A DNA stretch of 64,000 nt from Halorussus halophilus (lineage in GTDB: Archaea > Halobacteriota > Halobacteria > Halobacteriales > Haladaptataceae), in the NCBI RefSeq assembly GCF_008831545.1, contig NZ_CP044523.1:434001-498000 (forward strand), written 5' to 3'. This document shows positions 1-64,000 of the stretch, one piece after another. The position numbers and the translations under genes were made by a program. The notes below the pieces were generated by a model that saw only the letters and a list, made by a program, of their open reading frames with translations, was not told where the DNA came from and made no database searches. Position 1 is the first letter of the stretch. Every line of letters begins with the position of its first letter.

Positions 1-198
1 GCGCTGAGTTCGCGGGTCAAATCCACGGGAACAGCAATCCAAGACAAAGTGACCGATGGCGGGAGTTCGCCTTCGAGTCAGTCGTCTCAGACAGGGTCTA
101 GTAGTCGTGACGTCACGTTCACCAACTTGCGGTCTGACGAGCAGTCGAATCGTTCTGCGAACACGCCTGAATCGACAGACAGAGATACGAAAGAATGA
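1..198 (+). CDS. C-terminal end of an upstream gene (partial, hydrophilic tail)
   Basis: The first reading frame is open from base 1 to a TGA at 196-198, giving 65 residues that are very rich in Ser, Thr, Asp, Gln and Asn and have no hydrophobic segment. The stop overlaps the ATG of the next gene (ATGA at 195-198). The same coupling joins the next two genes, so this is probably the last part of the preceding gene in one operon. In conjugation-type clusters a large membrane protein of the VirB6/TrbL kind often lies before the VirB4 gene, but nothing in this tail proves that identity. The rest of the gene lies outside the window. Confidence 0.6.
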   Translation, partial: ALSSRVKSTGTAIQDKVTDGGSSPSSQSSQTGSSSRDVTFTNLRSDEQSNRSANTPESTDRDTKE

Positions 199-1208
199 GT
201 CAACACGATCCAACGAAACGAATTCCGAAATCACTTGGCACAGACTCGAAACTGTTCGGCCGGTACACCCTTACGGACCTGTCGGTCGCACTCCTGCCCG
301 GCGTGCTCGTCTTGCTCGTGATGCAGGTCGTGTTGCCTGCGTCGCTCACCATCGCGGGCTATCGCGTCCAGACACTCACACTCCCCATCGCAGGCCTCGC
401 AATCGCGTTCGGTGGCCTGTTCGTCTTCCTCACGCCATCCTATGCGTCGAGTGTCGATTGGCTTGAGACGTTCGCGCGGTTCCACACGAGTTCGACCGAG
501 CACAACCACGAACAGGCAAAACAGTACACACAGGTTGAGCGCGTCCACCCGGAGCGTGATGCAATCGAGCGAACTGACGGCACCTTCATCGGACTGGTGC
601 AGGTCAACCCACCGACGATGGCACTCGCAACTGACGAGGAATGGCAGGCGAAAGCCAGTGCATTCCGTGATTTCCTGAACACCACCGTCGAGTTCCCCAT
701 CCAAATCTATTCGACGACACAATCGTTCCCTGTCGAGGAGTACCTCAACCGGTATAGATCGCGACTGAACGACCGCGACGTGCAATCGAATCCGCAACTC
801 GCGGCACTCATCGAACACTATACTGGGTGGTACGAAGCGGAACTCGACGAGCGCCAGATGACCATCCGTGACCACTACGTTGTGGTCACGGTCGCACCAC
901 GTGAGGTGCAGTTCGAACGCGAGAGTCTCAGTCAAAAACTCACCGACCTCCCCATTGTCGGGTTACTCGTCCAGGTGTGGTTCGGCCCGCATCCTGCAGT
1001 CCAACAGGAACAGCTGGCGGAGACGTTGGACGAGCGTCTACGGCAAGTCCAATCGGGTCTGCGCGAGATAGACGACTGTAACGCACGGCGCGTCGACGCC
1101 ACCGATGCCAGCCAACTAATCGGCGAGTTCTGGGCGGGCGACGCCCGCGAGTACGGCGATATGGCGTCCGCCCTCCGAACCAACCCCTTCGTTCGAGGTA
1201 AGTCATGA
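195..1208 (+). CDS. VirB3/VirB4 N-terminal-like membrane protein of a conjugation-type system
   Basis: A 337-residue protein with two hydrophobic segments near residues 34-56 and 61-83, followed by a soluble domain of about 250 residues. The motif FGRYTLTDLSVALLPG before two membrane helices resembles the PrgI/VirB3-type modules of archaeal conjugative elements, and the rest looks like the N-terminal domain of a VirB4/TraC protein (inference from layout and neighbour). Its ATG overlaps the upstream stop, and its own TGA overlaps the ATG of the ATPase gene (ATGA at 1205-1208). This implies translational coupling and a joint complex at the membrane. No ATPase motif is present, so it is probably the membrane-anchoring half of a VirB4 system split between two genes. 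Confidence 0.6.
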   Translation: MSQHDPTKRIPKSLGTDSKLFGRYTLTDLSVALLPGVLVLLVMQVVLPASLTIAGYRVQTLTLPIAGLAIAFGGLFVFLTPSYASSVDWLETFARFHTSSTEHNHEQAKQYTQVERVHPERDAIERTDGTFIGLVQVNPPTMALATDEEWQAKASAFRDFLNTTVEFPIQIYSTTQSFPVEEYLNRYRSRLNDRDVQSNPQLAALIEHYTGWYEAELDERQMTIRDHYVVVTVAPREVQFERESLSQKLTDLPIVGLLVQVWFGPHPAVQQEQLAETLDERLRQVQSGLREIDDCNARRVDATDASQLIGEFWAGDAREYGDMASALRTNPFVRGKS

Positions 1209-3130
1209 TTCGAGAACACCTTCCTTTCTGGAACAATAGCACGACGAATAGCGAGTCAATCGAGAACTCTGAGCGTCCACCCGTGGACTACGAGAATGAG
1301 TCGAGCGACCTCGATACGATTCCGGACATCCACCAGACCGTCGTGTCGCCGTCGAGTATCGAGGAGCGACCGAGCGCCGTCCGCACAGGACCGAGTTGGG
1401 CACAGACGCTGTGGGTTGGTGAGTATCCGGATGCACCGCGTGACGGCCTCTTCGAATCGCTGTACTCCACCCCCGAAACCCGCAATACCGATCTCTCGCT
1501 GCATCTCGACCCACGGGAGACACGCGCAACCCTCGATGCGCTCGAAAACAAAATCGAAGACCTCGAAGCCGACCACGAGTACCTCTCGGAGAAACGCCGT
1601 GCAGGCGCGCGTGGCGTGAAAAAAGACCTCGAAGATTATCAGGAGATGTACGACGTCCTCCGGAACACACCAACGACGGCGTTCGACGTCTCGATGTATC
1701 TCGCGACGCACAGTGGGACAGAGACCGACCTCGGGACGGACGCAGTCAGCAGTACTGCACGGCGGTCGCCAACGAATCTGACGCCAGTGACGCCGCGCTG
1801 GTCGCAACTGGAAACGCTCATCTCGGGCAGTCCCGTGGGCGTCGATAAGTTGAACGAGACGATGGACACCCAAACACCGATGCTAAGCGGTGCTGTTGGC
1901 GCGATGTTCCCGTTCGTATCCGGGGCGTTCGCCGAACCCGGCATCGAATATGGGACGTATGCGCTCAACGAGAGCCCGCTGATTCTGGACCGCTTCGAAC
2001 GAGAGACAGGCTACTGTATGATGGTCGTCGGGAAACTCGGGGCGGGCAAATCGTTCTCGACGAAACTCAACGTCACGCGGCGCGCGATGTACGACGAGGA
2101 TTCGGTCATCGTGATGCTTGACCCCTTAGCTGGGTTCGCTGGCGTGAACAACACGCTCGGTGGCGAACGCGTGACTGTCGGCGGGACGCGCGGATTCAAT
2201 CCCCTTGAACTGAAGGCGACACCCGATTCGGTGCTTGCGGAGGTTCCGGACTTGGACCCGTGGGGCGAGCAAATTGCGTGGGTGCTCACGTTCTTCGAGA
2301 CGTTCTTCGAACATGTCGCCACCAACCCGCTGGGCGACCGCAAGCAGACGCTTCGCCGTGCGATTCAGGAAACCTACGAACGCCAGGGCATCACGCGTGA
2401 CCCCGCGACGCACAACCTGGACTCGCCGACGGTGCGGGACGTCATCGAAGTGCTCGAAGACCTGCTTGACGACCCCGAAGTGTTCGGGTACGTCACTGCT
2501 GGTGAACAGGACAGCGTTCGCGGGGATGCCCAATCGCTGTTGAAGGACCTTCGGCCATCCTTCCGCGCTGGTGGTGACCTCGCTAATCTTGCGCGCCAGA
2601 CTGAGTTCGACCTCGACTCAAAGGTCATCTATCTGGACCTCCATCAGGAGGAGGGGACGCGCGGTCGGACAGAGACGAGCCTGATGATGCAGGTGTTGTT
2701 CAATGCGGTCTACGAGAGGGCGAAACAGACTGACAAGCGAGTCGTGTTCGTCATCGACGAAGCACACTACCTGATGAACGACACAACCTCACTTGAGTTC
2801 TTAGAGACTGCCGTACGGCATAGTCGCCACTACGACCTCTCGATCCAGTTCATCACCCAAACGGGTGGCGAGTTCGCGTTGACGCCCGAAGCGCGGACAA
2901 TTGCGAATCTCTGTTCGGTGACGCTCATCCATCGCGTAAGAGAGGAAGCCGAGAAACTCGGTGAGTGGTTCGATCTGAGTGATCGCGAGGTGAACTGGGT
3001 GCGAACAGCTAAAGCCGGAAATGAGGAAGATGGGTACTCTGAGGCGTTGCTCGGTATTGACGAGGAAGGATGGTTCCCACTTCGCGTTCGTGCAAGTGAG
3101 TTCGAAGCAGATGTGATTGGTGAAAACTAA
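1205..3130 (+). CDS. VirB4/TraC-family type IV secretion ATPase
   Basis: A 641-residue AAA-type ATPase. The Walker A motif GKLGAGKS lies near residues 276-283 and the Walker B motif VVFVIDEAHYL near 512-522. Downstream, a stretch with SIQFITQTGG and an 'RTIANLCSV' segment matches VirB4/HerA-like secretion ATPases. The first 60 residues are polar and poorly structured, and a short coiled-coil-like stretch occurs around residues 110-150. The family energises DNA or protein transfer through a type IV secretion channel. The gene is coupled by an ATGA overlap to the membrane protein before it. It ends the recognisable conjugation block, and the next gene begins the glycan locus after 180 bases. 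The ATPase core is complete. Confidence 0.82.
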   Translation: MIREHLPFWNNSTTNSESIENSERPPVDYENESSDLDTIPDIHQTVVSPSSIEERPSAVRTGPSWAQTLWVGEYPDAPRDGLFESLYSTPETRNTDLSLHLDPRETRATLDALENKIEDLEADHEYLSEKRRAGARGVKKDLEDYQEMYDVLRNTPTTAFDVSMYLATHSGTETDLGTDAVSSTARRSPTNLTPVTPRWSQLETLISGSPVGVDKLNETMDTQTPMLSGAVGAMFPFVSGAFAEPGIEYGTYALNESPLILDRFERETGYCMMVVGKLGAGKSFSTKLNVTRRAMYDEDSVIVMLDPLAGFAGVNNTLGGERVTVGGTRGFNPLELKATPDSVLAEVPDLDPWGEQIAWVLTFFETFFEHVATNPLGDRKQTLRRAIQETYERQGITRDPATHNLDSPTVRDVIEVLEDLLDDPEVFGYVTAGEQDSVRGDAQSLLKDLRPSFRAGGDLANLARQTEFDLDSKVIYLDLHQEEGTRGRTETSLMMQVLFNAVYERAKQTDKRVVFVIDEAHYLMNDTTSLEFLETAVRHSRHYDLSIQFITQTGGEFALTPEARTIANLCSVTLIHRVREEAEKLGEWFDLSDREVNWVRTAKAGNEEDGYSEALLGIDEEGWFPLRVRASEFEADVIGEN

Positions 3131-3310
3131 TCGTATCTGCTCGCTTGACGACCTCAATCCAATGTAGCGATTGGACTCGGTCTACTGCGAGCTGTTGGGT
3201 AACCACTGGAACGTCCCATCTCCGTTACAACGCAATCATTTCTTAGAAATAGATAATGGTGAAAATCAGGTCATAGGATTTAAATTGTATCACTGTTCTG
3301 TGTATCGTAG

Positions 3311-4717
3311 ATGGTTTCGGGACACCGGTATCGAATTACGAGCGTGGCCGGGACGGTCGGCGTGACCACACTCTCGTTGTTGGTCGCCAACACGCCTGCC
3401 GTCCAGTCGACACTGACCACGCTCGTGCCGGTGTTCCGACGACTTCCAGCAACATCGTTATACGGGGATTCGTACGTCCTCGCACTTGCGACGACGCTAT
3501 TCGTTGTTTGTGCCAGTCTCGTCCCACTGTTCAAACCTCGCCCTCGGCGGATTCTTGACGCGATACTTATTACGCACAAACGAGTCGTCCTCGCTGGGGT
3601 TGCGCTGGCCGCTATCGGCTACTTTGACTACACGTATCGACTGCCCCGCTCGACGCTCGTGTTGACGATGCTGGGCTTGCTGGTAACGCTTCCCGCGTGG
3701 TTCGTCGTCATTCGACGCCGACCATCAAGTGAATGTTGTGCCGTCGTCGTCGGTGACGACCCCGAGGAGATACTCGCAGTAATCGAGGCCACCGACATAC
3801 CTGTTGTTGGATACGTCTCACCGCCAAGCCCATACTACTCATCAGATGAATCTCAGCTTGGCCAGCCTGCTGTCACCGCCGGTGGTGGGAAGTCTCCACT
3901 GAATGATCTCGACTGTCTAGGCGGACTTTCACGATTGGATGAAGTGCTCGTCGAACACGATGTCGATACTGCATTGCTCGCGTTCGCTACACCAGATCGT
4001 GCGGAGTTCTTTGGCGCGCTAGACGCCTGCTATGAGCACGGTGTCGAAGCAAAGGTACATCGCAACTATACAAATGACGTATTGACTGTCTCCACTAGTA
4101 ATCAGGGGGTGCTCGTCGATATCGATCTTGAACCCTGGGACTGGCAGGATTACGTGTTCAAACGCGTATTTGACGTGATGTTCGCTGTCGTCGGGTTGTT
4201 CGCGTTCGCACCGGCACTGGCTGTCATCGCAGTGGCAGTAAAACTCGATAGCCCTGGACCAGTATTCTATAGTCAAAAGCGGACTGCAGAATTTGGCGAG
4301 ACGTTTGAAGTGTACAAGTTCCGGAGCATGGTTCCTGAAGGCGAATCGGTAGTACCAAGCGAAGACGACCAGAACGACCGAATCACGCGTATTGGTAGTA
4401 TTCTGCGGCGAACTCACTTGGACGAGCTGCCTCAACTATGGGCGATACTGACCGGTGAAATGAGCGTCGTCGGTCCCCGAGCGGTCTGGACTGACGAGGA
4501 GATTTTGCTCGAAGAAACCGCCGACGCGTGGCGTAAGCGGTGGTTTGTCAAACCTGGGTTGACGGGATTAGCTCAAATTCACGGTGCAAAGAGTACAGAC
4601 CCTGAAGTGAAACTCCGGTACGACCTAGAGTATATTCAGCACCAATCTTTTTGGTTTGACGTGAAAATCGTAATCCGGCAAGTCTGGCAGGTCTTGTGCT
4701 CACTTACGAGAATTTAG
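3311..4717 (+). CDS. Polyprenyl-phosphate sugar-1-phosphate transferase (initiating glycosyl-phosphotransferase)
   Basis: A 468-residue membrane protein with four or five N-terminal hydrophobic segments (about 10-130), a middle nucleotide-binding-like domain, and a C-terminal bacterial sugar transferase domain from about residue 275. The family signatures are KRVFDVMFAVVGL, SPGPVFYSQKR, YKFRSM, THLDELPQLW, VVGPRAV and KPGLTGLAQIHG. This layout matches WbaP/WcaJ-type enzymes, which move a sugar-1-phosphate from an NDP-sugar to a membrane polyprenyl phosphate and so start a repeat unit. Its place at the head of a cluster with glycosyltransferases, flippase and polymerase fits this job. The sugar and the lipid carrier cannot be told from sequence. 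Confidence 0.88.
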   Translation: MVSGHRYRITSVAGTVGVTTLSLLVANTPAVQSTLTTLVPVFRRLPATSLYGDSYVLALATTLFVVCASLVPLFKPRPRRILDAILITHKRVVLAGVALAAIGYFDYTYRLPRSTLVLTMLGLLVTLPAWFVVIRRRPSSECCAVVVGDDPEEILAVIEATDIPVVGYVSPPSPYYSSDESQLGQPAVTAGGGKSPLNDLDCLGGLSRLDEVLVEHDVDTALLAFATPDRAEFFGALDACYEHGVEAKVHRNYTNDVLTVSTSNQGVLVDIDLEPWDWQDYVFKRVFDVMFAVVGLFAFAPALAVIAVAVKLDSPGPVFYSQKRTAEFGETFEVYKFRSMVPEGESVVPSEDDQNDRITRIGSILRRTHLDELPQLWAILTGEMSVVGPRAVWTDEEILLEETADAWRKRWFVKPGLTGLAQIHGAKSTDPEVKLRYDLEYIQHQSFWFDVKIVIRQVWQVLCSLTRI

Positions 4718-4765
4718 GGAAACGAAAGAGAAAAACACTAATTGTACCGCTCAAAGACCACCGTT

Positions 4766-6157
4766 ATGAGCGACGAACCGAACGTGTTTGTTCTTTCGGC
4801 TGACTCTCTTAGCCAAAAGTATTTTTCCGAGTTTCTTCCGGAGTTAGCTGACCTCGTCGATGGTGTTGCTTTCACCGATGCGATTGCTACAGCTTCGGAT
4901 ACTAATTCGGCAATGCCGGGATTGGCAGCAAGTGTTTATTCCGATACTGTCCCAGGATGGGGACTACCGGATGAAGACTCGCCGACGACGATTGCAGAAA
5001 AACTCTCAGACAGTGGATATAGTTGCGGTCTATGGACTGACAACTACCTTTTTGGGAAGGAATATAACTACGCTGCTGGCTTCACAGCGGGAAATCTTGG
5101 AGCACCGACTTGGAAGAAAAAACTTGTAAATGTTATCCGTGAAAGTCCATTCGAACCTACACTGAGTCTTGCTGAATGGGCGTATTTCAACGTTTTCTCG
5201 GACATAAAAGGGAAAATTGCATCCGAAGAGTCATTCTATCGAACTGCCGCAGACCTACATACAGAAGGACTAGAATGGCTTCAGAAAACTAGTGATCATC
5301 CGGTGTTCTGCTGGATTCACTATATGGATACACATCATCCATATGAGCCGCCGAACGACTACTTCGAATCAATGTCATTCAACGGCAACTGGAGTCGTTC
5401 GAAGCTTGGTGAGTTCACTCGAACCGTCATCAAGTCAAACGGAGAAGGGTTCTCCGACTCTGAGATTGATGACGTCAGAAAGGCCTACACGGCGTGCTGT
5501 CGTTACCTTTTCGACGAAGTTCACGAATTCATCCAGCAACTAATTCAAGAAGGCCATTTCGATCCAGAAAAAGACGTTCTCGCTTTCACAGCAGACCACG
5601 GAGAGTGCCTTAGTCCCAAAGAGTACAGGATGATGGGACACGTACCTCCCGCATTCTGGGAAGAGATAGTTAATGTACCACTACTCATCAGCAGACCTGA
5701 CTGGGATCACGGAACCGTTGATGGTCAGGTGAGTACACTGGACTTGATGCCAACGCTACTTGATGCAGTCGGAATAGAATCTCCAAATTCAGTAGAAGGC
5801 ATTCCACGCCAAGAGCCGGATGATGCTATCGTTGAGCATGCCGAATTTGTATCGGAGTGGCAAGCAACTGACTGGGATTCTCGTCAGACGTACCGTGGTA
5901 TTCGTACAGATACAGATTGGAAGTTATTTGGTGCTCATCTCGATGGGGACGATACAGGAGTTATCACTCAGCGTTCGACTAACGGAAGGGAAGAGGAACT
6001 TTATTCTGGAAATACCGCTCCTAAAGGCGACTTAGGAAATCGCTGGGGTGAACTTTCATCTCAGTTTGAGCGTGGTAGCATTTTGGGAACCAACGAGAAG
6101 ATCGACACAGACGAATCCATTGAGGATCACCTACGGGATCTTGGTTACGTCGAATAG
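4766..6157 (+). CDS. Sulfatase / alkaline-phosphatase-fold enzyme 1 (no formylglycine motif)
   Basis: I chose the ATG at 4766 rather than the in-frame TTG 24 bases earlier because the protein then starts just before the first fold strand NVFVLSADS. The 463-residue product has the alkaline-phosphatase superfamily core: Asp13 as probable metal ligand, HYMDTHHPYEPP, FTADHGE and MGH. At the place of the sulfatase Cys/Ser-x-Pro-x-Arg motif it has TNSAMPGLAAS (from Thr46), so formylglycine cannot form. Family members with Thr as nucleophile, such as LtaS and EptA, move phosphorylated groups. Its place among glycan genes suggests decoration or trimming of a polysaccharide (inference). The gene is less GC-rich than the housekeeping genes to the right. 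The downstream GT4 gene is convergent, 4 bases away. Confidence 0.75.
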   Translation: MSDEPNVFVLSADSLSQKYFSEFLPELADLVDGVAFTDAIATASDTNSAMPGLAASVYSDTVPGWGLPDEDSPTTIAEKLSDSGYSCGLWTDNYLFGKEYNYAAGFTAGNLGAPTWKKKLVNVIRESPFEPTLSLAEWAYFNVFSDIKGKIASEESFYRTAADLHTEGLEWLQKTSDHPVFCWIHYMDTHHPYEPPNDYFESMSFNGNWSRSKLGEFTRTVIKSNGEGFSDSEIDDVRKAYTACCRYLFDEVHEFIQQLIQEGHFDPEKDVLAFTADHGECLSPKEYRMMGHVPPAFWEEIVNVPLLISRPDWDHGTVDGQVSTLDLMPTLLDAVGIESPNSVEGIPRQEPDDAIVEHAEFVSEWQATDWDSRQTYRGIRTDTDWKLFGAHLDGDDTGVITQRSTNGREEELYSGNTAPKGDLGNRWGELSSQFERGSILGTNEKIDTDESIEDHLRDLGYVE

Positions 6158-6161
6158 TCTA

Positions 6162-7421
6162 CTAGTGGTTGACCTTCGACAGGCAGTCTTGGTATTGGCT
6201 GATAGACCGCTGCTTATTGAACTTCTGATCAAAGACCTTTCGAGCTCTTTCTCCCATCTCCTTGACTAAGTCCGGATTATCCAGCCACTGCATAATTGCG
6301 GATACAATTTGATCGGGGGATTCTGGATCCACCCGAATACCACAATCAGTCCGTTCGACAACCTGACCAATCTCAGAGTCTGGTTTCGAGATTGCTAGAA
6401 CTGCTTGGCCGCTGGCGAGTGCAGTGTAGAACTTGCTCGAAACGCAGAGTCCTTCAACGCCTTCCTCCATAGTTACGAGTGCAATGTCGCCGGATGTTAG
6501 TGAGTCAGGAAGGGCGTCTTTAGGCTGGTACGGGAGAAACGAAACCGTATTCAAACCGTAGTCGTCGACCATATCCTTTAATATTGGTTTTTTACCGCCT
6601 TCACCGATAAAGAGGAATTTAAGTTTATCAGGATGCATTTTCTCAAGGATTTTTGCGGCATCAATAACACTCTCTAAATCATGGTGAAGGCCTAGGTTTC
6701 CAGAGTATAGAACTGTTGTTGGTTCTACAAGGTCGTTTTCCTTTGAAAATTCATTCTTTGACTTCTTCTGAGGTTGGATAAACTCACCGTCTTCCCAGTT
6801 GTGAATAACCGTCACATCGCACTCCTCACCGTACTTCTCTATAAGTGTCTCTTCCATAGTTTCACCGATAGTTATCACTTCGTCAGCTTGGCTATATGCG
6901 CGATAATTGAGCCAATCCCAGAATCGATAAACAAATCCACTTTCTGATAAATATCCTAATTGAACTGCCATGTCTGGATAGAGGTCGTACACGACTGGAA
7001 CGTATTGATAACCTCGGAGATTCTTAACTAGCCATCCGAGAATGGGCAGAAAGGGTGGTGCAGTCGGAAGTAAGAGAAGACGTTTTTCTCTATCAAGCAG
7101 GAGTGAGACAAACGCGCTAATAAAAAATGAAATGTCATTTAGAAGTCGATACTTTGTCCCTTCATTTTTATTAAACCTAGTTGACAATATTCGGCGAATT
7201 GAAACGCCCTTGTGAACCTCTTTCCTTGGTTCCGTACGCTCTCTGTCTGACGAAGAATATGCAGGTTGCGCAGTCAATACATCCACATCCACATCACGTT
7301 CAGCGAGACCAGTTGCCAGTTCAGTTAATATTGCAGAATTAGCAGATGTATCCGGATAAAAGAATTGCGTTACTAATCTTACTCGAAGTCTTTCTGCTGG
7401 ACTACTGGATTCGTTGGTCAT
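6162..7421 (-). CDS. Glycosyltransferase family 4 (WbuB-like)
   Basis: A 419-residue GT-B protein. The start at 7421 (ATG, MTNESSSPAERLRVRLV) is preferred over an extension of 25 residues because a GGGGAG ribosome site lies just before it and the first strand RVRLVTQFFYPDTSANS is typical of WbuB-like enzymes. Other family features are YSGNLGLHHDLESVI at the domain junction and the nucleotide-sugar loop EGLCVSSKFYTALASG. The latter carries the C-terminal acidic region, although the usual glutamate pattern is relaxed. Enzymes of this type add a sugar to a lipid-linked glycan at the inner face of the membrane. It is convergent with the preceding sulfatase-fold gene and divergent from the epimerase pair. 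The stretch is AT-rich for a haloarchaeon, which suggests transfer. Confidence 0.82.
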   Translation of the reverse strand: MTNESSSPAERLRVRLVTQFFYPDTSANSAILTELATGLAERDVDVDVLTAQPAYSSSDRERTEPRKEVHKGVSIRRILSTRFNKNEGTKYRLLNDISFFISAFVSLLLDREKRLLLLPTAPPFLPILGWLVKNLRGYQYVPVVYDLYPDMAVQLGYLSESGFVYRFWDWLNYRAYSQADEVITIGETMEETLIEKYGEECDVTVIHNWEDGEFIQPQKKSKNEFSKENDLVEPTTVLYSGNLGLHHDLESVIDAAKILEKMHPDKLKFLFIGEGGKKPILKDMVDDYGLNTVSFLPYQPKDALPDSLTSGDIALVTMEEGVEGLCVSSKFYTALASGQAVLAISKPDSEIGQVVERTDCGIRVDPESPDQIVSAIMQWLDNPDLVKEMGERARKVFDQKFNKQRSISQYQDCLSKVNH

Positions 7422-7557
7422 AGTTACTCCCCAATAGAAACTCACCTCATAATAAACAACTGAATACGGTCTGTGGATGCTAACTCTATTGACCACGGTT
7501 CGATAGCAGTTAGGAGAAAAGCACAGGAATTAGGTACCCTAATGAGAGGGGAAATAT

Positions 7558-8568
7558 ATGGACTGGAAAGAAGCCAGAGTCCTCGTAACAGGTGGTGCCG
7601 GATTCATCGGTAGCCACCTCAGTGAACGCCTCCTTGAACTCGGTTGTGAGGTTGTCGTTGCAGACGACTTCTCGCGCGGTTCTCCGGACAAGATCGAACA
7701 TCTTCTCGACGACATCGAACTCCGAACAGTCGATTTGACGACCCACAAAGGTTGTGTCGAGGCGACCGAAGGCGTCGACCACGTCTTCCATCTTGCGGCG
7801 ACCGTCGGCGGAATTCACTACATCAAGCGCGAAAATGTCGGCGGCCTCACTCCGAGTGTGTTGATGAACCAGAACATGCTCGAAGCGGCCCGAATCAACG
7901 ACGTGGACCGATTCCTCTTTGCGTCCAGCGCGTGCATTTACCGTCAGCAACACGACGACCTCAATCGATTCAGTGAAGACCAAGCGATTCCGGCCGACCC
8001 GCATAGTACGTACGGGTGGGCGAAGGTCCTCGGCGAGGTTGCCTGTCAGGCCTATCACGATGACTGCGATCTTGAAACGTCGATGGTCCGGATTTTCAAC
8101 TGCTATGGAACGCGAGAGAGTCTTGATCCGGACAGTAGCCACGTCATCCCGTCGCTGTGCCGGAAGGTCATCGAGGAACCGGATGGTGGGTCTATCGAAC
8201 TGTTCGGTGACGGAACTCAAGAGCGCGGATTCATCTACGTCACCGACCTCGTCGAAGGAATGATCCGTGCCATCGAAGCGAAGTCCGATGGCGAACCGAT
8301 CAACCTCGGGAACGGCGACGAGGTGGTCAGTATGAACGAACTCGCAGAAACCATCATCGACATCAGTGGCAAAGACATCTCAATCGAACACGATCTCTCG
8401 AAACCGACAGGTACGGACAAGTACGCTGCCGACGATACGAAAATGAAAGACGCACTCGACTGGGAACCGACGGTAAGACTCGAAATCGGAGTCAAAGAGG
8501 TCTATGACTGGGCGACCGACGAACTGGACGCCGAGAAGGCAGCTTCCAAGGCAGGTGAGGCACAATGA
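7558..8568 (+). CDS. NAD-dependent epimerase/dehydratase 1 (GDP-mannose 3,5-epimerase-like)
   Basis: A 336-residue extended short-chain dehydrogenase. It has the Rossmann motif TGGAGFIGSH (residues 11-20) and the catalytic set SSACIY plus YGWAK. The 'SSACIY' and 'RIFNCYGTRES' stretches resemble GDP-mannose 3,5-epimerase and related NDP-sugar enzymes, but the substrate is not certain. The ATG at 7558 follows a GAGGGG ribosome site. The TGA overlaps the ATG of the next epimerase gene (8565-8568), so the two are co-translated and may act one after the other on one sugar nucleotide. The role is supply of a modified sugar for the surrounding glycan locus. Confidence 0.85.
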   Translation: MDWKEARVLVTGGAGFIGSHLSERLLELGCEVVVADDFSRGSPDKIEHLLDDIELRTVDLTTHKGCVEATEGVDHVFHLAATVGGIHYIKRENVGGLTPSVLMNQNMLEAARINDVDRFLFASSACIYRQQHDDLNRFSEDQAIPADPHSTYGWAKVLGEVACQAYHDDCDLETSMVRIFNCYGTRESLDPDSSHVIPSLCRKVIEEPDGGSIELFGDGTQERGFIYVTDLVEGMIRAIEAKSDGEPINLGNGDEVVSMNELAETIIDISGKDISIEHDLSKPTGTDKYAADDTKMKDALDWEPTVRLEIGVKEVYDWATDELDAEKAASKAGEAQ

Positions 8569-9581
8569 GCTTCGACGGAGAGAACGTCCTCGTCACGGGT
8601 GGCGCGTCGTTCATCGGCAGTCATCTCGTCGAGGACCTCGTTGCAGAGGGTGCAAACGTCAGAGTTGCAGACGACTTCTCCAGCGGGACGACGGAGAACC
8701 TCGGGGCAGTGCGAAACCAAATCGAAATCGCGGACGGCAACCTCAAGCAATGGGAGTTCGCCGACGAAGCCACGAAAGATATCGATCGTGTCTTCCACCT
8801 CGCGGCCGACCACGGTGGTCGCGGGTACATCTCGAACTACCCGGCAAACTGTGCCACCAACATGGCGCTGGACAACATCGTGTTCGAGACTGCAGTTGAG
8901 AACGGTGTCGACAAGATCACGTTTGCATCCAGTGCGTGTACCTACCCGACCGACATCCAGCAGGAGAAGCGACGCCTCCAAGAAGACATGGTGAGCTTCG
9001 ACGAACGCGGCGGGGCGTACGCAGACGAAGCCTATGGATGGGCGAAACTCATGGGCGAACGTTCACTGCAGGCGTTCCACGAACAGTACGGCGTGGACAC
9101 AAGCGCGGTTCGAATTTTCACCGCGTACGGTCCACGCGAAAACGAGACGCACGCTATCGTTGCGCTCATCGCTAAGGCCTACGCGGAACAAGACCCGTAT
9201 CAGATTTGGGGCGACGGCGAACAAACCCGCAACTTCACCTACGTCTCCGACATCGTGAGCGCGCTTATGCTCGCCAACGAGAACATTTCGGACGGGACAC
9301 CGGTCAACGCTGGGATTCCGGAGTACATCTCCATCAACGAAGTAGCCGAAGCCATCTTCGACTACCTCGATTGGGAACCTGAAGAAGTCAACCGCATGAC
9401 CGACAAGCCAGTTGGGGTTCGCCATCGGGCCGCCGACACGACCCGGGCCGAGGAACTACTCGGCTGGGAACCAGAGTACAGTCTCCAGGACGGGATGGCC
9501 GAGACCATCGACTGGTACGCCGAGAACCGGGAGAAGGAGTACGTCCAGGAGAATCTACAGACGCTGCTGCACGAGCGGTGA
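8565..9581 (+). CDS. NAD-dependent epimerase/dehydratase 2
   Basis: A 338-residue extended short-chain dehydrogenase that is a diverged relative of its upstream partner. It has SSACTYP, AYGWAK (catalytic Tyr and Lys), RIFTAYGPRE and a C-terminal substrate domain. The dinucleotide motif reads TGGASFIGSH, with Ser where the second Gly of GxxGxxG normally stands, whereas the partner keeps Gly. The ATG overlaps the partner's stop. The pair probably works in one pathway to an epimerised or dehydrated NDP-sugar. A T7 tract 37-43 bases after the stop may end the transcript. The substrate is unknown. Confidence 0.85.
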   Translation: MSFDGENVLVTGGASFIGSHLVEDLVAEGANVRVADDFSSGTTENLGAVRNQIEIADGNLKQWEFADEATKDIDRVFHLAADHGGRGYISNYPANCATNMALDNIVFETAVENGVDKITFASSACTYPTDIQQEKRRLQEDMVSFDERGGAYADEAYGWAKLMGERSLQAFHEQYGVDTSAVRIFTAYGPRENETHAIVALIAKAYAEQDPYQIWGDGEQTRNFTYVSDIVSALMLANENISDGTPVNAGIPEYISINEVAEAIFDYLDWEPEEVNRMTDKPVGVRHRAADTTRAEELLGWEPEYSLQDGMAETIDWYAENREKEYVQENLQTLLHER

Positions 9582-9617
9582 CGGTCCGCCCACTTCGGAT
9601 ACGGAGATAATAAGAGC

Positions 9618-9624
9618 TTTTTTT
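9618..9624 (+). terminator. T-tract after the epimerase pair
   Basis: Seven T residues follow the second epimerase stop and precede the next gene, which points the same way. Archaeal termination often needs only a T-rich run. There is no clear hairpin, and the tract could instead be part of the promoter zone of the sulfatase-fold gene that starts at 9646. Confidence 0.3.
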
Positions 9625-9645
9625 GGGCAACTAAGACGGTAAGAC

Positions 9646-11091
9646 ATGAATGTCCTCGTCTACGTCTTGGATGCGCTCCGCGCAGATCATCTCTCCTGTT
9701 ACGGGTATGAGCGTGAAACGTCACCTAATATCGATAGGTTAGCCGACGAAGGTATCGTGTTCGAGCAGTGTTTTACCCCCGCGACTTGGACCCGTCCCGT
9801 TGCTGGCTCGATTCTCTCGGGGTCGTATCCCCCGACACACGGAACCCAAACGAGACACGATACTTTCCACCCGCACGTTCCATCGCTCGCAGAACAGTTT
9901 CGGACGGCAGGATTCGAGACAGTAGGGATTACCACGATGGGTAACGTCTCGTCTGCGGTCGGATTCGACGCCGGGTTCGACGAGTTTTACGACCTCTACA
10001 AGGACGAACAGGTCATCGCTGAGCGACGTACTTCCACAGTTAGCGAAGAAGAACTCACCGAAGAGGACGTAGAAAAAGTCGCGTTGCCACGCGCCGAGGA
10101 TATCAACGACATCTTCGAGCGATGGCTCGGCGAACGTGACGGCGACGATCCTTTTTTTGCGTTTGCGTGGTCTATCGAACCCCACATACCGTACGACCCC
10201 CCCGAAGGGTTCCGGGAGTACGTCGCCTCGGACTACGACGGGCCAGTCGATGGCGAGCGTGAGTGCCTAAAGCAAGTTGAGACAGCGGCAGATTTGAACC
10301 AATTGAAGGGACTCTACGATGGCGAAATAGCCTACAACGACGCCTGTCTCGGAGAACTACTCGACCACCTTCGAGACGCCGATATCTTGGACGAGACACT
10401 GGTCGTCGTCGTCGGCGACCACGGCGAAGCGTTCAACGAACACGGCCGTCTCACCCATGGGCACGCGCCGTACGACGAGCTAATGCACGTCCCGTTCGTG
10501 GTACGAGCGCCAGACGGAGCGAACGGCTTTCGGGCACAGGATTTGTGTAGCTTGATAGACATGTATCCGACAGTACTAGAGTACGCTACGGACGGGAGTG
10601 TCTCATTGGAGAACGTTCAAGGTTCGTCACTAGCGGATGCTCTTGCCGGAACCCCGACCGATGTACACGACTACGTATTCGCCAAGACTGACACGTACGA
10701 CATGCAAAACACGTTCTACGGCGTCAGGTCGGATACGTGGAAATACATCGACGTGGAAACGCCCGACAAAGGCGGGCGAAATCTACTCGAACTCGTGAAA
10801 TACGTCTTCGAGAAAGGAGTCCTCACGGACATTCTACGGAACCCGCGGTACTATCTCAATCGGTATCGGTACTCCGAAACGGAGTTTCTGTACAACCTCC
10901 TCGAAGATCCAGAGGAACGGACGAACCTCGTGGAGGTCGACCCCGACCGTCACGCCCGATTCGAGGACCTACTCGAAGCGTGGCATGAAGACTGTGTGAG
11001 GATTCGAGAGCAGTCTGCCGAAAATCGGACCGAGGTCGAGATCGACGACGCCACACTCGAACAGTTACAGCAGTTGGGCTACAGCGAATAG
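9646..11091 (+). CDS. Sulfatase / alkaline-phosphatase-fold enzyme 2 (Thr nucleophile)
   Basis: A 481-residue enzyme with a full sulfatase-like fold. It starts NVLVYVLDALRADHLSCYGY, where Asp9 is the probable metal ligand and the D-x-x-R pattern is normal. Further on it has SPNIDRLADEG, SIEPHIPYDPP, VVVGDHGEAFNEHG and LTHGHAPYDE. The active-site segment is ATWTRPVAGSILSG: Thr49 aligns with the formylglycine Cys, and the canonical Arg is displaced, so this is not a standard arylsulfatase. The C-terminal part (FLYNLLEDPEERTNL) is the usual sulfatase tail. It lies between the epimerases and a convergent GT4 gene. Likely roles are transfer or hydrolysis of a phospho- or sulfo-substituent on the glycan (inference). 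Both metal-binding halves look intact. Confidence 0.8.
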   Translation: MNVLVYVLDALRADHLSCYGYERETSPNIDRLADEGIVFEQCFTPATWTRPVAGSILSGSYPPTHGTQTRHDTFHPHVPSLAEQFRTAGFETVGITTMGNVSSAVGFDAGFDEFYDLYKDEQVIAERRTSTVSEEELTEEDVEKVALPRAEDINDIFERWLGERDGDDPFFAFAWSIEPHIPYDPPEGFREYVASDYDGPVDGERECLKQVETAADLNQLKGLYDGEIAYNDACLGELLDHLRDADILDETLVVVVGDHGEAFNEHGRLTHGHAPYDELMHVPFVVRAPDGANGFRAQDLCSLIDMYPTVLEYATDGSVSLENVQGSSLADALAGTPTDVHDYVFAKTDTYDMQNTFYGVRSDTWKYIDVETPDKGGRNLLELVKYVFEKGVLTDILRNPRYYLNRYRYSETEFLYNLLEDPEERTNLVEVDPDRHARFEDLLEAWHEDCVRIREQSAENRTEVEIDDATLEQLQQLGYSE

Positions 11092-11100
11092 TTGGTGGTT

Positions 11101-12312
11101 CTACTCGGTAGTGGGGTTCGCTAGCGTCTCGTAGATACCGGCATACGCCGCATAATTACTGTACATATCGAATCGTTCGGCGAACCGGTCTCTCGGCATG
11201 TCCGACGTGTCCGTAACTGCGCTGGTCACGGCGTCGGCAAACGCCGTCGAATCCTCGCGGTCGACGAGGTAACACCCCGGCAAGTCCTTGAAAGCGCCAG
11301 CGATTCCAGTCACGTCCGAGGCAACTATCGGGGTCTGCATGGCACACGATTCTTGTAAAATACGGGGGACACCCTCACTCTCGGGTTCCGAAAGAAGCAC
11401 GACGGCGTTGGCGGCGGCGAGCAAGTCAGGAACGTCTTCGAAGGGAACTCGCTTGGAATGGAGGACGACTCGTTCGCTAACGTCTCGTTGAAGCTCACGG
11501 AACTGACGTTCAAACGCTTCGTTGCGGAACTCTCCGACGAAGGCAAGCATCACGTCGTCCGGGAGTTCGTCATCTGCCGCCGCGATGAGTTCCAGTACCT
11601 TGTCGGGACCTTTCTCCGGGAGAAGTTTTGCGAGATAGAGCGCGATGCTGTTACCAGCGAGAGCAGAGTCACCGAACAGTTCGGTTAATTTGTCGCCGCT
11701 ATCTGTAGTCTCCGGATCGAACAACTCGAAATCGACACCAGTCGGGCGTGTCGTGAATCCTGGATTGACGCCGAAAGTCTCTTTAACGAAATCTACCTGA
11801 TAGGTTGCTTTCGTGATAACGTGGTCGGTGTTCACGAGAACGAAGCTGGTCATCGCTCGAAGGATACGGTAGTTGATTGAGGGGCGAAGTGAATCGCTCT
11901 TTTCTGCAATCGCCTTGTATCGGGGCTCTTTGAGACCGCGAACGCTTACGACGAGTGGGACCGAAAACAGACGGCTGACGACGACGCCAGCTATCCCCCC
12001 GAGTGCGTAGTCAAGTGCATGGATTACTGGTGGAAGAGACCCTCGAACCCAGAGATACGTCATCACGAGAATAGCCTGCACGACGTGAAGGGGAAACACG
12101 ATCGGCTTGATCCATCCGGGTTCAACGAACGATCCTCGACTCGGGAGGAGATCGTAGACGATGACCCCCTTGCGTTGGGCGAGTCGATCGACTTCTGCTG
12201 GAGGCTTTGGGCGAATTACCACGAGTTCTTCGACGCTTTCTGCGATGGCCTCGACCCGCTCATCGAACGTCGTCGGCCAACCGTTGAGTTTCAGGATGAG
12301 TGCTTTGACCAT
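11101..12312 (-). CDS. Glycosyltransferase family 4
   Basis: A 403-residue GT-B glycosyltransferase. The N-terminal half contains one hydrophobic stretch around residues 70-90 (IVFPLHVVQAILVMTYL) and VRGLKEPRYK. The C-terminal half holds ALYLAKLLPEKGPDKVLELI, the usual start of the GT4 donor domain, and the E-x7-E-type loop SEPESEGVPRILQESCAM. The family transfers a sugar from an NDP donor to a growing lipid-linked glycan with retention of configuration. The gene is convergent with the preceding sulfatase-fold gene (10 bases apart) and divergent from the next one. Donor and acceptor cannot be inferred. Confidence 0.85.
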   Translation of the reverse strand: MVKALILKLNGWPTTFDERVEAIAESVEELVVIRPKPPAEVDRLAQRKGVIVYDLLPSRGSFVEPGWIKPIVFPLHVVQAILVMTYLWVRGSLPPVIHALDYALGGIAGVVVSRLFSVPLVVSVRGLKEPRYKAIAEKSDSLRPSINYRILRAMTSFVLVNTDHVITKATYQVDFVKETFGVNPGFTTRPTGVDFELFDPETTDSGDKLTELFGDSALAGNSIALYLAKLLPEKGPDKVLELIAAADDELPDDVMLAFVGEFRNEAFERQFRELQRDVSERVVLHSKRVPFEDVPDLLAAANAVVLLSEPESEGVPRILQESCAMQTPIVASDVTGIAGAFKDLPGCYLVDREDSTAFADAVTSAVTDTSDMPRDRFAERFDMYSNYAAYAGIYETLANPTTE

Positions 12313-12387
12313 GTCTAAGACGAACTGTGAGGAACTTCGTATATACAGTAATCGAGTCCCCCTAAATACAGCTTGCGAACCAAAGAC

Positions 12388-12396
12388 GTTAAAACT
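12388..12396 (+). promoter_or_regulatory. Possible TATA element for the sulfatase-fold gene at 12418
   Basis: The sequence GTTAAAACT lies about 22-30 bases before the ATG at 12418. That is the spacing expected for a haloarchaeal TATA box with a leaderless or nearly leaderless transcript. The space between the divergent GT4 gene and this gene is only about 105 bases, so both promoters must lie here. The call rests on position and composition alone. Confidence 0.35.
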
Positions 12397-12417
12397 CAGA
12401 GTACTAAGTCATAACCG

Positions 12418-13617
12418 ATGTCCGGGATTTCGGATATAGACGCGTCAAACGTCTTTCTTTACGTCGGCGATGCAGTACGATGGGATGCAGTACCGGAGTC
12501 GTTGTCACAGCGAGGAACCGTTTTCAAAACCGTCGCAGCGAGCATCCACACGCCGACGAGTTTTTCCTCAATAGTTACTGGACTGCAACCACCGCAACAC
12601 GGCGTTCGACAGTTCGGTGACTGTCTGAGTAATACGACACCCTCTCTTTTTACATTGGAGGGGGTCAAATCCCACTTTTCGAATACCATCAACGAGAAGT
12701 TCAACGATAATCCGAAAAGTGAAAGTATACTTGATAAGACCCTCGCAACGACAGAAAGTAAACCGGATGACATAGATGACGCAGAGCCGCCGTTTATTTT
12801 CGTCGAACGAGGACGCGGTGGACACGCCCCATACGGGGACTATCCCGGTAACGGTTGGGAGTACTATCGTGACCGAAAAGATACGTCAACCTCAACCTAC
12901 CGGACAGAATATCAGACGGGCGTCGAACGCGACATCGAACACTTCGAGTCGCAAGTCGAGAAGTTAGACGAGCGAGGCTTGCTCGAAGAGACGCTTGTGA
13001 TCTACACCAGCGATCACGGCGAACTTCTCGGAGAAGGCGGATGTGTCGGGCACAACACTCCGATTCGACCCGAGCTTGCGTACGTTCCGACGGTGTTCGT
13101 CCATCCCGACCTCAAACAGAAAACCGTAAAATCTGGCGTGCTTCGCCACGTTGACTTCTTCCCGACACTCGCTAGACTATTGGGTATCCAAGCCGACGGC
13201 GATGGAGTACCCGGACGAGATATCTTCTCGCAACCACTCGCCGATCAGGGGGCATGTTTCTACGACAAATCCGTCGTGCCAGAGTTACAGCCACTCATAA
13301 GCGGGCGTCTGCGGTTCGAATCAGTGTGGGAGGCAGATGGTGGATACGTGTTTCCGAACTCGGGGCAGATCAACCGTTCGGTGATTCTCGCCGGGAAATT
13401 ACTAAAAAGTGCGAAGCGGGAATACATGCGTAGTCGTCTGTGGGACGTTGCAAAGTTCTATCTCACTGGCGTTCGCTCGTACGATTCACCGGAGTTGACG
13501 GTTTCGGATGCCCGCAAGTACCTGGACCAGCTTGATGCACTTCCGAAATCCGAGTCAATAACACAGAGTACCGAGGTGAACGAAAAACAGTTACGGAATC
13601 TCGGCTACTTGAGCTGA
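12418..13617 (+). CDS. Sulfatase / alkaline-phosphatase-fold enzyme 3 (short, Thr at nucleophile site)
   Basis: A 399-residue member of the same superfamily, shorter than the other two. The N-terminus carries NVFLYVGDAVRWDAV, with Asp18 at the metal position. The active-site stretch HTPTSFSSIVTG aligns Thr45 with the formylglycine Cys and Phe49 with the canonical Arg, so the sulfatase signature is absent. TSDHGELLGEGG and VGHNTPIRPELAYVP supply the second metal half. The segment between these motifs is compressed. It lies between two convergent or divergent transferase genes in the glycan locus. It may be a phosphotransferase or phosphodiesterase acting on the glycan (inference). Confidence 0.72.
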   Translation: MSGISDIDASNVFLYVGDAVRWDAVPESLSQRGTVFKTVAASIHTPTSFSSIVTGLQPPQHGVRQFGDCLSNTTPSLFTLEGVKSHFSNTINEKFNDNPKSESILDKTLATTESKPDDIDDAEPPFIFVERGRGGHAPYGDYPGNGWEYYRDRKDTSTSTYRTEYQTGVERDIEHFESQVEKLDERGLLEETLVIYTSDHGELLGEGGCVGHNTPIRPELAYVPTVFVHPDLKQKTVKSGVLRHVDFFPTLARLLGIQADGDGVPGRDIFSQPLADQGACFYDKSVVPELQPLISGRLRFESVWEADGGYVFPNSGQINRSVILAGKLLKSAKREYMRSRLWDVAKFYLTGVRSYDSPELTVSDARKYLDQLDALPKSESITQSTEVNEKQLRNLGYLS

Positions 13618-13655
13618 GATAGCTCGGCTATCTAAACTGAAATCGGCGACCTCTA

Positions 13656-14624
13656 TCACGACATTCGCTTTTCGACACGTCGCTTGAGGTTCTTTGCTCT
13701 GAATTTCGTCTCCTTGAGAAAGCCGAAGAAGAACTTCATTCCCCGTTCGCCGAAAAGCGTCGTCAATAATCTCACGTACACTTTCCATTTGGTAGGCGTG
13801 AGTCTTATTGCTCCGAGGAGTTGTTTCCGTGCCTTCGATGAGTCTCCGGTCGATGCATAGTAGCTTCCCCGCAAATACTTCAGGTGCGCTTTCCGGCGTT
13901 CGACTAACGGTTGTAACCTCGGGTACATCTCGATGAGTTTCGGAGTGATGAACTCTTCTCGGTACTCCAACTTCTTTAGTTTGTTCGAAGCTAAACTATC
14001 GTTTCTGACCCGGCGGCGGACGAGTGGTCGTGGAACCCGGTGGATTGGATACTCAGCTCCGATTCGCATCCACATGTCTAATTCCTGGGCGAGTCGGAGT
14101 TTTTCGTCGAAATAGCCGACCTGCTCGAAGCATTCCCGCCGAATTAACACGGTAGATGGAAGGATACCACCGACGCCTCCGACGAACGCGTTTTCGAGGA
14201 ATTGTGCTGGCGGGTCGTCAGCGCGCCGAACCGAAATTACGTCGTCTCCATTGGGTGTGACGCGGTAGTGGTCGGAAAACACCATCCCCACCGAGGGGCG
14301 ATCGCACATGGCGGCTACCTGCGTCGCCGTTTTTTCCGGCATCCATTTATCGTCAGCATCAAGTAATGCAATGAATTCCTCCGTAGAAGCACGGATGCCA
14401 GTATTACGGGCTGCCGGGAGCCCTCGATTCGTCTCGTGTTCAAGCAACTCAACGTCCCCGTTTTTGACGTACTCGGCAACTGCTGTTTCGACGTCGTCTG
14501 TCGATCCATCGTCGACGATGAATATTTCTTCTGGAACCCGAGTTTGTTCTAAAACGCTTTCGATAGCATCTGTCACGTACTCCGAGTCGTTGTAACAGGG
14601 AATGACGACACTGACCTTAGTCAT
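13656..14624 (-). CDS. Glycosyltransferase family 2
   Basis: A 322-residue GT-A enzyme. The start at 14624 gives MTKVSVVIPCYNDSEYV, the standard family start; the longer frame adds 17 unlikely residues. The nucleotide-binding motif VDDGS is at residues 37-41, and the metal-binding region is LLDADDKW. The C-terminus is basic (KRRVEKR) and may touch the membrane. Its ATG overlaps the last 8 bases of asnB, which lies upstream in the same direction, so the two are translated together. The family adds sugars with inversion to lipid-linked acceptors in the cytoplasm. Acceptor and donor are unknown. Confidence 0.87.
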   Translation of the reverse strand: MTKVSVVIPCYNDSEYVTDAIESVLEQTRVPEEIFIVDDGSTDDVETAVAEYVKNGDVELLEHETNRGLPAARNTGIRASTEEFIALLDADDKWMPEKTATQVAAMCDRPSVGMVFSDHYRVTPNGDDVISVRRADDPPAQFLENAFVGGVGGILPSTVLIRRECFEQVGYFDEKLRLAQELDMWMRIGAEYPIHRVPRPLVRRRVRNDSLASNKLKKLEYREEFITPKLIEMYPRLQPLVERRKAHLKYLRGSYYASTGDSSKARKQLLGAIRLTPTKWKVYVRLLTTLFGERGMKFFFGFLKETKFRAKNLKRRVEKRMS

Positions 14625-16476
14625 GACTTGCCTCCTTCGCGTTTGAGGGCTTCCATCGGCGGTACCAGAGTTCAAAGAGGATCAATCGCACGAGTTTGTG
14701 ATACGCAATCCCGGAATCGGCTACGTTTGACAACTCCTCGCTATCGAAGACGCCATCCCGTGCTGCCTCTGAGTCGTGTAGGATGTGCTTGTATCTATCG
14801 ACAAAGCCGAGTTCGCTCAGTGGAGCACCGAATCCCGACTTCTCTCGGTCGATGATGGACGATGGGAGGACGTTTCGGCCAATTTTCTTGAGCAAGTGCT
14901 TTTTTTCTCCGTTTTTATAAACGAGGTTAGAGTCCAACGATAACATATACTGTGCGAGTTTATGGTCAAGCAACGGGACACGTACTTCGAGGGAGTGCGC
15001 CATGCTCGCTCTATCGACTTTTGTCAGAATGTCGTCAACCATGAACGTATTCATGTCGAGCAGTTGCATGTCTTTTACGTCTAACTCGCCGTTACAATGA
15101 CGGGCGGGCACGTCGTCGGGGTTCGCTACTACGTACTCGTCGGTGAGTAACCCATCGAGTTCGTCGTCGTCGAAGGGCGGGTGCATTATCTGCTGATATC
15201 GGTCTATCCTAGATCGAGAAAACGGAAGGAACCGGCGACTTACCGCGTTCAACAGACTGCTATCGAGTCGCTTCCCTAAATCGAACGTCGTTTGCCCGAT
15301 GATACCGAGTATCTGATCCATTGGCCTGAGACGCTGGTACTGAAGGTACGTTTCGTACCACGTGTATCCTGCGAAGATCTCATCACCACCGTCACCGGAA
15401 AGTGCGACCTTTACGTTGTCGCTCACCTCCTGCATCAAGAGATACGTCGGGAACACAGAGCTGTCCGACAACGGTTCGTCGTAATAATATAGAATCTCGT
15501 CAAGTAGCTCGTCGAGCCCTGTCGCAGACAGATTTTCCGTGTGATGGTTCAAATCGAACGTCTCTGCGACTTTCGCGGCATGTGAGAGTTCGTCGTCGCT
15601 ATCAGTGTCGAAACCAAGTGAGAATGCCGACAAACCGTTGGAAACCCGTGACGCCAGCGCCGAAACGATACTTGAATCGAGACCGCCACTCAGAAGGACT
15701 CCAATCGGCACATCGCTTGTGAGATGCGATTCGACTGCATCTTCGAGCCTCCGTTCGATTTCCCGAAGTGCAACTTCTTCGTTACCACCATCGTCTACGT
15801 AATCGTATGGATTCCAGTACTGTTCGATGGTAGATTCACCGTTCTCAAAAACGAGGGTGCAACCTGGTTTTAATTTCCGTATGTTTTCCCAAATAGTATA
15901 CGGCGCGGAAATGTACCGATAGCGAAGATAGTGCCTGAGACCCACCGGATCTATATTCCGGTCGATTGATTTATCCGAAAGAATCCCCTTTAACTCGGAT
16001 GCGAAAATAAATCGTCCGTCACACTGAAAGTAATACAGGGGTTTGATACCCAACCGATCACGTGCGAGAAACAATCGGTCTCGGGACTCGTCCCAAATAC
16101 CGAACGCGAACATCCCCCTGAGCCGTTCGACGCAGTTTGTCCCCCACTCCTCGTAGCCGTGGACAATGACCTCGGAGTCCGTTTCGCTTCGAAAATCATG
16201 ACCAGCGTCCTCTAACTGTGAGCGAAGGTCCTTGTAGTTGTAGATTTCGCCGTTGAACACCAGCCAGATTGACTCGTCTTCGTTGGGCATCGGCTGGTCG
16301 CCAGCTGAACTTAAATCGATAATGGAGAGTCGTCGATGACCGAGTGCGACCGTTTCCGAGTCGTTTAGATATAAACCCTCCCCATCGGGGCCCCTATGAG
16401 ATAGTTCGTCTCGCATCTGCTGGAAGGTACGGACGTTGAGGGGGTCTCTAGCCACTTCACCGATAATGCCACACAT
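14617..16476 (-). CDS. asnB: Glutamine-hydrolysing asparagine synthase-like amidotransferase
   Basis: A 619-residue protein. The start at 16476 puts the catalytic Cys at position 2 (MCGIIGEV), as required after Met removal for an N-terminal nucleophile glutaminase; the 6-residue extension would bury it. The glutaminase domain covers about residues 2-190 (SHRGPDGEG, FNGEIYNY). The synthetase domain follows, with the pyrophosphate loop LSGGLDSS near residue 265 and SGDGGDEIFAGY. AsnB makes asparagine from aspartate, ATP and glutamine. Homologues inside polysaccharide clusters often amidate uronic acids, and that is equally possible here because it is coupled to a GT2 gene. A TATA-like GATTAAAAAG (minus strand) lies 30-40 bases before the start. 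Confidence 0.88.
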   Translation of the reverse strand: MCGIIGEVARDPLNVRTFQQMRDELSHRGPDGEGLYLNDSETVALGHRRLSIIDLSSAGDQPMPNEDESIWLVFNGEIYNYKDLRSQLEDAGHDFRSETDSEVIVHGYEEWGTNCVERLRGMFAFGIWDESRDRLFLARDRLGIKPLYYFQCDGRFIFASELKGILSDKSIDRNIDPVGLRHYLRYRYISAPYTIWENIRKLKPGCTLVFENGESTIEQYWNPYDYVDDGGNEEVALREIERRLEDAVESHLTSDVPIGVLLSGGLDSSIVSALASRVSNGLSAFSLGFDTDSDDELSHAAKVAETFDLNHHTENLSATGLDELLDEILYYYDEPLSDSSVFPTYLLMQEVSDNVKVALSGDGGDEIFAGYTWYETYLQYQRLRPMDQILGIIGQTTFDLGKRLDSSLLNAVSRRFLPFSRSRIDRYQQIMHPPFDDDELDGLLTDEYVVANPDDVPARHCNGELDVKDMQLLDMNTFMVDDILTKVDRASMAHSLEVRVPLLDHKLAQYMLSLDSNLVYKNGEKKHLLKKIGRNVLPSSIIDREKSGFGAPLSELGFVDRYKHILHDSEAARDGVFDSEELSNVADSGIAYHKLVRLILFELWYRRWKPSNAKEASHD

Positions 16477-17004
16477 CTCTGTATCTCTGTCCAAAGCCGG
16501 TCTCCCTTTTTAATCTTTCAATATCTCGTATCCAACCTTGGGTTAACAGTACTGCTGTTTAGCTCGGTGCAAAGTCGTTGCTATCTACCCAAACTAGTCA
16601 ATTCAAACCCTCTTTGAAATATGGCCGGATATGTTTTGGAAATCCTAACCTGCCCGAACTGGCGTGGTGGTTTGTGTAGCGTCTAGTTCGATGTCGCCAG
16701 CGAAAACAGTCCGATTCAGTTTTCGACCTGCAACTCCTCATTTTCTTTTCGATGGGGGTTTCCGGTTCTCCACTACGGTCAATCCTGTAGCGATGACTTG
16801 TTCGGAAAGTACGTGGAAACGTATTAACGAAGTCCTCTCAACCCGGAGGAATTGAGATGAAGGATGAGGCAGTGCGTTTTTGGATAGCGCTATACTTGAC
16901 ACTATACGCCTCAGTAAGGATAGCGACTGAATCGAAGGTGACACCGACACAGATCGCCTGCTCCACGTTTTAATCTCTCCGACCAGACCTAGTCGATTAC
17001 CAGA
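16477..17004. other. Long spacer upstream of asnB
   Basis: About 530 bases between asnB and the transposase remnant hold the likely asnB promoter (minus strand, near 16507-16516). I found no other feature. Short open frames on both strands have no recognisable protein features or start signals. With the adjoining remnant the gap reaches 780 bases, large for this locus, which fits past insertion and decay. Confidence 0.5.
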
Positions 17005-17195
17005 ATTTTCCTTCCGGGACCCCGTGGAGAAACCTCCCGTGAAGGACGCACTCTTTCACGTCCATTTCCCCACCGTGGTTGCAGGTGGCATTTGACCGCC
17101 ACGGCATCTGATTCCAATATGAACGGCACGGGGGCCGGAACAGCATCGAACGTATCTTCCGAGAAGTAAAACCCCGACTACTCTTTTGGTTCTGC
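17005..17195 (+). mobile_element. Decayed IS6-type transposase fragment
   Basis: Translating the plus strand gives WLQVAFDRHGI, a TGA at 17109-17111, then RHGGRNSIERIFREVK. This matches the late catalytic region of haloarchaeal IS6-family (DDE) transposases, in which the conserved Glu lies in the SIERxFRExK stretch. Just upstream, in another frame, KPPVKDALFHV resembles the KHPVKDATFLVDGA region that normally precedes it. So at least one frameshift and one stop break the gene, and the rest is missing. No terminal inverted repeats were seen. It shows that an insertion sequence once sat between asnB and the flippase gene. Confidence 0.7.
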
Positions 17196-17256
17196 CCGAT
17201 GGAGCTCTCCAACGAACCAACAATCTAAAGCAGATTGACTGAAGTCCTATATATAA

Positions 17257-18666
17257 ATGGTGTCGTCTGATACACTGAAGCTCACGACCGCGCGCGGTCT
17301 CTCAACGGTCCTGATGTTCACTGGAATCTCTCTCTTTACTCGGGTACTCCCCCCGTCTACACTTGGCACGTTCTTTTTGTTCGAAGGTGTGTTACTAGGA
17401 CTCCGCCTCATCGCGGATGCTGGCCTAGACGACGCAATGAAAAAACGGATGAGTGAAACCGACAGTCCCGAAGCCATTCTCTCGACCGCCCTCGCGTTGA
17501 AGCTATTCCCCCTTCTCGCCGTACTCGTTGGCCTTCTGGCCGCGAAGTCATTCGTCTCTGACTATCTCGCGCCAACACTCTTCCCGTTCCTACTAGCCGG
17601 CGTCATCCTCCAGGAGGCTGCTTACACCACGCTGAGCATTCTAAGCGGCGAGCGAACACCCGGCAAACGAGCACTGCTCGAGGCGGGCCGATACCTCGTC
17701 TGGATTCTTGTCGGCCTGCCACTCGTACTGTCAGATTGGGGTGCGCGCGGACTAGCTACGGGCTGGCTTGCCGGATTCGCCTTTGTCTTCCTCGCTGGCT
17801 GGCTTCGTACGACAACCCGTCTCTCGTTTCCACGCCGCGAACTCGTGTCGTCACTGACGACATTCGCGTTCTATGCGGGGCTTGGCAGTGTGAGTAGCGT
17901 TGCATTTAATTGGGCGGATGTCCTCCTACTAGGGCATTTCCAGACACCAGCAGTCGTCTCCGAGTATGAAGTTTCGTGGCGCGTCTCCCGTGTTGCATTA
18001 CTCCTCCCAGCGGCTATTCGGACGGCAATTGTCCCACGGTTGAGCAACCGGCAGGCCGCGGGCGACTGGATAGCTGTCCGAAACCTGTTTTCAACGGCGT
18101 TCTTCTACGTCCTCCTGTTACCGATTCCTATCGCCGTTGGCGCAGTCTTCGTGGGAGGACCACTACTGTCAGTCGCGTTCACACCGGAGTACGCGGACGC
18201 TTGGCTTATCCTCACTGTTCTCGCCATGGGACAGGTTGCTGCTGCGGTGAGTACATTTGTCGGGCCGGGCATCGAAGCCGTTAACAAGCCACGACTGGCG
18301 ACCCGGGGTATTCTCGTCGGGTTTATCCTCAACCTCAGCCTCAACGTGGCTTTGATTCCCCGGTACGGCGCGATAGGCGCGGCCGCGGCAACAACACTCA
18401 GTCTTATCGGCCAACTCGTTGTACTGGCGTGGGCTTTCACGGGACTCCCCCGTATCACAGTTCCTGCTGTCATCCCCGATCTAAGGCACTTCGCGGTGGC
18501 CGTCGGGTTGATGGCGGCCGTGGTTGGTGGCCTCCTCCACGTCATTTCAGCGGAAGATGTGGTTAGCGTTGCTGTTATCATTGCGGCCGGAGGCGTGACC
18601 TATGGACTTGCACTTACTGGGTTGCCAACGCCACTCCGTGACGTTTTAGAAGAGCGGAAGAAATAA
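17257..18666 (+). CDS. Wzx-like polysaccharide flippase (MATE/MVF superfamily)
   Basis: A 469-residue integral membrane protein with about 12-14 hydrophobic segments over its whole length and short polar loops. The N-terminal stretch LTTARGLSTVLMFTGISLFTR, the central FNWADVLLLGHFQTP and the C-terminal GPGIEAVNKPRLATRGI are typical of oligosaccharide flippases. Such proteins move lipid-linked repeat units across the cytoplasmic membrane. With the sugar-phosphate transferase at 3311 and the polymerase-like gene at 20295 it completes a Wzx/Wzy-type set. The start codon at 17257 fits the first charged residues (MVSSDTLKL). The methyltransferase gene follows 25 bases later and is probably co-transcribed. 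Confidence 0.85.
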   Translation: MVSSDTLKLTTARGLSTVLMFTGISLFTRVLPPSTLGTFFLFEGVLLGLRLIADAGLDDAMKKRMSETDSPEAILSTALALKLFPLLAVLVGLLAAKSFVSDYLAPTLFPFLLAGVILQEAAYTTLSILSGERTPGKRALLEAGRYLVWILVGLPLVLSDWGARGLATGWLAGFAFVFLAGWLRTTTRLSFPRRELVSSLTTFAFYAGLGSVSSVAFNWADVLLLGHFQTPAVVSEYEVSWRVSRVALLLPAAIRTAIVPRLSNRQAAGDWIAVRNLFSTAFFYVLLLPIPIAVGAVFVGGPLLSVAFTPEYADAWLILTVLAMGQVAAAVSTFVGPGIEAVNKPRLATRGILVGFILNLSLNVALIPRYGAIGAAAATTLSLIGQLVVLAWAFTGLPRITVPAVIPDLRHFAVAVGLMAAVVGGLLHVISAEDVVSVAVIIAAGGVTYGLALTGLPTPLRDVLEERKK

Positions 18667-18691
18667 ACACGACGTCTCGCTTTTCCGTGGT

Positions 18692-19339
18692 ATGGAGTCA
18701 GTAAAGAAAATCCTGCGGACAGTCCGTGATGAAGTTTACCGAATCGGCAACGAAATACGCTTGGTCTCTCCGGACCAAATATATGACGAAGACTGGTATG
18801 AGCGCATGGCGAACGACCCGCAATTACGCGCGGACGTAGAGCACATCGTCAACGTCCTCTACCAGGAGTTCCAGCCAGCATCCGTTATCGATTTAGGATG
18901 TGGTGTCGGCCACTACCTCAATAGCTTCCAGAAACGTGGCGCGAGCATCCACGGTGTTGAGGGTGCAGTCAGCGCATTCAATCACCTGCAGGTTCCAAAG
19001 TCGACGGTAGAACACCATGATCTTCGAACACCTTATTCAACGTCAGACAATTATGACCTCGTCGTGTGCTTCGAGGTAGCCGAACACCTTCCAGAATCCG
19101 CAGCGGAAACGCTGGTGGACTCTATCACAGGCTGTGGGCAGACTGTCACGTTCACGGCAGCGACGCCCGGCCAGAGCGGCACTCATCATATCAACCTACA
19201 ACCTCACGGATACTGGATTGACCTGTTTGAGAAACGCGGCTACGAGTACCGGGCTGAGCGAACACGAGAACTTCAAGAGGAAATGACGGTTGATGCGGCA
19301 ACTTGGATTCCGAAGAACTTGATGTTATTCTCGCGGTGA
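18692..19339 (+). CDS. Class I SAM-dependent methyltransferase
   Basis: A 215-residue protein with the SAM-binding motif VIDLGCGVGHYLNSF near residues 64-78, an acidic second strand (IHGVEGA) and a third motif DLVVCFEVAEHL. The size and the 'EVAEHLP' stretch fit small-molecule O-methyltransferases of the UbiG/Methyltransf_11 type. It follows the flippase gene closely on the same strand. A plausible job is methylation of a sugar in the repeat unit or capping of a chain end (inference). It ends the compact part of the locus before a long spacer. Confidence 0.8.
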   Translation: MESVKKILRTVRDEVYRIGNEIRLVSPDQIYDEDWYERMANDPQLRADVEHIVNVLYQEFQPASVIDLGCGVGHYLNSFQKRGASIHGVEGAVSAFNHLQVPKSTVEHHDLRTPYSTSDNYDLVVCFEVAEHLPESAAETLVDSITGCGQTVTFTAATPGQSGTHHINLQPHGYWIDLFEKRGYEYRAERTRELQEEMTVDAATWIPKNLMLFSR

Positions 19340-19831
19340 GATTGTCACAGGCCACGGTGTGTTTCTGCCCCATCGGCAGTCCTCAACCCGTTGTTTATAT
19401 TCGTCCCTACATTTCCAACGAACGTATGCTTGGTATATCGGATGTAAAAAATTTTCACCTACGATCCAGCCACGAATCACGTTCTCCGGTCTGCACGTAT
19501 ATGATACGCTAGTTGCCCTGCAAATCAAGGCCGCACCCATTGTTGACCGATAACATCTTCGCTCGGGATGCACTGCCGTTGGGAACACCACCTATACTCA
19601 AACTTCACACATCAAGTTGATGCTGGGAACGAATTTACATCCACGATTACATCAACTGAAGGAATGTAATCGCAGGCCACATTTACCCTACAGAACCGAG
19701 GTAGGTGCCTATAATAACCCAATCATTGATTTGAATCTGTACAGTCTCATAGCGATTTCTATCGAGAAATGAACCTTACAGGGGGCAGCGTCAATATCAA
19801 CACGCAAGGCCGAGAACCATCTCACCGTGAC
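19340..19831. other. AT-rich spacer with no recognised gene
   Basis: About 490 bases after the methyltransferase gene have a raised AT content and only short, featureless open frames on both strands. No transposase motif, RNA gene or repeat was recognised. The composition differs from the coding DNA around it and may be what remains of lost genes. Confidence 0.4.
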
Positions 19832-20092
19832 TTACGTGGAGCATATCAAGGCTCCCCTGTCGTCAAGTAGTCTATCCAGGTCTGAGATCGCGGCATCTTG
19901 GCCGTCCATGGCGGCCATGTGGTCGCCGCTCCCGGAAAGATAGCTTTTGATGCCGCGGCCGCGGAAAATCATCCGACTATCGAGAACTACCGTCTCCTGA
20001 TAGGCCCCGCTCAACGCGGCGTCAATCAGCGGGAGGACAACCTTAAGACCTTCTTTTGCGTCTACAACCGGTGGCAGAATTGACTGGTTCCC
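19832..20092 (-). pseudogene. Unrecognised gene fragment in the spacer before the polymerase gene
   Basis: A minus-strand open frame of about 85 codons ends at a TAA at 19832-19834. It contains protein-like sequence (VVLPLIDAALSGAYQETVV, then SYLSGSGDHMAAMDGQDAA and SDLDRLLDDRGALI) with the acidic bias of a haloarchaeal protein and local GC-rich third positions, unlike the AT-rich DNA around it. No start codon lies near the upstream end of the coherent part, so the 5' end seems to be missing. I do not recognise the family. It is probably the C-terminal remnant of a deleted gene, though a short functional gene starting at an internal ATG is not excluded. Confidence 0.4.
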
Positions 20093-20294
20093 TCTCGCAT
20101 TCCGAGCGTCATTTGAAACTAGTGAACATCTCGGAAGCAGTACGCAATCGAACCATTGCAGAAAGTATATGACAATCCGAATTGGTATACTATCGAATGG
20201 GTTTTCGTTTTAGGTCCTGCGTGTATCTGTCGCGCCGTTACCATCAAGAGCAATAAGAGAATTTTTATGTAGCGAGCAAGAGCCTCCTTCTAAC

Positions 20295-21887
20295 ATGGTC
20301 GCTATTCGGTTTACTAGCTATCCCCGGATAACAACTCTCGGCCTTGGCAGTGTTTTTCTGGCCGGTACTGCCGTTCTACATCCCAATCCAGCACCCTTGG
20401 CCATCTTCCTCGCCTGTTATGGCGTTCTTCTTCTCGGACTCCCTATCGCTGCAAACGATTTCGACGTATTCCATCCGGTCTCTTTCCTTGGTATTCTATA
20501 TTTGCTCGAAGTGGTCGGACCGGTTATTGACCTCGCAACCACGACTATGACAGAACATTCCCGCCTGCTTCTCGGTTACAACATGAACTACCTCCTTCAA
20601 CCGCTTTTGATAGTCCAGCTTGGTCTTGCAAGCCTCGTCATCGGCTACTTTTTACCCACCGGTGAGAAACTAGGTGGCGCACTTCCCACTCCGCCATCTA
20701 CATGGAACCGAGCGCGGTGTCGAACCGCGATTCGCGTCCTTAACTTGCTCGGATTCGTCTTCCTTATAGTGTTCGTCGTTGCGACTGACGTACCAACTAC
20801 GCTTGGCGAGTTCAGTCAAAAACGAAGCGGAGCCACAGTCTACATCCGCTACGGAGTTTACCTGCTATTGACAGCCGCACTCCTTGCCTTTGGCAACCAC
20901 GTACACCAACGACGCCCACTTCGCTCGCTGGAGATGTACCCGGTTGCCATCATCATCCTTGTTGCAATGATGTTCCCTATCTACACGAGTAACCGCGGCA
21001 GACTTATTTGGTTCATCATCAGCCTCCTCGTCGTCTATCACTACGTTCGCCGACGATTACCGCTCTACTGGGTTACAGCCACGGGAGTAATCAGCTTAAC
21101 TGTCGTAAGCTTGATGGGTGGAATACGAAAGGCCGGGCGTATCTCCGGGCCGCAAAACGTCTTGTCATATTTATCTCCTGACACCGCGCTGAAAGTCGTT
21201 GCAGGGGCAGACTTCGGTGGAATTACTGCTCTCAGCCACGTCATCCACCAGACGCCCGAGCAGTTACCGTTCAAATACGGCTCCACATTCCTCAAATGGA
21301 TTACTTTTCCTGTGCCTCGTGTATTCTGGCGGGAAAAACCGGTTCAGCTCTCGCGATACTTGGCGAGGGTCGTGTATGGAAAGAGTAACGGTACGCCCGG
21401 TACAGTTATTGCCGAATTCTATTTAAACTACGGAGTTATCGGCGTGGTCGTGGGAATGGCAATATTAGGCGTTTTATTGCGTGCAGTTTACGTTTATTTA
21501 GTCCGTTCGGAGAAGGTACTGCCCGTTACTCTCCTCTATATCGGTGTAACCATCTACGTATTCGCAGTGATGTTCCCTGCTAATGTGTCGAAAGCAATAA
21601 TCAGCGGGGTACTACGGTGTGGCCCCCTCGTGTTGTCAATTATCTACATTACGGGCGCCCGACCGATTGCGGCGATCCGTCGGGCACAGAACAACAATAC
21701 TCGAGCATCGTTAACAACACGGGCAGTTGCACAGTCGTACGCCTGGGAGAAGTTCGATACGTTGTATCAATCTCTAAACAGGGAGGCGAGCAACCAGAAA
21801 GGAGCGAAAACAGTTAAGAACTCGATAATTGTTGTTGCGATACAAGACTCAACGTGTGTCAAATACTTGCAGAAATTCCTTTTATAG
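20295..21887 (+). CDS. Wzy-like oligosaccharide repeat-unit polymerase
   Basis: A 530-residue membrane protein with about 10-12 hydrophobic segments. A long polar region follows them, containing PVPRVFWREKPVQLSRYL and SNGTPGTVIAEFYLNYG, the pattern of O-antigen/EPS polymerases, where a large outer loop precedes the last helices. The N-terminal FHPVSFLGILYLLEVVGP is typical of the oligosaccharide repeat unit polymerase family. Such enzymes join flipped repeat units on the outer face. The soluble C-terminal tail of about 60 residues (from RRAQNNN) is unusual and ends in AT-rich DNA. It may include a read-in from a rearrangement. The start at 20295 follows a long spacer. Confidence 0.78.
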   Translation: MVAIRFTSYPRITTLGLGSVFLAGTAVLHPNPAPLAIFLACYGVLLLGLPIAANDFDVFHPVSFLGILYLLEVVGPVIDLATTTMTEHSRLLLGYNMNYLLQPLLIVQLGLASLVIGYFLPTGEKLGGALPTPPSTWNRARCRTAIRVLNLLGFVFLIVFVVATDVPTTLGEFSQKRSGATVYIRYGVYLLLTAALLAFGNHVHQRRPLRSLEMYPVAIIILVAMMFPIYTSNRGRLIWFIISLLVVYHYVRRRLPLYWVTATGVISLTVVSLMGGIRKAGRISGPQNVLSYLSPDTALKVVAGADFGGITALSHVIHQTPEQLPFKYGSTFLKWITFPVPRVFWREKPVQLSRYLARVVYGKSNGTPGTVIAEFYLNYGVIGVVVGMAILGVLLRAVYVYLVRSEKVLPVTLLYIGVTIYVFAVMFPANVSKAIISGVLRCGPLVLSIIYITGARPIAAIRRAQNNNTRASLTTRAVAQSYAWEKFDTLYQSLNREASNQKGAKTVKNSIIVVAIQDSTCVKYLQKFLL

Positions 21888-22239
21888 TATATATAATTAG
21901 AATTAATTAATAAAATCCGAGAGTTGTTTTCTGCAAACCTGCATGTCAACCCCCGTTGGGAGTCGCCAAGAGTGACCCGCAAAAGCGATGCAGACGTTCG
22001 CCGATGGAGATATTTTCCAGGGATACCATGTTTTCAAACGATTTACTAAACCATTTCCGGGTTTTTCTCCACGAAAGTCTGGCTGGTGGTTAGAAGCTTA
22101 ATAATCGCAAATCGGGGGGTTATTACCATATTCTTACAAATATGAAACAGGGACTTCACATGTTCTACGGGTTCTATCGAAAATTGACAATCACTTCTTT
22201 GTATAGAACGTGAAGAATTGCATGCTTGTGGTTCTCTGC
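21888..22239. other. AT-rich junction after the glycan locus
   Basis: The first 40 bases after the polymerase stop are almost pure A/T and include a T-rich run that could end transcription. The remainder is AT-rich, with no open frame that looks like protein. It marks the change from the glycan locus to a zone of gene fragments. Confidence 0.4.
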
Positions 22240-22390
22240 TGTAGCTCACAGTTTTCCCGCAAACTTGTGATGTAATCGCCACATCCACCGTGGCATCTGC
22301 TAGAACCACGGGGATAGACCCATAGTCGAATCCTCGGCCATTCATTTCCATTACTTCATCCAAAGTCCAACAGAGTACCGCATCGACGAC
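22240..22390 (-). pseudogene. Unrecognised conserved-looking protein fragment
   Basis: The minus strand encodes VDAVLCWTLDEVMEMNGRG followed by FDYGSIPVVLADATVDVAI, a well-formed globular-type sequence. After about 45 codons it runs into AT-rich, low-quality sequence. It starts directly after the stop of the frameshifted gene at 22394-22989 and has no start codon of its own. It may be the continuation of that gene beyond a stop, or another gene truncated at both ends. I do not recognise the family. The neighbourhood suggests plasmid or virus origin. Confidence 0.4.
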
Positions 22391-22393
22391 TGC

Positions 22394-22989
22394 TCACCTG
22401 GACCTGCTCTCGCCACCTCCCGTGATGAACGTGTTCACACTACCGCCGAACGTGTGAACCGCTTCACAGTCGACGAGCAGGGCCTTCGGCTTACGCTCCA
22501 CGCCCGTCGCCGTCTCCACCCTCGTCGCCTCCCGCAGTTGCACGCCGTCGACATCGCCCGCCATTGCGTCGATGAGGTCGTAGGCGTACCGCCGCGACAC
22601 GCCGACACAGCCCTTAATCGCGGGGGCCGTCACTGCCACCTTCGGCTGTGCGGCCCCACCTTTGTTCTGGGGGAACGCCAGCACCACGGCGTACTTCTGC
22701 TCTTTGGTGGTCTTCTCGGTGCCGACATCGCCAAGTGCCGCCACGCGCTCCTCGAGCGCGTCCACGCTCGTGGCGAACTCCTCGACCTGCTGGTGGAACT
22801 GCGTCCCGGCCGCCGGCAGGTCCTCGACCGTGTCGATGTCCGCCACCGTCAGCGCCCGCAGCGTCGCCGTCACCAGCGGCAGATACCTCCCGTTGCCGTC
22901 GCCACCGTATCCTGCAGGTCCGCGACCTCGCATTCGAGCGCCTCTAGACGTGCAGTCACGTCCTGCACCGCCTCGTCGTCCTGCGTCAT
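22394..22989 (-). pseudogene. Frameshifted coiled-coil / helix-turn-helix protein of plasmid or virus type
   Basis: An ATG at 22989 starts a typical coiled-coil N-terminus (VQDVTARLEALECEVADLQD) that runs into a TGA after about 40 codons. The neighbouring frame then carries on with LPLVTATLRALTVADIDTVE, a second coiled-coil (VEEFATSVDALEERVAALG) and a C-terminal HTH-like region, GVSRRYAYDLIDAMAGDVDG. Joining the two frames near 22885-22895 gives one sensible protein of about 197 residues. So a single-base indel in the GGGAGG run, or a sequencing error there, breaks the gene. Proteins with this design are common near replication or regulatory genes of haloarchaeal plasmids and proviruses, but the exact role is unknown. 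Confidence 0.6.
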
Positions 22990-23134
22990 GGCTCACAACC
23001 CTACGTTGGCGGACTCAGCGCGACAAGTGAGACGTCTGTCAGGCAGAGGCGATACGTCTGCCAGGCCTCTGAGTCCCCAAGCGTCGCAACCTCTCGTTCG
23101 AGCGCGGTGAGTCGGGCGACGAGGTCCCGTGATC

Positions 23135-23242
23135 GTAGTTCACTTCGTTCCAGAGTGCGGCCGACGCGTCAAGGAGTTCGAGAAGTAGCTGCCGGTCCTT
23201 CAGGGAGCGCGGCTTGACCTCGAACCTGTTGGTACGCTGCAT
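23135..23242 (-). mobile_element. tnpB: 5' stub of an IS200/IS605-type TnpB (IS1341-like) gene
   Basis: The first 36 codons from an ATG at 23242 read MQRTNRFEVKPRSLKDRQLL and then LDASAALWNEVNY. This is the characteristic start of haloarchaeal TnpB proteins, the RNA-guided nucleases of IS1341/IS605 elements. Homology stops at the NY residues. The sequence then continues in another frame as a coiled-coil stretch (LVARLTALEREVATLGDSE) that has nothing to do with TnpB and resembles the coiled-coil of the next minus-strand gene. The catalytic RuvC domain is absent, so the stub cannot be a nuclease. Confidence 0.7.
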
Positions 23243-23300
23243 CGCCGATTAAAACGTACTCCCCGAACCATTATAGACATTGGTTTGCTACTGGTTCCAT

Positions 23301-23447
23301 ATGGGCAAGCCACACACTATCTACATTGAGGTTGATGATGACAAACAGTACGAGGAATTGCACCGAATCAAGAAGAAACACGGGATGACCTGGAAGGGAC
23401 TATTGTTACAAGGTGCACGGCGAATGGAAGGCGACGACGTCGTCTAA
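23301..23447 (+). CDS. Small conserved haloarchaeal protein (48 residues)
   Basis: The frame from ATG 23301 to TAA 23445-23447 encodes 48 residues starting MGKPHTIYIEVDDD. It has an ELHRIKKKHGMTWKGLLLQG helix and an acidic C-terminus. The design, a short beta-strand followed by two helices, resembles ribbon-helix-helix DNA-binding proteins, and near-identical small proteins are familiar from haloarchaeal genomes and plasmids. Codon use is that of a real gene. An ATTATAGA element about 30 bases upstream could be the promoter. It may regulate plasmid or provirus genes, but its targets are unknown. Confidence 0.65.
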   Translation: MGKPHTIYIEVDDDKQYEELHRIKKKHGMTWKGLLLQGARRMEGDDVV

Positions 23448-23750
23448 GTGGGGAGTTTCCAACTTGGCCGCGCAGTAATCTACGGCAGCGGATACCCGCG
23501 CTTCTTCACCCCCGAACAGAGTTGTTTTCCGCGTCTATGCGTCACGGGAGGTCGTTTGTGGGTGCAGACAATTAGAATCCACAGTCCTCACCCAGTAGAT
23601 GGAAGCACTACAGAACATCCAAGAGTCCACACCTTCACCGATGACCTCACAATCATCCGTGGTAGACTCCGCTTTGGTCAGTCACAAAGCGCAACAGTTT
23701 AGCACCCGCACTAACCACGACTCAAATCACGGAGACGGAGTTACGAATCT
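23448..23750. other. Spacer without recognised gene
   Basis: About 300 bases between the small protein gene and the DUF4330 gene. A plus-strand frame starting at 23599 runs through it into the DUF4330 gene in another frame, but its Ser/Thr-rich sequence has no protein-like pattern. No RNA, repeat or insertion sequence end was recognised. Confidence 0.4.
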
Positions 23751-24245
23751 ATGGATTTTATTGACGACCAAGGCCGCCTCTTCGGCAAGATTAACATCAT
23801 CGACGCGCTTGCAGTCCTCCTCGTCCTCGCGGTCGCTGCCGCTGGCACAGCATTCGTTCTCGGAGCAGACGAGCAAGCAACGACCACCAACCAGAAAACC
23901 AATCAACAAACGAAAACCACAGTCACCTATCAAGTCACTGGCGTTCAACCGTACGTCGCCGACGCGATTCCCAACGGCCCTATCAAATCAGACGCAATCG
24001 CTGCCGTCACGAACAAGTCCGTCCGACCGACTGAAGTCATCGTCACGGACCAGAACGGAACGCTCTATGATCGACCCCATCCCCGGAAGAAAACTGTAAC
24101 TCTACAGCTCTCGCTCAACACCACGAAGAGAGAGAATGACGTCCTCTTCAGAGACAAACCGCTCGAAGTCGGCCGCCAGCTCACACTCGACTTCGGCCCG
24201 GTCACCGTGAAGGGAACCGTCACGAAGCTCACGCCCAAGAACTGA
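23751..24245 (+). CDS. DUF4330 family membrane-anchored protein
   Basis: A 164-residue protein that starts MDFIDDQGRLFGKINIIDAL followed by one strong transmembrane segment (about residues 21-42), the hallmark of the DUF4330 family. The rest is an outward-facing beta-rich domain with several NxT/S sites. The family is of unknown function and often lies near exopolysaccharide genes in haloarchaea. A role in envelope glycan export or assembly is inferred from context only. Its TGA overlaps the ATG of the next gene (TGATG at 24243-24247), so the two should be translated together, but the partner is broken. Confidence 0.75.
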   Translation: MDFIDDQGRLFGKINIIDALAVLLVLAVAAAGTAFVLGADEQATTTNQKTNQQTKTTVTYQVTGVQPYVADAIPNGPIKSDAIAAVTNKSVRPTEVIVTDQNGTLYDRPHPRKKTVTLQLSLNTTKRENDVLFRDKPLEVGRQLTLDFGPVTVKGTVTKLTPKN

Positions 24246-24757
24246 TGACGAACCAGACCCAACGCATCGCCGACGACTCGACGCTCGTCTGACTCGTCCA
24301 CGCCGCCGTAGCCCAGCTCCGGGCGTGGGTCGCCGCGTCGTGGCTCGTCACCACCTGCACGACAATCACGAGTACCCTCGCCACTGCGACCGATGCATCG
24401 TTACTCGCTGAAGGCGTCCGAACGAACGTCTACTGGATTCGCCACTCCTTCCTCTACCGTTGGCTCATCAAGGAATCGGAACCCGACGTCGTCGTCATCG
24501 ACCTCCGGGAAACGTACACTGTCGGTCCAGTCATCGCGCTTCTCGACCGACTCACGCCTGTCGCCGAACGAGCGTGGAAAGACTCTTTCGCCCACCGCCT
24601 GAGCCAAAAACTCCGCAGTTCCTCCAAACGAGCGTGGATTACGAACTCTCGAACCATCCAACTCCTCCGCGCGGCATTGGAACCCCCGGAACTCCCCGAT
24701 GAGTCGTCGGCTTCGGACGAACGAGGGACTTCCGACACCGAGGACCACTCAAACTAA
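24245..24757 (+). pseudogene. Partner gene of DUF4330, interrupted by one in-frame TGA
   Basis: Starting at the ATG coupled to the DUF4330 stop, 15 codons are followed by a TGA at 24290-24292. The same frame then runs open for 154 codons to a TAA at 24755-24757. The downstream part is clearly protein-like: VAQLRAWVAASWLVTTC, WIRHSFLYRWLIKESEPDVV, VIDLRETYTVGPVIALLDRL and an acidic tail. One C-to-T change (CGA to TGA) explains the break. Intact versions would be about 170 residues with a membrane-proximal helix. No ATG or GTG start lies soon after the stop. It is probably a recent pseudogene, though a sequencing error is possible. The function is unknown and the pairing with DUF4330 suggests a shared role. 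Confidence 0.7.
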
Positions 24758-24937
24758 TTCTCACACGTGGCGCAAAATCATAATGAATGTTCGCTCGACC
24801 GCACGCTGAGTTACCACGTCATCTAGATACTGTTCTTCCGAAAGCCCTCGCATCTGCTTGGGATTGTCCGTGTATCGATGGACGTACGATAGCAGCAGAT
24901 GGTGATACGACTTCTCTATCCAGAAAGAGGCATGGAA

Positions 24938-25405
24938 TCAGTTTCCAAGAAAGCTGTTCAGTTCGTTAAATTCGTCAGGTGAAAGAATGATCTTGGTATC
25001 GAACCCATCGAATCGTTTGAAGTCGTCGTCGATCGTCAACACAGTATTTACCCCTTCGTCGATCGCTACCTGCGCATAGTACCCGTCCCAGCCACCAACA
25101 TTTGCGTCATTCGACTGAGAAAGTCCGCCTCGAACTACGTCTTCGGACATCCCGTCGTACCAATGGATTCGCTTTGCGTCCATAAAATTCTGTAGAAGCC
25201 GGGACGCATCTGCGTTTGAACGCCCGTAGTACGTCGTCAGGACGTTGTGCGCTCCGACCAGTGCAGGATACGGAACAACGGCATCTATGTCTCCAGCGAT
25301 GGAATCTTGGACGTACGAAAGCGCGGCATCACGAACAAGGGCGTCTGTATGTGCGAGTGTAATCACCCCGACGTCGAAAAGATAGGGGCCACCAGCGTCA
25401 CTCAT
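24938..25405 (-). CDS. PIN-domain ribonuclease toxin (VapC-like)
   Basis: A 155-residue protein read from the ATG at 25405. PYLFDVGVITLAHTD gives the first PIN Asp, and TVLTIDDDFKRFDGFDTKIILS is the C-terminal PIN core with the last acidic residues. PIN toxins cut RNA and are held in check by a cognate antitoxin encoded just upstream. Here the upstream frame overlaps the start by 8 bases, as in a real vapBC pair, but only its 3' part remains. Expression and control of the toxin are therefore in doubt. The longer open frame that extends upstream of 25405 is not real. Confidence 0.75.
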   Translation of the reverse strand: MSDAGGPYLFDVGVITLAHTDALVRDAALSYVQDSIAGDIDAVVPYPALVGAHNVLTTYYGRSNADASRLLQNFMDAKRIHWYDGMSEDVVRGGLSQSNDANVGGWDGYYAQVAIDEGVNTVLTIDDDFKRFDGFDTKIILSPDEFNELNSFLGN

Positions 25406-25547
25406 CGCTGTTCTTCTCCGCTCCCCTCCGAACAGCGTCTCTGTGCTTCTGGACGATTGGGCCGGGTCCTTCGCCAAGCGGAGCCGTCTCCCCGCGATCC
25501 GAAGACGTTTCCTCAACGAGGCGTTCCATGCGCTCAAGAATTGATAA
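25398..25547 (-). pseudogene. Truncated antitoxin of the PIN toxin
   Basis: The minus-strand frame ending with TGA at 25398-25400 encodes SILERMERLVEETSSDRGE, then PLGEGPGPIVQKHRDAVRRG and an acidic end. This is the C-terminal, toxin-binding type of tail of a VapB-like antitoxin. It overlaps the toxin start by 8 bases. The N-terminal DNA-binding part is missing because the sequence switches near 25545 to a truncated gene on the other strand. An internal ATG at 25529 could still yield a 43-residue peptide able to bind the toxin (inference). Confidence 0.55.
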
Positions 25548-26722
25548 GGGTTGACGATGCCACTGAAGGCCCAGCATACGACCTTATCAGCAACCAAGAC
25601 AAAACCCTCACAGTAGACGCCGGTGGTGGAGCGGACTACACGTCGATTCAGGACGCCGTGGATGCCGTGCCGAAACTCCTCCGGCACGAATACCTCATCG
25701 ACGTGGCCGCAGGCATCTACGACGAGGACGTCATTATTCGCGGCAGCCACAACATCGGGTTCACCGAAGGCGACACCCTCCTTGCAGCCGATGGCACCGC
25801 CATCTCTGCGGGCGAAAACGCTGGTCTCCAGATTGTCGGTGACATCAGCGCCCCCTCAAACGTCTCCGTCAACTCCATCACTGTCACAGGCTGTGTCGGC
25901 ACCGAGATGCCGCAAGTCATGGGGGTCGAACTCACCGGTCAAACCCCATACTTGGATGAACCGGCGTCGTATGCCGTCTCCGGCTCTACAGAGGGATTCC
26001 TAAATGAAGTTCACTTCACGGGGGCCAACAAGTACGGCGCGCTCGCCTATGCGTCCCGACTCCACATGCGGTCATGCGATCTCGGCAGCGGCCACAACAG
26101 CGGGATATACGGTAAGCGTGGCGCACTCGTCGAAGCTCGGAACACATCGGGGTCGCCAACCTACGACGTGGAGCTGACCGAAGGGTCGCGGGCGTTCCTC
26201 CAGCCCACTGTCTCCGGCGAGAACTTCGCCATCAACCATAGTTGCTTCCTCGTGCTTCGCGGTGAGGAAGTGCATTACCCGAACGGTGTCGAATACGTGC
26301 AGCCGACCTCCGTAAAAGACACTGGATCGACCGACCAATCAGTAGCCAGTATCTCGGGGACTACAGTCCAGTACGATACAGAAGTATACGATAATGGCGG
26401 TCACTACGACACGTCAAACTACCAGTATACCGCGCCAGTGAATGGCATTTACGACGTGACCGCTCGACTTCAGTATCTCAGTGTCACGTCCGGGACGGAG
26501 ATTCAGGCGAAACTCTTCGTGAACGGGTCGACTGAGAAAACCCAATCAAAGCGAACGGCGAACTACGCTAACCCCGTCATCGAAGTGTCCGACGAACTCT
26601 CGCTCACCAAAGGCGATACGGTCGAAGTCAGGGCGCGGCACAACGAAGGCAGCAGCCTCAACATCAACAACGACTTTGAACCAACTGCGCACGCGACGTA
26701 CTCGCTCAAAGAAGCACTCTAA
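25541..26722 (+). CDS. Virus-like beta-helix / C1q-like structural protein, 5' truncated
   Basis: The coherent part begins near 25541 (an in-frame TTG). It encodes a right-handed beta-helix, pectate-lyase-like region, DAGGGADYTSIQDAVDAVP and following, ending near residue 260. Next comes a jelly-roll domain of the C1q/TNF type (DTEVYDNGGHYDTSNYQYTA, NGIYDVTARLQYLSV) up to the C-terminus. Tail-fibre and host-recognition proteins of haloarchaeal tailed viruses have this order. The frame stays open upstream to 25247, but that part is antisense to the PIN and antitoxin genes and lacks protein character, so the natural N-terminus is probably lost. No other virion gene lies nearby. It is a provirus leftover or was recruited as a surface protein. 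Confidence 0.65.
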   Translation: MIRVDDATEGPAYDLISNQDKTLTVDAGGGADYTSIQDAVDAVPKLLRHEYLIDVAAGIYDEDVIIRGSHNIGFTEGDTLLAADGTAISAGENAGLQIVGDISAPSNVSVNSITVTGCVGTEMPQVMGVELTGQTPYLDEPASYAVSGSTEGFLNEVHFTGANKYGALAYASRLHMRSCDLGSGHNSGIYGKRGALVEARNTSGSPTYDVELTEGSRAFLQPTVSGENFAINHSCFLVLRGEEVHYPNGVEYVQPTSVKDTGSTDQSVASISGTTVQYDTEVYDNGGHYDTSNYQYTAPVNGIYDVTARLQYLSVTSGTEIQAKLFVNGSTEKTQSKRTANYANPVIEVSDELSLTKGDTVEVRARHNEGSSLNINNDFEPTAHATYSLKEAL

Positions 26723-26957
26723 GGCCGCCTTGTATGCACGGCCGTGCTTACTGTGCAGGAACGTTCAATTAGCGATAACTGCTTTGCAATTTGATTGGTA
26801 TTCAGTTTGTCGCACATGTTTAGAAACTTCAGTAATCGCGTAGCGTAACCCGTTGCCAGCCAGAAACCAATACTCGCGCAGACCGAGGGAATAGTGTCTT
26901 TGGCGTCTTGCAAATCAACGGCTATCTTTTTACCTCTGCACTTCTCGGACGTGAATA

Positions 26958-28565
26958 ATGGCAACCCCCAATGTAACCACTCTTCACACTTATCTTAAGG
27001 ACACCTGGCATGAGGATGGGCTCTTGGTATGCCCGCCGTTGCTACTCGCCGGACTTTTCTTTCTAGCAGATTTTTACTACAACTCCTATCCGACAGCCCT
27101 CGGCGGCCTCTACCTTGAGTTCACCACTCAAATCCTGGCCCACAATGGACTCCTCCCGTCACATATTCCAGGATATACAACTGGCGGCGTCCCGTATGCA
27201 TATCCACCACTTGCATTCTACCTTCTCGCTGGCTTACAACTTTTTCCAGGGATTGACGGCCTGCTCGCCATTCGCATTCTCCCGAAACTCTGGTGGATTG
27301 CGAGTATCCTGATCATCTATCGATTTGCAGCTGCGTACTTCGACTCGAAAGCTACCGGGAGTCTCGCCGCAATGTTCGTCTACCTCGTGTTCGGCACGTT
27401 CGGGGTCTTCCGGCATGGTGGCGGTGCCACGCGAGCCGGGCTTCTATTCACAACGATTCTCGGTAGCTATCTCACGTGGAGAGTCTACGCCTCGCCAGCC
27501 AGCGATCAACGCTGGGTTCTTTATGCTGCTCTCGGCTTCGGGCTTTCACTGCTCATTCATCCACTCGGAGGCGTTACATATGGAGCAGTCGTGCTGACCG
27601 CGTTCCTCGTCCAGAACCGGACTATTCCGGGTTTTCTTCGCGGAATCACTATTGCAGGTGGCGGGCTCGCCGTCTCTTTCCCGTGGTGGGGAAGTGTCCT
27701 ATTAATGCATGGACCAGATATCCTGATTCGGACTGCTCTCCTCTTCTTCGGAATGTATGACGGCGGTGGCGCTGTGCATCGGGCGAACTGGTTGCTCGGT
27801 AGCTTCCGGATGGTAGCAAAGTCACTTGCAGTAACGACATTTGATACGACGTTCTCTACCGAACTGGTGTTTGTCTGGTATCTGGGGCTGCTCGGAATTG
27901 TAGACCAACTTCGCCACCGGAAGGTACTCTTTGGTGCCTGGATGCTGGTGTTTGCAGGTCTGTATCCGCGGTTTTCGTTCCTGTTTCTCTTATTCTATGC
28001 TGCCGCAGGCTTCCGACGGCTCCTTGAGTGGATTCGCCACCACTATCGGCGGCCGCGATATGAACTCCCGACGTCGCTCAGCAGTGTCGCGATCTCGTAT
28101 GGCGATGTCGTTGTGGCAGCGTTAGTATGCGGGCTGCTGATCTCATCAGGTGTAGCGGCGACGGGGGCAGTGAACACATCGCCCGCGTTCTTGTCGGAGA
28201 GCCATGTAGAAGCGATGGAGTGGGTAGCTGCGGAGACGTCTGCGGATGCGTCGTTTGTCGTGACGAGTGGTCCGATTGAATGGTTCCCGTATTTCAGCAA
28301 TCGGACGATTCTGATTGGATTCTGGGGTGTTGAGTGGAAAGGAGATGAAGCATGGAGAAGACAATTAACACTCACAAATCATATTCGGAGCTGTAAGAAT
28401 CCGCAGTGCGTTACGTCACAGGTGTCAAAATTGCATGCAAAACCGGATTATCTCTATATTTCGAGACGGAAACAGCCCGGGTTGGCCCGGGCAGCAGTGA
28501 CGTCACCAACTTTCGAACTGGTCTATAAGAACCAGGACGCCATGATATTTGAGTACCAGTCGTAG
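26958..28565 (+). CDS. Multi-spanning membrane protein, probable GT-C-type glycosyltransferase
   Basis: A 535-residue protein with about 11-12 hydrophobic segments, followed by a C-terminal soluble tail. The first outward loop contains LYLEFTTQILAHNGLLPSHI and GGVPYAYPPLAFYLLAG, a pattern of GT-C enzymes (PMT/ArnT-like), in which an acidic residue in this loop is catalytic and the donor is a polyprenyl-phosphate sugar. The C-terminal WFPYFSNRTILIGFWGVEW is also seen in haloarchaeal members. It may add sugars to glycan or protein on the outer face of the membrane. The family assignment rests on topology and motifs. The gene is convergent with glmS. Confidence 0.6.
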   Translation: MATPNVTTLHTYLKDTWHEDGLLVCPPLLLAGLFFLADFYYNSYPTALGGLYLEFTTQILAHNGLLPSHIPGYTTGGVPYAYPPLAFYLLAGLQLFPGIDGLLAIRILPKLWWIASILIIYRFAAAYFDSKATGSLAAMFVYLVFGTFGVFRHGGGATRAGLLFTTILGSYLTWRVYASPASDQRWVLYAALGFGLSLLIHPLGGVTYGAVVLTAFLVQNRTIPGFLRGITIAGGGLAVSFPWWGSVLLMHGPDILIRTALLFFGMYDGGGAVHRANWLLGSFRMVAKSLAVTTFDTTFSTELVFVWYLGLLGIVDQLRHRKVLFGAWMLVFAGLYPRFSFLFLLFYAAAGFRRLLEWIRHHYRRPRYELPTSLSSVAISYGDVVVAALVCGLLISSGVAATGAVNTSPAFLSESHVEAMEWVAAETSADASFVVTSGPIEWFPYFSNRTILIGFWGVEWKGDEAWRRQLTLTNHIRSCKNPQCVTSQVSKLHAKPDYLYISRRKQPGLARAAVTSPTFELVYKNQDAMIFEYQS

Positions 28566-28655
28566 CCTGACAGCATAATCCCCATTAATCTGGCACAGCA
28601 ATTGAGCAATTAGCGCGAGTAGTCACGTAGCATCTGCCCAGGCGGTTGATGAACT

Positions 28656-28672
28656 GCTTTGAAAAACAAAGC
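28656..28672. terminator. Hairpin between convergent genes
   Basis: GCTTTG and CAAAGC form a perfect 6-bp stem around an AAAAA loop. The element lies between the stop of the plus-strand membrane protein (28565) and the stop of minus-strand glmS (28683), where a bidirectional terminator is expected. Read on the minus strand, the loop is a T5 run. Confidence 0.4.
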
Positions 28673-28682
28673 TCGCGAGTCC

Positions 28683-30482
28683 CTACTCCACGGTAACGCT
28701 CTTCGCAAGATTCCGCGGCTTGTCAATTGACCGCCCCAGCTCTTTCGCCACGAAGTACGACACCAACTGCAACTGCACGTTCGCCAACACGGGCGCCAAT
28801 CGCGGATGCGTCTCCGGAACGCGCAACACGTCTTCCGCATACCGCCCGACATCCGAAACGCCGTCCGTAACCGCAACGACCGGGGCATCCCGCGCTTCGA
28901 CCTCCTTCACGTTCCCAATCGTCTTCGTCGCCGCCTCACCGTCGCCAGTCACCATGGCGAACACGGGCGTCTCTTCGGTAACCAGCGCCAGCGGACCGTG
29001 TTTCAACTCGCCTGCCGCGAAGCCCTCGGCGTGCTTGTACGATATCTCTTTCAACTTCAGCGCACCCTCCAAGGCGACTGGCCCGTGCTCGTTCCGCCCG
29101 ATGAAGAAGTACGCCGGACTGTCCACGTACTTCGACGCGACCTCCTCGGCCCGAGAGTCGTCGAGAATCGCTTGCACCTGACTCGGCAGGTCTCGGAGCG
29201 CACCAATCAACTCCTGGTTTCGACTCGCCCGGCCACTTAGCGCGAGCGCGAGCAGGTTCGCTGCAATCGCTTGCGAGGAGAACGTCTTGCTCGCCGCCAC
29301 ACCGATTTCCGGGCCAGCACGGATGAACAGCGTCCGGTCGCATTCCCGCGACACGGTGGAGCCAACGACGTTCGTCACGGCCAGCGTTTCGACGTTCTGC
29401 CTGTGTGCTTCCCGAAGCGCTGACAGCGTGTCGGCAGTCTCGCCGCTCTGGGTAATTCCCACAACTAGCGTCCCATCGTCAACGGGCGCTGGCGCAGTCG
29501 CGTACTCACTCGCCAAGAACGCATGCGCGTGAATCCCCTCTTCACGCAACAGTTGCGCGCCGTACAGCGCGGCGTGATACGAAGTCCCACAGGCGACGAA
29601 CTGCACTGACGACGGCGACAACCCCACCAGGGCCTCCACGTCTACCGAACCGGTCCGTTCGTCCACGCGGCCCCGCAGACACTTCCGCAGTGCGCGCGGT
29701 TGCTCGTGAATCTCCTTGAGCATGTAGTGGTCGTAGCCACTTTTTGCGGTCTCTTCGGCGTCCCACTCCACGCGCGAGATGGACTTATCCACTACCTCGC
29801 CGTCCGCGTCGCTGACCGACCACGAACCGCTCTCCAGTCGCGCGAACTCACCATCCTCTAGGTACACCACTCGGTCGGTGTACTCCAAGAAGGCAGGTAC
29901 GTCGCTCGCCAGATACGCCGCTTCCTCGCCCACGCCCAGTACGAGCGGCGAGTCGTTGCGAGTCGCCAGTACGGCCTCGGAGTCGGCGAGGACGGCCGCG
30001 AGCGCATAGCTTCCTTCGACGCGCGACACCGCGCGCCGGAACGCTTCCTCGGGCGACACACCCTCAGAAAGCGCGTCTTCGACGAGGTGCGGGACGACTT
30101 CGCTGTCGGTATCGCTCGTGAACTCGTGCCCACTCTCCTGCAACTCCTCTTTGAGCGCGCTGTAGTTCTCGATGATGCCGTTGTGGACGACCGCCACCTC
30201 ACCAGTACAGTCGGTGTGCGGATGGGAGTTCTCGTCGGATGGCGGGCCGTGCGTACTCCAGCGAGTGTGGCCGATGCCGACGGCATCGGTGCCCCCGAGC
30301 GAACGGTCGACGGCCGCCTGGAGGCGTTCGATGGTTCCCTCGCGTTTACAGATTTCGACCGACCCGTTCGAGAGGGCGACCCCCGCCGAATCGTACCCCC
30401 GGTACTCCAAGCCCTCCAGTCCCGAGAGAAGCACGTCGAGCGTGTCTTCGTTACGGCCCGCACAACCGATAATCCCGCACAT
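28683..30482 (-). CDS. glmS: Glutamine--fructose-6-phosphate aminotransferase (isomerising)
   Basis: A 599-residue protein with an N-terminal nucleophile glutaminase (MCGIIGCAGR, Cys2) covering about residues 2-220 and two SIS isomerase domains (GTSYHAALYGAQLL, GITQSGETADTLSALRE, then KHAEGFAAGELKHG). The C-terminus KPRNLAKSVTVE is the classical GlmS end that carries the active-site Lys. It makes glucosamine-6-phosphate, the entry to UDP-GlcNAc. Only one base separates its ATG from the stop of the GlmU-like gene upstream, so the two steps of UDP-GlcNAc synthesis are in one operon. No riboswitch or ribozyme was seen, nor is there room for one. Confidence 0.95.
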   Translation of the reverse strand: MCGIIGCAGRNEDTLDVLLSGLEGLEYRGYDSAGVALSNGSVEICKREGTIERLQAAVDRSLGGTDAVGIGHTRWSTHGPPSDENSHPHTDCTGEVAVVHNGIIENYSALKEELQESGHEFTSDTDSEVVPHLVEDALSEGVSPEEAFRRAVSRVEGSYALAAVLADSEAVLATRNDSPLVLGVGEEAAYLASDVPAFLEYTDRVVYLEDGEFARLESGSWSVSDADGEVVDKSISRVEWDAEETAKSGYDHYMLKEIHEQPRALRKCLRGRVDERTGSVDVEALVGLSPSSVQFVACGTSYHAALYGAQLLREEGIHAHAFLASEYATAPAPVDDGTLVVGITQSGETADTLSALREAHRQNVETLAVTNVVGSTVSRECDRTLFIRAGPEIGVAASKTFSSQAIAANLLALALSGRASRNQELIGALRDLPSQVQAILDDSRAEEVASKYVDSPAYFFIGRNEHGPVALEGALKLKEISYKHAEGFAAGELKHGPLALVTEETPVFAMVTGDGEAATKTIGNVKEVEARDAPVVAVTDGVSDVGRYAEDVLRVPETHPRLAPVLANVQLQLVSYFVAKELGRSIDKPRNLAKSVTVE

Positions 30483-30483
30483 G

Positions 30484-31686
30484 TTAGCGGAGAACCTCCG
30501 CGCCTTCCTTGACGTTTTTGGAGACAGTGACGCCCGTGTGCAGTCTGGCGTTCGGGCCGACCAGTGTGCCGGGCGCGAAACTCACGTCGCCCTCTGCACG
30601 CACACGGTCCGCGAGAACGGCACCTAACCGCTGGTCGACGAACACCTCGTCTTCGACGCGCACGTCGCCGGGACCATCTGCGACCGTCGCCCCCGCGCCG
30701 AGATGGACGCCCTGTCCGGTCACGCAGTCGAGCAACGTCGAATTCGGACCGACGCGGGTGTCGGTATCCAGCACCGACCGTTCGACGACTGCGTTCGCAC
30801 CGACCGTCGCGTTCCGACCTACGGCCGTATATGGCCCGACGACCGCCCCGGGTCGCACGTCGCAGTCCGGTCCGACGACGACCGGTCCCTGCAGCGTCGC
30901 GTCCTCGTGAACCTGTGCAGTGTCCGCGACCCAGACCGAGTCGCCGCGTTCGGGTTCGGTCACGCGTCCGTGGAAAAGCAGGTCTTGGGCCACGTCGAGC
31001 AGGTCCCACGGATAGGTCGCATCGACCCAGAGTCCTTCGGTGATAACACCCTGCACCACCTCGTCGGAGTCGATGAGTCGCACCAGCGTATCCGTCAGCG
31101 CGAGTTCGCCCTGCACGCGGGGCGTCTGCTCGATAGCGTCGAAGATGGATTGGTCGAAGGCGTAGACGCCTGCGTTGAGCAGTCGGTAGTTGTCCGTCCC
31201 GGGTTTCTCGACGAGCTCCGTCACGCGGTCGCCGTCCATCACGACCGCACCGTAGTGAGACACGTCGCTTCCTTCGGTGGCGGCGAGCGCCGCACTGGCC
31301 TCGCCGCTCTCGAAGGCGTCGAGAACGTCGGCAACGATTTGCTGTTCGACCACTTGGTCGCCGTTGACGACCAACAGGCCGTCTTCGCCCGCAACTGCAC
31401 TTCGGGCTTGCAACAGGGCGTGGCCACTCCCCAACTGCTTGTGTTGTGGGATGTAATTGATAGGGATGTTCCGGTAGGTCGGCCCGAAGTGGTCCTGCAC
31501 GCGGTCGCGTTTGTACCCGACGACGACGTGCAGTCGCTCGATTCCCGCGCCGATGAGCGCGTCGAAGACGTGTTCGAGAATCGGGCGGTCGGCGGCAGGG
31601 AGCATCGGTTTCGGCCGGTTTCGCGTCAGCGGACGCAGCCGGGTTCCCTCACCCGCGGCCAGCACGACGGCAGCGCGAACTGTCAT
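30484..31686 (-). CDS. glmU: Bifunctional sugar-1-phosphate nucleotidylyltransferase / acetyltransferase (GlmU-like)
   Basis: The start at 31686 (MTVRAAVVLAAGEGTRLRPL) is chosen because the nucleotide loop AAGEGTRLRPLT must be near the N-terminus; a 10-residue extension has no support. The 400-residue protein has an N-terminal pyrophosphorylase domain (about 1-230, with KPMLPAADRPILEHV) and a C-terminal left-handed beta-helix of hexapeptide repeats (about 250-390, GPVVVGPDCDVRPGAVVGPY). Archaeal proteins of this layout acetylate glucosamine-1-phosphate and then couple it to UTP. It is co-transcribed with glmS. Specificity for GlcN-1-P is inferred from this pairing; a glucose-1-phosphate thymidylyl- or uridylyltransferase is the alternative. 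Confidence 0.85.
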   Translation of the reverse strand: MTVRAAVVLAAGEGTRLRPLTRNRPKPMLPAADRPILEHVFDALIGAGIERLHVVVGYKRDRVQDHFGPTYRNIPINYIPQHKQLGSGHALLQARSAVAGEDGLLVVNGDQVVEQQIVADVLDAFESGEASAALAATEGSDVSHYGAVVMDGDRVTELVEKPGTDNYRLLNAGVYAFDQSIFDAIEQTPRVQGELALTDTLVRLIDSDEVVQGVITEGLWVDATYPWDLLDVAQDLLFHGRVTEPERGDSVWVADTAQVHEDATLQGPVVVGPDCDVRPGAVVGPYTAVGRNATVGANAVVERSVLDTDTRVGPNSTLLDCVTGQGVHLGAGATVADGPGDVRVEDEVFVDQRLGAVLADRVRAEGDVSFAPGTLVGPNARLHTGVTVSKNVKEGAEVLR

Positions 31687-31712
31687 GCATAGTGTATCAA
31701 CCAGACCCCGTA

Positions 31713-32507
31713 TCAACCTTCGGCTTGAACGCCCTCGACCAGCGAGACGAGTTCCTCGCGCAACTGCTCTGGCCCGAACTCCAAGTTCACTCGCACGACT
31801 AAATCGACGCCTTCGCCTTTCGACGCCGACAGCGAGATGGTCTCTTCTTCGCTGAAGTTCTCTGCGGGATACGCGCCACCTGCGGCGTACGCAGTTCCAG
31901 TGCCGTCCTTCCAGACCGCGTAGAAGCCCGCGACAGGCAATTCTCTGGCCTCGGCGGAGATGCGGCGCTTGCCGACCCCGTCGATGTGGACCGTCTTCTC
32001 TATCTTCGGCGTCGGGTACGCGCCGCGGTACTCTTTGAACACGGCTTGCAAGCCACCCACGTCTGGCTTCGGCGAGATCGCCTCGACTTCCTCGACGTTC
32101 TCGACGCCGTGGCTTCCTAACTGCTCGCGGAACTTCGGCGCGACGAGTTCAGAAATCTTGCCCGAAGAGGCGGCCACAGTCGCCGACCCACGGAGGTCGA
32201 TGTGGCTGGCGAAGAAGGACGCCAGCGACCCCTCGAACTGGCCGAGCGTCTGCTTCTCGATTCGCTTTCGGAGGGCGGCGTTCTCGTAGACGCGTGTCCG
32301 TTCGAACGCAGTGACGTTGATGCCCAACGTCTCGCGCTCGTAGCGGGCCGACCGCTGGCGAGCGCGATGCCACGAATTTCCCGTTTCGACCGAAGGCCAC
32401 GCGACGCTCTCCGGCACGTCCTCGTTCACCGTAGTCTCGCTGTTCGACGTACACCCCGCGAGCGCGCCGAGTCCACCCACCCCAAGTAGGTACTTTCGTC
32501 GGTTCAC
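31713..32507 (-). CDS. Haloarchaeal lipoprotein of unknown function (DUF6517-like)
   Basis: A 264-residue protein from the GTG at 32507 (VNRRKYLLGVGGLGALAGC). The twin basic residues followed by a hydrophobic stretch and a lipobox (GALAGC) mark a Tat-type lipoprotein anchored outside the membrane. The 31-residue extension to the first ATG would hide this signal and is rejected. The mature part is rich in Glu, Lys and Ala, with no catalytic motif that I recognise. Similar lipoproteins are common in Halobacteria. It lies between uppP and the glmU-glmS pair on the same strand, with gaps of 64 and 26 bases, so it may be part of one envelope operon. Confidence 0.7.
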   Translation of the reverse strand: MNRRKYLLGVGGLGALAGCTSNSETTVNEDVPESVAWPSVETGNSWHRARQRSARYERETLGINVTAFERTRVYENAALRKRIEKQTLGQFEGSLASFFASHIDLRGSATVAASSGKISELVAPKFREQLGSHGVENVEEVEAISPKPDVGGLQAVFKEYRGAYPTPKIEKTVHIDGVGKRRISAEARELPVAGFYAVWKDGTGTAYAAGGAYPAENFSEEETISLSASKGEGVDLVVRVNLEFGPEQLREELVSLVEGVQAEG

Positions 32508-32571
32508 CCCACTGTAGTCGTCGGCTTTCGAGTTATCTCTGTGGGAGAAGTTCGCACGAAATCTGATAAAA

Positions 32572-33393
32572 TTAGATGACCAACATAGCCACGACGCCAC
32601 CGACCGTCGCCAACGCGCCGAGTCCGACGCAGACGCTCCAGAACGGCACGCGCTCGACTACTCGCATCAGCGCGTCGATGGTGAGGTAGCCGACGATTGC
32701 CGCGGTGACGAGCGCGAGCAGTGCGGCCTTGGGTGCGACCGCCGGGACGCCGCCGTCCAGGAGGACGAGGACGCCCGCACCCGCGGCGGCGGGAATCGAC
32801 AGCAGAAAGGAGAGTCGGAACGACGACGGGCCGTCGTGGCCCCGGAAGAGGAGCGCGCTGGCGGTCGTTCCAGACCGGGAGACTCCCGGCAAGATGGCGA
32901 GTCCTTGGAGCGCGCCGACGAGGACGGCGTCCACGAAGTCGGGACGCTCCTTCGTACCGAAGTCGAAGCCCTCGGCGACTCGCTGGAGGACGCCCGTGGC
33001 GACGAGCAAGAGACCGATAAGCGCGACGAACGCGCCGCCGGTCAGTGCGCCAACGACCGCTTCGAGCGTGGCGTAGGCCGCCAGTCCGACCACGCCGGAG
33101 GCCAGCGTGGCGACGACGACGAAGGTGAGCGTCGCGCGCTCCCCAGAGAAGGCTGAGTTCGGCCGCCACGAGGGGAGCGTGGCGACGAGGTCTCGAAGTT
33201 CGCCGCGGTAGTAGGCCGCCGCCGAGACGGCCGTTCCGGCGTGCAGAAACAGCGAGAAGGCGACTGCCGCCTCGGGGTCCTTGTCGAGGGCGGTGAGGAA
33301 GATGGTCAGGTTCCCCTCGCTAGAGATGGGAAGCCACTCGAAGATTCCCTGTAATACTCCGGCGAGGAGCGCGACGAGCGTAGACTGGTCCAT
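32572..33393 (-). CDS. uppP: Undecaprenyl-diphosphatase-like polyprenyl pyrophosphatase (UppP/BacA)
   Basis: A 273-residue protein with about eight membrane segments, started at ATG 33393 (MDQSTLVALLAGVLQGIFEW). It contains the two BacA motifs: QGIFEWLPISSEGN near residues 15-28 and PGVSRSGTTAS near 150-165 (Arg and Ser of the active site). Bacterial enzymes have His nine residues after the first Glu; here Asn28 takes that place, which may be a lineage trait. The enzyme frees the lipid carrier (here probably a dolichol-type or polyprenyl phosphate) after glycan assembly. It heads a run of minus-strand envelope genes that includes glmU and glmS. Confidence 0.85.
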   Translation of the reverse strand: MDQSTLVALLAGVLQGIFEWLPISSEGNLTIFLTALDKDPEAAVAFSLFLHAGTAVSAAAYYRGELRDLVATLPSWRPNSAFSGERATLTFVVVATLASGVVGLAAYATLEAVVGALTGGAFVALIGLLLVATGVLQRVAEGFDFGTKERPDFVDAVLVGALQGLAILPGVSRSGTTASALLFRGHDGPSSFRLSFLLSIPAAAGAGVLVLLDGGVPAVAPKAALLALVTAAIVGYLTIDALMRVVERVPFWSVCVGLGALATVGGVVAMLVI

Positions 33394-33652
33394 GCTTCGG
33401 GTGGGTCGTTGGTCCGTGAAAGGTGGTTCGGTACGGTCGTGACAACAGGGACACCGGAGAGGCAACGTTCAGCCCGAATCGCCACACCCTCACACCGCGC
33501 TCCAGTTTGCTACTCGTCTCATATTCCGTCGAACCCTCATTCTCCAAATAACTAGATATCAATCCTTCAATTTGAGTTCCAGTATTTTAATAAGGGATGG
33601 GTGAAACCCACGAATAACGACCGACAATCGGTCGATATCGCACGCGAGAGCT

Positions 33653-36151
33653 ATGGTACGCGAGCAAACACCCACGAATAGCGGCGGCGCTCGCCGAGCG
33701 GTCGTCGTTCTGCTGGTCGTCTCGGCAATCGTCGCCAGCGTCGCACCCGCATCGGGAGCAGTCGGTCTCGCCAGCGAACTATCCGCTACTGTCGGCAACA
33801 CGAGCGCGAACGACGCGACTGCGCCGACGCTCCGGTACGAGATTCGCGGCGTGGACCACTCGACGAATCCGCCGACGGCGAACGTCTCCGATTCGGTTAC
33901 GTTCGACGCCAGCAACTCCAGCGACGACACCGAAATCGAAACGACGAATTGGCGGTTCCCCAACGGCACCGTCAGCGGCGTCCAAATCACGCACCGATTC
34001 TCGCGGCCGGGCAATTACTCGGTGGGTGTCGTCGTCGCCGACGAGGCAGGCAACCGCAACGAATCGACCGTGTCGATTCGCGTCGTAGACCGCACCGAAC
34101 CGACAGCGTCGTTCGACCTCGACGACGAGTCGGCGGCTACGGTTGGTGAACCGGTTCAGTTCGACGCGACAGAGTCCGCAGACAACCATCGCATCGCTGA
34201 GTTCCGCTGGGACCTCGACGGCGACGGAACCGTCGATACCGTCACGTCGAATGCAACCGTCGAGTACACCTACGCCGAGCGCGGGAACGCGACCGCCGAA
34301 CTTACCGTTGTGGACCCGAGCGGCAACTCCGCGAACGCGACTCGAAACGTCACCGTCGAGACACCGCCGCCGAGTGCGAACTTCACCGTCGCGCCCGAGA
34401 CGCCCACAACCGGCGAAACAGTCGCCGTAGACGCCGAACCGACCGTGGCGGCCGGGAACGTCACCAACTACACGTGGACGTTCGACGGGACGACCAGCGT
34501 CCCGGACAGCCCAACCGCGACCTACGAGTTCACCGACAGCGGAAGCCACGAGGTCACGCTGGTCGTGACCGACGAGTACGGCCACAGCGACTCCGTGACG
34601 AAGAACGTCACCGTCTACGCGGCCCCGACTGCGGCGGCGGACGCCCAGGCGAACGCGACGGCGGGCGAACGGGTCGCCCTCGACGCGACGAACACGACCG
34701 GCGGGGGCGACCTCGGCTACGAGTGGACTCAAATCGACGGGCCGGACGCGACACTCTCGAACGCGAGCGACCCGACGACCGCCTTCGTCGCGCCGAACGT
34801 CTCGGACCCGACGACGCTGACGTTCGCCGTCGTCGTCTCCGGACCGGGCGGGAGTGACACGGCGATGACTTCGGTGACTGTCGCTCCCGGTTCGGACGAC
34901 GGGGGTAGTTCGAATGCTGGAAGTGGCAGTTCTGGTGGTGATGCTGGCTCTGGTGGGGGTGCTGACTCTGGCAGTAGTGGCAGTTCTGGTGGGAGCGGAT
35001 TTGGTGGCAGTGCCAGTACCGGTGGGAGCAGTGGTGGATTCGGCGGTGGCAGGGTTGGCGGTGGCGCGAGTGAGAGCGCTGGCGCAAACTCAGGCGACAA
35101 CACTGACGGCGCAAGCGAAGACGACTCCGCGTCCAGTGCGTCGGCCGCGACCGTCTCGCGCGACGAATCGACGCCCGACCAGTTCGTCGCGTCGGTCTCG
35201 AAAGCGGGTGTTGAACACCCGGCGAACGTCTCGCTCACCGACTCGCTCGGCGGCGACCACGCGTTCGACTCCGTGACCGTCGTCGCAGACCGGTCTGCGT
35301 TCTCGCTGTCGGTGCGCGCGCCAGCGAAGCGACCGAATGCGGTGCCTGCTCCTGACTCAGAGGCCGTGCTGTCGTATCTCTCCGTGACGAAGCAGGACGT
35401 CACGAACGCGGCCATCGAGTTCGCTCGGTTCCGGTTCCACGTCTCGGAAGCGGCGTTGAATCGGCGCGGCGTCGCACCTGCGGACGTACGTCTGTACCGC
35501 TACTCCGGCGGGCAGTGGCAGACACTGGCGACGACGCTCGTCGGCGAGGACAGCGGCGTCTACCGCTTCCAAGCACTGAGTCCCGGATTCTCGGTGTTCG
35601 CCGTGGGCGTCGCTCGCCCGTCGGTCGATGTCGTCGGCGCGTCGGTAGCGTCGAACCGTGTCGCGCCGGGCGAGGACGCGCGCGTGACCGCTCGGGTCAG
35701 GAACCGCGACTCGGTGACACGCTCGGTGACGCTCACACTGTCTGCGAACGATTCGGGGGTGACAGAACGGCAGGTCGAACTTCCGGCGAACGCCACGCGA
35801 ACGGTCGCGTTCACGCCCGCGTTCGACTCGTCTGGGCAGTACGAACTCGCCGTCGAGAACACCTCGGCGGGGACGCTGGTGGTTGCCGGAGCGGGCGAGA
35901 GTGGTGGTGTGTCGGGTACCGGGGACGATTCGGGCGACTCTAGGGGCGACGGGGCGACCGGCGGACAGGACGAGGTAACCAAGGATGGAGCGACTGATGG
36001 AGAAGACGGCACGCAAACTTCGACAGCAGATACAGCAGACGGTTCGAGTGGGCAGAACGGTGGATTCGGAATCGGCGACGGCGGTCTCTATTTCGTGTCG
36101 TTCGTCGTCGCGCTGCTCGCGGCGATGCTGTGGGGCTATCTGCTCAGCTAA
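33653..36151 (+). CDS. Large cell-surface protein with PKD repeats, PGF-pre-PGF and CARDB-like domains
   Basis: An 832-residue exported protein. It has an N-terminal signal sequence (about residues 14-36), four PKD-like immunoglobulin folds (about 55-410, each with a D/N-G-T-V-type turn such as DLDGDGTVDTV), a Gly/Ser linker (about 418-485), a PGF-pre-PGF domain (about 510-655, with ALSPGFSVFAVG), a CARDB-like domain (about 660-745), an acidic Gly/Ser/Thr spacer, and one C-terminal membrane helix (about 810-830). It has no PGF-CTERM tripeptide, so it is held by its own helix. Probable roles are adhesion or surface structure. The stop overlaps the end of a convergent winged-helix gene by 4 bases. 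Confidence 0.8.
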   Translation: MVREQTPTNSGGARRAVVVLLVVSAIVASVAPASGAVGLASELSATVGNTSANDATAPTLRYEIRGVDHSTNPPTANVSDSVTFDASNSSDDTEIETTNWRFPNGTVSGVQITHRFSRPGNYSVGVVVADEAGNRNESTVSIRVVDRTEPTASFDLDDESAATVGEPVQFDATESADNHRIAEFRWDLDGDGTVDTVTSNATVEYTYAERGNATAELTVVDPSGNSANATRNVTVETPPPSANFTVAPETPTTGETVAVDAEPTVAAGNVTNYTWTFDGTTSVPDSPTATYEFTDSGSHEVTLVVTDEYGHSDSVTKNVTVYAAPTAAADAQANATAGERVALDATNTTGGGDLGYEWTQIDGPDATLSNASDPTTAFVAPNVSDPTTLTFAVVVSGPGGSDTAMTSVTVAPGSDDGGSSNAGSGSSGGDAGSGGGADSGSSGSSGGSGFGGSASTGGSSGGFGGGRVGGGASESAGANSGDNTDGASEDDSASSASAATVSRDESTPDQFVASVSKAGVEHPANVSLTDSLGGDHAFDSVTVVADRSAFSLSVRAPAKRPNAVPAPDSEAVLSYLSVTKQDVTNAAIEFARFRFHVSEAALNRRGVAPADVRLYRYSGGQWQTLATTLVGEDSGVYRFQALSPGFSVFAVGVARPSVDVVGASVASNRVAPGEDARVTARVRNRDSVTRSVTLTLSANDSGVTERQVELPANATRTVAFTPAFDSSGQYELAVENTSAGTLVVAGAGESGGVSGTGDDSGDSRGDGATGGQDEVTKDGATDGEDGTQTSTADTADGSSGQNGGFGIGDGGLYFVSFVVALLAAMLWGYLLS

Positions 36152-36402
36152 TCTAACGTCGAGGCGTCGAACTCGCCGTCTAAGTATTTCTCGCCGCGCT
36201 CGGTGATGACGTAGACGCCGTTGCCGCCGTTGCGGACGAACTCCTTGGTTTCGAGTTCCCGACAGCGGTTGCCGACGTGCTGAGCACCCCACGGTAAGTC
36301 TGCGACCTCGACCAGTTTCGAGGGGGTGTACGGTCCCTCCGCCCGCAAGTACTCCAAGATTCGGTCGTCCACGAGGACCATCCAGCGCCCCGAACGTCTC
36401 AT
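36148..36402 (-). CDS. Winged-helix DNA-binding protein, small
   Basis: An 84-residue protein from the ATG at 36402 (MRRSGRWMVLVDDRILEYL). A single winged helix-turn-helix fills it: helix RILEYLRAEG, recognition region TPSKLVEVADLPWGAQHVGN, and wing GNGVYVITERGEKYLDG. Short proteins of this kind are frequent haloarchaeal transcription regulators. A second ATG seven codons later is possible, but the first matches the usual family start. No target site is visible. It is convergent with the surface protein gene. Confidence 0.75.
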   Translation of the reverse strand: MRRSGRWMVLVDDRILEYLRAEGPYTPSKLVEVADLPWGAQHVGNRCRELETKEFVRNGGNGVYVITERGEKYLDGEFDASTLD

Positions 36403-36523
36403 AATTGAGTGTCTGCAGTCGGAGTACTCTATTCTTTCGGGTCGAAGATGAGGGTCTGGGGGTTGGTTGTCGTGGTCATGCCCGGAGTGACGATTTATTG
36501 TCTTTGTCGTCGTTTTCCTCGCC

Positions 36524-36898
36524 ATGTCGCTGAGCGTCACCCACTTTGCGGTCGGGGCCACGCTGACGGTTTTAGTGGAGACGTATCTCGTCCCGAATAT
36601 TTCGTATCCTCGCGCGATAGCGATTCTGGGCGGCATCTGGGCGATGGTCCCGGACGCCCAGAAACTAAGTCCCGTCTTCCAGTCCGAACTGGCCACGCTC
36701 CACTACTCGCCGCTGGCGAACGTCTTCTGGTTTCACCGCTGGTTGGACGTGACGGACTCGGGCGACTCGGTGGCGGTCGCGGCGGCGAGTTTGTTCGGGT
36801 TGTTCGTGGCGACCGTGGTCAGCGAACGGCGGTCGTATCGCGCCTTGGAACGGGTTCGGGAATTTGCTGGCGAAGCGACTGAGGAGTCGGTGAAGTGA
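36524..36898 (+). CDS. Small membrane protein of the metal-dependent hydrolase (DUF457-like) type
   Basis: A 124-residue protein with three hydrophobic segments. The N-terminal MSLSVTHFAVGATLTVLVE gives a His in the first helix, followed by GGIWAMVPDAQKL with a conserved Pro-Asp, and FWFHRWLD with His and Asp later. This spacing of His and Asp in membrane helices is typical of the YdjM/DUF457 family of putative membrane metal hydrolases. The family's substrate is unknown. It stands alone on the plus strand before a repeat element. Confidence 0.6.
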   Translation: MSLSVTHFAVGATLTVLVETYLVPNISYPRAIAILGGIWAMVPDAQKLSPVFQSELATLHYSPLANVFWFHRWLDVTDSGDSVAVAAASLFGLFVATVVSERRSYRALERVREFAGEATEESVK

Positions 36899-36951
36899 GT
36901 TGTAGCGCCGATATAGTAATAGAGGCGACCACAGCTAACTGGAACGTCGAG

Positions 36952-37066
36952 TCGAAGCAAGCTACTGCCGAGACAACGCCGTGCAAAGACCACACAGTAC
37001 CGTCTCAGCCACACACCTCCCCACCCGATTCGCTCACGTCCGTTCGCCACGACCGCGCGCGCCGAA
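36952..37066 (-). repeat. Dispersed intergenic repeat, copy 1 (short, degenerate)
   Basis: Read on the minus strand, it starts with CGCGCGCGGTCGTGG-like sequence, contains the core GGGTGGGGAGG at 37015-37025, and ends with CTCGGCAGTAGC next to the preceding gene. The same ordered parts occur in the copies at 46411, 52997, 53188, 60879 and 63757. This copy is the shortest and most diverged and lacks the variable hairpin. Confidence 0.6.
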
Positions 37067-37093
37067 GTGGTTGCCTCAACTCGGCCGAATCAC

Positions 37094-37858
37094 CTACTCT
37101 CGAACGGCCTCACGCGCGTCCTCGATTTGCTCCGCGTAGGCGCTCGCCACCTTCTCCAGAATTGCCTCGCCCGCTTCCGCCGTGCCCTCTCGCGGGTCGC
37201 CGAGGACGCCGTTCTCCGTAATCGCCTTGAATCCCTCGCTGAGGAGTCGCGCGGTCGAAATCTCGCCTTCGACGCCGATTTCCAACTCCTCTTTTCGTAC
37301 CAACCCTTCCTCGACTGCCAGCACGACCGCAGTTTCGGCGGCCCCGGCGTGGATGGCTGGCTCTTGATACTCGACGCCGCCTTCCCTGAGTCCCGCGTTC
37401 TGGAGGTCCATCAGTTCGTGGAGGTCCGCGACGGCGACCACGTTGGCGTCGATTTCGCGGGCAATTTCCGGCGCGACAGTGTTGACGGGTGCGAAGTTTC
37501 CGCCGTGGGTCGGCACCAACGCGACGTGTTCGAAGCCGTGGTCGTCCAGCGAGCGACAGTAGCCCCGAATCAGGTCCATCAGCGTCTCTGCCGGAATCGT
37601 AATCGTCCCCGGGAACTCCATGTGGTGGCCCGAACAACCGGGCCGAATCGTCGGCGCGGCCAGCGCGTCGCCCAGTTTCTCGGCGATGCGCTCGGCGAGG
37701 GCGTCGCCAGCGAGCGTGTCCATGATGAGCGGGAGATGAGGGCCGTGTTGTTCGACGGACCCGACGGCGACGACTGCGGTTCGGGTCCCCGAGTCGAGTT
37801 CGTCCTCGATTTCTGGCCACGTGCGCTCGGCCAACGCCACGGTGTCGTCTCGGCTCAT
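37094..37858 (-). CDS. Creatininase-family amidohydrolase
   Basis: A 254-residue protein from the ATG at 37858 (MSRDDTVALAERTWPEIED). It has the family motifs GSVEQHGPHLPLIMDT (metal-binding Glu, His and Asp), GCSGHHMEFPGT and VPTHGGN. The family opens cyclic amides such as creatinine or takes part in cofactor and flavin-related pathways; mftE and formamide hydrolases belong here as well. The substrate is unknown. Its ATG overlaps the stop of an upstream gene on the same strand (37855-37858), so the two are coupled. All visible metal ligands are present, and the enzyme is likely active. Confidence 0.88.
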   Translation of the reverse strand: MSRDDTVALAERTWPEIEDELDSGTRTAVVAVGSVEQHGPHLPLIMDTLAGDALAERIAEKLGDALAAPTIRPGCSGHHMEFPGTITIPAETLMDLIRGYCRSLDDHGFEHVALVPTHGGNFAPVNTVAPEIAREIDANVVAVADLHELMDLQNAGLREGGVEYQEPAIHAGAAETAVVLAVEEGLVRKEELEIGVEGEISTARLLSEGFKAITENGVLGDPREGTAEAGEAILEKVASAYAEQIEDAREAVRE

Positions 37859-38256
37859 TCTTCGCCCTCCGTGATTGGTTCGCGCCAGTGGACGGTGACG
37901 TTGTTCACCGCGAAACTGTCCGGCGTGTCGGTGTCGCGCGCGAACTTGAGCGTGTTCGTGCCCGCGACGAGCGCGCTGTCGGTAATCGCGTCTTCCCAGT
38001 ACTGCCACCCGGTTCCGGGCGGCACGTCGAACCCGCCCAGCGCCTCGTCGTTCACCACCAACTCGTGACCGAACTCGTCCACGCCGAACGCTTGCAGGCC
38101 GACGTAGGCATCGACCGCGTCGCTGGTCGGCACCTCGAACTCGAACTCGGGCGTCGAATCACCGACGAAATCTGCCCACGGCACGTCGATGGCGTCTTTC
38201 TTTTGACCGAGATGCGACGACACGTTGACGAGCGCGTAGTTCGCACGATAGGACAT
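37855..38256 (-). CDS. Conserved haloarchaeal beta-sandwich protein (DUF7383-like)
   Basis: A 133-residue protein from the ATG at 38256 (MSYRANYALVNVSSHLGQK). The sequence alternates short strands (EFEFEVPTSDAVDAYVGLQA, NTLKFARDTDT, FAVNNVTVHW) in the way of a jelly-roll or carbohydrate-binding-type sandwich. No signal peptide is present. I know similar proteins from Halobacteria only as proteins of unknown function. It is translationally coupled to the creatininase-family gene, so a shared role is likely. The large antisense and extended frames in this region are shadows. Confidence 0.65.
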   Translation of the reverse strand: MSYRANYALVNVSSHLGQKKDAIDVPWADFVGDSTPEFEFEVPTSDAVDAYVGLQAFGVDEFGHELVVNDEALGGFDVPPGTGWQYWEDAITDSALVAGTNTLKFARDTDTPDSFAVNNVTVHWREPITEGEE

Positions 38257-38296
38257 ACGCCACCATCGTCGCCCGGCGTCATATCTTCCTGGGTCG

Positions 38297-38632
38297 CTAC
38301 AGTCGGATGTAGGCGAATCCATCCTGCTGGAGGCGGGTGAGTTCGCCGACACCCGAGGAGACGAGTTCGACGCCGGAGAGCAGTTCGTCCGTCGAGACGG
38401 CGGGGTGTCGGGCGGCGTTGCTACACGCTTTGAATTCTGTCCCACCGGTGAGCAGGTCGGCCAACGCTTCGGCATGCTCCGCCTCTTCATGTAATTCTGC
38501 GATGGCGTCCCCGCGGTCCAACACCACCGCCACGCGCTCCATCTCGACTGTCTCGTCTGCGAGCAAGTTCTCGACTTTGGCGACGACGACGCGAACGTCC
38601 TCGGGCGTCGAGACGTGGAAGACGGTTTGCAT
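38297..38632 (-). CDS. DsrE/DsrF-like family protein
   Basis: A 111-residue protein from the ATG at 38632 (MQTVFHVSTPEDVRVVVAKV). It has the small alpha/beta DsrE fold, with a helix rich in Glu and Ala and the conserved segment FKACSNAARH, in which one Cys could carry sulfur. DsrE-like proteins take part in sulfur relay or act as intracellular sulfur carriers. The partner enzymes are not nearby. The 7-residue extension to an earlier ATG is less likely. The gap to the next minus-strand gene is 40 bases, so an operon with the DUF7383-like gene is possible. Confidence 0.75.
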   Translation of the reverse strand: MQTVFHVSTPEDVRVVVAKVENLLADETVEMERVAVVLDRGDAIAELHEEAEHAEALADLLTGGTEFKACSNAARHPAVSTDELLSGVELVSSGVGELTRLQQDGFAYIRL

Positions 38633-38773
38633 ACGCGATGGATTTCGTCTCACGGTTATTGGTACTGTCTAGTCGGTGGCGTCGAGAGGCGGGTCAGGAT
38701 AGTCGCCGGTATCGTTGGCCGTCGTTAGGTTGGCCTGGTCGAGCGAATTGCCAGACTAGTCGGCCGAACGGCG

Positions 38774-39871
38774 TTACTCGATGCTGACTCGCTCGCCGCG
38801 GTCGGCGGCCTCGTAGATGGCCGCCAGTGCCTGCATGTCTACGAGCGCGTGGTCGCCGTTCGGAGACGGCGGGACCTCTCGGAGGACGCGGTCTGCGAAG
38901 TAGTCGAACTCTTCGGTCATCTCGTCGCCCATCAGGTCCCGACGACCGTCGTCTATTTCGAGTTCCTGCCCGTTCGGTTGGCGGAGTGAGAGCGTCTGTG
39001 GTGTCTGGCCGAGGAAGGCCGGTTCGAGCACGAGTTCGCCCTCGGTCCCGACGATCCGGAGGTGGCCAGACAGGTGGGAGTGCTGGCTGGCTGTGCAGGC
39101 GGCGTACGCTCCGTTGTCGAACTGAATCGTGAAGGTCGCGTGCTGGTCGGGCACCTTGCGGAACGCCTCGTTCTCGGAGTGCATCTGTGCGGTCACGCTC
39201 GTCGGGTCGGCGTCGAGGACGAACCGAGCAGTGTTCAGCGGGTAGATGCCGAGGTCCATCACCGTCGCACCGTAGCCCGCGAGTTCCGGGTCGAGTCGCC
39301 ACTGGTCGGGGTCGCCCGAAACTACGTCGAGCATCTGCTGGCCCATGTGTCCGTGGACGGCGACCGGGTCACCAATCGCGCCCTCGCGGACGAGTTCCCG
39401 CATCCGACGAACCTGCGGGTCGGTCTGCATCCGGTAGGCGACCATCAGCGGCACGTCGCCTTCCTCTGCGGATTCGACCAGTTTTTCCGCCCGTTCTACT
39501 GTCGCCTCCACTGGCTTCTCGCAGAGGACCGCCTTCCCGTGGTCGGCGGCCGCCTCCACGTACGGGAGGTGGTAGGCGTTCGGCGTACAGACGTAGACCG
39601 CATCGTACTCGTCGGTCGCCGTGCCCTCGACGAAGTCGTCGTACGTGACCCCCGCGGTGACCGTCTCAGTTTCTTCGGCGACCGACTCGGCTTTCTCGTG
39701 ACTGCTGCTGACGGCGACCGTCGTTTCGCAGAACTTCGATTCGCGGACTGCGGGGATGGCCTGTTCACGCGTCCACCAGCCGAGACCGACCATCGCGATG
39801 CGGAGCGTTCCAGACTCCAATTCCTCCCAGTCACGCCGCCTGACGCCGCGTAGGTACTCGTCCACTGTCAT
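38774..39871 (-). CDS. Gfo/Idh/MocA oxidoreductase, probable D-xylose 1-dehydrogenase (Gfo6-like)
   Basis: A 365-residue protein from the ATG at 39871 ([20 protein letters not shown]). Its N-terminal Rossmann fold has [16 protein letters not shown], then [17 protein letters not shown] and the catalytic-Lys motif CEKPVEAT. The substrate domain contains [20 protein letters not shown] and [11 protein letters not shown]. These stretches closely resemble the NADP-dependent D-xylose 1-dehydrogenase of Haloferax (first step of the oxidative pentose pathway). The same family also oxidises glucose. It lies beside a GH3 glycosidase on the same strand, so release and oxidation of a sugar may be linked. 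Substrate assignment is inference from remembered similarity. Confidence 0.8.
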
Positions 39872-40132
39872 GCTCCCGTGGTCCGCGCCGACCGGCAAAA
39901 GTGTAGTGGACGATTCGAAACTCGTGACAAACATTCGCCCAACCGTCCCACTGGCATGGGAGAATTGGTAGTCGATTGCGAAGCAGAACTACGTGAACGG
40001 AGAGGGGGTCGAATCGGAGACCGGCGATACCGTCGAAGTCGAGAACCAGGGCGAGACCCTCGCGGCAGGCGGCGTGACGCCGAAACCGACGACCTCGACC
40101 ATGTCCCCTATTTCTGCGGTTTCAGTCCCGGG

Positions 40133-42406
40133 CTATTCGGCCGACGGCAGTTCGAACGACGCTTCGAGGTCGCCGACCCAGAGGCTGTACGTGCCCGACT
40201 CGACGACGTGGCCGGTGCGGGGCTTGTAGAAACCGAAGTTCTCGGCGGGTATCGTCAGCGACACCGCCTCGGACTCGCCGGGGGACAACTCGACTCGCTC
40301 GAAGCCGACGAGTTTCCGGGCCGGTTGCACCCGCGAACTCGTCTCCTGCCGGGCGAACGCCTGCACCGTCTCGGTCCCGGAGCGGTCACCTGCGTTCGTC
40401 ACTTCTACCGAAAGCTCGACTTCCGCGTCGTCCTCCATCACCGATGCCTCGCCCACCGAAACGGCGAGGTCGTCGTACTCGAAGTCGGTGTAGCTCAGGC
40501 CGTGGCCGAACTCGTAGAGCGGGTCGTAGGAGCCGGGATGTTCGTCGTCGCCGATGGGACGTGGATGGACGAGGTGGTCGAAGTGCTGGGGCAGGTCGCC
40601 GACGGATTTCGGAACCGACACCGGCAGTCGGCCGCTCGGGTCGTTCTCTCCGAACAGCGTCTCGGCGACGGCGCTCCCGCCCTCGGTGCCGGGGTAGTAG
40701 GCCATGAGTATCGCGGGGATGTTCTGGTCCATCCAATCGACGACGAGTGGACGACCAGTAACGAGGACGCCGACGACCGGCGTTCCGGTCGCGTGGACTT
40801 CCCGGACGAGTTCGCGCTGGGCCTCGGAGAGACGGAGTTCCGAGCGGGTCGGCCACTCGCCCGTCTCGACGCCCGCCTGCATCGACGGGCCGAACTCGTG
40901 GAGGTACCAGCCCTCGCCGAGCGCGAGGACCGCCACGTCGGCTTCGGCCGTTTTCTCTACCGCGGCGTCCACGTCCAGTTCCTCGTTGAGCGTCGTCCCC
41001 TGCTCGTAGGAGACCGTTCCATCGGTGTGACCTTCGATAGCCTCTCGAACCGTATCGCCGGGAACGTTCGTCGGTTCAGTGACGCTCCACCCACCGAGTT
41101 GGTGGACGAGGTCGTCTGCGTTCGGGCCGCCGACGAACACATCTTCGTCGCCAGACAGGGGGAGGACACCGTCGTTCTTCAGGAGCGTCATGCTGTCGCG
41201 TGCGCACTCCTTTGCGGCCTCCCGGTGGTCGGCGCAAGCCAACGTCTCGCGGGCTTCGTCCTCCTCGACGTACGGGTCTTCGAACAGGCCCAACTCGAAC
41301 TTGAGATGCAGGACGCGGCGAACGCTCGCTTCGACTACCTCCGAATCGAGGTCGCCGTCGGCGAGCAGTTCGGCCAGGTACTGTGCGTGTTCCCCGTCGC
41401 CCACCGACTCGATATCGAGACCTGCTTCTCGGGACTGTCGGACGCCATCGCGGTTGTCGATGGCCGTCCCGTGGTCTTCGCTCAGGTGACGGACGCCCGC
41501 CCAGTCGGAGACGACGTGACCGTCGAAGCCAAGGTCTTCGCGCAGCAGGTCGGTGAGAAAGTAGGCCGAACCGTGGACTGGCTCCCCGTTGATAGAACTG
41601 TAGGAGGCCATCACGGACTCGACGCCCGCTTCGAGAGCTTGCTCGAACGGCGGCACGAAGACGTTGCGAAGCTCGTACTCCGAGACGTCCACCGGAGAGG
41701 CGTCTTCGCCGCGCTCGGGGTCGCTGTACGCCGGGAAGTGCTTCGCGGTGGCGACGACCGACTCGTCGCCGATTCCGTCTTCGCTACCGACTCCGCCCTC
41801 CTCGCCGACCCCCTGGCCCTGGTACCCTCGAACCTTCGCCGCGGCCATCTCAGCGCAGAGTCGGGGACTCTCGCCGAACGTCTCGAAGATGCGTCCCCAG
41901 CGAGGGTCGCGACCCACGTCGCAGGTGGGCGAGTAGTTCTGGTGCGCACCGGTCCGGCGCACCTCGGTGGCGGTGACGCTCGCGGCGGATTCGGCGGCGT
42001 CGGTGTCCCACGTCGCTGCGGTGCCGAGACCGTTGGGGAAGACGGTCGAACCGGCGACGTAGGCGTGCCCGTGGACGGCGTCCACGTTCAACAACAGCGG
42101 AATCCCGAGTCGGGTCTCCTCCGTCGCGACGCGTTGCAAGTCGTTGGCCGCTTCGACGACTTCGCCGACCTGCTTGGCGGGCGACCCGGCCCACCCGAAC
42201 GGGGCGGCGACGCCGAGGTGCTGGTCGCGGATGGCGGCTTCCACCTCGTCGAACTCCTTCGGTTCGGGACCGAGGTGGCCCAACCACGTTCCCACCAGTT
42301 GTCCGGCTTTCTCCGCGTCGGTCATCCTGTCGAGCAGGTCTTCGACGCGCTCGGTGGTAGCGACGTCAGCGCGCTCGTACGTCGGCGCGTCTTCGTCCTC
42401 GTGCAT
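40133..42406 (-). CDS. Glycoside hydrolase family 3 (beta-glucosidase/beta-xylosidase type)
   Basis: A 757-residue enzyme. It has an N-terminal barrel (about 30-330) with GIPLLLNVDAVHGHAYVAGS, SPTCDVGRDPRWGRIFETFG and the nucleophile motif VVSDWAGV (Asp near residue 301). An alpha/beta sandwich follows (about 380-590, DEDVFVGGPNADDL), then a fibronectin III-like C-terminus (AVSLTIPAENFGFY). No signal peptide is present, so it acts inside the cell on imported oligosaccharides. It splits terminal beta-glucosides or beta-xylosides with retention. A xylose-dehydrogenase-like gene downstream supports a xylosidase role (inference). The broken transporter ATPase gene beyond its start hints that uptake was once encoded here. 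Confidence 0.88.
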   Translation of the reverse strand: MHEDEDAPTYERADVATTERVEDLLDRMTDAEKAGQLVGTWLGHLGPEPKEFDEVEAAIRDQHLGVAAPFGWAGSPAKQVGEVVEAANDLQRVATEETRLGIPLLLNVDAVHGHAYVAGSTVFPNGLGTAATWDTDAAESAASVTATEVRRTGAHQNYSPTCDVGRDPRWGRIFETFGESPRLCAEMAAAKVRGYQGQGVGEEGGVGSEDGIGDESVVATAKHFPAYSDPERGEDASPVDVSEYELRNVFVPPFEQALEAGVESVMASYSSINGEPVHGSAYFLTDLLREDLGFDGHVVSDWAGVRHLSEDHGTAIDNRDGVRQSREAGLDIESVGDGEHAQYLAELLADGDLDSEVVEASVRRVLHLKFELGLFEDPYVEEDEARETLACADHREAAKECARDSMTLLKNDGVLPLSGDEDVFVGGPNADDLVHQLGGWSVTEPTNVPGDTVREAIEGHTDGTVSYEQGTTLNEELDVDAAVEKTAEADVAVLALGEGWYLHEFGPSMQAGVETGEWPTRSELRLSEAQRELVREVHATGTPVVGVLVTGRPLVVDWMDQNIPAILMAYYPGTEGGSAVAETLFGENDPSGRLPVSVPKSVGDLPQHFDHLVHPRPIGDDEHPGSYDPLYEFGHGLSYTDFEYDDLAVSVGEASVMEDDAEVELSVEVTNAGDRSGTETVQAFARQETSSRVQPARKLVGFERVELSPGESEAVSLTIPAENFGFYKPRTGHVVESGTYSLWVGDLEASFELPSAE

Positions 42407-42620
42407 CGCTCAGACATATTTACTCGCAAACGATAAATCCTCGGACAGTCTCGAAACGGACTCTCGAATCGCGAACATTCAGGACTATCGAAGTAGTACG
42501 CGAGTGACAAGCGATTGTTCCTATCGCGGGAACATCGCCACTACTGACTGTCGCTCGGCCTCGAAGAGAGCGTGCCGGATTCGACCATCGCTTCGAGCGG
42601 ACTGTCGTCTATTTCGAGCG

Positions 42621-42842
42621 GGAGGTCCACCGTTGTACGACCCTGCCGCATCGACGGACGAACTCGGCCCGCCGTCTGACTGTCGGTTGCACACGCACTG
42701 TCCCGTCGCCCGTGAGGTGTGTCGGGAGCAGAAACCGGAACTTCGGGACATCGACGACGTTGACGGGACGGCGGCGTGTTTCCGTCAAGTCCCGAAACAA
42801 CGAGTACTGGGACAGCGACCCCTGGACGGAGACGCGAGGTAA
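42621..42842 (+). pseudogene. 3' remnant of an oligopeptide/dipeptide-type ABC transporter ATPase
   Basis: The plus strand encodes YDPAASTDELGPPSDCRLHT, then HCPVAREVCREQKPELRDID and DGTAACF. This is the C-terminal oligopeptide/dipeptide ABC ATPase domain, recognisable by Cys-R-x-H-x-x-C-P-x-A and a final Cys. After ACF the frame slips, and the expected tail continues in the next frame (NNEYWDSDP). The ATPase core upstream is absent: the region to the left is the start of the GH3 gene on the other strand. In haloarchaea such transporters often import oligosaccharides and lie beside glycosidase genes, so this is what is left of an uptake system. Confidence 0.65.
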
Positions 42843-42940
42843 TCGTCACAAACGTCGAGAACTGAAGCTTCCTCTCTTCGTTCGCGTTCGAGTCTCCTGC
42901 AACGACAGAATTATTGAGCGAGCGGCTAAAGACCGTATCG

Positions 42941-43291
42941 ATGACGCGGTACGAACCGGAGTGCGTGGACGGGAGGCTCTTTCTGGTCGCTGGAGACGAC
43001 CGCGTCGAGGCCGGGGCAATCGACGACATCGTGGATGCCGTCGGCGGCGACTCCTACAGCATCGAGTACGACGAGAAACAGCGGATGAACCCGTGGCTGG
43101 ACACCGACGACGGGACACTCGACATCGACGTTCGTGAGACCGTGACGACGCTCCCACACACGGAGGAGTTCGTCTCGGAACTGCGTGAGTACGGCATGGG
43201 AACCGCTAGATTCGGCCTGCCTCGGCGCACCGTCGAGTTCGCCAACATGTTCGTGGACCTCCTCGAACAGCAGGGCAAGCGAGACTCCTGA
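42941..43291 (+). CDS. Conserved haloarchaeal protein of unknown function
   Basis: A 116-residue acidic protein from the ATG at 42941 (MTRYEPECVDGRLFLVAGDD). It alternates predicted strands and helices, with DIVDAVGGDSYSIEYDEKQR in the middle and EFVSELREYGMGTARFG near the end, and has no membrane segment or metal motif. I do not recognise a named family. The codon use and composition are those of a normal gene. It stands alone between two groups of decayed genes. The nine-residue extension to 42914 is less likely because the start MTRYEP fits better. Confidence 0.65.
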   Translation: MTRYEPECVDGRLFLVAGDDRVEAGAIDDIVDAVGGDSYSIEYDEKQRMNPWLDTDDGTLDIDVRETVTTLPHTEEFVSELREYGMGTARFGLPRRTVEFANMFVDLLEQQGKRDS

Positions 43292-43347
43292 AGCCCTCGG
43301 AGCGAGTGGCGCCCAAGCTATTTGATGGGGTTTCCGAACGTATCGTC

Positions 43348-43530
43348 ATGGACACGACGAAGATGATTCCTCCGCACCCCGACCGGCGGTGGACGATTGC
43401 CAAGAAACTCGGTCTCTCGACCGCCGTCATCAGATTCTGAGGCGCAGAAGAGGCGTGGACGTACGACTCGCTGTCGTTCGAAAATCGAAGATTTCCGGGA
43501 TTGGGCGGGAGCGTTGCTCCCGCCGCCCGA
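43348..43530 (+). pseudogene. 5' fragment of a mannonate dehydratase (UxuA)-like gene
   Basis: From ATG 43348 the frame reads MDTTKMIPPHPDRRWTIAKK and LGLSTAVIRF, then a TGA at 43438-43440. It continues in frame with GAEEAWTYDSLSFENRRF before losing homology. Haloarchaeal UxuA-like proteins start in this way, with Trp where the TGA stands, so one G-to-A change (TGG to TGA) made the stop. A frameshift follows near 43490. The remaining 300 or more residues are missing. Mannonate dehydratase turns D-mannonate into 2-keto-3-deoxygluconate in hexuronate breakdown. Confidence 0.6.
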
Positions 43531-43640
43531 CCGAAGGAACTGTACGTTCTTTGGGCATACCCACCTTCTCCGGCGTCCGAGCGGGGTGTCAGGCATCAGC
43601 CACCGACAAGATGAAGGGAGTTTATCCGGTGGTAGACAGT

Positions 43641-44420
43641 ATGAGCGGGTGACTCAGTGGAGAGACCGCGATTATCACGGGGTCAAGCCAAGGCATCGGG
43701 AAGGGCATCGCCGAGCGGTTCGCCGAGGAAGGCGCGAACGTTGTCGTCAACTCGCGGTCACAGGAGCGCGCAGACGAAGTCGCGTCGGCAATCGACGCCG
43801 AGGGCGGCACAGCCATCGGCGTCGAAGCCGACGTGACCGACGAAGACGAGCTGGAGGCGCTGGTTCAGACGACAGTCGAAGAGTTCGGCCGCCTCGACGT
43901 GATGGTGAACAACGCGGGGGTTACGACGCTCGACCCTGCCGAAGAGTTCGACGTCGAAGCGTGGCGAAACGTCGTGGACGTAGACCTCGTGGGGACGTTC
44001 ATCGGTTGTCAGGCGGCCGGTCGCCAGATGATAGAACAGGACGGAGCGGGCGCGATTCTCAATATCTCCTCGCTGTTGGGGAGTCGCGGGCTACAGCTAC
44101 GGTCGCCCTACTGCGCGTCGAAGGCGGGCGTGAACAACCTCACGCAGACGCTCGCGGTCGAGTGGGCCGAACACGATGTCTATGTCAACGCACTCGTACC
44201 GGGGTTCATCTGGACCGAAATCACGGACCAGACCCAGAGTTCCGGCGGATACACCGACGACGACATCCGGGACCGAACGCCGCTCGCTCGGTTCGGTACC
44301 GTAGAAGAGATGGCCGAATGCTCGCTCTTCCTGGTCGGACGGAACAACTTCGTCACGGGCGAAGTCCTGCACGCAGACGGCGGCTGGCAGGCCTACGGTT
44401 GGGGGAGTGGAGACCAGTAA
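43641..44420 (+). pseudogene. Short-chain dehydrogenase/reductase broken by an early in-frame TGA
   Basis: The frame from ATG 43641 reads MSG, TGA (43650-43652), then LSGETAIITGSSQGIGKGIA and a complete SDR of about 255 residues. The protein part has the cofactor motif TGSSQGIG, NNAGV, NISSLLGS, the catalytic YCASKAG and a C-terminal TGEVLHADGGW. One C-to-T change (CGA to TGA) at codon 4 explains the break. The next usable start (GTG 43833) lies behind the cofactor motif and would give an inactive protein. The intact enzyme was probably a sugar or sugar-acid oxidoreductase, given the UxuA-like fragment just upstream. A sequencing error remains possible. Confidence 0.72.
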
Positions 44421-44601
44421 CGGCAGGTCAGCGATAACAACCGACGACAGGACGAACGCCCTGCGACCCTCACTTTCACATCTCGACCGCTCTCCTATAC
44501 TTTCGATAGTCTGCATACAGATACAATTGCGGCCGCTCCGAGCACAACTCTCCCACGCGAGTGAGTCTCCGATTATCTCCGACTCCGACTACGGGTGGCC
44601 C

Positions 44602-44941
44602 TCACTGTTCGGGGTGGACGGACACCGTTGCGCAGTCTGTCCCGTCAGGTGGGCAGTCGAACAGTCGTTCGGCCTGCTTTCGACGGAGGAACTGCTCGAT
44701 GACGTCTAGGTACGCAGTACCGTAGCTCTCGCCAGCGAAGTTCCCCGGTTCTATCTGGTGATCTTCTACCCAGTCGTTGTACGTTTGTCATCCATGAACG
44801 GAATGTACACCGTTCCGATGTCTACTGGTTGCAGTCGAGCGGTTCGTATCGCCTCGTGTACCGTTCCGTGGCTCTCGCCGCTGTCACACCAGCCCCCGCG
44901 AGAACTGCACCGACCTTCGAAAGGACCGCTTTTCGTCTCAT
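44602..44941 (-). pseudogene. Decayed exported protein with Tat-like signal
   Basis: On the minus strand an ATG at 44941 starts MRRKAVLSKVGAVLAGAGVT, a Tat/Sec-type signal. A TAG stops the frame after about 40 codons. A second frame then carries PVDIGTVYIPFMDDK, and a third carries YNDWVEDHQIEPGNFAGESY and FLRRKQAERLFDCPPDG to a TGA at 44602-44604. Joined, the pieces form one plausible secreted protein of about 110 residues, so at least two frameshifts have accumulated. I do not recognise the family. It closes the decayed sugar-catabolism block. Confidence 0.55.
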
Positions 44942-45035
44942 TGGAGCGACTGATTTTCGATAGCTCGACAATAAACCTTCTCACCACTCACGCGAATGAG
45001 AAACCCGTTTAGGCCCCGGCCACCACCCTCCACAC

Positions 45036-46361
45036 ATGACCATCCTCGAAGACGCGCGCCGAGTCATCGACAACGGCCCCGTCTGTGACGCCTGCCTCGG
45101 TCGCTGTTTCGCCGACCGGAGCTTCGGGTTGACCAACGACGAGCGCGGCCACGCCCTCCGGGTTTCGGTCGTGCTCGAAGACGACGAACCGTTCGAAGAA
45201 CCTGAAGCGGAATGCTGGGTCTGCGAAGGCGAGAGCGACCGCTTCGACGAGTGGGCCGAGACCGTGGCGGAGGCGCTCGAAGGATGGAACTTCGAGACGT
45301 ACCAAGTCGGCACACGCGCCCCGCCGCTGGTCGAGGAGAACGAGGTGTTGCTCCGCGAGTCCGCAGACCTCCCAGAAGATGCGGGCGAACTGTTCAAATC
45401 CGAATTCAACCGCGAAGTCGGCAAGCGCGTGGGTGTCCTCACCGGCACGGAAGTCGATTTCGAGCGCCCAGACGTGCTGGCTCTGCTGAACGTCGAGGCC
45501 GGAGACGACGAGGAACTCTCCTCGCACGCGGTCGATGTCCAAATCAACTCGGCGTTTCTCTACGGCCGCTACAAGAAACTGGAGCGCGACATCCCACAGA
45601 CCGAGTGGCCCTGCCGGGAGTGCGGTGGCTCCGGCAAGCAACTGGCCGAGGGCGGCGGCGAGGAGGACTGTGACTACTGCGGTGGATCCGGTTACCTCTA
45701 CGACGAGAGCGTCGAGGAACTGACGACGCCGCCCGTCCTCGAAGCGATGGACGGTGAGGAGGCGCTGTTCCACGGTGCGGGCCGCGAGGACGTGGACGCG
45801 CTGATGCTCGGCACCGGCCGCCCCTTCGTCATCGAAATCAAGCAGCCCCGAACCAGAGACGTGGACCCCGAGGCACTCCAAGCCGAAATCAACGAATTCG
45901 CGGGCGACTCCGTCGAAGTTACCGACCTCGCGGTCGCCGAACACGACATGGTCGAGCGCGTGAAGGAACTCGACGCAAGTAAGACCTATCGGATGGACGT
46001 GGAGTTCGACGCAGACGTGACCGCGGAGGAACTCCAAGAAGCCATCGAGGAACTCGACGGCGCGACCGTCGAGCAGGACACGCCCCAGCGCGTGGACCAC
46101 CGCCGCGCGAGCAAGACCCGGATTCGAGAGGCCTACGACGTGTCCGGCGAACTCACTGATTCGCGCCACGCCGAACTGGAGATTCACGGCGAAGGCGGTC
46201 TCTACATCAAGGAGCTCGTCAGCAGTGACGAAGGGCGCACAGAGCCGAGTTTGGCGGGCATCCTCGACGTCGGAGCCGTCGTAACCGCGCTCGACGTGAT
46301 TGCCGTGGAAGGCGAAGACGAGCCGTTCGACCATCCGGATTTCCTCGAAGAAGAAGCGTAG
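45036..46361 (+). CDS. pus10: tRNA pseudouridine(54/55) synthase Pus10
   Basis: A 441-residue enzyme. The N-terminal domain has metal-binding cysteines (CDACLGRC near residues 18-25, CWVCEG near 66-71), followed by a THUMP-like region. An inserted zinc-finger-like pair lies at CRECGGSGK and CDYCGGSG, and the pseudouridine synthase fold follows, with the catalytic Asp in EDVDALMLGTGRPFVIEI. The C-terminal part contains QDTPQRVDHRRASKTR and GGLYIKELVSSDEGRTEPSL, standard Pus10 signatures. It makes pseudouridine at positions 54 and 55 in the T-loop of archaeal tRNAs. The ATG at 45036 is the first Met before the cysteine motif. It stands alone and precedes a repeat element. Confidence 0.95.
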   Translation: MTILEDARRVIDNGPVCDACLGRCFADRSFGLTNDERGHALRVSVVLEDDEPFEEPEAECWVCEGESDRFDEWAETVAEALEGWNFETYQVGTRAPPLVEENEVLLRESADLPEDAGELFKSEFNREVGKRVGVLTGTEVDFERPDVLALLNVEAGDDEELSSHAVDVQINSAFLYGRYKKLERDIPQTEWPCRECGGSGKQLAEGGGEEDCDYCGGSGYLYDESVEELTTPPVLEAMDGEEALFHGAGREDVDALMLGTGRPFVIEIKQPRTRDVDPEALQAEINEFAGDSVEVTDLAVAEHDMVERVKELDASKTYRMDVEFDADVTAEELQEAIEELDGATVEQDTPQRVDHRRASKTRIREAYDVSGELTDSRHAELEIHGEGGLYIKELVSSDEGRTEPSLAGILDVGAVVTALDVIAVEGEDEPFDHPDFLEEEA

Positions 46362-46410
46362 ACTGTTTCCGCGGTTCCACTCAGTGGGGGTCCGTGATAT
46401 CGGCTGTTCA

Positions 46411-46610
46411 ACCCGGCGCGCGCTGGCGCGGCCTCGTGGTTTGAGGTCGCGCCAAACGTCGCGCGAGGGACGAGTATCACAGCGCAGAAGACGCGCTTCA
46501 GCGCGTCTTCTGGACCTGAGAAACGCAGTCGGTTGGGGAGGACGTGGCTGTTGCGGTGCTGTGCGGTGGCGGTGCGGTCTCATAGGTATCGGCAGTAGCT
46601 CGCTTCGACT
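46411..46610 (+). repeat. Dispersed intergenic repeat, copy 2
   Basis: It begins with CGGCGCGCGCTGGCGCGGCC. At 46485-46512 it has a perfect 12-bp stem with a TTCA loop, then CCTGAGAAACGCAGTCGG, the core GGTTGGGGAGG, a G/C-rich GCGGTGC run and CGGCAGTAGCTCGC. It fills most of the space between pus10 and rnhB. The same parts in the same order occur in five other intergenic places in the window. Confidence 0.8.
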
Positions 46611-46755
46611 TCTCTAACGGACTACTCTCGTAGCTTCGGCTTCTCTGGTTCTCTTGCGTTCTGCTCGGAATCTTTTCAACCGCTCGTCCGAACCCATCCA
46701 ACAGCCCCGTTCCTCCATCGCAAGAACCAACTAACCACTCGCTGACGCTCGAAGT

Positions 46756-47394
46756 GTGTTCGGGGTAGACGAAGCAGGCAAGGGACCCGTCTTGGGGTCG
46801 ATGTTCGCCGCGGCGGTCACAGTCGAAGACACCACCGACCTCCCACCAGATATCGACGACTCGAAGAATGTCGCACCTGCGCGTCGCGAGGAAATCGCCG
46901 CCACGCTCCGTGCCGATAACGAAATCCGCGTCGGCGTCGCCGAAATCCCCGTCTCGCGAATCGACGCCCCCGAGACCGACATGAACACGCTGACCGTCGA
47001 GGCTCAAGCGACCGCGCTCTCCGAAATTGCCGAGCAGGGCGCAGAGGGCGTCGTGGACGCTGGCGATACCAGCGAGGAACGCTTTGGTCGCCGCGTCGCC
47101 GAGCGTGTCGAAGCAAACATCGACCTGACCGCGGAACACGGCGCGGACGAATCGTACAAAATCGTCGGTGCGGCCAGCATCGTCGCCAAAGTCGAACGCG
47201 ACGACCACGTCGCCACGCTCGCCGAGAAACACGGCGACGTGGGGAGCGGTTATCCGAGCGACCCCAACACGCGCGACTTTCTGGCCGACTACGTCGCGGA
47301 GAACGGGTGTCTCCCCGACTGCGCGCGAGCGAGTTGGTCCACCTGCGAGGACGTGCTGGCCGCTCACGAGCAGTCCGGACTGGGCGATTTCTGA
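46756..47394 (+). CDS. rnhB: Ribonuclease HII
   Basis: A 212-residue protein from a GTG start (FGVDEAGKGPVLGSMFAAA). The RNase HII signature D-E-x-G-x-G holds the first catalytic Asp and Glu. DDSKNVAPARREE, DMNTLTVEAQA and KIVGAASIVAKVERD supply the remaining active-site region. GSGYPSDPNTRDFL is the usual C-terminal motif. The enzyme cuts RNA in RNA-DNA hybrids and removes single ribonucleotides from DNA. No ATG lies nearby in frame, so GTG is the likely start. The repeat copy just upstream covers the place where its promoter would be expected. Confidence 0.92.
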   Translation: MFGVDEAGKGPVLGSMFAAAVTVEDTTDLPPDIDDSKNVAPARREEIAATLRADNEIRVGVAEIPVSRIDAPETDMNTLTVEAQATALSEIAEQGAEGVVDAGDTSEERFGRRVAERVEANIDLTAEHGADESYKIVGAASIVAKVERDDHVATLAEKHGDVGSGYPSDPNTRDFLADYVAENGCLPDCARASWSTCEDVLAAHEQSGLGDF

Positions 47395-47405
47395 GAACGA
47401 GTAGC

Positions 47406-47681
47406 TCAGCGAGTTACCGTCTTTTTCCCGAACAACGGCATGTCCCACGCCCACAGGAGTCGGTACACTGCCAGTCCCGCCAGCGAGACACCAGCCGCCG
47501 CGAGCGGAATGGAGAGTTGACTATCGCTGTTGAACCCCGCAAGGGTGAGACCTAAACCGGCGAGGACGCCGATTGTGGCGACAAGCGTCCAGAACAGACG
47601 CTCGCCGATAACTGCGAGTTCGGCGCGCACGGCGCGCCGAACGACTTGTTCGAGTTCGTTGTCGGACGTGTCGGAGGGCAC
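47406..47681 (-). CDS. Small two-helix membrane protein, conserved in Halobacteria
   Basis: A 91-residue protein with a short amphipathic N-terminal helix (ELEQVVRRAVRAELAVIGER) and two membrane segments (about 28-50 and 56-75). It ends with WAWDMPLFGKKTVTR. It has no catalytic motif. It is convergent with rnhB, 11 bases away. The function is unknown. Confidence 0.65.
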   Translation of the reverse strand: MPSDTSDNELEQVVRRAVRAELAVIGERLFWTLVATIGVLAGLGLTLAGFNSDSQLSIPLAAAGVSLAGLAVYRLLWAWDMPLFGKKTVTR

Positions 47682-47762
47682 ACACTCGACTAGTTCACAG
47701 TCTTATAAGAAAGTTCACGTTCGTGTGCGCACTCGACCAGAAAAACGGTGGAAGTGTGTTCT

Positions 47763-49334
47763 CTACTTGTCCGTCAGCAGCGCCCGAAGGATGTCACCGT
47801 ACGCCGGTCGGGTGATGAGGACCCCGATGAGGACGCCGAGGATGGTGATGATGGCGAACCCTTGCAGGTCACCGAGACTCAGCACCGCGAGCGGACTCAT
47901 CGCGATGATGGTCGTCGCGGCGGCCGCGCCGATGACCCAGAACGCCTTGCGGAAGCGGCTCTTGAACACCCGCGTCGAGTTCACTTTGCCTTCGGCCATC
48001 ACTTCGTCGGCGATGATGATGAGGTCGTCCACCCCAGTCCCGATGACTGCGATGAACCCGGCGATGTGGCTGAGGTCCAGCGGCAGTTGTATCGCCGAGG
48101 CGAACCCGAGGAGGATGACGACTTCAGAGAGCGCCGTCAGTATCATCGGGAGCGCGACTTCCGGCTTCCCGTAGCGCAGGAAGACCACGCCGCTGACTGC
48201 CAGCACCGCGGCCAGTCCCGTGATGAGCGAGGTCAGCTTGAACTCCTGTGCGAGACTCGGTGCGAGGTAGTAGGAGGTGCCCTCTTCCATGTCCAGCGAG
48301 GCCGGGAGCGAACCGGCATTCAGGTGGATCTGGAGTTCGCCTGCTTCGGACATGTTCTGGGTCTGGATGACGAAGTTCGGCGTCTGGGTGAACTTCTCCT
48401 GTCGAAGCGTCTGTGCGAGGTTCGAACTCATTCCCGCCCCGTAGACGGGTTCACCGTCCACGACGGTCAGCAGACAGTATCCCGGATTCTCGGGATTCGT
48501 CCGCCAACGACAGCTACTGATGCCTTCGCGGGTGAAGCCCCACTTGTTCATCGCGTCCGTGAAGTTCTGTGCGGAGTTGTCGTTCAGGACGATAGGCACG
48601 TGTGGCCCGAGTCGGTCGTCTTCCTGTGCCGACCCGACCTTGGCGAGTTCGTCCTGCTGGAGTAGCGGCACGCGCTTGTACTCCGTGTCGTTACCGGAGG
48701 AGTTCTCCGCGGGGAAGACAGCGACGATTTCGACCTTCCCGCGCTCGGTGACGAGGCTCTCGACCTCGCTCTGGTTCGTGTTCGGCATCTCGATGACGAT
48801 GAAGTGCTGGTTCTGGGTATTCACCTGCTGGACGCGACCGCCGGAGAGTCCAGCCTCCGAAATCTTGTCGTTGAGAATCCGAACCATGGTGTCGCGGGTC
48901 TCTGCAGTCACACCCGGCCGAATCTGCTGGTAGTCGTACCCGGCAGAGTTCAGCGCACTACCGAACTGCTCTTTGGTAACGTTGTCGCTGTACACCTCGA
49001 CCGCGACGCTCTGTCGCGTCTCGGTCGGCAGGCGAACCGTCACGTCCGAAGCGTCGGCGTTCGAGAGGTTGCGAGCGATTTGCTTCTCGGCCGCACCAGG
49101 CGTGGTGCCCTGCGGAATCGACACGTCTTCGGCGGTCAAGCCGTTGATTGGCGCGCGGATTCGCGTACCACCGGACAGTTCCAAGCCGTACTTGAGGTTC
49201 GTCGGGCCGCTGTCGTTCGTTGCAACTGCTCGGTCTCCGCCGCTGTCGCCCATTCCGGGCGCGACCAGCGCGACGGTGCTAACGAGCAAGAAGATGACGA
49301 GGAGAACGACGCGCCAATTCTCGCGCAGATTCAT
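47763..49334 (-). CDS. secD: Preprotein translocase subunit SecD
   Basis: A 523-residue membrane protein with one N-terminal helix, a large outer domain (about 45-310, with LKYGLELSGGTRIRAPI, the archaeal form of the D/E-LxGG motif) and five clustered C-terminal helices. The latter contain GTGVDDLIIIADEVMAEG and FWVIGAAAATTIIAM. SecD with SecF forms an RND-type motor that uses ion flow to help protein export from the outer side. Its ATG overlaps the stop of secF (ATGA at 49331-49334), which lies upstream. The order F then D is the reverse of the usual bacterial order and is common in archaea. Confidence 0.95.
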   Translation of the reverse strand: MNLRENWRVVLLVIFLLVSTVALVAPGMGDSGGDRAVATNDSGPTNLKYGLELSGGTRIRAPINGLTAEDVSIPQGTTPGAAEKQIARNLSNADASDVTVRLPTETRQSVAVEVYSDNVTKEQFGSALNSAGYDYQQIRPGVTAETRDTMVRILNDKISEAGLSGGRVQQVNTQNQHFIVIEMPNTNQSEVESLVTERGKVEIVAVFPAENSSGNDTEYKRVPLLQQDELAKVGSAQEDDRLGPHVPIVLNDNSAQNFTDAMNKWGFTREGISSCRWRTNPENPGYCLLTVVDGEPVYGAGMSSNLAQTLRQEKFTQTPNFVIQTQNMSEAGELQIHLNAGSLPASLDMEEGTSYYLAPSLAQEFKLTSLITGLAAVLAVSGVVFLRYGKPEVALPMILTALSEVVILLGFASAIQLPLDLSHIAGFIAVIGTGVDDLIIIADEVMAEGKVNSTRVFKSRFRKAFWVIGAAAATTIIAMSPLAVLSLGDLQGFAIITILGVLIGVLITRPAYGDILRALLTDK

Positions 49335-50215
49335 CGTGCCACCCCTTCGAACTTGTACCAGCGAAGCAGGCTGAGATTGAGCATGTAGGTGTTCATCAGG
49401 TCGGTCGCCAGTCCGAGGACGAGGACGACGCCGATGGACGCCAGCAGGTCGATTTGGAAGATGTACGCGACGAGCGCCATCACTGCCATCGCCGACAGCG
49501 AGGTGACGGTCATCGTCACACCAGTTCGCATCGCGCGGTAGGTGGACTCGTAGAAGTCACCCGACCGGCGCAGGATGTGGTTGTTCAGCAGGATGTCCGA
49601 GTCCACCGAGTAACCGATGAGCATCAACAGCGCCGCGACAGTCCCCAGCGAGAGGTCGATGCCGAGGACGTTCATCAGCGCGACGGGGATGACGATGTCG
49701 CTGAACGCCGAGAGGACGACGGCGATGGAGGGAACGAAACTGCGGAACATCAGGAAGACCAGGACGCTCATGCCCGCGAACGCCAGTCCGAGTCCGTAAA
49801 GCGCGAGTCGTTGGGTGTTAGAGCCGAAGCTCGCGGACGTTTCTTGGACGGACTTGACGATGTCCGCCTTCGATTGACCGTTCACTGGCTGTAACCCGTT
49901 CTGTGCTTGCGTGGCGAGGTTGTCGGCCTCGGGCGGGAACGTCACGATGTACGTGTTCGGTTCGGTCTGGACGGGGCTGATGGACACGACCTCCGAGTCG
50001 AACTGCTGGGAGATCTGGTCTTGGGGCGTGGCCGTCTGGACCCGTAGTTCGGTCCCGCCAGTAAACTCGATGCCGAGTGATACCGGCGCGCCGGTTGCGA
50101 CGAACCACCCAGCGATGACCAGCAGTGCGACGGCCAGAACTGCGAGGGGGACGGCCGCCAACTGCCGGTTCGTGTACTGGGTGTAGTCCACTTCCGGCAC
50201 TTCGAACGCTACCAT
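49331..50215 (-). CDS. secF: Preprotein translocase subunit SecF
   Basis: A 294-residue membrane protein from ATG 50215 (MVAFEVPEVDYTQYTNRQLA). It has an N-terminal helix, an outer domain opening with LGIEFTGGTELRVQ (the SecF G-x-D/E-F-x-G-G motif), and a C-terminal bundle with LIGYSVDSDILLNNHILRR and RAMRTGVTMTVTSL. The 21-residue extension to an earlier ATG is less likely, as it has no support from the family. SecF pairs with SecD, with which it is coupled. A divergent gene starts 147 bases away on the other strand. Confidence 0.93.
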   Translation of the reverse strand: MVAFEVPEVDYTQYTNRQLAAVPLAVLAVALLVIAGWFVATGAPVSLGIEFTGGTELRVQTATPQDQISQQFDSEVVSISPVQTEPNTYIVTFPPEADNLATQAQNGLQPVNGQSKADIVKSVQETSASFGSNTQRLALYGLGLAFAGMSVLVFLMFRSFVPSIAVVLSAFSDIVIPVALMNVLGIDLSLGTVAALLMLIGYSVDSDILLNNHILRRSGDFYESTYRAMRTGVTMTVTSLSAMAVMALVAYIFQIDLLASIGVVLVLGLATDLMNTYMLNLSLLRWYKFEGVAR

Positions 50216-50361
50216 GATTGAGAGGTTGCGGGTCGCCGTCGAATAAGGCTTCTTATCGAGCGTGTGCGGGTGTGTCACACGTTACGAGTCGGGTTCAGTC
50301 GATAGCGGGGGCGATTCGCGTCGCGAGAAGACCTAAACCTCGCGCGCGCCTACCACCTTCC

Positions 50362-50706
50362 ATGGCAACCGAGACAGCACAGACGGACCTGACGCCGGCC
50401 GAGCGAGTCGTCGTCTCGTATCCCGAGGACCTGAGCGACTGGGGCCGCTTTCAGGTCGAAGGCAGTCCGTTCAGGGCGTACCTGCGGAAGACGAAAACTG
50501 GGAAAGTAAGGGAGGGCGACGGCTGGGAAGAGTTCGTCGGCGTCGGCTGTTGTGGCTCGACGCTGGACGTGCCACTCCGCGTCGAGCGAATCGAAGGCGG
50601 GGATACGTTGGGGCCGGACACCGAAGTCGAGTTCGAGGTTCGGGAAGCCTGTGACATCGCGGGCGGGTGGCAAGTACAGAGCAAAGGGGGACCGAACGAA
50701 GTTTGA
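50362..50706 (+). CDS. Conserved haloarchaeal small soluble protein
   Basis: A 114-residue acidic protein from ATG 50362 (MATETAQTDLTPAERVVVSY). The middle carries FRAYLRKTKTGKVREGDGWE and GVGCCGSTLDVPLRVERIEG, with two neighbouring Cys that could bind metal or form a disulfide. It ends with CDIAGGWQVQSKGG. I know similar proteins in Halobacteria only as hypothetical. It is divergent from secF and convergent with the antiporter gene, so it is its own transcription unit. Confidence 0.65.
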   Translation: MATETAQTDLTPAERVVVSYPEDLSDWGRFQVEGSPFRAYLRKTKTGKVREGDGWEEFVGVGCCGSTLDVPLRVERIEGGDTLGPDTEVEFEVREACDIAGGWQVQSKGGPNEV

Positions 50707-50730
50707 GGTCGGCGTCTGCACGAACTCCAC

Positions 50731-51720
50731 TCAACCGACCAATCCGAGCAGTCCCAGTACCCACCGACCGAACTCGGAGCAGACGAACAGCGCTCCCTCG
50801 CCCTGTGAGAGGGTTCGGCCCGTCCACAGCGCGGCGACCACGAGCGTCGAGACTACCAGCAACCAACCCACGGTCTCCATCACGGCTCCCCCGAGCGACA
50901 GCGGTCGGACGATGGCGGCGATTCCCATCGCGCCAAAGAGATTGAAGATGTTGCTTCCAAAGACGTTCCCGACCGAGATTCCGAGGCTCCCGCGCCGTAT
51001 CGCCACGACCGAGACGGCGACCTCCGGAGTGGACGTGCCAGCCGCGACGATCGTCCCGCCGATGACCCACTCCGAGATACCGACGCCGCGCGCCAACGCA
51101 GACGCTGCCCGAACCATGTACTCACCACTCACGAGAACCACGGCTAACCCGACCAGCAGCAAGAGGAGGTCCCGGCCACCGAATGACCCTCGCCCGTTCT
51201 CATCGCTGCTCTCCGTCGGGTTCGAGGCCGGGGTCAAACCTACCGGTTCTGTAGCAGTTGCTCGCTCGACTCGCAGTAGATAGACGGTGTACGCAACGAA
51301 CAGCGCGACCAACAGGACGCCTTCGAGACGCGAAACCCTGAGATCGACCAGAGCGGCCCCGCCGACCAGCGTACTCGCCAGCAGCGCGACGCCGTCACGA
51401 CGAACGAGCGACTCCGAAATCGGGACGGCCCGGAGCAGTGACACGAGACCGAGGACGACCGTTAGATTGTATATGTTCGACCCGAGGACGTTGCCCACCG
51501 CGATGTCGCCCAGTCCTTTGAGCGCGGCGTCCGTCGTGACGACGAGTTCCGGCGTTGACGTGCCGATGGCGACCACTGTCAGACCGATTATGAGTTCCGA
51601 GAAGCCGATGCGCCGCGCGAGTTTGACCACCGCGTCCACGAGCAAGCGCGCTCCGACCCAGAGACCGCAGACAGTGACGACTACGACACCCAATTGGCCG
51701 ACGGGACCACCGAACACCAT
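50731..51720 (-). CDS. Calcium/sodium antiporter (CaCA family, YrbG-like)
   Basis: A 329-residue membrane protein with about ten helices in two inverted halves. Each half has one alpha-repeat: GTSTPELVVTTDAALKG with GSNIYNLTVVLG in the first half, and GTSTPEVAVSVVAIRRGS with GNVFGSNIFNLFG in the second. The Glu in each GTSTPE sequence and the following Asn form the ion site. Such proteins exchange internal Ca2+ for Na+ and suit a high-salt cytoplasm with steep ion gradients. A loop between the two halves (about 145-190) is acidic. It stands alone on the minus strand. Confidence 0.92.
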   Translation of the reverse strand: MVFGGPVGQLGVVVVTVCGLWVGARLLVDAVVKLARRIGFSELIIGLTVVAIGTSTPELVVTTDAALKGLGDIAVGNVLGSNIYNLTVVLGLVSLLRAVPISESLVRRDGVALLASTLVGGAALVDLRVSRLEGVLLVALFVAYTVYLLRVERATATEPVGLTPASNPTESSDENGRGSFGGRDLLLLLVGLAVVLVSGEYMVRAASALARGVGISEWVIGGTIVAAGTSTPEVAVSVVAIRRGSLGISVGNVFGSNIFNLFGAMGIAAIVRPLSLGGAVMETVGWLLVVSTLVVAALWTGRTLSQGEGALFVCSEFGRWVLGLLGLVG

Positions 51721-51807
51721 CCTATCGTGGAATTTAACGGGGAATCATAAAATAGCACGTGGCGGAACGGGGTACAGCAGCACCCTGCCCGGCTTTTCCC
51801 GGAGTTT

Positions 51808-52287
51808 CTACGGCATGTACCGCACGCTCACGACACCCTCCTCGCTCCGAACCTCCACGCGCGACACACCTAACCGCGCCGCACGCGAGAGGGTGCCTTC
51901 GTCGTCCAGCACGTCCGAGACGGCGTCCTCGGTGTCTTCCGGAGGCACCGACAGCACGTGAATCTCGCCCGTTCCGGCACGTTCGGTGCGAGCGAGTTCG
52001 CCGACCTCCTGTTCGTCGGCCATCTCCATCTCTTGGGTCGTCGGTGGTTCCTCGCTGCGCTCCGTCGAGAGCGCGCGGCGTTCCTCGACATCGACGACCG
52101 ACCACGTGACGTTCATCGGCGGGTCGGGTGCAACGGTGCCCTCGACGGCGTCGTACTCCTCGACGCCGGGGTTCGAAGAGAGCGTGTGGACTTGTCCGTC
52201 GTGTACGTCTTTCAGCACGGCCGACTCGGCTTCGGCGTGGGTGACGAGGAAGGTACTCGTCTTCTCGGTGTCGCTGTCGTCGCTCAT
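51808..52287 (-). CDS. DUF5812-like haloarchaeal protein
   Basis: A 159-residue, strongly acidic soluble protein from ATG 52287 (MSDDSDTEKTSTFLVTHAEA). The first half has HDGQVHTLSSNPGVEEYDAV and MNVTWSVVDVEERR. The C-terminus has GTGEIHVLSVPPEDTEDAVS and SRVEVRSEEGVVSVRYMP, a small alpha/beta domain. The family is known only from Halobacteria, and its function is unknown. The long extension upstream in the same frame overlaps other genes and is rejected. Confidence 0.75.
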   Translation of the reverse strand: MSDDSDTEKTSTFLVTHAEAESAVLKDVHDGQVHTLSSNPGVEEYDAVEGTVAPDPPMNVTWSVVDVEERRALSTERSEEPPTTQEMEMADEQEVGELARTERAGTGEIHVLSVPPEDTEDAVSDVLDDEGTLSRAARLGVSRVEVRSEEGVVSVRYMP

Positions 52288-52358
52288 GGAGCGAGATAGG
52301 AAGTCCGGGCTTTTCCGGGTTGCGTTTGCGCGTTTCAGCGCGGGACCGTTTTGGACCC

Positions 52359-52871
52359 TCAGCGCGCGAACTTGTGGACGACCAGTACGAGCAGGGCCGA
52401 AGCGATGGGCGGCACTAATCCGGCCAGCGGCGGGAGCGAGTAGAGGTACTCCACGACCGGCGCGATTGCCGCGGGTGGCGCACCGCGCTGGTCGGCGGGC
52501 GCGGAGATGACCAACGCGAGGTACAGCGACGCGATGAACAGGTACCCAGAGAGGGCGAGTCGAACGTCCGCGCTCGCGCTCCCCGCACCGCGCTGGTGTC
52601 GCCGCGCCGACGAGAGGATGGGCGTGAGTAGTGGGACTAACAGTACGACCGCGAAGACGAGCAGGAAGGCTCTGGAGAACGTCGAGAGTTCGGACCCGCC
52701 CTGCGTGCTGAAAATCCACACTGGCAACGCGAGCAGGAGGAAGAGGAGGAGCAGTCCGGTGACGAGCGCGCTGACGAGGACGTAGGACTTGAGGAGTCGC
52801 GAGTCGGTGTCGGCGAACGCGCGACGGAACGACCCGACGACGATGCTTCGGGACTCCTCGGAGTTCGACAT
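52359..52871 (-). CDS. Membrane protein with four helices, conserved in Halobacteria
   Basis: A 170-residue protein from ATG 52871 (MSNSEESRSIVVGSFRRAFA). It has four hydrophobic segments, around residues 27-50, 65-84, 104-122 and 144-164, with short loops, and a polar N-terminus. It has no recognised motif. It is 71 bases upstream of the DUF5812-like gene on the same strand and may be co-transcribed. The role is unknown. The 23-residue extension to an earlier ATG has no support. Confidence 0.65.
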   Translation of the reverse strand: MSNSEESRSIVVGSFRRAFADTDSRLLKSYVLVSALVTGLLLLFLLLALPVWIFSTQGGSELSTFSRAFLLVFAVVLLVPLLTPILSSARRHQRGAGSASADVRLALSGYLFIASLYLALVISAPADQRGAPPAAIAPVVEYLYSLPPLAGLVPPIASALLVLVVHKFAR

Positions 52872-52996
52872 TGCTACGTGGGAGTTGGCAGGTTGCCCTG
52901 ATAAGGGGTGCGATACGATGGGTCTGGAGGGGTTGTTCAAAGAAGGACAAAGGTGACTGACGTGAGGGCTGTGAGTGATTCCGGAATAGTAGAGAC

Positions 52997-53150
52997 GAAG
53001 CTAGCTACTCCCGGTGCAAAGGACGCCGCAGCCAAAACCCTCCCCAACCAATTGCGTTTCTCAGGACGGAAAACGCGACAAGTCGCGTTTTCCGGGCTTG
53101 CGATACTCATCCCTCGCACGAGTCGCTCCTGTCGTCGCTCCCGCGCGCCA
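52997..53150 (-). repeat. Dispersed intergenic repeat, copy 3 (minus orientation)
   Basis: Read on the minus strand it has GGCGCGCG-type ends and a perfect 13-bp stem at 53067-53094 with a 2-base loop. These are followed by CCTGAGAAACGCAATTGG, the core GGTTGGGGAGGG and GGGAGTAGCTAGC. The stem sequence differs from that of copy 2 but the pairing is kept. It faces copy 4 across 37 bases, so the two form an inverted pair. Confidence 0.8.
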
Positions 53151-53187
53151 CACCACTCGTGAAAGTGCAGGAAACGGCCTTCGGTTC

Positions 53188-53408
53188 ATGGCGCGCGCTG
53201 ACGCGAGGCTTGTGGTCGCGCAAATCCGCGCGAGGTCTTGGTGAGCGGAGCGAACCAAGGCTCGGCAAACGCGGTTTGTCTGCCGGTGGATGACCGGAGC
53301 GACCGGAGGGAGCAGAGGGAATCGGTTGGGGAGGGATGTGGCCGTCGCGGTGCAGGGCGGTGCGGTCTCTCCTCGGTTTCGGCAGTAGCTAGCCCCACTG
53401 CGTTTTCG
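53188..53408 (+). repeat. Dispersed intergenic repeat, copy 4 (plus orientation)
   Basis: It begins with GGCGCGCGCTGACGCGAGGC. It carries a CTTGGT/ACCAAG hairpin around GAGCGGAGCGA, then GGCTCGG, AATCGG with the core GGTTGGGGAGGG, the GCGGTGC run and CGGCAGTAGCTAGCC, ending in CCACTGCGTTTTCGAC. It lies upstream of pgi, with about 130 bases between. With copy 3 it makes a large head-to-head arrangement of about 410 bases. Confidence 0.8.
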
Positions 53409-53536
53409 ACTGTTTTCTCGTCCCCGCTTCACCTTGCCCTGCCGGTTGACGCCGCCGTGACGAAACGAGCTAGCATCGACCCATCCCACGACCGCAGTAG
53501 ACAACATTTAGTCCCTCGCTCTCCCCAGCTTAGATA

Positions 53537-54829
53537 ATGCGAGTAGACCTCGGCAACGCACTGAGCGAAGTCGCCGACCCCGGCGTCTCGCGGGCCGAAC
53601 TCGACCAACTCGACCAACGGGTCGGGGACGCCCACGAACGAATCCAGCAGGGTCGCGAGGACGACGAACACGGCTACGCCGCGCTGAATCTCCCCGAGAC
53701 TGCGGACCCCGACGCCATCCGTGCCGCAGTCGAACCGTTCGCGGACGCCCAGAACGTCCTCACCGTCGGCATCGGTGGCTCCGCCCTCGGCGCGGCGACT
53801 ATCGCCCACGCGCTCCCCTCCGAGACAGACGCTTACTTTCTCGACAACGTGGACCCCGAACACGTCACCCAACTACTCTCCTCCATCGACCTCGGTTCGA
53901 CTGCGGTCAACGTCGTCTCGCGCTCGGGGACCACCGCGGAGACGTTGGCAAACTTCCTCGTCGTCCGGGACGCGATGGACACCGCAGGAGTCGATTGGAC
54001 CGACCAGACGTTCGTCACGACCGGTCAAGAAGGCAATCTCCGAAATCTCGCCGACAAGCACGACCTGCCTGCGCTCGACGTGCCCGACGGCGTTCCCGGC
54101 CGGTTCTCCGCGCTCTCGACGGTCGGTCTCGCCTGCGCCGCGATTCAGGGCCACGACTTAGACGCACTGCTCGCAGGTGCGAGCGACGAAGCAGACCGAC
54201 TCGCTGGCTCGCTGTACGACTCGCCAGCCTACGCCTACGGCGCGGTCAGCTACGCCCTCGAAGAGCGCGGTGCGGCAGTCAACGCGATGATGCCCTACGC
54301 CGAATCGCTGGAAACGTTCGCCGAGTGGTTCGCCCAACTGTGGGCCGAGAGTCTCGGGAAGGCGGGGCGCGGCCAGACGCCCGCCCGTGCGCTCGGTGCG
54401 ACCGACCAGCACTCCCAACTGCAACTGTACCGCGCTGGCCCGCACGACAAGATGGTCACGCTCGTTCGCCCGCAGAACTACGAGGACCGCCAAATCCCCG
54501 AGACCGACTTGGAGGGCCTCTCCTATCTGGGCGGCAGTTCGCTCGGCGAACTCCTGGACGCCGAATTCGAAGCGACGGAAGCTAGTCTCGCGGCGGCCGA
54601 ACAGCCGAACGTCCGAATCGAACTCGACCGCGTGGACGAGCGCAACATCGGCGAACTCCTCTACGGCATGGAGGCCGCCTGCGTCGTCTACGGCGAACTC
54701 GCGTCGATATCGACGTTCACGCAACCCGCAGTCGAGTGGGGCAAGCGCGCGGCCCGCGGCTTGCTCGGCGGTGGCGACTTCGAGGAAGCCGACGCCGTCG
54801 CGGAAAAGACGACGTTGACTATCGAGTAG
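53537..54829 (+). CDS. pgi: Glucose-6-phosphate isomerase
   Basis: A 430-residue protein with two SIS sugar-isomerase domains. Signatures are NVLTVGIGGSALGAATIAHA, NVVSRSGTTAETLANFLVV, SALSTVGLACAAI, ESLGKAGRGQTPARALGATDQHSQLQLY and a C-terminal FTQPAVEWGKRAARGLL. (The last-but-one is the family's substrate loop with Glu and His residues.) The shorter length than bacterial PGI matches haloarchaeal enzymes. It interconverts glucose-6-phosphate and fructose-6-phosphate, the substrate of GlmS elsewhere in the window. The ATG at 53537 is close to the end of the upstream repeat region and has almost no leader space. It stands alone on the plus strand. Confidence 0.94.
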   Translation: MRVDLGNALSEVADPGVSRAELDQLDQRVGDAHERIQQGREDDEHGYAALNLPETADPDAIRAAVEPFADAQNVLTVGIGGSALGAATIAHALPSETDAYFLDNVDPEHVTQLLSSIDLGSTAVNVVSRSGTTAETLANFLVVRDAMDTAGVDWTDQTFVTTGQEGNLRNLADKHDLPALDVPDGVPGRFSALSTVGLACAAIQGHDLDALLAGASDEADRLAGSLYDSPAYAYGAVSYALEERGAAVNAMMPYAESLETFAEWFAQLWAESLGKAGRGQTPARALGATDQHSQLQLYRAGPHDKMVTLVRPQNYEDRQIPETDLEGLSYLGGSSLGELLDAEFEATEASLAAAEQPNVRIELDRVDERNIGELLYGMEAACVVYGELASISTFTQPAVEWGKRAARGLLGGGDFEEADAVAEKTTLTIE

Positions 54830-54892
54830 AGCGAACTCTCTCCGTCGCCGATAAGCACAGAGACTATAGACTGCGCCTCCTTCTTTCGAGAT

Positions 54893-56005
54893 ATGAAAGA
54901 CCGCTCGACCGCCAGCGTCGGCGTCGTGCTGGCCGCAATCGCACTCGCGGGGGCCGCGCTCCCGTGGGGAACCGTCGGTGTCGGCCCCGTCGAGAACGTG
55001 GTCCTCGCCGTCCTCGGAGTGGCTGCCTTCGGTGCGTTCTCGCTCCGGAAAAACGGCTTGCTCGACCGCGAACCCGGCGCGTTACTGGCCGGAACTGCAA
55101 GCTTCGCCGTCGTCGGCTACGTCGTCCTCGTCCTCTCGGGTGTCGTCGCTGTCGGCCCGCCGTCGCCCTCGCCGTGGGGGCTCTCGTTCGCAGTCCTCGG
55201 CGGCGTCGGTGGCGTCATCGCCGCATACGGCGACGGACGCGGCTTCCCGGAGAACTTGAAGGCTGGCGCAGTGGCGACCGGAAAGAGTCTCTTACTCGGC
55301 TTCTCGGGACTGTTCGCCATCGCCGTCTGGGCGAACATCGTAGTCGTCGTCGGTAACATGCTCGTCCCGGGTGGACTCCCACAGATGCTCATGCTCGCGG
55401 TCAGCGCCATCGCGCTCGGACTCGGCACGGGAACGATTGCAGTCGTCTACTTCGTCGCGACGGACAAGTCGCTCTCGTATCTCGACTTCCGCATCCCGAA
55501 CCTGAAGGGTTTCGGCTGGACCGTGGCGGGCATCTTCGCGCTGTTCGCGCTCAACATCGCCGTCTCGTTCGTCCTCTCCCAAATCGGCGTCGGAACGGCG
55601 AGTCACAGCATCGAACAGAGTGCGCGCGATGGCGACCCGACGATTCTGCTCTGGCTGATTCCCGCGGCGTTCCTCATCATCGGCCCCGGAGAGGAACTGC
55701 TCTACCGCAACATCATTCAGAAGTCGCTGTACGACACGTTCTCGAAGTGGGGCGCGGTGGTCGTCGCCAGCGTCGTCTTCGCACTGGCCCACATCCCCGC
55801 CTACGCCGCAGGTGCGTCGTCGGTTTCGGCGCTTCTCAGCACGCTCTCTGTCATCTTCCTACTTTCGATGGTTCTCGGGACCGTCTACTTGAAGACGGAG
55901 AACACCACGGTCTCGGCGCTCATCCACGGCGCGTTCGACGCGATTCTGTTCGCCGCGATGTACGTCCAGATTACGGGGACCACGACCGCCGCGATTCTCC
56001 CATAG
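54893..56005 (+). CDS. CPBP-family intramembrane metalloprotease
   Basis: A 370-residue membrane protein with about ten helices. The C-terminal third has the CPBP/Abi motifs: GEELLYRNIIQKSLYDTFSK (paired Glu and a downstream Arg), VFALAHIPAY (His) and ALIHGAFDAILFA (His). These residues bind the metal and cut inside the membrane, as in Rce1/CAAX-type proteases. The N-terminal part is an extra set of helices and loops, which makes the protein longer than typical bacterial members. Targets are unknown. It is 63 bases from pgi on the same strand. The long poly-Val/Ala helices are normal for haloarchaea. Confidence 0.88.
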   Translation: MKDRSTASVGVVLAAIALAGAALPWGTVGVGPVENVVLAVLGVAAFGAFSLRKNGLLDREPGALLAGTASFAVVGYVVLVLSGVVAVGPPSPSPWGLSFAVLGGVGGVIAAYGDGRGFPENLKAGAVATGKSLLLGFSGLFAIAVWANIVVVVGNMLVPGGLPQMLMLAVSAIALGLGTGTIAVVYFVATDKSLSYLDFRIPNLKGFGWTVAGIFALFALNIAVSFVLSQIGVGTASHSIEQSARDGDPTILLWLIPAAFLIIGPGEELLYRNIIQKSLYDTFSKWGAVVVASVVFALAHIPAYAAGASSVSALLSTLSVIFLLSMVLGTVYLKTENTTVSALIHGAFDAILFAAMYVQITGTTTAAILP

Positions 56006-56187
56006 TCGCAGGTTGAACTCCGGACCGTGCTTCGAGTTCTCAACAACTGCAACTCGGTTTTCCTCCGACAGACTCTCACGCACTCGATACGTCTGACGAT
56101 TCTTTACTCTCGCTCCGTGAGCGTCTGCCGTTCGACGGACGAACGTCTGACAAAGCTTTATCCTCCCGAACCTCAATTGAAAATTTC

Positions 56188-56328
56188 ATGCAGCGTCGAT
56201 ATGCGATCACTTGCGACCGAACTCTCGCCCGCCGCATCGACGCGCTGGCACGCGAGTACGACCTCACGACCCAAGAGGTACTCCAGCAACTCATCACGGT
56301 CGGGCTCGAAGAAATCGAGCGAAACTGA
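56188..56328 (+). CDS. Small ribbon-helix-helix-like protein (46 residues)
   Basis: The frame ATG 56188 to TGA 56326-56328 encodes MQRRYAITCDRTLARRIDAL with EYDLTTQEVLQQLITVGLEE following, and ends ERN. A strand with basic residues, then two helices joined by a short turn, is the CopG/MetJ-type fold. Near-identical short proteins are widespread in Halobacteria. It is probably a DNA-binding regulator. The gene is too short for most gene finders, yet it has normal codon use. It is convergent with nob1. Confidence 0.7.
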   Translation: MQRRYAITCDRTLARRIDALAREYDLTTQEVLQQLITVGLEEIERN

Positions 56329-56384
56329 GTCCGCGCGAGCGCGCTCAGACGCCGACGGGTTCGAAGACGTGTGCGTCCGAAGAC

Positions 56385-56849
56385 TTACGCGTTCGAGGGA
56401 TTCTTTCGGGTGAGTTCGCTGCCGCAGATGGGACAGCGGTCTTTGTTCTCGTCGAACTCCCGGCCACACCCCTGACACTGGAATCGCCAGTTGCGCTGTT
56501 CGCTGATGCCATCTTGGGCGATGACTTCGACACTCACGTCTAAGTGTTCGGAGACGTTCTGCATCGCGTAGTCGTCGGTGACGAGCGTCCCGTCGAGTTC
56601 GAACGCGGCGGCGACGAGTCGGATGTCGGTGTCCGACAGTTCGTCCAAGTCGCCGGTCTCCCCGGCGGCGCGGCGAACCTTCTCGACGGCGTCGTCGCGA
56701 GGGATGTGGATGTGCATCCCAGAGCCTTCCATCGCGTCGAAGCGATAGGCGCTCTCGTCTTCCAACTCCTCGCGGACCAGTGGGATGGTCGCCGTGTCTG
56801 CTTGCGTGTGATACTCGTTGATGAACGCAGAGGAATCTAAGACGTACAT
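56385..56849 (-). CDS. nob1: rRNA maturation endonuclease NOB1-like
   Basis: A 154-residue protein with an N-terminal PIN domain (MYVLDSSAFINEY with Asp5, LDELSDTDIRLVAAAFELDG, LVTDDYAMQNV with acidic residues) and a C-terminal zinc ribbon (CQGCGREFDENKDRCPICGS; four Cys). This order is that of archaeal Nob1, which makes the final 3' cut of 16S rRNA. All acidic catalytic residues and zinc ligands are present. The ATG directly follows the stop of the PRC-barrel gene upstream, so the two form an operon. Confidence 0.93.
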   Translation of the reverse strand: MYVLDSSAFINEYHTQADTATIPLVREELEDESAYRFDAMEGSGMHIHIPRDDAVEKVRRAAGETGDLDELSDTDIRLVAAAFELDGTLVTDDYAMQNVSEHLDVSVEVIAQDGISEQRNWRFQCQGCGREFDENKDRCPICGSELTRKNPSNA

Positions 56850-57095
56850 TTACCGCTGAACGACGATGTAATCTTTAACCGCCTGCACGCGATTGACGGG
56901 GACCTGGAAGCGGCCCTCTTCGTCGGCGCTGAGTTCGACGGATTCGTTCTCCAGTTGTTCGTCCGGTTCGATGATGAGGTCTGCGAGTTCGCCGGTTTTG
57001 AGGTCCATCGTGATGTTGTACAACATCCCGAGTTCTGTTCCGTCAGACCCCATTACCGCCTTCCCCGAGAGGTTTTCGGCGAGGATTTCCGCCAT
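56850..57095 (-). CDS. PRC-barrel domain protein
   Basis: An 81-residue protein made of one PRC-barrel domain: MAEILAENLSGKAVMGSDGT, then LGMLYNITMDLKTGELADLI and a final VPVNRVQAVKDYIVVQR. PRC barrels are found in the RNA maturation factor RimM and in photosystem protein H. Short archaeal versions are usually linked to ribosome or RNA functions, which fits its pairing with nob1. The stop is adjacent to the nob1 ATG with no gap. A role as a ribosome assembly adaptor is inference. Confidence 0.9.
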   Translation of the reverse strand: MAEILAENLSGKAVMGSDGTELGMLYNITMDLKTGELADLIIEPDEQLENESVELSADEEGRFQVPVNRVQAVKDYIVVQR

Positions 57096-57183
57096 ACGAT
57101 TGCGTTACTGATTGCTCCTACATAAAGTGTACGGGGAGGGCGCGTCGTCTCGGTGAACCGTCGGAGTTCTGCTCGCTCTCGTC

Positions 57184-57194
57184 TATATTTATTA
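57184..57194 (+). promoter_or_regulatory. Likely TATA box
   Basis: TATATTTATTA lies 24-34 bases before the ATG at 57218, the right distance for a leaderless haloarchaeal transcript. The surroundings are GC-rich, so the run stands out. It should drive the small membrane protein gene. It lies between this gene and the divergent PRC-barrel gene. Confidence 0.5.
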
Positions 57195-57217
57195 GAACCG
57201 TCTGAGAAATCGAGTGT

Positions 57218-57412
57218 ATGCCGAGTGAACGTATTCTCGACGCGCTCCAACTGTTCACGCGCCTCGTCGGTGTCGTCATCGCTGCGGGGGGAGTACTGCT
57301 GAGTACCTCGGCCCCGATTTTCGGCGTCCCACTCGTCGTGGTCGGTCTGCTGTTCGTCCTTCGTCCCGCGATTGCGAGCGAACTACTCGACATCGTCGCG
57401 TCGGCGGCCTGA
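57218..57412 (+). CDS. Small membrane protein, two helices
   Basis: A 64-residue protein with two hydrophobic segments (about 13-31 and 34-51) linked by a short turn, MPSERILDALQLFTRLVGVV at the start and a small acidic end. A TATA-like box precedes it at the spacing of a leaderless transcript. Similar small membrane proteins are common in Halobacteria, with no known function. Confidence 0.6.
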   Translation: MPSERILDALQLFTRLVGVVIAAGGVLLSTSAPIFGVPLVVVGLLFVLRPAIASELLDIVASAA

Positions 57413-57444
57413 ACATTCGCCATCGAACAGCGGCAGACGAACGT

Positions 57445-57927
57445 TCAGTCTCGATACGCCGCTAATCGCTCGAAGATACGCCGATTCATCGGTATCCCGA
57501 CGGAAAGCCCTATCAGCGACGCCGCGAACAGTCCGAGTGCGACAAGCAAGACGAGTGGCGCTTCGGTTCCTGCACCAGTTATTGCGAGGAAGACCAGCGC
57601 TAACGCGGCTCCAAGCAATGAACACAGTCGCTGGCCCAATGCGTGACAGAACACGAGTGCTTGACCGCCATACTCGGTTCCGAGGTCGTCGATGAATCGG
57701 TTCGTGTCTGCGATAGCGGCGATCACGTGGACCGTTCCGTACGCCGAGAGTAGCGCGACACTGAGCCACCACGAAACGGTTACGACGGTCTCACTGACTG
57801 CTATGGGGGGACCGTTGGAGAACGACGTGGCCGTCGGTATCAGTGTCACCACTGCGCCGACGAAGACCAGCAGTACGACGTTCGACTCCCGAAGCCGCCG
57901 GGCCTGCGAGTAGTAGTCGGGTGCCAT
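57445..57927 (-). CDS. Membrane protein with four helices
   Basis: A 160-residue protein from ATG 57927 (MAPDYYSQARRLRESNVVLL). It has four hydrophobic segments, around residues 18-36, 46-70, 95-115 and 122-143. It contains no charged residues inside the helices and no motif I recognise. It is convergent with the small membrane protein gene and divergent from infB. It is probably a haloarchaeal protein of unknown function. Confidence 0.65.
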   Translation of the reverse strand: MAPDYYSQARRLRESNVVLLVFVGAVVTLIPTATSFSNGPPIAVSETVVTVSWWLSVALLSAYGTVHVIAAIADTNRFIDDLGTEYGGQALVFCHALGQRLCSLLGAALALVFLAITGAGTEAPLVLLVALGLFAASLIGLSVGIPMNRRIFERLAAYRD

Positions 57928-58098
57928 TGGGAGTACGAGGAGTGACGGGTCGGAAAAATCGTCGTGTTTCGAGCGGTGGGGGACTCAACACGGGTCGGGG
58001 TACCGTCGAACTCCACCCTCTTGGCCGCCCGTGACGATGGAGTTATATGGTGCGCGCAGTACCACTACAGTAAGAAACCTTCTGCTTGGGTGGTACGT

Positions 58099-59898
58099 AT
58101 GTCTGACAGAGACGCCGACAACGACCAAGACCTCCGAACCCCGATAGTCGCCGTACTCGGCCACGTCGACCACGGGAAGACCAGTTTGCTAGATAAAATA
58201 CGCGGTTCGACCGTCATCGAGGGCGAGGCGGGCGCGATTACCCAGCACATCGGGGCGACGGCTATCCCGCTGGACGTCGTTTCGAAAGTCGCCGGGAGCC
58301 TCGTGGACCCGACGGACTTCGACCTGCCGGGCCTGTTGTTCATCGACACGCCCGGTCACCACTCGTTCACGACGCTCCGCTCGCGCGGTGGCGCGCTCGC
58401 CGACATCGCCATCCTCGTCGTGGACGTGAACGACGGCTTCCAGCCCCAGACGCTGGAGGCGCTGAACATCCTCAAGAAGTCCCAGACGCCGTTCGTCGTC
58501 GCCGCGAACAAGGTAGACACCACGCCGGGGTGGAAGCCCAACGAAGACGCCCCCATCAAGCAGACGTACGACGCCCAGAGCGACCGCGCGCGCCAGAAGT
58601 TGGACGAGTCGCTGTACGAGATTATCGGCGAACTCAGCGACGAAGGGTTCTCCGCCGACCTCTACTGGCGCGTGCAGGACTTCCGCGGCAACATCGGCGT
58701 CGTCCCCGTCAGCGCGAAAACTGGCGAGGGCGTCCCGGACGTGCTGACCGTCCTCATGGGTCTCGCCCAGCGGTACATGAAGGAGGACATGGAAATCGAC
58801 GTGACGGGACCGGGTGCAGGCACCGTCCTCGAAGTCAAGGAAGAGAAGGGCTTCGGGACGACCCTCGACGTGGTGCTGTACGACGGCACCGTCCGCGAAG
58901 ACGAGACCATCGTCGTCGGTGGGAAGAACGAACCCATCGTCACGGACGTTCGCGCGCTTCTAAAACCGCGGCCGCTCGCCGAGATTCGCACCGAGGACCG
59001 CTTCGAGAAGGTGGACGAAATCTCGGCCGCGGCAGGTGTGAAAATCGCCGCGCCCGAACTGAAGGACGCGATGGCTGGCGCTCCAGTCCGCGTCGTTCGG
59101 GACCGCGACATCGACGACGTAATTACGGAAGTCCAAGCCGAACTCTCCGAAATCGAGGTCGAGAGCCAAGAGCAGGGCGTCGTCGTGAAAGCCGACACGC
59201 TCGGTAGTCTGGAGGCCATCGCCAACGCGCTCGAAGAGGCCGAGATTCCCATCATGCGCGCGGAAGTCGGCGACGTGGCTCCGCGCGACATCAGTGTGGC
59301 CTCCACTGCTGAGGAGGACAAGCACAAGACCATCCTCGCGTTCAACGTGGACGTGTTGACCGACGCCGAGCGAGACGCCGAGGAGAGCGACGTGAAACTC
59401 TTCGAGAGCGACGTCATCTACCGACTTATCGAGGAATACGAGGAGTACGTCGAGGAGCGCGAACGCGCCCAGCAGGAGACGGTCCTCGACAACATCACCC
59501 GCCCGGCGCGGTTCAACATTCTCCCCGACCACACCTTCCGTCAGAACGACCCCGCCGTGGTCGGCGTCGAGATTCTGTCGGGGACGATTCGGAAGAACAG
59601 CCACGTGGTCAAATTCGAAGGCAACTCGCCGACGCGCGTCGGCCAACTCAAAGGTATCCAAGAACAGGGCGAAGACGTAGACGAGGCCCGTAGCGGCAAC
59701 CGCGTCAGCGTCGCCATCGACGGCCCGACGGTCGGCCGTCAAATCGAGGAAGGCGACGAACTCTGGATAGAACTGCCCGAGAAGCACGCCAAGATTCTGG
59801 AGCAGGAACTGACAGAGGACATCCCGATGGACGAAGTCGAGACGTTGCAGATGTATCTCGACAAACAGCGGAAGCGCGACCCCTTCTGGGGGAAGTGA
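58099..59898 (+). CDS. infB: Translation initiation factor IF-2, archaeal (aIF5B)
   Basis: A 599-residue GTPase from ATG 58099 ([20 protein letters not shown]). The G motifs are in place: [15 protein letters not shown] (residues 21-35), [15 protein letters not shown] (about 79-93) and [12 protein letters not shown]. Two beta-barrel domains and the long C-terminal helix follow, and the end [11 protein letters not shown] is typical. aIF5B joins the ribosomal subunits at start codons with the initiator tRNA. The frame is open 45 codons upstream, but that part lacks family sequence. It stands alone, with no partner gene in close operon. Confidence 0.96.
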
Positions 59899-60024
59899 GA
59901 AAAACGCAGTTTTTCGAACGTCGAAAGGCGCACGAACGCTTCTGGTTCACTCGTCTCCCCGAGTACCACCAGACAATATTTTTTAGTGGAACTAACCCGT
60001 AGTAGCCGATAGGAAGGTGGTATC

Positions 60025-60261
60025 ATGCTCGAAGACAATGTACTACAGAGTGGTAACGCCGGCTTCCCGACCTACTACGATATACTGCTGGCGTGCCTGC
60101 CGGTGCCACTCCTCTTCGGAGTACTCGTCGGCGAACTGTCGTCGATATCGCCACAGCTGAGCACGAACGCAGGCGCGCTACTGTCGGCACTGCTCCTTTG
60201 GCATCTACTCTTCAGAAAACCGCCGACCGGTGGGAGAGGTCCTACCGAGCCGTCGGTGTGA
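60025..60261 (+). CDS. Small membrane protein conserved in Halobacteria
   Basis: A 78-residue protein with two hydrophobic segments (about 17-36 and 45-63) and a Pro/Gly-rich end. It starts MLEDNVLQSGNAGFPTYYDI. The last 20 bases overlap the end of a convergent gene. I know similar short proteins in Halobacteria, and their role is unknown. Confidence 0.6.
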   Translation: MLEDNVLQSGNAGFPTYYDILLACLPVPLLFGVLVGELSSISPQLSTNAGALLSALLLWHLLFRKPPTGGRGPTEPSV

Positions 60262-60634
60262 TGTCGTCGCCCATCACCTGCTTGACTTGGAGTGCCGCGC
60301 TGGCGGCGAGTCCGCGGGCCACTTCGTCCTCTTCGTGTGAGAGCAACTCCTCGTCGTCGAAGTCTTCGATGCTCGGCTGGAGTCCGGCACTCACCGGATG
60401 ACCGATGGGCGGTTGGACCGAGATTTGGGCCTGCGGGCCGTTCGAGCCTTCCGAGACCTGTGAGCCGACGACGTACTCGCTGGGGAGAAACTCGCGGGTC
60501 AGAGCGGCGATACTCGCCACGCTGTCGCGCAGTGCCCGTTTCTGCTCGACCGAGAGGTCGGGCACGTCTGCGTTCGAGCGGTGGCCTGCTTGGGTCACGC
60601 CGGGGGTCCCCGCGTAGGGAGTGTTTCCGTTCAT
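60242..60634 (-). CDS. DUF5811-like haloarchaeal protein
   Basis: A 130-residue acidic protein from ATG 60634 (MNGNTPYAGTPGVTQAGHRS). It has a helix-rich core (LSVEQKRALRDSVASIAALT), a beta segment (SEYVVGSQVSEGSNGPQAQI), and an acidic C-terminal helix (EEDEVARGLAASAALQVKQV). The family is restricted to Halobacteria and its role is unknown. An in-frame stretch upstream (60635-60841) encodes a membrane helix and could form an alternative N-terminus. The start here is chosen because the family begins at MNGNTPY. It overlaps the convergent small membrane protein gene by 20 bases. Confidence 0.72.
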   Translation of the reverse strand: MNGNTPYAGTPGVTQAGHRSNADVPDLSVEQKRALRDSVASIAALTREFLPSEYVVGSQVSEGSNGPQAQISVQPPIGHPVSAGLQPSIEDFDDEELLSHEEDEVARGLAASAALQVKQVMGDDITPTAR

Positions 60635-60878
60635 CTGTCTGTCGCTTGATGGTAGGGCTTGGAGGTAATAAAAGCTCCCGTCTCCGGTACTTCGTTCCTC
60701 TTTCGCTATCAGGGTGTACTGGGAAGATGGTAGTCGAGGTTTGAGTTTCGAAACCGGTGCGAAGACGGACGCTAACGCTACAAAGCAGCAGAGTAGCACT
60801 CCACAAATGAGACCGCACAACATCGCATCTGAACTACTCATCGTGCGTTCCGTTCAGGATAACGTGGAACTCGAGAGA

Positions 60879-61032
60879 GGCTAACTACTGCCGAAGCCTA
60901 GAAGACCGCACCGCCACAGCCCCGCCACGGCCCCGCGAGGGCCACACGCCTCCCCAGCGGACGGCGGGCTTCAGTACGGAAGACGCGCGGTCGCGCATCT
61001 TCCGAGCCTGCACTCACTTCGTTCGTGCAAAC
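60879..61032 (-). repeat. Dispersed intergenic repeat, copy 5 (minus orientation)
   Basis: Read on the minus strand it has GCACGAACGAAGTGAGTGCA, GGCTCGGAAGA, and a hairpin at 60977-61004 (7 + 4 base pairs with one mismatch and a GGTC loop). The core GCTGGGGAGGC follows, then a GC-rich run and CGGCAGTAGTTAGCC. Five of the parts are shared with copy 6. It lies directly behind the arginine decarboxylase stop. Confidence 0.8.
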
Positions 61033-61044
61033 GAGTACGAAGAT

Positions 61045-61521
61045 TCAGCAAATCGGCTCGCTGTCGCCGTACACCGCCAGCACGACTGCCGTCGAGTAGG
61101 TTCCCGACTCCGCTTCCGTCGTCACCGTCTTGGTCGCTTCATCGACAAAGTTCCAGTCTCGGAGTTCGCGGCCCGCTTCCAGTCCCGCGTTCACCCGATT
61201 CTCCACGTCCTCGGGGTCGGTCTCGCCAGCGGCCTCGTAGAACAGGCCCGGACCTTCTTCGCTGGTTGTCCACCCCAATCCGGCCGAGACCCGGCCCGGT
61301 CCCGCACGGGTCGCACGAGCTTCCACGACGGTCAGTCGGTCACCAGCAGGCCCGAGGTTCGGCGCGGTGCCGACTGCTTCCACGTCTGCGTCGCCGGGAA
61401 TCACCGAAGAGACTGCTACGAGGTTGTAGTTGTGGACGTTCGCGTCCGCCAGCGCGGCGTCGTAGGCGGCCATCTCGGTGGGGGCGCTCCCAGTTCCCCA
61501 GACCACCCGAATCGTACTCAT
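61045..61521 (-). CDS. pdaD: Pyruvoyl-dependent arginine decarboxylase
   Basis: A 158-residue proenzyme. The sequence NLVAVSSVIPGDADVEAVG contains the self-cleavage site between Ser38 and Ser39; cleavage turns Ser39 into the pyruvoyl group. The later GRVSAGLGWTTSEEGPGLFY and GTYSTAVVLAVYGDSEPIC match the family. The enzyme makes agmatine from arginine, used in archaea for polyamines and for agmatidine in tRNA-Ile2. Length is normal. It is 44 bases from the hmgA stop in the same direction, so it may be in one unit with hmgA, although the order would place hmgA upstream. Confidence 0.93.
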   Translation of the reverse strand: MSTIRVVWGTGSAPTEMAAYDAALADANVHNYNLVAVSSVIPGDADVEAVGTAPNLGPAGDRLTVVEARATRAGPGRVSAGLGWTTSEEGPGLFYEAAGETDPEDVENRVNAGLEAGRELRDWNFVDEATKTVTTEAESGTYSTAVVLAVYGDSEPIC

Positions 61522-61565
61522 GCGCGAGAAAAGTCGGCGGCGAGGCTAAGGGGTTGCGATTCCCC

Positions 61566-62786
61566 CTATCGGCCCAAGTCCTCGTGGGCCGACGAGAGGT
61601 GCCGCGAGGCGAGCGCGGCGAGCAAGGAGAGTTCGCCAGCCAAGGCTCCGACGGAGATAATCTCGGCGAGCGCGTCGGCGTTGCTTCCGGCGGGGTCGCC
61701 ACCGCCGCCGAGTCCCAGCACGTCGAGCGCTTCCGACTGAGTGGGCAACTTCGTCCCGCCGCCGACCGTGCCGACCTCCAGACTGGCCAGACTCACACTG
61801 GCGTACAGACTCTCTTCGCGCGCCTCGACGGTCGTAATCGCGTTGCTCCCCTCTACGACCTGTGCGGCGTCCTGCCCGGTCGCGAGGAACGCCGCCGCGA
61901 CGACGTTCGCGGCGTGGGCGTTGAATCCCAGACTCCCGGCCTTCGCCGAGCCGATCAGGTTCTTGCGAGTGTTGGCTTCCTCGATTGCCTCCGGCGTGGT
62001 GTGCAGGCGCTCTTCGACCGTCTCGCGCGGAATCGTCACGTCCGCCGTGACGCTCCGGCCGCGGCCCTCGACGGCGTTGATTGCGGCCGGTTTCTTGTCC
62101 GTGCAGAGATTGCCCGACAGGGCGACCAGCGAGGCGGGCGTCTCTTCCTCGACCAACTCCGACGCTTCCCGAGTCGCGATGGTCACCATGTTCATCCCCA
62201 TCGCGTCCTTGGGGTCGTAGACGAACCGCAGGAAGACGGAGTCGCCGACGACGTAGGTGTCCACGTCCAGCAGTTCGCCGTGGCTGGTCGTCGATTCGGC
62301 GGCTTCCCGCAGCGCATCGCGGTTGTCCCGCACCCACGAGACGACCTCCTGCGCCTCGGCGATGCCCGACACCCGGAAGACGGGCGCGCGGGTCATTCCG
62401 GTCTTCGTAACGCGGGCGTCAGCGCCGCCGGACGAGGCGATGACCGAACAGCCACGATTCACGCTCGCCAGTAGCGCGCCTTCGGTGGTCGCCAGCGGGA
62501 GATAGAACTGTCCGTCCGCGGCCCCGCCAGCGACCTCGACGGGTCCGGCGATGCCCATCGGAATCTGGGCCGCGCCGACCATGTTCTCGATGGCCGATTC
62601 GGTGGCCTGTTGTGCGTCGAGTGCGTACTCGCCGACCGTTTCGAGGTCGGCGTCGGTATCAGCCGCGATTAGCTGGCGACGGGCCGCGACCGCCGTCTCG
62701 GCGTCGGCGTGGTCCTCCAGTTCGTGCAGTCGAAGCTCTCCCTCGCGCACCTTCTCGACGAGGTTGGAGACACTGGAATCGCTCAT
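61566..62786 (-). CDS. hmgA: Hydroxymethylglutaryl-CoA reductase (NADPH), class I
   Basis: A 406-residue protein from ATG 62786 (MSDSSVSNLVEKVREGELRL). It has the substrate motif ENMVGAAQIPMGIAGPV, the dimer stretch DAMGMNMVTIATREASELV, VGGGTKLPTQSEALDVLGLG and the catalytic His in LAALASRHLSSAHEDLGR near the C-terminus. Class I enzymes use NADPH and make mevalonate, the start of archaeal lipid synthesis. The 48-residue extension in the same frame has no support. The 5' side is separated from the next gene by 348 bases that include a run of hairpins, which could be its leader. Confidence 0.95.
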   Translation of the reverse strand: MSDSSVSNLVEKVREGELRLHELEDHADAETAVAARRQLIAADTDADLETVGEYALDAQQATESAIENMVGAAQIPMGIAGPVEVAGGAADGQFYLPLATTEGALLASVNRGCSVIASSGGADARVTKTGMTRAPVFRVSGIAEAQEVVSWVRDNRDALREAAESTTSHGELLDVDTYVVGDSVFLRFVYDPKDAMGMNMVTIATREASELVEEETPASLVALSGNLCTDKKPAAINAVEGRGRSVTADVTIPRETVEERLHTTPEAIEEANTRKNLIGSAKAGSLGFNAHAANVVAAAFLATGQDAAQVVEGSNAITTVEAREESLYASVSLASLEVGTVGGGTKLPTQSEALDVLGLGGGGDPAGSNADALAEIISVGALAGELSLLAALASRHLSSAHEDLGR

Positions 62787-62914
62787 ATCTGGAAGATTGA
62801 GTAGGCGGCCCCTAACAGTTCTCATTCGAACTTCGGGACCACTTTCACTTTCACTCCGCCCATGGCTGACGTTTATCTCCCATCCGCGTGTACGGTAAAT
62901 TGTCTTCGAGAACG

Positions 62915-63004
62915 CCGAGGTGCCCAGCACACCTCGGTTTGCGCGACGCGTGGGTTCTCCACGTTAGACGCGTGGGTCTCCCACGCTCGATTCCGTGTCC
63001 ACGG
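62915..63004. other. Run of four consecutive hairpins between hmgA and its upstream neighbour
   Basis: Four perfect inverted repeats follow one another: 8 bp at 62915-62937 (loop of 7), 5 bp at 62949-62963, 7 bp at 62970-62986 (loop TCT) and 5 bp at 62993-63004 (loop TC). The stems share CGTGG/CCACG-like cores. The run lies 130 bases upstream of hmgA on the minus strand and behind the stop of the DUF5817-like gene. It may be a structured leader, terminator or decayed repeat. The rest of the 348-base gap is GC-rich and holds no gene. Confidence 0.5.
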
Positions 63005-63134
63005 ATTCGCGCACTCGGAGACACTTCGCGGGACAACTTAGTTCCTGCTCCGCGGAGGTCGGCCGTGCGGCATGCCTGCCATCTGCCATCCCTGCCGCCG
63101 CGCGGCCGCCGGCTTTCGGCGTGATTCTCCTTGC

Positions 63135-63665
63135 TCACAGCAACCGGTAGCGTCCGCGACTCTCGCTGACCTCGCCGCGCCGCGTCAACTTGTCGAGTGC
63201 TTTCCTGACGTACTCAGCAGAGACACCTTGCTCGTCTGCGTAGGCAATTACGTCCGCTTCGGTCGGTTGATCGAGTTCGCGGAGCGCCGCAAGCACCGTC
63301 TCTTTGCGGTTGCTCGCGCCGCTCGCTGCCCGGCCGCTCTCGGCGCGCTCTCCGGCCGCCGCGACTTCCTCGTCGTCGAGGCCAGAGGCTTGCAGAAATT
63401 CTGCCTCTCCCATCCCGGCGTCGTCTATCTGGTCCTCCATCTCGGCGAACGAATCCATCTCGGCGAACGTCTCGCCCTCGCCCTGCCGGTTGGCCAGCAT
63501 CGACGAGCGGACCTCACGGGCGTGGTCCTCGTCGTCGGTCTCCACGAACTTCTTCAACTTCTCGTACTTGTGGCGCTTGCCACAGCGCGGGCACTCCGTG
63601 GTGTCGGGCCGCCCCTTCAGAATCTTGAGCGCGCTGCACTCGCTACACCCGACGACGGCGTACAT
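63135..63665 (-). CDS. DUF5817-like protein: zinc ribbon plus winged helix
   Basis: A 176-residue protein. The N-terminus has a zinc-binding ribbon (CSECSALKILKGRPDTTECP with RCGKRHKY: Cys pairs near residues 7-10 and 25-28). A charged coiled-coil middle follows (about 60-115), and the C-terminus is a winged helix (TVLAALRELDQPTEADVIAY, SAEYVRKALDKLTRRGEVSE). The layout suggests a DNA- or RNA-binding regulator. The family is haloarchaeal and of unknown function. It lies upstream of hmgA, with the hairpin run between them. Confidence 0.8.
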   Translation of the reverse strand: MYAVVGCSECSALKILKGRPDTTECPRCGKRHKYEKLKKFVETDDEDHAREVRSSMLANRQGEGETFAEMDSFAEMEDQIDDAGMGEAEFLQASGLDDEEVAAAGERAESGRAASGASNRKETVLAALRELDQPTEADVIAYADEQGVSAEYVRKALDKLTRRGEVSESRGRYRLL

Positions 63666-63756
63666 GTGTGGGGGTGGGTCCTCTTCGTACCTGAATGTTC
63701 GGACCTACACATCGTAATTGGATTGGTCGGACAACTCGCTCTTGTCGGCCAAACTG

Positions 63757-64000
63757 TCGGCGCGCGCTGGCGCGACCACGGGGGTCGCGCCGAACCCGTG
63801 CGAGGTCTGCACGAACGGAAGTGAATGCAGGCTCGGAAGACGAGTGGTGCGAAGTCTTCCGGTGGATGAGTAACGGAACGCGGGAGACGCGACCCAAATG
63901 GTCGTCTCCCGAACCTGAGTAACGCAATCGGTTGGGGAGGGTGTGGCCCTCGCGGTGCGGTCTCTCATCGGCTTCGGGAGTAGCGAGCCTCACTGCGTTC
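63757..64000 (+). repeat. Dispersed intergenic repeat, copy 6 (runs off the window)
   Basis: The longest copy. CGGCGCGCGCTGGCGCGACC begins it. GCACGAACGGAAGTGAATGC and GGCTCGGAAGAC follow, then two hairpins (63835-63860; 63881-63911, 8 + 4 base pairs with a 2-base bulge), CCTGAGTAACGCAATCGG, the core GGTTGGGGAGGG and CGGGAGTAGCGAGCCTC. It continues to the last base of the window, so its 3' end may lie outside. It contains all parts seen in the other copies. Confidence 0.8.

Follow-up and report, generated by a model that had tools for sequence, protein, structure and literature searches.

Formylglycine (FGly)-dependent sulfatases (SulfAtlas family S1) are defined by the motif [CS]-x-P-x-R, which matures to formylglycine (PMC5066984). 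In a 2016 survey, 30 of the 59 Pfam seed sequences carried Thr as nucleophile-site residue. In Halobacterium salinarum, Agl30 (VNG1056C) and Agl31 (VNG1057C), two sulfatase-fold proteins of a glycan cluster, have been described as sulfating the N-glycan (mBio 2025; PMC11980604). When VNG1056C or VNG1057C was deleted, the N-glycan sulfate corresponding to that gene was largely lost, and Hfx. volcanii expressing these genes gained an extra group, which was interpreted as sulfate; deletion of VNG1063H left N-glycan sulfation unaffected (PMC11980604). Agl31 has been located in the cytosol. The top BLAST match reported for VNG1063H was named as a member of the lipoteichoic acid synthase family, and the best DALI match reported for both VNG1056C and VNG1063H was 5g2u.

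Three sulfatase-fold proteins of a glycan locus

The earlier note on the window (the whole 64,000-nucleotide stretch that was analysed) had recognised three sulfatase-fold proteins, here named S1, S2 and S3. The corresponding open reading frames are present, and all three products match PF00884. They lie among the following genes:

3311..4717, + strand: polyprenyl-phosphate sugar phosphotransferase (WcaJ/EPS_sugtrans type), PF02397 E 2.1e-59
4766..6157, + strand: S1, sulfatase-fold protein, 463 aa, PF00884 E 9.6e-22
6162..7496, - strand: glycosyltransferase (GT4-type), PF00534/PF13579
7558..8568, + strand: NAD-dependent nucleotide-sugar epimerase/dehydratase A, PF01370 E 1e-53
8565..9581, + strand: NAD-dependent nucleotide-sugar epimerase/dehydratase B, PF01370 E 1.8e-44
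9646..11091, + strand: S2, sulfatase-fold protein, 481 aa, PF00884 E 8.2e-48
11101..12312, - strand: glycosyltransferase (GT4-type), PF00534 E 8.3e-19
12418..13617, + strand: S3, sulfatase-fold protein, 399 aa, PF00884 E 5.3e-18
13656..14675, - strand: glycosyltransferase family 2, PF00535 E 8.2e-32
14617..16494, - strand: asparagine synthase-like amidotransferase, PF00733 E 2.1e-86, PF13537
17257..18666, + strand: Wzx/MurJ-type flippase, PF03023 E 1.9e-12; weak match to NF041503 (WZX_like)
18692..19339, + strand: SAM-dependent methyltransferase, PF13489 E 1.1e-12
20295..21887, + strand: Wzy-type repeat-unit polymerase, TIGR04370 E 1.1e-15, 57.5 bits (cut-off 40)

The S1 frame is open from a TTG at 4742. 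The product of 3311..4717, which matches TIGR03025 slightly below its cut-off (E 4.5e-83, 280 bits against 295.6), is the likely starter of the repeat unit, and the amidotransferase possibly amidates a sugar acid. The epimerase/dehydratase pair recurs beside homologues of S1, S2 and S3. By hydropathy none of the three has a signal or transmembrane segment (maximum KD19 1.07, 0.87 and 0.88, respectively), the same measure giving 2.2-2.5 for EptA, OpgB and LapC.

A significant full-domain match, together with the presence of the metal ligands, places S1-S3 in the alkaline-phosphatase superfamily (PF00884). At the nucleophile site S1 has Thr46 (in TASDTNSAMPGL), S2 has Thr49 (in PATWTRPVAGSIL) and S3 has Thr45 (in SIHTPTSFSSI). 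Alignment with FGly-sulfatases and E. coli EptA sets these residues against the Cys/Ser of the former and the Thr of the latter, bearing out the earlier proposal that Cys/Ser-x-Pro-x-Arg has been replaced; the local sequences TNSAM, TRPVA and TPTSF do not fit the FGly motif. The site is conserved, with Thr46 found in all 30 S1 homologues and Thr49 in all 7 close homologues of S2 and invariant across a wider 21-row alignment (A3), while among 30 S3 homologues the position is Thr in 20 and Ser in 10. Of the metal-binding residues, each protein keeps a single Asp in its N-terminal part and an Asp-His pair in its C-terminal part (S1 Asp13 and Asp277-His278; S2 Asp9 and Asp258-His259; S3 Asp18 and Asp199-His200), accompanied by extra conserved histidines (His190/His292, His180/His271 and His136/His212, respectively); none of them retains the second acidic metal ligand or the arginine of C-x-P-x-R. 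The second conserved His, common to S1-S3 and EptA, occupies the position of a Lys in the FGly-type sulfatase YidJ.

AF2 models of S1 (pLDDT 88.2, pTM 0.88) and S3 (pLDDT 88.1, pTM 0.91) agree with this assignment. Judged by secondary structure, the Thr in each is the first residue of the helix following strand 2, i.e., it caps the expected helix, and the Asp and Asp-His lie at the ends of core strands. The closest PDB folds to the S1 model are sulfatases/PMH and the top fold for S3 is the BT1596 2-O-sulfatase (5g2u), carbohydrate sulfatases being the best matches of both models; EptA and LtaS structures are absent from the top 50 fold matches of either.

The Thr type does not set these proteins apart, and they are not exceptional variants. 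The H. halophilus genome has 16 PF00884 genes, with Thr at the site in 13, Ser in 2 and Cys in 1. Because 13 of 16 carry Thr, its presence at all three sites is not unusual (chance about 0.51 against this background), and the trait is normal for such haloarchaeal genes rather than special to this locus. The placement of three PF00884 genes inside 9 kb is, however, non-random (0.006 under random placement). Similar clustering is seen repeatedly in haloarchaeal glycan loci; S1-, S2- and S3-type genes co-occur in other such loci, with the complete trio within 8 kb in one genome (G140), and Agl30-like genes are often near their relatives (loci L198, L200, L201, L209, L210, L213 and L214).

Likely counterparts in Halobacterium salinarum

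Counterparts of Agl30 and Agl31 were sought in the type strain Hbt. salinarum DSM 3754 (L031), where the order of the genes, their size and the place of TM segments, rather than locus tags, served to assign them. Both likely counterparts have an invariant Ser at the nucleophile site (Ser43 in that of Agl31, Ser87 in that of Agl30) without C-x-P-x-R, and their Asp, Asp-His and extra His are arranged as in S1-S3. In a quick, partly unresolved tree of 57 rows S1, S2 and S3 fall in clades of their own, apart from Agl31, indicating that they are not its orthologues; S1-S3 and Agl31 also score low against each other with phmmer, and no score was reported with Agl30, which is too divergent and was left out of the tree. 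EptA, OpgB and LapC sit on very long branches in this tree, which is relied on only for the clade of Cys/FGly-type sulfatases (SH-aLRT 98) and for the separation of S1, S2, S3 and Agl31. The top-scoring Hbt. salinarum anchor of the S1, S2 and S3 clade HMMs is VNG1063H (L031:1125-2552), with 142, 153 and 80 bits, respectively.

Proposed group transfer and its alternatives

With a probability slightly better than even, S1-S3 are cytosolic sulfatase-fold group transferases with a Ser/Thr nucleophile that decorate a lipid-linked repeat unit, most likely with sulfate. Here, the nucleophile would be a Thr without modification (or a Ser, in part of the S3 relatives) in place of formylglycine, and the proteins would act on a Wzx/Wzy-type surface polysaccharide while its repeat unit is still linked to polyprenyl, ahead of flipping. 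After the precedent of Agl30/Agl31 the transferred group would be sulfate, each enzyme perhaps serving one position or sugar. Attack of the metal-bound Thr on the donor would leave the enzyme in a sulfo-Thr state; without the gem-diol of formylglycine this intermediate would hardly release sulfate and could hand it to a sugar hydroxyl. For sulfate transfer speak the fold, the conserved hydroxyl and ligands, the lack of signal or TM segments, the glycan locus, the recurrence of these genes in other haloarchaeal glycan loci, often near Agl30-like ones, the genetics of Agl30/31 and the Ser-type layout of their likely counterparts, the carbohydrate-sulfatase matches of the S1 and S3 models and, tentatively, the lack of a gene for the formylglycine-generating enzyme (FGE) in five relatives carrying the S1-S3 gene family, as judged from a search confined to the FGE route. 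This genome has one FGE gene, about 0.5 kb from its single Cys-type sulfatase. Against it count the Thr-type VNG1063H, which has no effect on N-glycan sulfation, and the fact that the proven cases, Agl30/31, use Ser rather than Thr and are not orthologues of S1-S3.

The earlier note took Thr as the mark of phosphotransferases such as LtaS and EptA. Thr also occupies the corresponding site in NPP phosphodiesterases, and 13 of the 16 PF00884 proteins here have it. As a diagnostic of phosphotransferases Thr alone was rejected, given that the likely Agl30/31 have the layout with Ser, that the S3 and VNG1063H clades swap Thr and Ser, and that most PF00884 genes of this genome are of the Thr type. 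Nonetheless, S1-S3 might attach a phosphate-containing group, such as glycerol phosphate or the head group of an archaeal lipid, to the polymer as EptA, LtaS and OpgB do, but on the cytosolic side. The Thr nucleophile, the Asp/Glu with Asp-His and the second His all match EptA, S2 gives weak partial NCBIfam matches to EptA/CptA models, and VNG1063H, with its reported lipoteichoic acid synthase match, does not affect sulfation. However, the EptA-like layout is no argument for phosphate in particular, being present also in the likely Agl31, a sulfotransferase by genetics. Further, hydropathy finds in S1-S3 no N-terminal multi-pass membrane domain like that of LtaS/EptA/OpgB; their scores against NCBIfam EptA/LtaS-type HMMs are 15-43 bits against cut-offs of 404-1250; EptA and OpgB rank low among the anchors scored with the clade HMMs; neither EptA nor LtaS appears in the 50 best fold matches of the S1 and S3 models; and the annotated genes of the locus include none recognisable as making a phospho-alcohol donor. 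We regard phosphate transfer as unlikely and, on this analysis, sulfate as the more likely group. Of the earlier phosphotransferase-like reading, the group-transferase part is fair in view of the EptA-like layout; the phosphate is unsupported, Agl30/31 having the same layout with Ser and being sulfotransferases by genetics. The proposed phosphate decoration of the surface polymer is likewise unsupported, as the LtaS/EptA traits are absent and the studied relatives add sulfate.

More doubtful still is hydrolysis, in which sulfatases or phosphodiesterases would trim or recycle glycan or nucleotide-sugar intermediates that bear sulfate or phosphate, Thr being the hydrolytic nucleophile as in NPP-type phosphodiesterases. 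Hydrolases are indeed the best sequence and fold matches, and S2 and S3 exceed the cut-off of PF01663 (Phosphodiest), but so does the likely Agl31 (28 bits), a reported sulfotransferase; moreover, S1-S3 lack the formylglycine motif, and the absence of an export signal in a biosynthetic locus rules out degradation of external polymer. Very improbable is a non-catalytic binding or regulatory role like that of E. coli LapC/YejM, which the S1 HMM picks up (79 bits) and which groups loosely with S1 in the quick tree: the Asp-His and second His kept in S1-S3 are lost in LapC (AGRG for SDHG), and the nucleophile hydroxyl and ligands are almost invariant among homologues.

As regards a sulfate donor, a further point against sulfate transfer, six genomes including Hbt. 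salinarum yielded no ATP sulfurylase of the PF01747 type, the one type covered by the search, and only weak P-loop matches for APS kinase. The PAPS pathway was accordingly discarded as support for sulfation, the PF01583 matches being mostly short P-loop hits. For the 184-aa candidate APS kinase encoded near the locus (L231:8363-8917), the highest score is to a generic P-loop/Pnkp-like kinase. Hbt. salinarum itself gave no PF01747 match and no convincing candidate for APS kinase. A broader and rather doubtful proposition, offered tentatively, is that haloarchaea may use a large FGly-free sulfatase-fold family (here 13 Thr and 2 Ser of 16) as sulfotransferases via a sulfo-Ser/Thr intermediate, with a donor outside the standard PF01747/APS-kinase route, S1-S3 serving three positions on a Wzx/Wzy surface polymer. 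The PF00884 genes of haloarchaeal glycan loci are routinely labelled sulfatases, yet the evidence is that most cannot be FGly-sulfatases, and at least two relatives (Agl30 and Agl31) make sulfate esters rather than cleave them. If the Ser/Thr types were sulfotransferases, this annotation would be reversed and sulfated surface glycans would become predictable from sequence.

Comparison with known systems

FGly-dependent sulfatases of SulfAtlas family S1, PMH and choline sulfatase (5g2u, 6hhm, 4uph, 6g5z) resemble S1-S3 in overall fold and are their best PDB matches; unlike FGly-dependent sulfatases, S1-S3 have no [CS]-x-P-x-R and no Arg, and His replaces Lys. With EptA they share the fold, the Thr nucleophile, one Asp/Glu with Asp-His and the second His, whereas EptA, OpgB and LtaS differ in their membrane domain, external action and lipid donors, and sequence similarity is very weak. 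Agl7 of Haloferax volcanii, another haloarchaeal protein and likened here by description only, has a part in sulfating a sugar carried on dolichol phosphate (PMC3871713). VNG1063H is itself of the Thr type, in a clade with Thr or Ser at the site, and its locus type is like that of S1-S3. Agl30/31 have a Ser nucleophile and serve the AglB N-glycan pathway, whereas S1-S3 have Thr and belong to a Wzx/Wzy-type locus. Common to both sets are the haloarchaeal sulfatase fold, a glycan-assembly locus and the absence of the FGly motif; Agl31, soluble in the cytosol, additionally shares with S1-S3 the lack of a signal or membrane segment.

Three sulfatase-fold proteins in a surface-glycan locus

The window (G000:C1:434001-498000 in the genome read, G000) is part of a haloarchaeal chromosome from an order that also includes Halobacterium. 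As the earlier note had claimed, three sulfatase-fold proteins lie in one glycan locus:

4766-6157: S1, Pfam Sulfatase protein (E 9.6e-22)
9646-11091: S2, Pfam Sulfatase protein (E 8.2e-48)
12418-13617: S3, Pfam Sulfatase protein (E 5.3e-18)

Their neighbours comprise a WcaJ-type phosphoglycosyltransferase, three glycosyltransferases, a Wzx/MurJ-type flippase and a Wzy-type polymerase, together with two epimerase/dehydratases, an asparagine-synthase-like protein and a methyltransferase. On account of this gene set, the locus is one that makes a repeat-unit surface polysaccharide; no phmmer match to an AglB query was found within the window's first 26 kb. In G140, a genome from a different family, homologues of all three proteins lie on one strand within 8 kb, and they are paired in G136, G102, G183 and G210; these loci also carry Wzx, Wzy, a phosphoglycosyltransferase or the paired epimerases. 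Of the 20 loci read, seven (L198, L200, L201, L209, L210, L213, L214) contain Agl30-like genes.

With a G+C of ~0.47-0.61, against 0.59-0.67 rightward of 28 kb, the glycan locus and the sequence flanking it on the left (window 1-28000, with stretches L047 and L234) form a low-G+C, possibly acquired region. Of two adjoining genes at 195-3130, on the left side of the locus, the second looks like a VirB4/TraG-type ATPase (AAA_10, weak TraG P-loop), a likeness that suggests a mobile element beside the glycan genes. An ORF at 25247-26722 combines a C1q-like domain (PF00386) with a weak pectinesterase-type match. Four more sulfatase-fold genes, one of them Agl30-like, form another cluster on the same contig, ~320 kb downstream as counted from the left end of the window (G000:C1:756227-765237; L006, L007, L009, L016).

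The threonine at the nucleophile site

When aligned with E. coli anchors, S1 Thr46, S2 Thr49 and S3 Thr45 fall on the Cys/Ser of formylglycine (FGly) sulfatases and on a Thr of EptA; the Arg of C-x-P-x-R is absent. Thr46 is kept in 30/30 homologues and Thr49 in all 7 close and 21 wider ones, while the S3 position is Thr in 20/30 and Ser in 10/30; the previously noted Thr in all three is thus borne out. The remaining site comprises a single Asp ending strand 1, an Asp-His that follows a later strand, a His within an HxP segment and another His where YidJ has Lys. The proposed structure-prediction check agrees: in AlphaFold2 models of S1 (pLDDT 88.2, pTM 0.88) and S3 (pLDDT 88.1, pTM 0.91), with placement judged by secondary structure, the Thr is predicted to begin the helix that follows strand 2 (H46-55, H45-54), with ligands at strand ends (S1 E7-12, E271-276; S3 E11-17, E192-198). 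This modelled placement is the geometry expected of a nucleophile.

Among the 16 PF00884 matches of G000, Thr occupies the site in 13, Ser in two (L012, L016) and Cys in one (L001, CSPTR), giving a 0.51 chance of Thr in three of three. Thr replaces the catalytic Cys/Ser in 30/59 PF00884 seed sequences, and the SulfAtlas authors advise against taking such proteins as functional sulfatases without experiment (PMC5066984). Given these counts and that survey, the Thr of S1-S3 is real and functional-looking, yet ordinary for the group. Unlike all the Thr/Ser types of G000, its only Cys-type sulfatase has an FGly-maturation enzyme (FGE) gene nearby, the genome's only one, ~0.5 kb away (G000:C2:287385-290072; L001, L230). 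FGE was not found in five of six genomes searched; therefore, the S1-S3 family is probably independent of it.

Haloarchaeal sulfotransferases and the likely activity

Expressed in Hfx. volcanii, the Halobacterium salinarum proteins Agl30 (VNG1056C, membrane-associated) and Agl31 (VNG1057C, cytosolic) each add a group read as sulfate, and deleting either gene takes away most of the corresponding N-glycan sulfate; N-glycan sulfation was unaffected by VNG1063H deletion. The active-site nucleophile is not mentioned in that study (PMC11980604). G064 and Hbt. salinarum DSM 3754 have identical AglB proteins, and contig C17 of G064 (L031) encodes a 327-aa protein with a hydrophobic stretch in keeping with the published TM 21-39, an adjoining 459-aa soluble protein, two glycosyltransferases and a 475-aa protein. 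By order, size and topology, the three sized proteins are probably Agl30, Agl31 and VNG1063H. By eye, a transposase-like ORF (L031:3-521) starts this contig and may explain its break from aglB. The nucleophile site holds an invariant Ser87 in the likely Agl30 (31-row alignment), an invariant Ser43 in the likely Agl31 (6 rows), and Thr in the likely VNG1063H (Thr or Ser across its clade). Because of Ser87 and Ser43, the haloarchaeal sulfotransferases of this fold appear from the alignments to have a hydroxyl residue and no FGly motif.

The top scorer for the S1, S2 and S3 clade HMMs is VNG1063H (142, 153, 80 bits), followed by YidJ (103, 107, 50) and Agl31 (95, 65, 40). A quick tree, which does not settle the deep order, sets the Cys/FGly-type clade (SH-aLRT 98) apart from S1, S2, S3 and Agl31, each of which forms a separate clade. 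S1-S3 are members of the haloarchaeal family of Ser/Thr-type sulfatase-fold proteins, and on balance our analysis leans towards their being glycan sulfotransferases. They would act on a cytosolic, lipid-linked repeat unit, the Ser/Thr hydroxyl forming a covalent intermediate. Ser-substituted sulfatases trap sulfated enzyme; hence, without the FGly gem-diol, hydrolysis would be slow and transfer onto a sugar hydroxyl favoured. The computed basis is the fold, the conserved Ser/Thr, the ligands, the missing FGly motif and export signals, and the locus type.

The earlier note took the Thr to signify phosphotransferases; transfer is plausible, but phosphate is not indicated. Such an activity is unlikely: EptA has the same residue layout, but the clade HMMs score EptA (12, 34, 26 bits) and OpgB (5, 2, 2) low, and S1-S3, in contrast to both, have no membrane or signal segments by hydropathy. 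Hydrolase activity seems slightly less likely still; in its favour, the PDB structures that the models match in fold are carbohydrate sulfatases, choline sulfatase and PMH. It is the Agl30/Agl31 precedent, and not any residue, that favours sulfate over phosphate. Against the sulfotransferase assignment count the lack of effect of VNG1063H, the highest-scoring Hbt. salinarum anchor, on N-glycan sulfation, and a search of G000, G064, G102, G136, G140 and G210 that found no ATP sulfurylase of the PF01747 family and only weak, unconvincing APS kinase matches. One of these genomes, G064, is Hbt. salinarum, which makes sulfated glycans all the same.

The sulfotransferase assignment also has structural parallels. 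The best fold match of S3, BT1596 (5g2u), is that reported for VNG1056C and VNG1063H (PMC11980604), and 6hhm, reported for VNG1057C, appears in the fold lists of S1 and S3. The likely Agl30 and Agl31 share with S1-S3 the Asp, the Asp-His and the additional His.
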